Origin: a virus
IMG/VR virus record: IMGVR_UViG_3300017969_000147
Location: 1-24,004 of that record
Length of the DNA: 24,004 nucleotides
Reading direction: 5' to 3' (one strand)
Shown here: one piece after another, positions 1 to 24,004 of the stretch
Layout: the number at the start of each line of letters is the position of its first letter
How positions within the stretch are numbered: position 1 is the first letter of the stretch
Program-made: the position numbers and the translations under genes
The notes under the pieces: generated by a model
Databases searched by the model: none
Seen by the model: the letters and a program-made list of their open reading frames with translations, nothing else
Told to the model about the DNA's origin: nothing

Positions 1-1
1 A

Positions 2-220
2 ATGGGAAATCATCACCAGGTTGACAAGGGAGAACTGTTCATAGAACAGGGAATGACCCTTATTACAGAAGTAGAAAGTGAGAAATATCTTAGAAAAGCA
101 TCAAAACAGAAAAAAATTGCTCAGAATGAAGAACTCTACCCAATTCCAGACGATCGTTTAGAGCGTCCATGTGGTGGATCTCATGGATTTGATGATTTTG
201 TTGAAAGGTGGCATGAGTAA
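2..220 (+). CDS. small unidentified phage protein, possibly only its C-terminal part
   Basis: This open frame of 72 codons ends in TAA just before the first late promoter. An ATG sits at the very edge of the window (base 2), so the true start may lie upstream and the gene may be 5'-truncated; no ribosome binding site can be judged. The product is hydrophilic and charged, with a lysine-rich stretch near residues 31-40 and a C-terminal segment containing PCGGSHGFDDF. I see no transmembrane segment or signal peptide. I do not recognise a family. Its position directly upstream of gp25 suggests a late structural or assembly gene, but that is inference from context only. Confidence 0.55.
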   Translation: MGNHHQVDKGELFIEQGMTLITEVESEKYLRKASKQKKIAQNEELYPIPDDRLERPCGGSHGFDDFVERWHE

Positions 221-221
221 A

Positions 222-229
222 TATAAATA
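222..229 (+). promoter_or_regulatory. T4-type late promoter upstream of gp25
   Basis: An exact TATAAATA octamer lies two bases after the TAA stop of the preceding gene and 22 bases before the gp25 ATG. This is the T4 late-promoter -10 element, recognised in T4 by the phage sigma factor gp55 with gp33 and the gp45 clamp. No -35 element is expected for this class. It is the only promoter-like sequence upstream of the 14-kb gp25-gp6-gp7 unit. Transcription from it is inferred, not shown. Confidence 0.8.
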
Positions 230-251
230 AAATCAAGAAAACTCTATACCA

Positions 252-653
252 ATGGCAGAACAAAGGATATCCAGATCATTTAAAGACATCAGTTTATCCT
301 TTGTTCCTCATCCTGTAACAAAGGATCTCCAAGTGTTAAAAAATGAGAATGCGATTCGTAGATCCGTAAGAAATATTGTTGAAACTATCCCCACAGAAAG
401 ATTTTTTAATTCATTATTGGGATCTGATGTGAGAGATAGTTTATTTGAATTTGTGGATTTTGGTACTGCATCGGTTATTCAAAGTCAGATTTTAGTTGCA
501 ATAGAAAACTTTGAACCAAGGGTTGATAATGTAGTTGTTGAAGTAGACCCTCAACCAGATGAAAATACATTTAATGTGACTGTTATTTTTGATATCATTG
601 GGCAAGAGTTTCCAACACAAGAGTATACGTTCCTATTAGAGGCAGCAAGATAA
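252..653 (+). CDS. 25: baseplate wedge subunit gp25
   Basis: The product is 133 residues, against 132 for T4 gp25, and belongs to the GPW/gp25 family of small baseplate wedge proteins with a lysozyme-like fold but no catalytic role. In T4, gp25 joins the gp6-gp7-gp53 core of the wedge and is linked to sheath assembly. Visible family features are the N-terminal pattern of a basic segment followed by a conserved ERFFNSLLGS stretch (residues about 49-58), then LFEFVD, and a C-terminal beta-rich half with the pattern NTFNVTVIFDI. The ATG at 252 is 22 bases after a late promoter and gives the normal family length. The gene ends one base before the gp6 start, which suggests translational coupling. 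Confidence 0.93.
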   Translation: MAEQRISRSFKDISLSFVPHPVTKDLQVLKNENAIRRSVRNIVETIPTERFFNSLLGSDVRDSLFEFVDFGTASVIQSQILVAIENFEPRVDNVVVEVDPQPDENTFNVTVIFDIIGQEFPTQEYTFLLEAAR

Positions 654-654
654 G

Positions 655-2622
655 ATGCCCTTTACAAAATTCACGAATCTAGATTTTGATCAGATAAAGA
701 CTTCAATCAAAGATTATCTTCGCGCTAATTCAACATTTAGCGACTTTGATTTTGAGGGATCAAATTTCTCTGTCTTAATTGATACACTGGCATATAACAC
801 CTATATTACTGCATTCAACAGTAATATGATTGTAAATGAATCGTTTTTAGATTCTGCAACTCTTCGTGAAAACGTAGTATCACTAGCAAGAAATATTGGA
901 TATGTTCCTCGCTCTAGAACTGCTTCAAAGGCATCTATATCCTTCTCTGTCGGCGGTATAACCGATAGTTTGACTGCTACCCTAAAAAAAGGTTTAGTGT
1001 GTGTTGGAGAGACAAATGACACCACTTATACTTTTTCAATTCCTGAGGATATAACAGCGAACGTTATTGATGGAACAGCAACATTTAGTAATATTGAAGT
1101 TTTTCAAGGAACATTTTTGACAAAATCGTTTGTCTATGATGGATCATTGGACCAGAGATTTATTCTCAACAATTCATTTATCGACACAAACACCCTCAAA
1201 GTTTATGTAAGTAAAACAAATGAAACAACAGGAATTGAATATAATTTAGTAAACAATATATTAAATATAGATTCTAATTCTAGAATCTATTTGATCCAGG
1301 AAGTTCAAGATGAAAAATATGAACTTATTTTTGGTGATGGGATATTTGGTAAAAAATTAGGTGATGGTAATGATGGTACGATTATAACTGCAAATTACAT
1401 TATTACTGATGGGAAGGATGGAAACGGTGCAAGATCATTCACCTTCTCAGGAAGAATTGAAAAATCTAATGAAGATCCTATCAATACGGGAACTATTACA
1501 ATAACGACTGATCAATCCTCATCAAATGGTGGAGATATAGAAACCATAGATTCGATCAAATATTATTCTCCAAGAAGTTATTCTGCACAAAATAGAGCGG
1601 TAACTTCTAGAGATTATGAGGCAATTGTTAAACAAATATATCCAAATACAGAATCTGTTTCTGTTATTGGTGGTGAAGAGCTTGATCCACCAGAATACGG
1701 GAATGTTATTTTAAGTATAAAACCAAAAAATGGAACTTTTGTATCAGATTTTGATAAGTCAAGAATTTTAAGTGATTTAAAACAATATTCAATGTCTGGA
1801 ATTAATCAAAAGATTATTGACTTGAAAATACTTTATGTAGAAATAGATTCGACAGTCTATTATAACAGTTCTCAGGTCTCAAGTTCAGATAACCTGAAGA
1901 CTAACGTAATCAATACTCTTACAAAATATTCTACTTCTACAGATTTGAATAAATTTGGTGGAAGATTTAAATATAGTAAAGTTCTCCAAACTATTGACAA
2001 TACAGATAAATCAATTACATCCAACATTACTAAAGTAAGAATCAGAAGAGACTTAAAGGCATCTCTAAATACGTTTGCTCAATATGAACTTTGCTTTGGT
2101 AACAGATTCCATGTTGATCCAAAAGGTGGAAATATTAAATCAACAGCATTTAAAATTTCTGGAGAATCTTCCGATGTGTATCTTGCAGATACCCCAAATA
2201 TTACTGCTGGTCAAATTAACGTAACAAACGCAGTAGAAGCTAGTAACGTATTTCTTTCCAGACCAGCTGATATTACCTCAACAAAGGGCACGATTTCAAT
2301 TTTTAAAATTGATTCTAATGGAAATCGTGTTGTTGTCATTAAAGATGCTGGAACAGTGGATTATATTAAAGGTGAGATTATATTAAAAACAGTAAATATT
2401 ATTTCAACATCAAAACCTAATGGTGTAATTGAAGTGCAGGCTGTTCCGGAATCTAATGATGTTATTGGATTAAAGGACTTGTATTTGGTATTTGATATTT
2501 CAAAAAGTCAAATAAATATGCTAAGGGACGTAATCGCTTCTGGCGATGAAATAACTGGAAATCTCTTTACAAGAGAATATTATACATCAAGTTATTCAAA
2601 CGGGAAACTAACAAGAAACTAA
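655..2622 (+). CDS. 6: baseplate wedge subunit gp6
   Basis: The product is 655 residues, very close to T4 gp6 (660), the Baseplate_J-like protein that forms the inner iris of the baseplate as a gp6 dimer with gp7. Conserved segments in T4 order are FDFEGSNFSVLIDTLAYNT (about residues 32-50), an N-terminal block ending NIGYVPRSR (about 79-87), the FGDGIFG hairpin (about 226-232), DGKDGNGARSF (about 253-263), the AVTSRDYEAIV segment (about 315-325) and KPKNGTF (about 356-362). The ATG at 655 follows the gp25 stop by one base, and an AGAGG at 638-642 could serve as ribosome binding site with a long spacer. The gene ends one base before the gp7 start, so gp25, gp6 and gp7 are probably coupled on one late transcript. 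Confidence 0.94.
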   Translation: MPFTKFTNLDFDQIKTSIKDYLRANSTFSDFDFEGSNFSVLIDTLAYNTYITAFNSNMIVNESFLDSATLRENVVSLARNIGYVPRSRTASKASISFSVGGITDSLTATLKKGLVCVGETNDTTYTFSIPEDITANVIDGTATFSNIEVFQGTFLTKSFVYDGSLDQRFILNNSFIDTNTLKVYVSKTNETTGIEYNLVNNILNIDSNSRIYLIQEVQDEKYELIFGDGIFGKKLGDGNDGTIITANYIITDGKDGNGARSFTFSGRIEKSNEDPINTGTITITTDQSSSNGGDIETIDSIKYYSPRSYSAQNRAVTSRDYEAIVKQIYPNTESVSVIGGEELDPPEYGNVILSIKPKNGTFVSDFDKSRILSDLKQYSMSGINQKIIDLKILYVEIDSTVYYNSSQVSSSDNLKTNVINTLTKYSTSTDLNKFGGRFKYSKVLQTIDNTDKSITSNITKVRIRRDLKASLNTFAQYELCFGNRFHVDPKGGNIKSTAFKISGESSDVYLADTPNITAGQINVTNAVEASNVFLSRPADITSTKGTISIFKIDSNGNRVVVIKDAGTVDYIKGEIILKTVNIISTSKPNGVIEVQAVPESNDVIGLKDLYLVFDISKSQINMLRDVIASGDEITGNLFTREYYTSSYSNGKLTRN

Positions 2623-2623
2623 T

Positions 2624-5600
2624 ATGATACAGACTGGATTTGAATCTAGAGTTAAGGTTCAACAAATTGTTGAGAGTCAACTTCCGAGTTTTATATTGGA
2701 TGAAAATCCAAATGCATCTGAGTTTTTAAAACAATATTACATATCACAAGAATATCAAGGTGGTCCAATTGATATTGCAGAAAATTTAGACCAATATCTC
2801 AAGTTAGATAACCTAACTCCCGAAGTAATTGTTGGAGAGACGACTCTTTCTGCTAATATTTCATCTACAGAAAATACTATTCAGGTAGAATCTACAAAGG
2901 GGTTTCCACCACATTATGGTCTTTTCCAAATTGATGATGAAATAATTACATATACCGACATCACTGCAAATTCCTTTACGGGATGTATTAGAGGTTTTTC
3001 TGGTATAACTGGATATCACCAAGATTTAAATCAAGAAGAATTAATATTTACAGAAACTAAGAGTGAATCTCATACTTCAGGATCTAAAGTAAAAAATCTT
3101 AGTTCTTTGTTTTTAAAAGAATTTTACAATAAATTAAAATTTACTATTGCACATGAATTACAAGATACTAATTTTACTTCTAGTTTAGACGTAGGAACGT
3201 TTTTAAAAGAATTAAAATCTTTTTATCAAACTAAAGGAACAAACGAGTCGTTTAGAATATTGTTCAATGCCCTTTATAATGAAACACCATCCGTTGTAAA
3301 TCTAGAACAATTTTTATTAAAACCATCACACTCAGAATACCTTAACAGAGAAGTTGTCATTGCAGAAGGAATATCTGGAATTACCACTTCTAATTTGGTT
3401 GGACAAACCATAAAAAAGGTAACAGATGAAACTACTAGTGCTTCTATATCTTCTATAGAACCATTTACGAGAAATGGCAAAACATATTTCAAACTAACAC
3501 TTTTTGTAGGTTATAATGATTTTTCTGCTGTAGAGGGAAATTTTGTAATTACACCAAGCACAAAAACTACGTTATCATCGCCATCAGAATCATCTATAAT
3601 TACTGTAGATTCTACAATAGGATTTCCTCAGAGTGGAACTTTATATTCTGGAAATAATACAATAGAATATACAAGTAAAAGTATAAATCAATTTTTTGGT
3701 TGTTCTGGAATAACTGAGGCAATATCAAAAAATGAAATAATAAGAAACAATGACATTTATTATGGATATGAAAATGGTGATACAACTAAAAGGGTTGAAT
3801 TGAGATTTGTTGGGGTATTATCAGATTTAGTAAAATCAAATTCTATAAAAGCATCTGAAGGTGATTTAATAAAAGTAAAAAATCTTGGAAATCTTATAAA
3901 AAATCCTGCAACAAAAAATTATACGGAAATATTTGCAAACTCTTGGATTTATAATACGGCGTCTAGTTATGAAGTAGTATCTACAGATTCAAATTATACT
4001 TTAGGTAGTGAGATTGATCGATCCAGTTTAAAAGTTGGAGATAGAGTTGAACTGGTAGATCGTGGTACTAGGGCAATACAAAGTGATTCTGGCAATCCTT
4101 ATATTCAATCTATTAATAGTTCAAATAATGTAAGTATTGATGGGTCTTTTTCAGATACACAAAGTTCCATAAAATATGATTTAAGAAGAATCATTAATAC
4201 TGCAAATAGTTCTGGAGTCTCAATTGAGAATGGCAATAATACATTAACATCGGATATACAAAATTTATACACTGATAGCAATGATTATGCTTATATTGCA
4301 TCAAATTCTTTACCATCAGGATCTATAAGTGGATCAAATAATTACCGATATAATATAACAAAAAGCACATATAAATTTACCATAAACTCATTATCTTCTT
4401 TACAGGACAAGGATTCTCTTGGTGATTATACCACAATTTCTTCTGCAACAAATATTCCTTTTATTACGGGCGATAAAATTTATTATTCCCCATTAACGTC
4501 TCCTCTTGTTGGATTGGAGGAGGGAATTTATTATGTTGAGGTGATTAGTCCAAAGAGCATACGTCTTTATACATCAAGATCTTTTATTGGTGGAACTAAT
4601 TATCTTAGTTTTTCGGTTCCAAATTCTGGAATATCTGCACACACCTTTATTCTGTATTCACACAGAACTAATCAAATTGGAGCACAAAAATTATTTAAAA
4701 AATTTCCTTTAAAATCAAATATTAAGAGTCCAGGCAAAAAAACAGAACCTGGAACAACTGGAATGTTGATCAATGGTGTTGAGATTAGTAATTATAAGTC
4801 CGAAGATAAAATTTACTATGGTCCATTAGAATCTATTAGTGTTTTTGGTGGTGGAGAGGATTTTGATGTTATAAATTTACCCAATATTGAATTATCTTCA
4901 GATAATGGATCTGGCGCTCTAGTTCAACCAGTTATTTCTGGTAGTTTTAAAGAAATTTATGTAGATTCTCAAAATTATGATATTGATAAAATTTTATCGA
5001 TTGATATATCTGGTGGAAATGGAACTGGTGCAGTAATAAAACCAATATTAACTAGAAGATTTAGGGAAGTATCATTCGATGGAAGATTAACTACAAATTC
5101 TGGAGGAATAAGTACTTCTAATAATAGGATTATATTTTTAAGTGATCACAATTTCCAAGATGGAGAAGAAATTATATACAATTCCAATGGTAATTTGGAA
5201 TTAGTGGTAGGATCTGGTTCTTCCACGCTCATCAATAATTCCTCATACTTTGTTAAAGTTCAAAACAATATCACAATTTCTATATTTGAATCTGTATCAG
5301 ACTATGCGGCAGGAATTAACACCGTAGGATTTTCTACAGGAACTAGTGGAACTCATAAATTTAGAACAGCAAATTCTAAAAATGTGGTATCGGACATTGA
5401 AATTATAAATGGTGGATCGGGGTATACTAACAGAAAATTAGTTGTATCTCCTTCCAAAGTATCTACTACAAATCATACAATTAACTTTGATGACCATGGA
5501 TTTAAAAGTGGTGAACTGGTAGAGTATAGTTTCCAAACTTCAACCATATCTGGACTTTCTACAAGTAATCAATACTATATCTTGAAAATTGATGATGATT

Positions 5601-8600
5601 CATTTAGATTATGTGATGCTGGGATTGGTGGAACAATAACCTCAAATTATAATAGAGAAAATTTTGTAAAATTCTCAACTTCTGGTAATGGATATCAATA
5701 TTTCAAATATCCAGATATTTCAGTTACTATAAAATATAATCCAGTAGGATTTTCAACAAATACACAAGTTTATCAGAATCTTTTAGTTACTCCTGTAGTT
5801 AGGGGAAGTATTGATCAACTATATCTCTACAATAAAGGAACTGGATATGGATCTACAGTATTAAACTATGAAAATTCCCCGACGGTACAAATAAAAAATG
5901 GAAAGTATGCCAATATATCACCAAATATTTTAAATGGATCTATAAATTCGGTAACAATTCAATATGGGGGAATTGAATATTACTCAGTTCCAGATTTAGT
6001 AGTTATTGACCCTACAAATAAAGGATCTGGAGCAAAACTTAGACCAATTATTTCAAATGGTGCAATAACTGAAGTAAAAGTTATTAACGCTGGCATTGGA
6101 TATTCTACTTCATCATATATTAATGTTGTTTCTTCTGGAAAAGGTGCATCACTTAAATCAAACATTAGGTCTTTGACTGTTAATGCTAATTTGAAACTTG
6201 GGGATGAAAATTCTGGAAGTGAAATTTTAGTAGAATCTGACAACAAATTAAAATATACAGTATCTGGATATTTTAACTCTTTAAGGGATTCATTTGGAGA
6301 AAGTGCTTCAAATTCAGTAAATCCTAAGATTTCAGGAATTATTGGATGGGCTTATGATGGAAATCCGATATATGGTCCATTTGGATACTCAGATCCAGAA
6401 GATAAAACAACTATTACAAGATTGACTTCCGGTTATTCTAAAGACATAACAAAAGTTTTAGATAGACCAAGTGGATTTGCTGAGGGATTTTTCATTGAAG
6501 ATTATCAATATACTAATAGTGGTTCATTAGACCAAAAAAATGGAAGATTTGAAAAAACACCAGAGTTTCCAAATGGCGTCTATGCCTATCATGCGACAGT
6601 AGAATCTTCGGGAACACCAACATTTCCATATTTTATTGGCAATGAATATCATTCGGAAACTTTATCTGAAAATCAGTCATTAAATCAAGAATTTGATTTT
6701 AAATCTTCAACACTTCTCAGAAATACTTTCCCATACAAAGTTTCTGATATTGGATCTAGTTATGACTATTTCATAGAAATTGATGATATTAAAAAACAAG
6801 AAGTTACTGTTGAATCGGTTTCTTTTGGATCTGTTGATAATTTCTCGGTTATAAATGCGGGGGATAATTACAAGGTAGGAGATTCTTTAAACTTTGATAG
6901 ATCAATATCGGGTGGAGGTGTTGATGCGATAGTTTCATCTCTAAAAGGAAAAAGTATTACCAAATTAGAGACATCCTCTCTCACTTATCCTCAAGCATTA
7001 TTCACTTGGAATGATGTTAATAGTGTAAAGGTAAATATTCTACCTAACCACTCTCTGAAAACTGGAGATTACATTTCTATCTCTGGATTTGCATCTACAT
7101 TATCTAATCTAAATGGAATTCATAAAGTAGCAATTTCTCCAGAATCAACATCACTTATATCTTCAATTACTAGTGCTGCTAGTATTGGAACCACAGAAAT
7201 ATATGTATCATATATTCCAGAGAGTGTTTCCGCTGGAAGCAGCATCGGAATTGGAACTGAAACCTTGATGGTTCTCAATACCTTCAAACAAAAAGGTATA
7301 CTTAGAGTAGAAAGAGGATTGACTAATGTATCGCACAATCAGAATACGACAGTAAGTTTTAATTCCGATTCATTTACCATACCAAAAGAAGTAGAGTATT
7401 TTGAATCTAAGTTAAATGATAAAGTATATTTCAATCCTCAAGAATCTGTAGGTATTGGTACAATAGTGGGACTATCCACTTCAGTATCTTTTGATTTTGG
7501 CGGATCTAATATTACTAGAAGTATTCCTACAAAATCAATTTACATAGAAAATCACCCATTTAAAAATAATCAACAAATTTCATATGCAAGTAATGGAACT
7601 AATATTTTCATATCAACCGATGGAATTTCTGTAAGTAGTTTACCATCAACTTTGTATGTTGTAAACAAAGGAAAAGACTTAGTTGGATTAAAAACAGAAT
7701 TAAGTTCTTCGGAGTTATTTTTCCACAGTAATGGGGATGATAATGATAAGTATCTTTTTGAGTCGATTTATCCACAGATAACTGGAACTGTTTCTAGAAT
7801 AAAAACTACAGTATCTGTATCAACAGCGCATGGATTACTTGAAAATGATGTTATCTCATTAAATGTTCAACCCAGTCTTTCTGTTGGTATTGGAACATCT
7901 ACATCGGTTAAAATCACAAGAGATTCTAATAGTTCTAATATATTAGTAAATCCTATCGGATTTAACTCTACAGGAATCAACACTTCATCGGATACATTAA
8001 CACTTACAAATCACAATTTAAACACGGGCGATAAAGTCAACTATTCTGCAGATATAGTTGCTTCCGGATTATCGGCAGGAAGTTTCTATGTTTACAAAGT
8101 CGATGATGATCAAATTAAATTATGTGAAACAAAGAAAGATTCACTATTAAATCCTCCAACCGTTGTAAGCATTGCAGGAACTGGTGGATCATCTCAAACA
8201 ATTGCTAAGATTAATCCAAGAATAGTTTCTATAAGAAATAATGACTTGGTATTTGATTTATCTGATTCGTCACTTTCGGGATATAATTTTAAAATCTATA
8301 CTGATAATCAATTTAAGAATGAATTTGTTTCTACCGGATCAACAGGATCCTTCAATTATTCTTTAGTTGGAACTGCACTCACTATTTCATACGACTCTTC
8401 ATTACCAGAAAAATTATTCTACACCTTAGAAAAATCTGGTTCTATTAGTACGACGGATATAGATGTTCAGAATTATTCCGAAATACTATTAACTGATAGT
8501 GATTATAATAATACTTACAGTGTTGTTGGAGTTGGAACAACTACATTTGATATTGTTCTCTATCAAAACCCAGAAAGACTCTCATATACATCTACTGAGT

Positions 8601-11600
8601 GTGATAGTGTAGTATATACAACAACTTCTACCACTGCTTCTGGGCCGATTGATGGATTTAAAATAATTTCTAGTGGTGGTGGATATAAAAAATTACCAAC
8701 ATTGAGTAGCATAACTTCTGCCAATGGAAAAGGAGCTAATGTTGTAGCAAAATCAAATACTATTGGGGTAATAAAATCTATAAAAACAAATAATGATGAA
8801 TTTGAATATCCTAGTGATCCAACTTTACAACCAAAAGCAAATATTTCTTCATTGGTCGTTGTAAAAGATGCAAATGAATTGGAATCGGTATCTGTTGTTA
8901 GTGGAGGAAATGGATTTATTTCTACACCAGATATTGTAATTGTAGATTCTGATTCTGGTAAAAAAATAAATTCTGGAGTTCTTGAGGCAGAACTTTCTGG
9001 AAGTTCTATTCAATTTGTAAATATCATTTCACCTCCAAAAGGTCTCCCTGATACTGAGGTCAAAATTCGTACCGTTAATAATAACAATGGATTTACAATT
9101 CATAAAGTTCAGTCAGATTCAACAGGAATATTTACTTGTTTTATAACAAAACCTGTTAGTGGAGTTCCCTACTTTGCAACAAACGATAAAGTTTTTATTG
9201 AAGGAATACAGAAATTTAGTACAACTGGATCTGGATTTAATTGTGAAGATTATTCATATGACTTCTTTACTGTTGCAGGAGTAACGATATCTTCACCATA
9301 TGATGAAATTAAAATTGATATTTCTGGAATAACAACTAATCCTGGAATAGCGAAAACAATACAAGATGGATCGGGAGTATTAATTCTTGAAGACGATTAT
9401 CCAACATTTACAATCACACAGAAAAAATCAACTTTTGAAAAAAATGAGATTCTCACTTTAGAAAACAATAATATTGATTTAAATGTTCTTAACTTTGATG
9501 GATATTTCTTGGAAGTTAATGGAACGTATGAATTGTCAGTAGGTCAAGTTGTTATCGGCAGCGAAAGTGGATCTTCTGCAACTATTCATTCAATAGACAA
9601 AAATGATACAAATTATTCAATCAATTATTCAGTATTGAAAAATTTTGGATGGAATGATGATTTTGGAAAATTAAATTCAGATTTCCAGGTTATACCAGAC
9701 AATGATTATTATCAAAACTTATCATATACTGTAAAAAGTAGCAAAAAATATTCAACTTTAGAGTCATCAGTATTCAACGTTCTTCACACAAGTGGAATGA
9801 AGAACTTTGCTGATACTGAAATTAAAAAAACTGTTAATATATCAGGAATTGGATCTACAGATTCTAGTGTGTATCTTTATAATGTCTTAGGTGACGAAAG
9901 AGTTGATTCTATTTACAATTTCGACTTTGTAAAAGATTATAATGTTATTAGCGGAACATCCAAGTTTTTGGCCTTCAAAAATCAAAAACTTGCGGACTTC
10001 TTTGAGTCAAAAGAAAATAATGTATTATCAATAGACGATATTAGCAGTCAATTCTCGTACTTTGAAGATTCTCCTACCGAATTTTTAAATATTTCAAAAT
10101 TAGACAATACAAATTCTTATGATAGTTATTTGATTAGTGTTTCTAATTTGGATAATACTAAAGTTCAATTTGCAGAGATTGTAATATTGAGTGATAAGGT
10201 TGATAATTATATTCTTCGTAAGGGTAATGTTTCAAATCAAACCATTAATCCAGGATCTTTTGATTTAGTTGTAGATGAGTTTAATGATTCTTACTTTAGA
10301 TTTGTTCCTGAGGATCCTTATGATACTGATTATGATTTGAAGATACATAAAGTCATTTTTGAAGATTCGATTGTCGGAATTGGAACTACTTCTGTTGGTT
10401 TTATTGATATTATTGGTAAAAATGAAACGGCAACTTCTGGAATTACAACAACTTTAGTTGGAGTTAATACTAACAACTTTGGTTCTTTATATGCAAATGT
10501 TCAAGTTATAGACAATACAACAAATGATATGAATTTTGTTGAGTTGTACTTAACTCATGATGGGGAAAACACATACATTTCTGAATATTATTTCGACTCA
10601 GAGATTCAAACTGGTGGATACTCTGGTAATTTTATGGGTTCATTTACATCAGATATCTCAAATGATATTCTTTCTTTGAGTTACACAAATAACACACAAA
10701 ATACAAACACATTAAGAGCAAAAGTAGTGGGATTTGGAACAACATCAACACCTGGTGTTGGTGGATCATATAGATTCAAGTTGGAAAGACAACCTGACGG
10801 AAGTGAAAGAACTATCATTTATCAGTCGAATAATGTAGTCGGAGTTGGAGTAACAACAGTTTTATCGATAGACAAAAATAAATTCAACGCAGTAAAATCT
10901 CTTGTTGAAGTAGGAATTGGAACAATCAAGTCCGTACATCAAGTTTATATGATTCAGGACACTTCTGATGTACATATCACTCAATCAGCCCTTCTCTCTG
11001 TAAGTGGTATTACTACTTTTGATACTGCTATGGGAATAGGCACATTTGGAGGTAATAATTCTGGATCCACATTAGACCTCACTTTCACACCTGATTCAGA
11101 TTATTCTGCATCAACTATTACAGTATCAGCACTTAGTGAATTATTCTATACCGACTTAGATATTTCTAATGTGCCACCTGCTCTTGAATATGGAAAAATA
11201 CGTGAAGATATCGACCTCAAATTTTATAATGCCATCAACGGAGATAGAATTAACAAAACTAATTTTGCCCTTACACATAATGGAACTCCAATTTTTGTAA
11301 AAGTATTCGATCCTCAGAACACTAACGCTCTCATTTCTACTACTGGAACTTTTAATATAAACAATCACTTCTTCAAGAATGGTGAAGAATTGATTTATAC
11401 TCCAAAATCTTCAATAATTGGTATTGCTACCACAGCAATGACTTATACAAACTCTACTAGTGGAGTAACTGACACTTTACCATCGACTGTGTTTGCTGTA
11501 GTAACAGATTTTAACAGAGAAAGTTTCCAAATATCAACAACAAGAAGTGGAGCTGCGGTAACATTTACAGATCTTGGTGGTGGAAATATTCACCAGTTTG

Positions 11601-14191
11601 AAATGGCGAATAAGAGCACTAAATCAATAATTGTAGTTGATGATGCCATACAACATCCTATAACGTTCTCCGGTGCATCTACTACATTATCAGGATCTAT
11701 TGGAACGACAACAAACACATTTACTCTGTCTGGAATATCATCGATTAATCCATCAGATATTCTAAAAGTTAATAATGAATATATGAGAGTGAACAATGTT
11801 GGATTGGGAACTTCGAGTGTTGGTCCAGTAACAGGAATAGGCACATTTAATGTTGTAGACGTTGATAGAGGATTTGTTGGGACTAGTGCAACAAATCATT
11901 CAAATGGAAATACAGTCGATATCTACAGAGGTTCATTTAATATTGTTGAAAATGTTATCCACTTTACTCAAGCACCAAGGGGTAATCCTCAAATAGATAA
12001 AACTAAATCTAATTTAGATTTTGAAACATCCGATTTTAATGGTAGAGTATTTTTAAGATCTGATTACGCAACTAATAAAATATATGATGACATATCCAAT
12101 GAATTTAATGGAATTGGTAGGACATTTACTTTAACAACATCAGGACTAAACACATCTGGAATTGGAACAGGTGGTGGAAACGGAATTGTTCTCATAAATG
12201 GAATATTCCAACAACCATCAACAGACAACAATCCAAATGGCAACTTTAATATTTTTGAGAATACATCTCCATCACCAGGAATAACCACGATTGTTTTCTC
12301 TGGTATAACTAGCGCAAATTCTGATCCAGCAATTTATATTACATCTGATGTTGATGTAAATCAAAATCAAACTCCAAGGGGAGGAATTATTGTTTCTTAT
12401 GGATCTACCCCTGGACTTGGTTTTGCACCTCTTGTGGGAGCATCTGTGACTGCCATAGTTGGCGCAGGAGGAACTATTGCTGGTATTACTACAGACCTTA
12501 TTGGAGGAACATTTGGATCTGGATATTATGGATTGGTAAGTGTTGCTATTACAGAAACAGGACATTCTGGAGCAGCTGCAACAATTACTGCAGTTGTCGG
12601 TGCTGGCGGAACTCTAACCTTTTCTATTGATGGAGAAGGAAGCAATTACAATAATCCATCTATATTAGTTTCATCTCCATCATATGAAAATCTTTCAGTT
12701 GTTGGTGTTTCTAGAATTGGAATTGGAACAACAACTACTACTGGAATAGGACTTTCAATGAGTCTTTCCGTTGGACCTGTTGGAGAAACGGGAGCAGGAG
12801 CAACTTATTTTGGTGTCACTGAGTTTGAATTTTCTAAGATTGGTTATGGTTTTAGAAAAGGTGATGTATTCAAACCAGTAGGACTTGTCACCGATGGAAG
12901 TCTATCAAGTCCACTTCAAGATTTTGAAATAACGGTTCTTGAAACTTATTCAGATACCTTTGCTGCTTGGGAATTTGGAGAATTAGATTTTATTGATTCT
13001 ATAAAAGAATATCAAGATGGATCTAGAGTTACTTTCCCACTCAACTATAATGGAGAACTACGTAGTTTTGAACTTCCTGAGGACGGAGATGTTGATCTTG
13101 CAAGTTGTCTTTTAATTTTTATAAATGGAATTCTTCAGGTTCCAGGAACATCATATATTTTTGGTGGAGGAACTTCTTTCCAATTTACAAACCCCCCTAA
13201 AGAAGATGATAACATATCAATATATTTCTATAAAGGATCTGGAAATGATGTAAGATCTGGAAACACAAATACAACAATTCAAGTTGGTGATACTCTTACA
13301 TCTCTTGCTGGGGAAATTGGTATTGATCAACAGGGTAGAGTTGTAACTAACATATCATCTTCAGACGTGGTTGAAACTAATCCATATAGCGGAGTTGGGA
13401 TAAACGAGTTAGATTGGAAACCAGTTAAGTGGACGAAACAAAAATCCGATAAAAAAATAAATGGAGAAAATGTTTCAAAAGAAAGAGATTCTTTAAAATC
13501 ACTTGTTTTCCCCACAGCAAATATTATATCTGATGTTGATACCAGTGCAAATATGATATTTGTTGATAGTATTGATTTATTCAGATATGAAGATCCAGAC
13601 CTATCATCTTTTAATGCATTGGTCGTAGATAATGTTTCTGTTGGAATTGGAACAACAGACCCTGTAGAGTATGTTGAACTTATTAGTAATTTTACAAATA
13701 TTATAGGAAATTCTGGAGATGTTATAGGGATTGCTTCTACTGGTAGCTCTCCTCTGGGAATTGAATTTGAATTGGATGATGTGTCGGATATAAGCACAGG
13801 ATATCCAATTTATATTACAGACACAAAAGTTGGAAGTGGAGTTACATCCATTCTTTCATCCAGCGATTCTGATGTTGTAGCAATTGGTTCTACATACCTA
13901 GACAACATTTATCATGTTCAACAGGTTTCTGTAACTCCCGGTTCTTCCCCTGCTGGTATTGTTACTTGCTATGTTGATTCCAATTCAAATTTAGTTGGAA
14001 TTGATACTACAGGAAAGGTTGGAAAATTCTCTTGGGGGAGATTGTCAAATACTGTCGATTTGGAAAGATTAAATCCAATATCTATTGGAGTAACTGGAAG
14101 GGTGGTTTCTGGATTGTCAACATACCCAGTTATTATGAGAAGGGGTGGAGACACCACATTGAGACAAACAGGTTCAATTTACAGAATCTAA
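2624..14191 (+). CDS. 7: giant baseplate wedge protein, gp7-type core with a long modular extension
   Basis: The product is 3,855 residues, against 1,032 for T4 gp7. It is assigned to gp7 because it follows gp6, precedes gp8, and its first ~310 residues match the C-terminal core of T4 gp7 by memory. LPSFILDENPNASEFLKQYY (about 19-38) parallels the T4 segment SYLLQDSNFEAFCEAYIQYL. SFYQTKGTNESFRILFNALYNE (about 199-220) parallels SYDFYSTKGIEASYKFLFKVLYNE. NLVGQTI near 257 parallels DLVGQTI. T4 gp7 tethers gp6, gp8 and gp10 in each wedge. The T4 N-terminal beta domains are absent. Instead, residues ~310-3855 are a chain of beta-type modules: HGF/GD repeats, GGxGY repeats, FPxxG/IDxE repeats, a YHYH domain (~1235-1345), a DNDYYQ...HTSG segment (2359-2391), three tandem modules (~2490-2840) and two INGxxQ modules (near 3191 and 3500). 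The C-terminus ends TTLRQTGSIYRI. No signal peptide or membrane segment is seen. The assignment to gp7 is strong; the role of the extension is unknown. Confidence 0.85.
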   Translation: MIQTGFESRVKVQQIVESQLPSFILDENPNASEFLKQYYISQEYQGGPIDIAENLDQYLKLDNLTPEVIVGETTLSANISSTENTIQVESTKGFPPHYGLFQIDDEIITYTDITANSFTGCIRGFSGITGYHQDLNQEELIFTETKSESHTSGSKVKNLSSLFLKEFYNKLKFTIAHELQDTNFTSSLDVGTFLKELKSFYQTKGTNESFRILFNALYNETPSVVNLEQFLLKPSHSEYLNREVVIAEGISGITTSNLVGQTIKKVTDETTSASISSIEPFTRNGKTYFKLTLFVGYNDFSAVEGNFVITPSTKTTLSSPSESSIITVDSTIGFPQSGTLYSGNNTIEYTSKSINQFFGCSGITEAISKNEIIRNNDIYYGYENGDTTKRVELRFVGVLSDLVKSNSIKASEGDLIKVKNLGNLIKNPATKNYTEIFANSWIYNTASSYEVVSTDSNYTLGSEIDRSSLKVGDRVELVDRGTRAIQSDSGNPYIQSINSSNNVSIDGSFSDTQSSIKYDLRRIINTANSSGVSIENGNNTLTSDIQNLYTDSNDYAYIASNSLPSGSISGSNNYRYNITKSTYKFTINSLSSLQDKDSLGDYTTISSATNIPFITGDKIYYSPLTSPLVGLEEGIYYVEVISPKSIRLYTSRSFIGGTNYLSFSVPNSGISAHTFILYSHRTNQIGAQKLFKKFPLKSNIKSPGKKTEPGTTGMLINGVEISNYKSEDKIYYGPLESISVFGGGEDFDVINLPNIELSSDNGSGALVQPVISGSFKEIYVDSQNYDIDKILSIDISGGNGTGAVIKPILTRRFREVSFDGRLTTNSGGISTSNNRIIFLSDHNFQDGEEIIYNSNGNLELVVGSGSSTLINNSSYFVKVQNNITISIFESVSDYAAGINTVGFSTGTSGTHKFRTANSKNVVSDIEIINGGSGYTNRKLVVSPSKVSTTNHTINFDDHGFKSGELVEYSFQTSTISGLSTSNQYYILKIDDDSFRLCDAGIGGTITSNYNRENFVKFSTSGNGYQYFKYPDISVTIKYNPVGFSTNTQVYQNLLVTPVVRGSIDQLYLYNKGTGYGSTVLNYENSPTVQIKNGKYANISPNILNGSINSVTIQYGGIEYYSVPDLVVIDPTNKGSGAKLRPIISNGAITEVKVINAGIGYSTSSYINVVSSGKGASLKSNIRSLTVNANLKLGDENSGSEILVESDNKLKYTVSGYFNSLRDSFGESASNSVNPKISGIIGWAYDGNPIYGPFGYSDPEDKTTITRLTSGYSKDITKVLDRPSGFAEGFFIEDYQYTNSGSLDQKNGRFEKTPEFPNGVYAYHATVESSGTPTFPYFIGNEYHSETLSENQSLNQEFDFKSSTLLRNTFPYKVSDIGSSYDYFIEIDDIKKQEVTVESVSFGSVDNFSVINAGDNYKVGDSLNFDRSISGGGVDAIVSSLKGKSITKLETSSLTYPQALFTWNDVNSVKVNILPNHSLKTGDYISISGFASTLSNLNGIHKVAISPESTSLISSITSAASIGTTEIYVSYIPESVSAGSSIGIGTETLMVLNTFKQKGILRVERGLTNVSHNQNTTVSFNSDSFTIPKEVEYFESKLNDKVYFNPQESVGIGTIVGLSTSVSFDFGGSNITRSIPTKSIYIENHPFKNNQQISYASNGTNIFISTDGISVSSLPSTLYVVNKGKDLVGLKTELSSSELFFHSNGDDNDKYLFESIYPQITGTVSRIKTTVSVSTAHGLLENDVISLNVQPSLSVGIGTSTSVKITRDSNSSNILVNPIGFNSTGINTSSDTLTLTNHNLNTGDKVNYSADIVASGLSAGSFYVYKVDDDQIKLCETKKDSLLNPPTVVSIAGTGGSSQTIAKINPRIVSIRNNDLVFDLSDSSLSGYNFKIYTDNQFKNEFVSTGSTGSFNYSLVGTALTISYDSSLPEKLFYTLEKSGSISTTDIDVQNYSEILLTDSDYNNTYSVVGVGTTTFDIVLYQNPERLSYTSTECDSVVYTTTSTTASGPIDGFKIISSGGGYKKLPTLSSITSANGKGANVVAKSNTIGVIKSIKTNNDEFEYPSDPTLQPKANISSLVVVKDANELESVSVVSGGNGFISTPDIVIVDSDSGKKINSGVLEAELSGSSIQFVNIISPPKGLPDTEVKIRTVNNNNGFTIHKVQSDSTGIFTCFITKPVSGVPYFATNDKVFIEGIQKFSTTGSGFNCEDYSYDFFTVAGVTISSPYDEIKIDISGITTNPGIAKTIQDGSGVLILEDDYPTFTITQKKSTFEKNEILTLENNNIDLNVLNFDGYFLEVNGTYELSVGQVVIGSESGSSATIHSIDKNDTNYSINYSVLKNFGWNDDFGKLNSDFQVIPDNDYYQNLSYTVKSSKKYSTLESSVFNVLHTSGMKNFADTEIKKTVNISGIGSTDSSVYLYNVLGDERVDSIYNFDFVKDYNVISGTSKFLAFKNQKLADFFESKENNVLSIDDISSQFSYFEDSPTEFLNISKLDNTNSYDSYLISVSNLDNTKVQFAEIVILSDKVDNYILRKGNVSNQTINPGSFDLVVDEFNDSYFRFVPEDPYDTDYDLKIHKVIFEDSIVGIGTTSVGFIDIIGKNETATSGITTTLVGVNTNNFGSLYANVQVIDNTTNDMNFVELYLTHDGENTYISEYYFDSEIQTGGYSGNFMGSFTSDISNDILSLSYTNNTQNTNTLRAKVVGFGTTSTPGVGGSYRFKLERQPDGSERTIIYQSNNVVGVGVTTVLSIDKNKFNAVKSLVEVGIGTIKSVHQVYMIQDTSDVHITQSALLSVSGITTFDTAMGIGTFGGNNSGSTLDLTFTPDSDYSASTITVSALSELFYTDLDISNVPPALEYGKIREDIDLKFYNAINGDRINKTNFALTHNGTPIFVKVFDPQNTNALISTTGTFNINNHFFKNGEELIYTPKSSIIGIATTAMTYTNSTSGVTDTLPSTVFAVVTDFNRESFQISTTRSGAAVTFTDLGGGNIHQFEMANKSTKSIIVVDDAIQHPITFSGASTTLSGSIGTTTNTFTLSGISSINPSDILKVNNEYMRVNNVGLGTSSVGPVTGIGTFNVVDVDRGFVGTSATNHSNGNTVDIYRGSFNIVENVIHFTQAPRGNPQIDKTKSNLDFETSDFNGRVFLRSDYATNKIYDDISNEFNGIGRTFTLTTSGLNTSGIGTGGGNGIVLINGIFQQPSTDNNPNGNFNIFENTSPSPGITTIVFSGITSANSDPAIYITSDVDVNQNQTPRGGIIVSYGSTPGLGFAPLVGASVTAIVGAGGTIAGITTDLIGGTFGSGYYGLVSVAITETGHSGAAATITAVVGAGGTLTFSIDGEGSNYNNPSILVSSPSYENLSVVGVSRIGIGTTTTTGIGLSMSLSVGPVGETGAGATYFGVTEFEFSKIGYGFRKGDVFKPVGLVTDGSLSSPLQDFEITVLETYSDTFAAWEFGELDFIDSIKEYQDGSRVTFPLNYNGELRSFELPEDGDVDLASCLLIFINGILQVPGTSYIFGGGTSFQFTNPPKEDDNISIYFYKGSGNDVRSGNTNTTIQVGDTLTSLAGEIGIDQQGRVVTNISSSDVVETNPYSGVGINELDWKPVKWTKQKSDKKINGENVSKERDSLKSLVFPTANIISDVDTSANMIFVDSIDLFRYEDPDLSSFNALVVDNVSVGIGTTDPVEYVELISNFTNIIGNSGDVIGIASTGSSPLGIEFELDDVSDISTGYPIYITDTKVGSGVTSILSSSDSDVVAIGSTYLDNIYHVQQVSVTPGSSPAGIVTCYVDSNSNLVGIDTTGKVGKFSWGRLSNTVDLERLNPISIGVTGRVVSGLSTYPVIMRRGGDTTLRQTGSIYRI
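2838..3050 (+). repeat. module B copy 1 (FPxxG...IDxE) inserted in the gp7 core
   Basis: This segment encodes TTLSANISSTENTIQV, then STKGFPPHYGLFQID, then DEIITYT and a glycine/aromatic tail. It lies between the two parts of the protein that match T4 gp7, so it is an insertion in the conserved core. Further copies of the pattern TTLS...IxVxxxxGF...IxxExIxY are at about 3563-3745, 7150-7380 and 11680-11935 in the same gene, and at about 21618-21870 in the DUF4815 gene. The repeat is at protein level; the DNA copies are diverged. Confidence 0.6.
4428..5710 (+). repeat. cluster of HGF/GD-type beta modules (A1-A3) in gp7
   Basis: Three ~80-residue modules share the pattern: beta strand, (D/N)HxF or equivalent, xxG(D/E)xxxY, then YYVxxIDxDxFRL or similar, and a glycine-rich end. 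Copies start near 4428 (ITGDKIYYS), 5110 (DHNFQDGEEIIYN) and 5459 (DHGFKSGELVEYS). More copies or partial copies are near 7030 (NHSLKTGDYISISGF), 7520 (NHPFKNNQQISY), 7810 (AHGLLENDVISL), 7975 (NHNLNTGDKVNYS) and 11332 (NHFFKNGEELIYT). The pattern resembles the small beta domain often labelled E1_FCCH-like in phage tail proteins; that name is from memory and not verified. Confidence 0.6.
5395..6170 (+). repeat. run of GGxGY-type beta repeats in gp7
   Basis: Short repeats of the form (hydrophobic)xx(I/V)xxGGxGYxxxPxxxI, followed by a GxGAxxxPxI strand, recur here: NGGSGYTNR near 5407, NKGTGYGST near 5832, QYGGIEYYSVPDLVVI near 5960 and NAGIGYSTS near 6085. Related copies are near 4841 (GGGEDFDVINLP), 6850 (NAGDNYKVGD), 8670 (SSGGGYKKLP) and 8898 (SGGNGFISTPDIVIV). 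The same repeat also occurs in gp8 and in the DUF4815 protein. Such repeats are common in large structural proteins of marine T4-like phages; the fold is inferred to be beta-rich. Confidence 0.65.
6320..6665 (+). other. YHYH domain embedded in gp7
   Basis: Residues ~1235-1345 of the gp7-type protein carry the hallmarks of the YHYH domain (Pfam family of unknown function). These are GWAYDGNPIYGPFGY (1241-1255), a GSLDQKNGRFEKTPEFPNG stretch (about 1300-1318), the signature Y-x-Y-H at 1320-1323, and PYFIGNEYH about 15 residues later. In the canonical motif the second position is His; here it is Ala (YAYH). The domain is flanked on both sides by ordinary beta repeats. It is known in secreted bacterial proteins and phage structural proteins without an established activity, so surface exposure on the particle is a guess. 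Confidence 0.75.
10095..11155 (+). repeat. three tandem ~90-residue beta modules in gp7
   Basis: Three consecutive segments align by eye, starting near 10095, 10470 and 10870. Each has a strand ending in YLISVSN, LYANVQV or KSLVEV. This is followed by an acidic/aromatic strand (QFAEIVILSD, NFVELYLTHDG, VHQVYMIQD), a central stretch including GSFDLVV, GSFTSDIS or GTFGGNNS, and a final strand (YFRFVPEDPYD, ILSLSYTNNT, TLDLTFTPDSD). They are diverged at DNA level, so the duplication is old. Similar modules occur in other marine T4-like phage fibre and baseplate proteins as far as I recall. Confidence 0.55.
12105..13245 (+). repeat. two INGxxQ modules near the gp7 C-terminus
   Basis: Two segments carry a strand with INGI(F/L)Q: VLINGIFQQP at residues ~3189-3198 and FINGILQVPGTSYIF at ~3499-3513. 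The second continues with a GGTSFQFTNPP hairpin and a strand ISIYFY. This layout recalls a domain of T4 gp10 containing VRFNGILQE and a following DIINITWF strand, remembered rather than searched. Between the two copies lies a glycine/alanine-rich stretch with VGAGGT twice (near 12460 and 12600). Confidence 0.5.
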
Positions 14192-14205
14192 TATTACACA
14201 CACTG

Positions 14206-14213
14206 TATAAATA
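14206..14213 (+). promoter_or_regulatory. T4-type late promoter upstream of gp8
   Basis: An exact TATAAATA octamer sits in the 39-base gap between the gp7 stop and the gp8 start, 17 bases before the gp8 ATG. It matches the T4 late consensus. The short leader has no convincing Shine-Dalgarno sequence. This promoter would allow gp8 and the genes after it to be made independently of the 11.5-kb gp7 gene. Confidence 0.8.
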
Positions 14214-14230
14214 TCTAAAAAACTATTAAT

Positions 14231-15751
14231 ATGTCTGCCGTAGTAACAGATCAATTTAGAATACTTAATGCGAGTAATTTTGTAGACTCTGTTTTGGATA
14301 CAAATAATTCATATTATGTTTTTCTAGGATTGTCAAATGCCAAAGATCCATCTGTTGGGTTTGGTAGAACTAGTACTTGGGACACCCAAAATGTTGGAAA
14401 TGGACCAAATCCAGTAGATAATTTACAATATATGACACATTATAGAGATACTTCTCTATTTGGAAAAAGAATTACTGGCGATAACGTTAGAAGAGTCATA
14501 AGAAAAGTACAATGGACTTCTAATACACAATATGATATGTACAGACATGATTATAGTAGTACAAACGAATCTCCAAATTCAAAGTCGGCAAGATTATATG
14601 ATTCAAACTATTATGTGATTAATAAAGATTTTAGAGTTTATATTTGTATTGATAATGGATCTTCTGGATCTTTGGTAAAGGGTAGTAGATCAAAAATTGA
14701 ACCAACATCAACTGACCTATTACCTTCCAAACCTAGTGGTGATGATTATTCTTGGAAATATCTGTTTACAGTATCTCCAAGTGATATTGTAAAATTTGAC
14801 TCAACAGAGTATATTGTTCTTCCTAATAATTGGTCAACATCTACAGATCCAGAAATATCTAGAGTTAGAGATGGGGCTACTACTTCCGGTCAAATAAAAA
14901 AAGTTTACATTGAGTCTGCTGGTACTAGTGGATATAGTGATGGAACTTACAATATTCTGGGTGATGGTACTGGTGCTACAGTTCAAATAACAACTAACGC
15001 AGGTAAAATTACAAAGGCAGACGTAGTAGATGGTGGAAGTGACTATACCTGGGGAGTAGTGGATTTGGGAGTTGGTAATGGTGCTAAGTTAATACCAATC
15101 ATCCCACCATCAAAAGGTCATGGATACGACATTTATACAGAGTTAGGTGCCGATAGAGTTTTAGTATATTCCAGATTTGATGATTCTACAAAAGATTTTC
15201 CGATTGATACAAAATTTGCACAAGTTGGATTAATTAAAAATCCACAATCTCAATCCTCTTCTGTAACATATACAGGATCAACATATTCATCATTATATGC
15301 AATAAAATTAACTGATTCTTATTCTGGAACTCCAGTGATTGGTGAAAAAATCACACAAGAGCAAGTGGGAGTGGGCATTGCAAAGGGTTATGTTGCCTCA
15401 TATGATTCATCAACAAAGGTTCTAAAATACTATAGAGATAGATCTTTATACTTTAACAACCAAAAAGATCAAATTGATTATACAGGAGTTTCTATTGGAT
15501 CTACTGTTACGAATTTCAATTCCACTAGCACCATCACATTTTCATCACCATCAGGTCAAACAGCAACAGTCTCTGATGGATTCAGTGGAAGTAGTTTTAA
15601 CGGGGTTGATCTTGGTGTTACTTTCACATCTGGTCTTGCAAGTCCAGAGATAAATAAAAAGACAGGGGATATTATTTACATTGATAACAAGCCTGAAGTA
15701 CAAAGAAACATTAGGCAAAAAGAAGACATTAAAATCATTCTGGAATTCTAA
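14231..15751 (+). CDS. 8: baseplate wedge subunit gp8, enlarged by two insertions
   Basis: The product is 506 residues against 334 for T4 gp8, which sits as a dimer in each wedge and contacts gp6, gp7 and gp10. Matches to T4 gp8 recalled from memory are the N-terminal VTDQFRILNASNF with YYVFLGLSN, the segment SGDDYSWKYLFTVSP, EYIVLPNNW (residues 193-201; T4 EYIVVPWPEEL), QVGLIKNP (about 330; T4 QISIITNP) and the C-terminus GDIIYIDNKPEVQRN...IILEF (T4 GEMIYMENRPPI...ILFTF). The extra length lies in two blocks: a GGxGY-type module at residues ~225-292 and a serine/threonine-rich block at ~335-475. The first block uses the same repeat type as the neighbouring gp7. The gene is preceded by a late promoter and followed six bases later by the DUF4815 gene. 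Confidence 0.92.
   Translation: MSAVVTDQFRILNASNFVDSVLDTNNSYYVFLGLSNAKDPSVGFGRTSTWDTQNVGNGPNPVDNLQYMTHYRDTSLFGKRITGDNVRRVIRKVQWTSNTQYDMYRHDYSSTNESPNSKSARLYDSNYYVINKDFRVYICIDNGSSGSLVKGSRSKIEPTSTDLLPSKPSGDDYSWKYLFTVSPSDIVKFDSTEYIVLPNNWSTSTDPEISRVRDGATTSGQIKKVYIESAGTSGYSDGTYNILGDGTGATVQITTNAGKITKADVVDGGSDYTWGVVDLGVGNGAKLIPIIPPSKGHGYDIYTELGADRVLVYSRFDDSTKDFPIDTKFAQVGLIKNPQSQSSSVTYTGSTYSSLYAIKLTDSYSGTPVIGEKITQEQVGVGIAKGYVASYDSSTKVLKYYRDRSLYFNNQKDQIDYTGVSIGSTVTNFNSTSTITFSSPSGQTATVSDGFSGSSFNGVDLGVTFTSGLASPEINKKTGDIIYIDNKPEVQRNIRQKEDIKIILEF
14903..15106 (+). repeat. GGxGY-type module inserted in gp8
   Basis: This part of gp8 encodes VYIESAGTSGYSDGTYNI, a GDGTGATVQI strand, then VVDGGSDYTWGVVDL and GNGAKLIPIIPP. 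That is two consecutive copies of the same GGxGY plus GxGAxxxPI unit found many times in gp7. T4 gp8 has no equivalent here in my recollection. Confidence 0.6.
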
Positions 15752-15757
15752 AAAAAG

Positions 15758-18700
15758 ATGGCACAAAAAACAGACTTAAACGTTAATCCATATTTTGACG
15801 ATTTTGACTCAAATAAAAATTTTTATAAGGTCTTATTTAAGCCAGGATATCCAGTCCAAGCGAGGGAATTAACAACCCTCCAATCTATTTTACAAAATCA
15901 AGTTGAGTCTTTTGGTAGTTATATTTTTAAAGATGGAACCGTAGTAAGTCCTGGAAATATAACCTACGATAATCAGTATTATGCCGTAAAGTTAAACTCC
16001 ACGAATTTTGGTGTAGACGTTTCTTTATACATCAATAACTTTATTGGCAAAAAGATAACAGGACAATCTTCTGGGTCTACAGCAACTGTTCAATTTGTAT
16101 CTCTTCCAGATGGGGGTCAAGTTGAAGATTTGACAATTTATGTAAAATATGTAGATTCAAATAATAACTTTGTTTTCGAACAGTTTGAGGATGGAGAATC
16201 TCTATTTGCTAGTGAAAATGTAACTTATGGAAATACTGTAATTAATTCAGGAACTCCATTCGCATCTCTTATTGACTTAAATGCAACTTCAATAGGTTCT
16301 GCAGCATCTATTGGAGAAGGAACATACTTTATCAGAGGGTTTTTTGCAAATGTTTCCAAGCAAACTATTATTTTAGACAATTATACAAATACTCCTTCAT
16401 ATAGAGTTGGTCTAAAAATTCAAGAACTGACTGTAAATGCAAAAGATGATAATTCTTTATATGATAATGCTAAAGGATTTTCAAATTTTTCCGCACCTGG
16501 AGCAGATAGATTACAAATAAATTTAACTTTAACTAAAAAATTATTAACAGACACCAATGACACTGATTTTGTAGAATTGTTTAGAGTATCTGACGGTAAG
16601 ATCAAAAAGATTACAACTAAAACAGAACTTGCAAGACTTGGAGATTATTTTGCGGAAAGAACATATGAAGAATCTGGACATTATGCATTAGAAAACTTCA
16701 ATATATCCGTCCACAATTCTTTAAATGATAAACTTGGAAATGATGGATTGTTTTTTGACGATCAATTTACGGATCAGCAAAGAACACCATCAGATGATTT
16801 GATGTGTGTTAAATTGTCTTCTGGTGAGGCATATGTTGGTGGATATAATGTAGAAAAACCAGTCGGGACAATTTTAGATGTAGAAAAACCAAGAGATACC
16901 GAATCTATTTCATCCGCGATCATTCCTTTTGAGATGGGGAACCTTCTTAGAGTCAATAATGTAAGTGGAGCACCAAAGCAGAAGGAATCTATTGATCTTT
17001 ATGATAAATTTGTTGGTGGTGGTGGAACAAAGATTGGTGATGCCAGAGTTTATACATTTAACCTATCTAGTTCTGCATATCAAGATGGATCTACAAATTG
17101 GGATTTGTACCTTTATGATGTTCAGACTTACACTTCTCTCACCTTAAATACACCAGTAGCACCTCTGGGATTAATAACTTCATCTTACATTAAAGGTAAG
17201 AGTAGTGGTGCGAGCGGATATGCAGTTTCCTCTGGTTCTGGAAGCACTGTAAGTGTAAGACAAACTTCTGGAACATTTTCTGTTGGAGAACAATTAATTA
17301 TTAATGGTGTTGATGCTTCCGCAACAGTAGCATCCGTCATTTCATATGGAACAAGGGACATTAAGTCAGTTTCTCAAACTGGTGTTTCCAATTTTCCAGA
17401 TTTCACCGCAGATTCTCTTTTAGATTCTATCAATCTCCCTAATGGTGTTGTTGGAGGAACTATTAGTGGTGGAACACTTGTAAGTCCCGGAAAAATATTC
17501 ACAGGTATTAAAGTTGGTGATATTATTAGATATCAAACTGCTTCTGGTGATGAAACTTTTAATAGAGTTACGGCGAATAATACAACATCACTTTCTGTTG
17601 GAATTGGAGCAACCGTTTCTGGAGTATCTGATGGTGCTGTTGTTGATGGAACCTACTCACAAATTAAACTTGGCGTTCCAACACTGAGAAATCAAGATAA
17701 AGGATACCTCTATGCAGAACTTCCAGATTCCAATATCGAATCAGTAAATCTTTCAGGATCATCATTAGCAGTTTCGGAACAAATAACAAATTTAACTATT
17801 GCTTCCGGCACATTAACATTTGACTTAGATAATATTGCAGGAATATCAAGTGCTTTCTTTAAAGGATTTGATGAAGAAAGATATTCAGTTCACTATAGCG
17901 GTGGTGGAATAGGCACAGTAACATCAGATTCATTCAGTCTCAATAGTGCGACCAATACAGTTACTATTACTGGACTGCAAAATGGAAGTAATGTTGTAGT
18001 TAATTCCACTCTTTCAAAGAATGGTATTCAAAGTAAGATAAAGGAATATACAAGAAGTACTTCTCTTGATGTTGTTTATTCTAAGAATTTACAATCTGGA
18101 ACTGCAGGATCAAACTCAAATAACTCAATAGACGATGGGTTGACATACAATAAAAATTATGGATTAAGAGTTCAAGATGAGGAAATATCTTTAAATTATC
18201 CAGATGTTGTTAAAGTTTTAGCAATTTATGAATCAACCGGAACTAGTGCTCCAATTTTAGATAAGATACAATTTGCAGATACTTCCATTGTAACAAATGC
18301 TATTATTGGAGAGAATATTTTAAGCACAATAAACAATGCTATTGGTAGAGTAGTATCTAAGAGTTCTAATGTTATTGATATTGTTTATTTAAATCAGGAA
18401 AGATTTGTTTCTGGACATTCCGTAAAATTTGCAGAGAGTAATTCTTCCGCAAACATACAAACAGTAACTCCTGGCGCATATAAAGATTTGACGAATGAAT
18501 TTACCTTAGATAAAGGTCAAAAAGATCAATATTATGACTATTCAAGATTGGTTAGAAAACTAAACACATCTATTCCATCAAAACGTCTTAAAGTTATATT
18601 TGATCATTATACTATACCAGCATCAGATAATGGTGACGTTTATACTGTCCTTAGTTATGACAAGGATAGATATGCCGAAGATATTCCAGAAATAGGAACC

Positions 18701-21700
18701 AAGAAAGTAAGAGCTTCCGATACTTTGGACTTTAGACCAAGAGTGTCTCAATTTGTTGCCACTGATAAGTCACCATTTGACTTTGGATCAAGAACTTTTG
18801 GAACATTGCCAAAGTTAGTTTTAAAACCTAAAGAAGATTCTCTTATTGGATATGATTATTACTTACCAAGAATAGACAAAATATTCTTAGATACTTTTGG
18901 CAATTTTATTGTTCAAAAAGGAACTTCGGCAAGAAATCCAAAAGAACCAATAAATGCAAATCCAGATCAACTAATGGATTTGGGAACAATAACTCTTCCA
19001 GCATATCTGTACAATCCGAATGATGCATTAATATCATTGGTTGATAATAGAAGATATACTATGAGAGATATTGGAAAACTTGAAGATAGAATTGAAAATC
19101 TTGAAGTTGTAACTTCCCTTTCATTATTGGAGTTAAACACACAGACTCTTCAGGTCCAAGATGCACAAGGAAACAATAGATTTAAAACAGGTTTCTTTGT
19201 TGATGATTTTAAAAATAACTCTTTAATTAATCTAGACGTTTCTTCTATTCAAGTTAACACCGAATCACAAGAATTAACTACTATTTCAAGTCAAAATACT
19301 TTAAAGAGTCAAATTGCTCCTGCTTCAAATACATCTGACGAAACTTTAGATTTCTCTCAAAATTTTGATCTTTTAGACTCCAATGTACAAAAAACAGGAA
19401 ATGCAATTACTTTAAAGTATGAAAGCGTTGATTGGATTGAACAACCATTAGCAACAAAGGTAGAAAATGTAAACCCATTCCACGTTGTTTCGTATAATGG
19501 TTTTGTATCTCTATCTCCATCTAGTGATAGTTGGGTAAGAACAATTAGATTGTCTGCAACATCTTCCAGTGTTAATACACGTATTGCAGATCCAAATCGT
19601 GCAGGAACGACAGGTACTTTTGTTACTTCTAGAGATGTTATAGTTTCTTCTGGAAACGAGCAATACATGCGCTCCAGAAACACACAATTTGCTGCAAATA
19701 ATCTAAAACCACTAACAAGGTTTTATCAGTTCTTTGATGGAAATGGTTCCGTTGACTTTATACCAAAATTATTAGAAATTTCCAACGACGAAACTCTAAC
19801 AACTTATGGATCTGTTGGATCATTTGAAGTTGGAGAAACTGTACTTGGATATGATGGAGAAAATAATATAATCTCCTTCAGACTTTGTTCCGGCAATCAT
19901 AAAGAAGGAACCTATAATTCTCCAAGTAAAACATTTAACATAAATCCATATGTAAAGTCGGAAAATCTTTCATCATCTTATAGTCAGTCCTCCAAAGTTC
20001 TTAACATTGATGTTTTAGCACTGTCTGAAGAAGCACAAGGAAAATATTCTGGATATATTAAGACAGGAGTTAAATTGGTAGGACAAACTAGTGGTGCCAT
20101 TGCTTTTGTAAAAGATTTAAAACTTATTAGTGATAATTATGGAGATCTGATTGGATCTTTCTTCCTTAGAGATCCAAATACATCTCCAGCACCATCAATT
20201 AGAATCACCACCGGAACTAAGACTTATAAATTAACAAATAGTTCAACTAATGCTCAACCTTTACCAGGAAGTAAATTAACTTCTGCAGCAGAAACTTCTT
20301 ATAGATCTGAAGGAAGATTTGAAGTTCGTCAGCGTCAAACAACAAGAGTAACTGCTGAATTCTATGATCCATTGGCACAATCCTTTAGTGTTGGTGGAAA
20401 TATTGAAGCTCCAAATGCAATTGGGCAGAATGATGATGCTAATGGGGCATTTTTAACTGCTGTAGATTTGTTCTTTGGTAACAAACCATCAGGAAATGAT
20501 CCTGTAAGAATTGAAGTCAGAACGGTTGAACTCGGTACTCCAACGAGAACTATTATTGGAAAACCAGTTACTTTAGTACCTTCAGATATAACTACCTCAA
20601 CAACAGGTGAAGTAGCAACAAAGGTAACATTTGAGTATCCAATCTACTTAGCACCTGGTCAAGAATATGCAATTGTTGCTGTTGCAGAAACAACTGATGA
20701 ATATGAGTTGTGGATTGCGGAAATGGGTGAAAGAACTGTTAACACCCAAACATTACCAGATGCAGAAGCGGTAATTTATTCAAGACAATTTGCTCTTGGA
20801 AGTTTGTTTAAGTCGCAGAATGGATCTATTTGGACAGCAAATCAGTATCAAGATCTTAAGTTTAAACTTTACAAGGCAAACTTCACATCAAATAATGGTA
20901 CTGCTTTCTTCTACAATCCATCTTTAGATCAAAGTAATGGATATGTAGAAACCTTAGGGAACAATCCTGTAACGACGTTACCAAAAACAGTAAATCTTGG
21001 TATATCTACAATTGCTGCTGGAGATGGAAATATTGGAATACTTACAGTAGGTAGAAAAATAGCAGCATCTAATGGGTTTGATGGTTATGGTTATATTGTT
21101 GGTACAGGAAGTTCTGTTTCTCAAGTAACAATCACTGATGGTGGAACAAATTATCCAACAGGAACAATTGCAGATTTGGAAACAACAAACATCGTTGGTA
21201 ATGGTTCCGGATTAAGATTATCTGTAACCGCAGGTGCAGCGGGAACAATAACTGGAATTGCAGCAACAACTGCAACGGGTAATGGATATCAAGTTGGAGA
21301 TGTTGTTGGTATTGTAACCACTTTGGGTAGAAATGCGAGATTTACTATATCATCTATTAGTGGATTAGATACTTTGTACTTATCTGGCGTTAAAGGTCAA
21401 AAGGATACAAATAAGTCGTTTGCTGTTGGTGCTGGTGTAAGTTACTATAATGATTCTGGTGTTATTGTTTCATTAGCATCCACTACCATTACTAATAGAA
21501 CTACAGAAGGAACGGGTTTGAATTCTGGTAATCGTCTTAGAATTAATCATTTTGATCATGGTATGTATTCATCTTTGGATAAAGTAAAACTTACAAACAT
21601 ATTACCAAGTGACTCACCTACCACACTTTCTTCGCAACTATCTATTGATGAGTCTGCGACTATCAGTGTAGCAAGTACCGCAGGATTTGAAACATTTGAA

Positions 21701-22867
21701 GGTGTCTCTGTTGGACCAACTACACCTGGATATGTTCTGATTGGTGATGAGATTATTGAGTATAATAACGTTTTGACTGGAACCCTCTCCATTGCTGGTT
21801 CTGGAAGGGCTAAAGATTCTACCGTATCTCAACCACATTCTACTGGATCTTTGGTTTACAAATATGAACTTAATGGTGTTTCTCTTAGAAGAATTAATAA
21901 TGTTGAGCACGATGTTGATTCCTTAGGAAATGCAATTGATGGATATCATGTGGAAATTGACATGTCAACAAATGGGTTGGATAGATCTGCTGATCTTAAT
22001 GGAAGATCGCAATTATCTTTCAATTCCCAAGAATCTTTAGGGGGATCAAATTGCAAAGCGACTGAAAATATTCAATTTAATGAAATTGCACCATATTATA
22101 ATATTCTTACACCAGGATCTTCTACTAGTGTGACTGCTAGTGTTAGAACTGTAACAGGAAGAAGTGTTAATGGAACAGAAACTCCATTTGTTGATAATGG
22201 TTTTGAAACTGTCCAACTCAATCAAGTTAATAGGTTAAATTCTGTTAGAATGGTTGCTTCTAAAGTAAACGAGACTAATAGATTAACTTATCTCCCAAGA
22301 AATAGATCTCTTACGACGGGTATTTCGTTATCCACGTCGGATAACAACTTGTCTCCAATAATCTATACAGATAATTCTATAACAGAATTTAGACTTGATA
22401 GATTAAATAGTCCAATAACAAATTATGCCACAGACAATAGAGTAAATTCTCTATTCTTTGACCCACACTCTGCGGTTTATGTATCAAATACTGTCAACTT
22501 AGCACAAGCATCGACATCTTTGAAAGTGCTTCTTGCAGCATATAGACATGAATCAGCAGACTTTAGAGTTCTGTATAGTTTGATAAGAGCAGATTCTAGT
22601 GAAGTTACTCAGGAGTTTGAATTATTCCCAGGATATAACAATCTGAAACTTACCACTAATGGTTTAGAGGTTATTGACGCAGCAAATAGTGATGGAAGAC
22701 CAGACAGTTTTGTTCCTGCAAGTTTAGATAACCAATATCTGGAATATGAGTATACTGCAAATAATTTAGACCTCTTTACCGGATATACAATTAAGATTGT
22801 GATGTCTGGAACTAATCAGGCATATGCTCCAAGAATCAAAGATCTGAGAACAATCGCACTTGTATGA
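15758..22867 (+). CDS. giant DUF4815-type virion structural protein (baseplate/fibre attachment region)
   Basis: The product is 2,369 residues. Its N-terminus (NVNPYFDDFDSNKNFYKVLF then PGYPVQARELTTLQSILQNQ, residues ~8-50) is the signature of DUF4815 phage structural proteins. Family-typical segments continue with GTYFIRGFF...NTPSYRVGL (~185-220), KRLKVIFDHYTIP (~940), DFRPRVSQF (~990) and GYDYYLPRIDKIFLD (~1030). A second conserved block starts at DPLAQSF (residue 1537) and runs through FLTAVDLFFGNKP, YLAPGQEYAIVAVAE and GSLFKSQNGSIWT to about 1710. It resembles a receptor-proximal or fibre-linking beta domain of other tailed phages. Repeat modules follow: GGxxY at ~1788-1860 and an FPxxG/IxxE module at ~1954-2040. 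The C-terminus reads YAPRIKDLRTIALV. The gene occupies the place of T4 gp9 and gp10, but I cannot show homology to either. The start six bases after gp8 implies co-transcription; its stop overlaps the next gene as ATGA. Confidence 0.85.
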   Translation: MAQKTDLNVNPYFDDFDSNKNFYKVLFKPGYPVQARELTTLQSILQNQVESFGSYIFKDGTVVSPGNITYDNQYYAVKLNSTNFGVDVSLYINNFIGKKITGQSSGSTATVQFVSLPDGGQVEDLTIYVKYVDSNNNFVFEQFEDGESLFASENVTYGNTVINSGTPFASLIDLNATSIGSAASIGEGTYFIRGFFANVSKQTIILDNYTNTPSYRVGLKIQELTVNAKDDNSLYDNAKGFSNFSAPGADRLQINLTLTKKLLTDTNDTDFVELFRVSDGKIKKITTKTELARLGDYFAERTYEESGHYALENFNISVHNSLNDKLGNDGLFFDDQFTDQQRTPSDDLMCVKLSSGEAYVGGYNVEKPVGTILDVEKPRDTESISSAIIPFEMGNLLRVNNVSGAPKQKESIDLYDKFVGGGGTKIGDARVYTFNLSSSAYQDGSTNWDLYLYDVQTYTSLTLNTPVAPLGLITSSYIKGKSSGASGYAVSSGSGSTVSVRQTSGTFSVGEQLIINGVDASATVASVISYGTRDIKSVSQTGVSNFPDFTADSLLDSINLPNGVVGGTISGGTLVSPGKIFTGIKVGDIIRYQTASGDETFNRVTANNTTSLSVGIGATVSGVSDGAVVDGTYSQIKLGVPTLRNQDKGYLYAELPDSNIESVNLSGSSLAVSEQITNLTIASGTLTFDLDNIAGISSAFFKGFDEERYSVHYSGGGIGTVTSDSFSLNSATNTVTITGLQNGSNVVVNSTLSKNGIQSKIKEYTRSTSLDVVYSKNLQSGTAGSNSNNSIDDGLTYNKNYGLRVQDEEISLNYPDVVKVLAIYESTGTSAPILDKIQFADTSIVTNAIIGENILSTINNAIGRVVSKSSNVIDIVYLNQERFVSGHSVKFAESNSSANIQTVTPGAYKDLTNEFTLDKGQKDQYYDYSRLVRKLNTSIPSKRLKVIFDHYTIPASDNGDVYTVLSYDKDRYAEDIPEIGTKKVRASDTLDFRPRVSQFVATDKSPFDFGSRTFGTLPKLVLKPKEDSLIGYDYYLPRIDKIFLDTFGNFIVQKGTSARNPKEPINANPDQLMDLGTITLPAYLYNPNDALISLVDNRRYTMRDIGKLEDRIENLEVVTSLSLLELNTQTLQVQDAQGNNRFKTGFFVDDFKNNSLINLDVSSIQVNTESQELTTISSQNTLKSQIAPASNTSDETLDFSQNFDLLDSNVQKTGNAITLKYESVDWIEQPLATKVENVNPFHVVSYNGFVSLSPSSDSWVRTIRLSATSSSVNTRIADPNRAGTTGTFVTSRDVIVSSGNEQYMRSRNTQFAANNLKPLTRFYQFFDGNGSVDFIPKLLEISNDETLTTYGSVGSFEVGETVLGYDGENNIISFRLCSGNHKEGTYNSPSKTFNINPYVKSENLSSSYSQSSKVLNIDVLALSEEAQGKYSGYIKTGVKLVGQTSGAIAFVKDLKLISDNYGDLIGSFFLRDPNTSPAPSIRITTGTKTYKLTNSSTNAQPLPGSKLTSAAETSYRSEGRFEVRQRQTTRVTAEFYDPLAQSFSVGGNIEAPNAIGQNDDANGAFLTAVDLFFGNKPSGNDPVRIEVRTVELGTPTRTIIGKPVTLVPSDITTSTTGEVATKVTFEYPIYLAPGQEYAIVAVAETTDEYELWIAEMGERTVNTQTLPDAEAVIYSRQFALGSLFKSQNGSIWTANQYQDLKFKLYKANFTSNNGTAFFYNPSLDQSNGYVETLGNNPVTTLPKTVNLGISTIAAGDGNIGILTVGRKIAASNGFDGYGYIVGTGSSVSQVTITDGGTNYPTGTIADLETTNIVGNGSGLRLSVTAGAAGTITGIAATTATGNGYQVGDVVGIVTTLGRNARFTISSISGLDTLYLSGVKGQKDTNKSFAVGAGVSYYNDSGVIVSLASTTITNRTTEGTGLNSGNRLRINHFDHGMYSSLDKVKLTNILPSDSPTTLSSQLSIDESATISVASTAGFETFEGVSVGPTTPGYVLIGDEIIEYNNVLTGTLSIAGSGRAKDSTVSQPHSTGSLVYKYELNGVSLRRINNVEHDVDSLGNAIDGYHVEIDMSTNGLDRSADLNGRSQLSFNSQESLGGSNCKATENIQFNEIAPYYNILTPGSSTSVTASVRTVTGRSVNGTETPFVDNGFETVQLNQVNRLNSVRMVASKVNETNRLTYLPRNRSLTTGISLSTSDNNLSPIIYTDNSITEFRLDRLNSPITNYATDNRVNSLFFDPHSAVYVSNTVNLAQASTSLKVLLAAYRHESADFRVLYSLIRADSSEVTQEFELFPGYNNLKLTTNGLEVIDAANSDGRPDSFVPASLDNQYLEYEYTANNLDLFTGYTIKIVMSGTNQAYAPRIKDLRTIALV
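21115..21870 (+). repeat. gp7-type modules inside the DUF4815 protein
   Basis: Around 21121-21345 the protein has VTITDGGTNYPTGTI and GNGSGLRLSV followed by GNGYQVGDVVGI, the GGxGY unit seen in gp7 and gp8. At about 21541-21600 FDHGMYSSLDKVKLTNI resembles the HGF/GD module. At 21618-21870 TTLSSQLSIDESATISV, STAGFETFEG, YVLIGDEIIEYN and a tail with GRA...QPHSTGSLVYKY match module B of gp7. Three module types known from gp7 are therefore strung together in the second giant gene. Confidence 0.6.
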
Positions 22868-23061
22868 TAAGAGTAGAAGGTCACAAAAATCTCTACAGAG
22901 ATGAAAAAAGTGGTGCCATAATAAACTGTGACACCACTTCATATAATAGTTATTTGAATATGTTAGAACAAAAACAACTTCAAAAATCCGAAATTGATCG
23001 GATGAAAGAAGATATTGATGAAATAAAAAGTCTTTTAAGAGACCTCTTGACAAAAAAATAA
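22864..23061 (+). CDS. 65-residue conserved-type small protein, predicted helical C-terminal half
   Basis: The ATG overlaps the TGA stop of the DUF4815 gene (ATGA), typical of coupled translation. The N-terminal third has the pattern GHKNLYRDEKSGAIINCD, which looks like a small beta hairpin. Residues ~30-63 are charged with a heptad-like spacing of Leu, Ile and Met (QKQLQKSEIDRMKEDIDEI and then SLLRDLL), so a coiled coil is likely. No membrane segment is present. I recall similar short proteins at this location in other marine T4-like phages, always unannotated. Because of its position it could be a minor baseplate component or an assembly factor for the giant protein before it; that is inference. 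Confidence 0.8.
   Translation: MIRVEGHKNLYRDEKSGAIINCDTTSYNSYLNMLEQKQLQKSEIDRMKEDIDEIKSLLRDLLTKK
22908..22939 (+). other. possible RNA hairpin at the start of the 65-residue gene
   Basis: AAGTGGTG at 22908-22915 is perfectly complementary to CACCACTT at 22932-22939, giving an 8-base-pair stem with a 16-base loop. It lies about 41 bases inside the gene, just after the end of the 7.1-kb DUF4815 gene. No T-run follows, so it is not a simple intrinsic terminator. It could be a processing or stability element, or only coding coincidence. Confidence 0.35.
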
Positions 23062-23082
23062 TATTGTAAGGTCTTTGGTTAA

Positions 23083-23090
23083 TATAAATA
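23083..23090 (+). promoter_or_regulatory. T4-type late promoter, embedded in a 14-base palindrome
   Basis: An exact TATAAATA octamer lies in the 56-base gap between the 65-residue gene and the next gene, 27 bases before its ATG. Bases 23083-23096 read TATAAATATTTATA, a perfect palindrome, so the same octamer is also present on the - strand at 23096-23089. The + strand use fits all genes in the window; the - strand copy has no gene to serve. Confidence 0.78.
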
Positions 23091-23117
23091 TTTATAGAAA
23101 CATATCCTATCTGAATA

Positions 23118-23456
23118 ATGGCGGTATTTGTATCAAACATAGTAATTGAGCAGGGATTTGATTTTGATACTACTTTTATTTTGGAAGATACTACAACAGG
23201 AGATTATTTAGATTTAACTAACTATGATGTTGAATCTCAATTAAGAAAAACTTATTCTAGTAATACTGCTTATTCTTTCACAGCAGCAATCACCGAAGCT
23301 GAAGTTGGAAATGTCCAAATATCAATGGGATCTACTTTAACTTCTACTATAAAATCTGGAAGATATGTATTTGATGTAAAAATAATTAGTTCTGGAGGGA
23401 CAATATCTAAAGTTGTTGAAGGATCTGCTTTGGTAAGACCGGGAGTAACTAGGTAA
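23118..23456 (+). CDS. small beta-rich virion structural protein
   Basis: The product has 112 residues and no signal peptide. Its layout is an N-terminal strand with IEQGFDFDTTFIL, then LDLTNYDVESQLRKTY (about residues 35-50), a middle GNVQISMGSTLTSTIKSGRYVFDVKI (in two strands, about 68-90), and an ending with VVEGSALVRPGVTR. This beta-sandwich pattern, with DLT(G/N)Y and a (S/P)GRYVFDV strand, is shared with small phage structural proteins such as the N-terminal domains of baseplate/fibre proteins (BppU-like), by memory and not verified. It follows a late promoter and its TAA overlaps the ATG of the next gene by one base, so the two are coupled. A fibre or baseplate accessory role is inferred. 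Confidence 0.78.
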   Translation: MAVFVSNIVIEQGFDFDTTFILEDTTTGDYLDLTNYDVESQLRKTYSSNTAYSFTAAITEAEVGNVQISMGSTLTSTIKSGRYVFDVKIISSGGTISKVVEGSALVRPGVTR

Positions 23457-23893
23457 TGTCACCAGTAAAGGCTTCTACATTAATAGCATCGCCAACAGTA
23501 AAGGCTAGAGTAGGTCCTCAAAATGTAACTCGCGTTCTTTCTAACGCATCATCTCCTCCAGCAAAATTAATAGATCTAAATGATGTAAATTCCGATTCTC
23601 AGAATATTGATGGACTACTCCTAGTTTGGAATCTGGAAAATGAAACTTTTATAATGACAAGTGTCATTGATAATGAGGTAAAAATAAGTGATCCATCCGA
23701 ATCATACAGTGCAACCACCGGAGCACTTGTTGTTTCTGGTGGTGTTGGAATTGGAGGAAATTTAAATGTTGCCGGAATTGCAACTTTTGGAACGGGAACT
23801 GTTGTAATAGATGGAGACAATGATACTATTAATGTTGGAACAGCAGTAACTATTAGTTCCTCTGAGGGTATTTTTACACCTATTACAGGTTAA
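23456..23893 (+). CDS. N-terminal part of a fibre-like structural protein, frame broken at 23891
   Basis: The ATG overlaps the previous stop (TAATG) and GGGAG at 23441-23445 is a plausible ribosome binding site. The 145 codons encode an N-terminal region with SNASSPPAKLIDLNDVN (about residues 29-45), then LLLVWNLENETFIMTSVID, then the glycine/valine-rich fibre-type repeat TTGALVVSGGVGIGGNLNV (about 87-105) and AGIATFGTG. Proteins of this type in marine T4-like phages are, as I recall, much longer repetitive fibre-like proteins. Here a TAA at 23891-23893 ends the frame, yet the same repeat continues immediately in another frame to the window edge. The 145-residue product is therefore probably a truncated or frameshifted piece of a longer gene. 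Confidence 0.75.
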   Translation: MSPVKASTLIASPTVKARVGPQNVTRVLSNASSPPAKLIDLNDVNSDSQNIDGLLLVWNLENETFIMTSVIDNEVKISDPSESYSATTGALVVSGGVGIGGNLNVAGIATFGTGTVVIDGDNDTINVGTAVTISSSEGIFTPITG

Positions 23894-24004
23894 TGGTCCA
23901 TTTAAAGCAGAAAGTCTTAATATATCTGGAATATCAACATTAGCATCCAATGGTGGGATTACTACTACCGGAGGAAACCTATATGTAGGTGAAAATCTAG
24001 AAGT
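23850..24004 (+). pseudogene. out-of-frame continuation of the fibre-like gene (runs off the window)
   Basis: The frame starting at 23850 stays open to the end of the window. From 23889 it reads VNGPFKAESLNISGIST and then GGITTTGGNLYVGENLE, which matches the GG(V/I)...GGNL(N/Y)V repeat of the preceding frame. There is no ATG, GTG or TTG in this frame between its upstream stop (23847-23849) and the window end, so it has no conventional start of its own. Joining the two frames needs a +1 shift (or a net indel) within 23850-23890. The cause could be a sequence error, a mutation or recoding. Confidence 0.65.

Follow-up and report, generated by a model that had tools for sequence, protein, structure and literature searches.

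The question raised by this locus is why the reading frame of a fibre-type structural gene breaks close to the end of a viral contig, and whether the break reflects recoding, a mutation or an error in the sequence. The window, meaning the whole stretch of DNA that was analysed, is the entire virus record IMGVR_UViG_3300017969_000147 (24,004 bases) rather than a piece of a longer genome. The list of open reading frames, together with family matches, shows that it carries a T4-like tail region, with the following features.

252-653, 655-2622, 2624-14191 and 14231-15751: baseplate wedge proteins (family matches)
15758-22867: protein of 2369 aa
23118..23456, plus strand: L-shaped tail fiber protein assembly gene, intact (phrog_3304, E 1.5e-30)
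23456..23881, plus strand: fibre-type structural gene, 5' part, 142 codons in frame 0 (78% identical to the L002 protein over its residues 1-141)
23881..23882, plus strand: two nucleotides fewer than in every close relative; frame 0 passes into frame +1 here (pairwise alignments with L034 and L002; codon listings)
23883..24004, plus strand: the same fibre gene continued in the +1 frame and cut by the contig end (homology to L034 and L002)
23891-23893, plus strand: TAA ending frame 0, reached only through the upstream frame change

A small structural protein is also listed between the 2369-aa protein and the L-shaped-tail-fibre-assembly type protein. The gene for the latter is 82% identical in the relative L064 and overlaps the start of the fibre gene by 1 nt. 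The intact 3855-aa frame at 2624-14191 encodes a very long protein of the baseplate wedge type (phrog_2885), far longer than T4 gp7.

The frame break is confirmed as real in the sequence as given. The sequence-only reading had the frame that opens at 23456 ending at the TAA at 23891-23893, which is what the sequence contains, and its estimate of about 40 bases for the overlap of the two frames agrees with the approximately 41 nt found. It also described the +1 frame as continuing the same type of protein without a usual start codon, and this holds on both counts. Following a TAA at 23847-23849, no stop interrupts the +1 frame between 23850 and the last base of the contig, 24004. A tblastn search of the window with the L002 protein gives a match in two frames (23453-23881 and 23868-24002), and the 40 codons of the +1 part share 90% amino-acid identity with L034 and 80% with L002; by homology, the +1 stretch clearly encodes the homologous protein. 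Moreover, in the alignments with L034 and L002 the differences in both halves of the gene fall mostly at third codon positions, so that by this measure both still look like coding sequence under selection.

An open +1 frame might also be read as the second of two separate genes, starting within that frame, and the openness of the frame is the one observation in its favour. However, codon listings show that beyond 23847 the +1 frame lacks ATG, GTG and TTG as far as the contig end, the ATG at 23893 lies in the third frame and is followed by a stop after 16 codons, and the relatives encode one protein. An ATG-started gene in the second frame, which the sequence-only reading had named as the finding that would overturn its own, was looked for and is absent, and the existence of two genes is considered extremely improbable. 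Reinitiation was likewise ruled out, as the +1 frame is without a start codon.

The site at which the frame changes is revealed by the closest relatives, L002 and L034, in which the protein reads GIFTPSLQVNG and GIFTPALQVNG, respectively. In the window, frame 0 encodes GIFTP and the +1 frame LQVNG, and one base separates the two. Because this single base stands where the relatives have a whole codon, the window is 2 nt short between 23881 and 23882, and the alignment with L034 puts the deficit at a single point, 123 nt from the contig end. The stop is met ten nucleotides after the deficit, and its first base (23891) lies three codons, counted in frame 0, beyond the switch indicated by homology. 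The join proposed earlier, at GGT-T-AAT (23888-23894), is therefore misplaced, since the LQV codons (23883-23891) just before GGT-TAA are already in the +1 frame. The same reading pointed to a T-run as a possible indel site. The run exists, at 23871-23875 rather than 23870-23874, but it sits 7 nt before the true site and has the same length in the closest relatives; its codons are ATT TTT in the window and ATA TTT in L034 and L002, a substitution only.

These details bear directly on phase variation, in which slippage at a repeat would switch the fibre gene on and off. The nearness of the T-run lends this proposal some appeal, but the run is of only five bases and is not where the indel occurred, the sequence at the deficit (ACACCT|ATTACAG) contains no homopolymer and no short tandem repeat, and length at the site does not vary among the relatives. 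Phase variation is thus considered very unlikely to account for the break.

Alignment with homologous genes, which had been suggested as a check, was run, and it shows a single frame in the relatives and a window two nucleotides short. Among the relatives fetched, 89 distinct sequences cross the region in one frame with 0 stops; the window alone gives matches in two frames. A 29-residue block around the site is aligned without a gap in 16 of the 89, with constant length there. The uninterrupted IMG/VR homologues, for example L002 (3300007960_000393) and L034 (3300033182_000785), carry the same gene in the same order as the window and its continuation, with the L-shaped-fibre-assembly gene upstream and gp13-like and gp14-like neck genes downstream; they differ in having one reading frame where the window is two nucleotides short. 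Relatives with a single open frame, and a length in the window that is off at one point by other than a multiple of three, are the pattern of an indel. From these alignments, all of the observations are accounted for by an indel of two nucleotides in a gene that is otherwise intact. Among the causes listed in the sequence-only reading, an indel, whether error or mutation, is the part borne out by the relatives, while recoding at GGT-TAA and phase variation are not.

Programmed +1 ribosomal frameshifting, either at GGT-TAA (23888-23893) or at CCT-A (23879-23882), would yield short and long fibre proteins, and it is in keeping with the continuation of the homologous protein in the +1 frame. Phage structural genes offer known cases of programmed frameshifting, among them Listeria phage PSA, where +1 shifts take place at a proline codon (PMC5009743). 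The window resembles the PSA case in that a phage structural gene has a +1 frame running past a stop, and it has, by chance, a proline codon at the true join. Features expected of programmed shifting are missing here: the arrangement is kept in no relative (0 of the 89 distinct spanning relatives are split), the slow codon, often a stop, that should directly follow the slippery codon is not beside the proline codon, and there is no sign of the stimulatory structure that accompanies some such shifts. The fold of 23885-24004, assessed for structures other than pseudoknots, is no stronger than that of shuffled sequences (z = -0.22). A shift at GGT-TAA would not yield the conserved protein, because LQV precedes it in the +1 frame. 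With CCT-A as the shift site, the stop lies three codons off rather than adjacent, and the product would be one residue shorter than the homologues. Programmed shifting therefore seems highly improbable, and the earlier suggestion that a +1 shift controls fibre length is not supported, as no relative shifts there and no structure exceeds chance. Similarly improbable is the combination of a genuine deficit with read-through by a +1 shift on the CCT-A proline codon, which would give truncated and full-length fibre proteins side by side in this one lineage.

Downstream of the window, the genome appears to continue directly in another contig, L046 (3300025889_013962), whose bases 1-101 are identical to window positions 23904-24004. 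As this 101-nt overlap is identical and the nearest other relative found has only about 88% DNA identity over the stretch, L046 most likely derives from this virus or from a very closely related one. From the fourth base of L046, the +1 frame runs through another 184 full codons and closes normally (...VIDGGEF). Directly beyond the fibre gene, at L046:558-2830, lie head-tail adaptor and head closure genes resembling those for T4 gp13 and gp14, an order shared with L002 and L034. Since L046 begins 22 nt past the deficit, the site itself falls outside it, and the contig is uninformative on whether the virus carries the deficit. The window and L046 assemblies both end in the same stretch.

The indel may accordingly be technical or genuine. 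The fibre-type gene would be an ordinary single-frame structural gene of a T4-like marine myovirus, located between baseplate/tail genes and neck genes and probably about as long as that of the closest relative, whose fibre protein has 333 aa. Loss of two nucleotides between 23881 and 23882 would then throw the frame into the stop ten nucleotides on. We infer that an assembly or low-coverage error near the contig end is the most likely, and on balance the probable, cause of this loss, because the deficit lies so close to that end and the other large genes are intact. A random break in 24 kb has only about a 0.5% chance of falling this near the window's end, or 1% for either end, and the unbroken state of the other large genes, including frames of 3855 and 2369 aa, indicates that the contig is not generally indel-prone. 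Against a technical error, a two-base deletion is atypical of short-read sequencing errors, and collection searches, which may omit records near-identical to the window, gave no second copy of the exact region to confirm or deny the deficit: the gapped pattern matched only the intact L034 in viral contigs and nothing in genome contigs, and exact flanking patterns gave only unrelated chance matches (L144-L146) or nothing.

A genuine recent 2-nt deletion, in the phage or in part of its population, is a possible but less likely source of the deficit. It would truncate the protein after residue 145, with loss of the conserved C-terminal half, and leave the gene inactive in those genomes. The deficit is, after all, present in the sequence as given, the coding pattern preserved in the 3' part would fit a very recent event, and the exact overlap with L046, together with the ending of both contigs here, could represent two alleles in one population. 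Nevertheless, every relative keeps the frame, the C-terminal half is among the best conserved parts of the protein in the relatives, and the location right at a contig end is suspicious. If the deficit is technical, as we prefer, the apparent break would have no biological role, and little biological weight should be placed on it. Frame breaks near contig ends are best compared with relatives before recoding is proposed, and the true join should be located by homology rather than by the closest stop codon.

With regard to the gene itself, PHROG matches are to phrog_13853 (annotated as unknown) and, weakly, to phrog_30742 (tail fiber). The position between tail-fibre/baseplate genes and gp13/gp14-like neck genes is that of wac (fibritin) in T4. 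The likeness is in position only, as no solved structure is related to the fibre protein by sequence and no fibritin-type family was matched. A predicted structure for the L002 protein reached a mean pLDDT of only 57.5 and was set aside as too poor to use. Among annotated phages there is one distant relative only, Marine virus AG-345-L05. Compared with the gene in the window, the homologue at L034:6602-7528 lacks approximately 25 residues from its N-terminal half, so that the length of the fibre family varies by whole in-frame modules.
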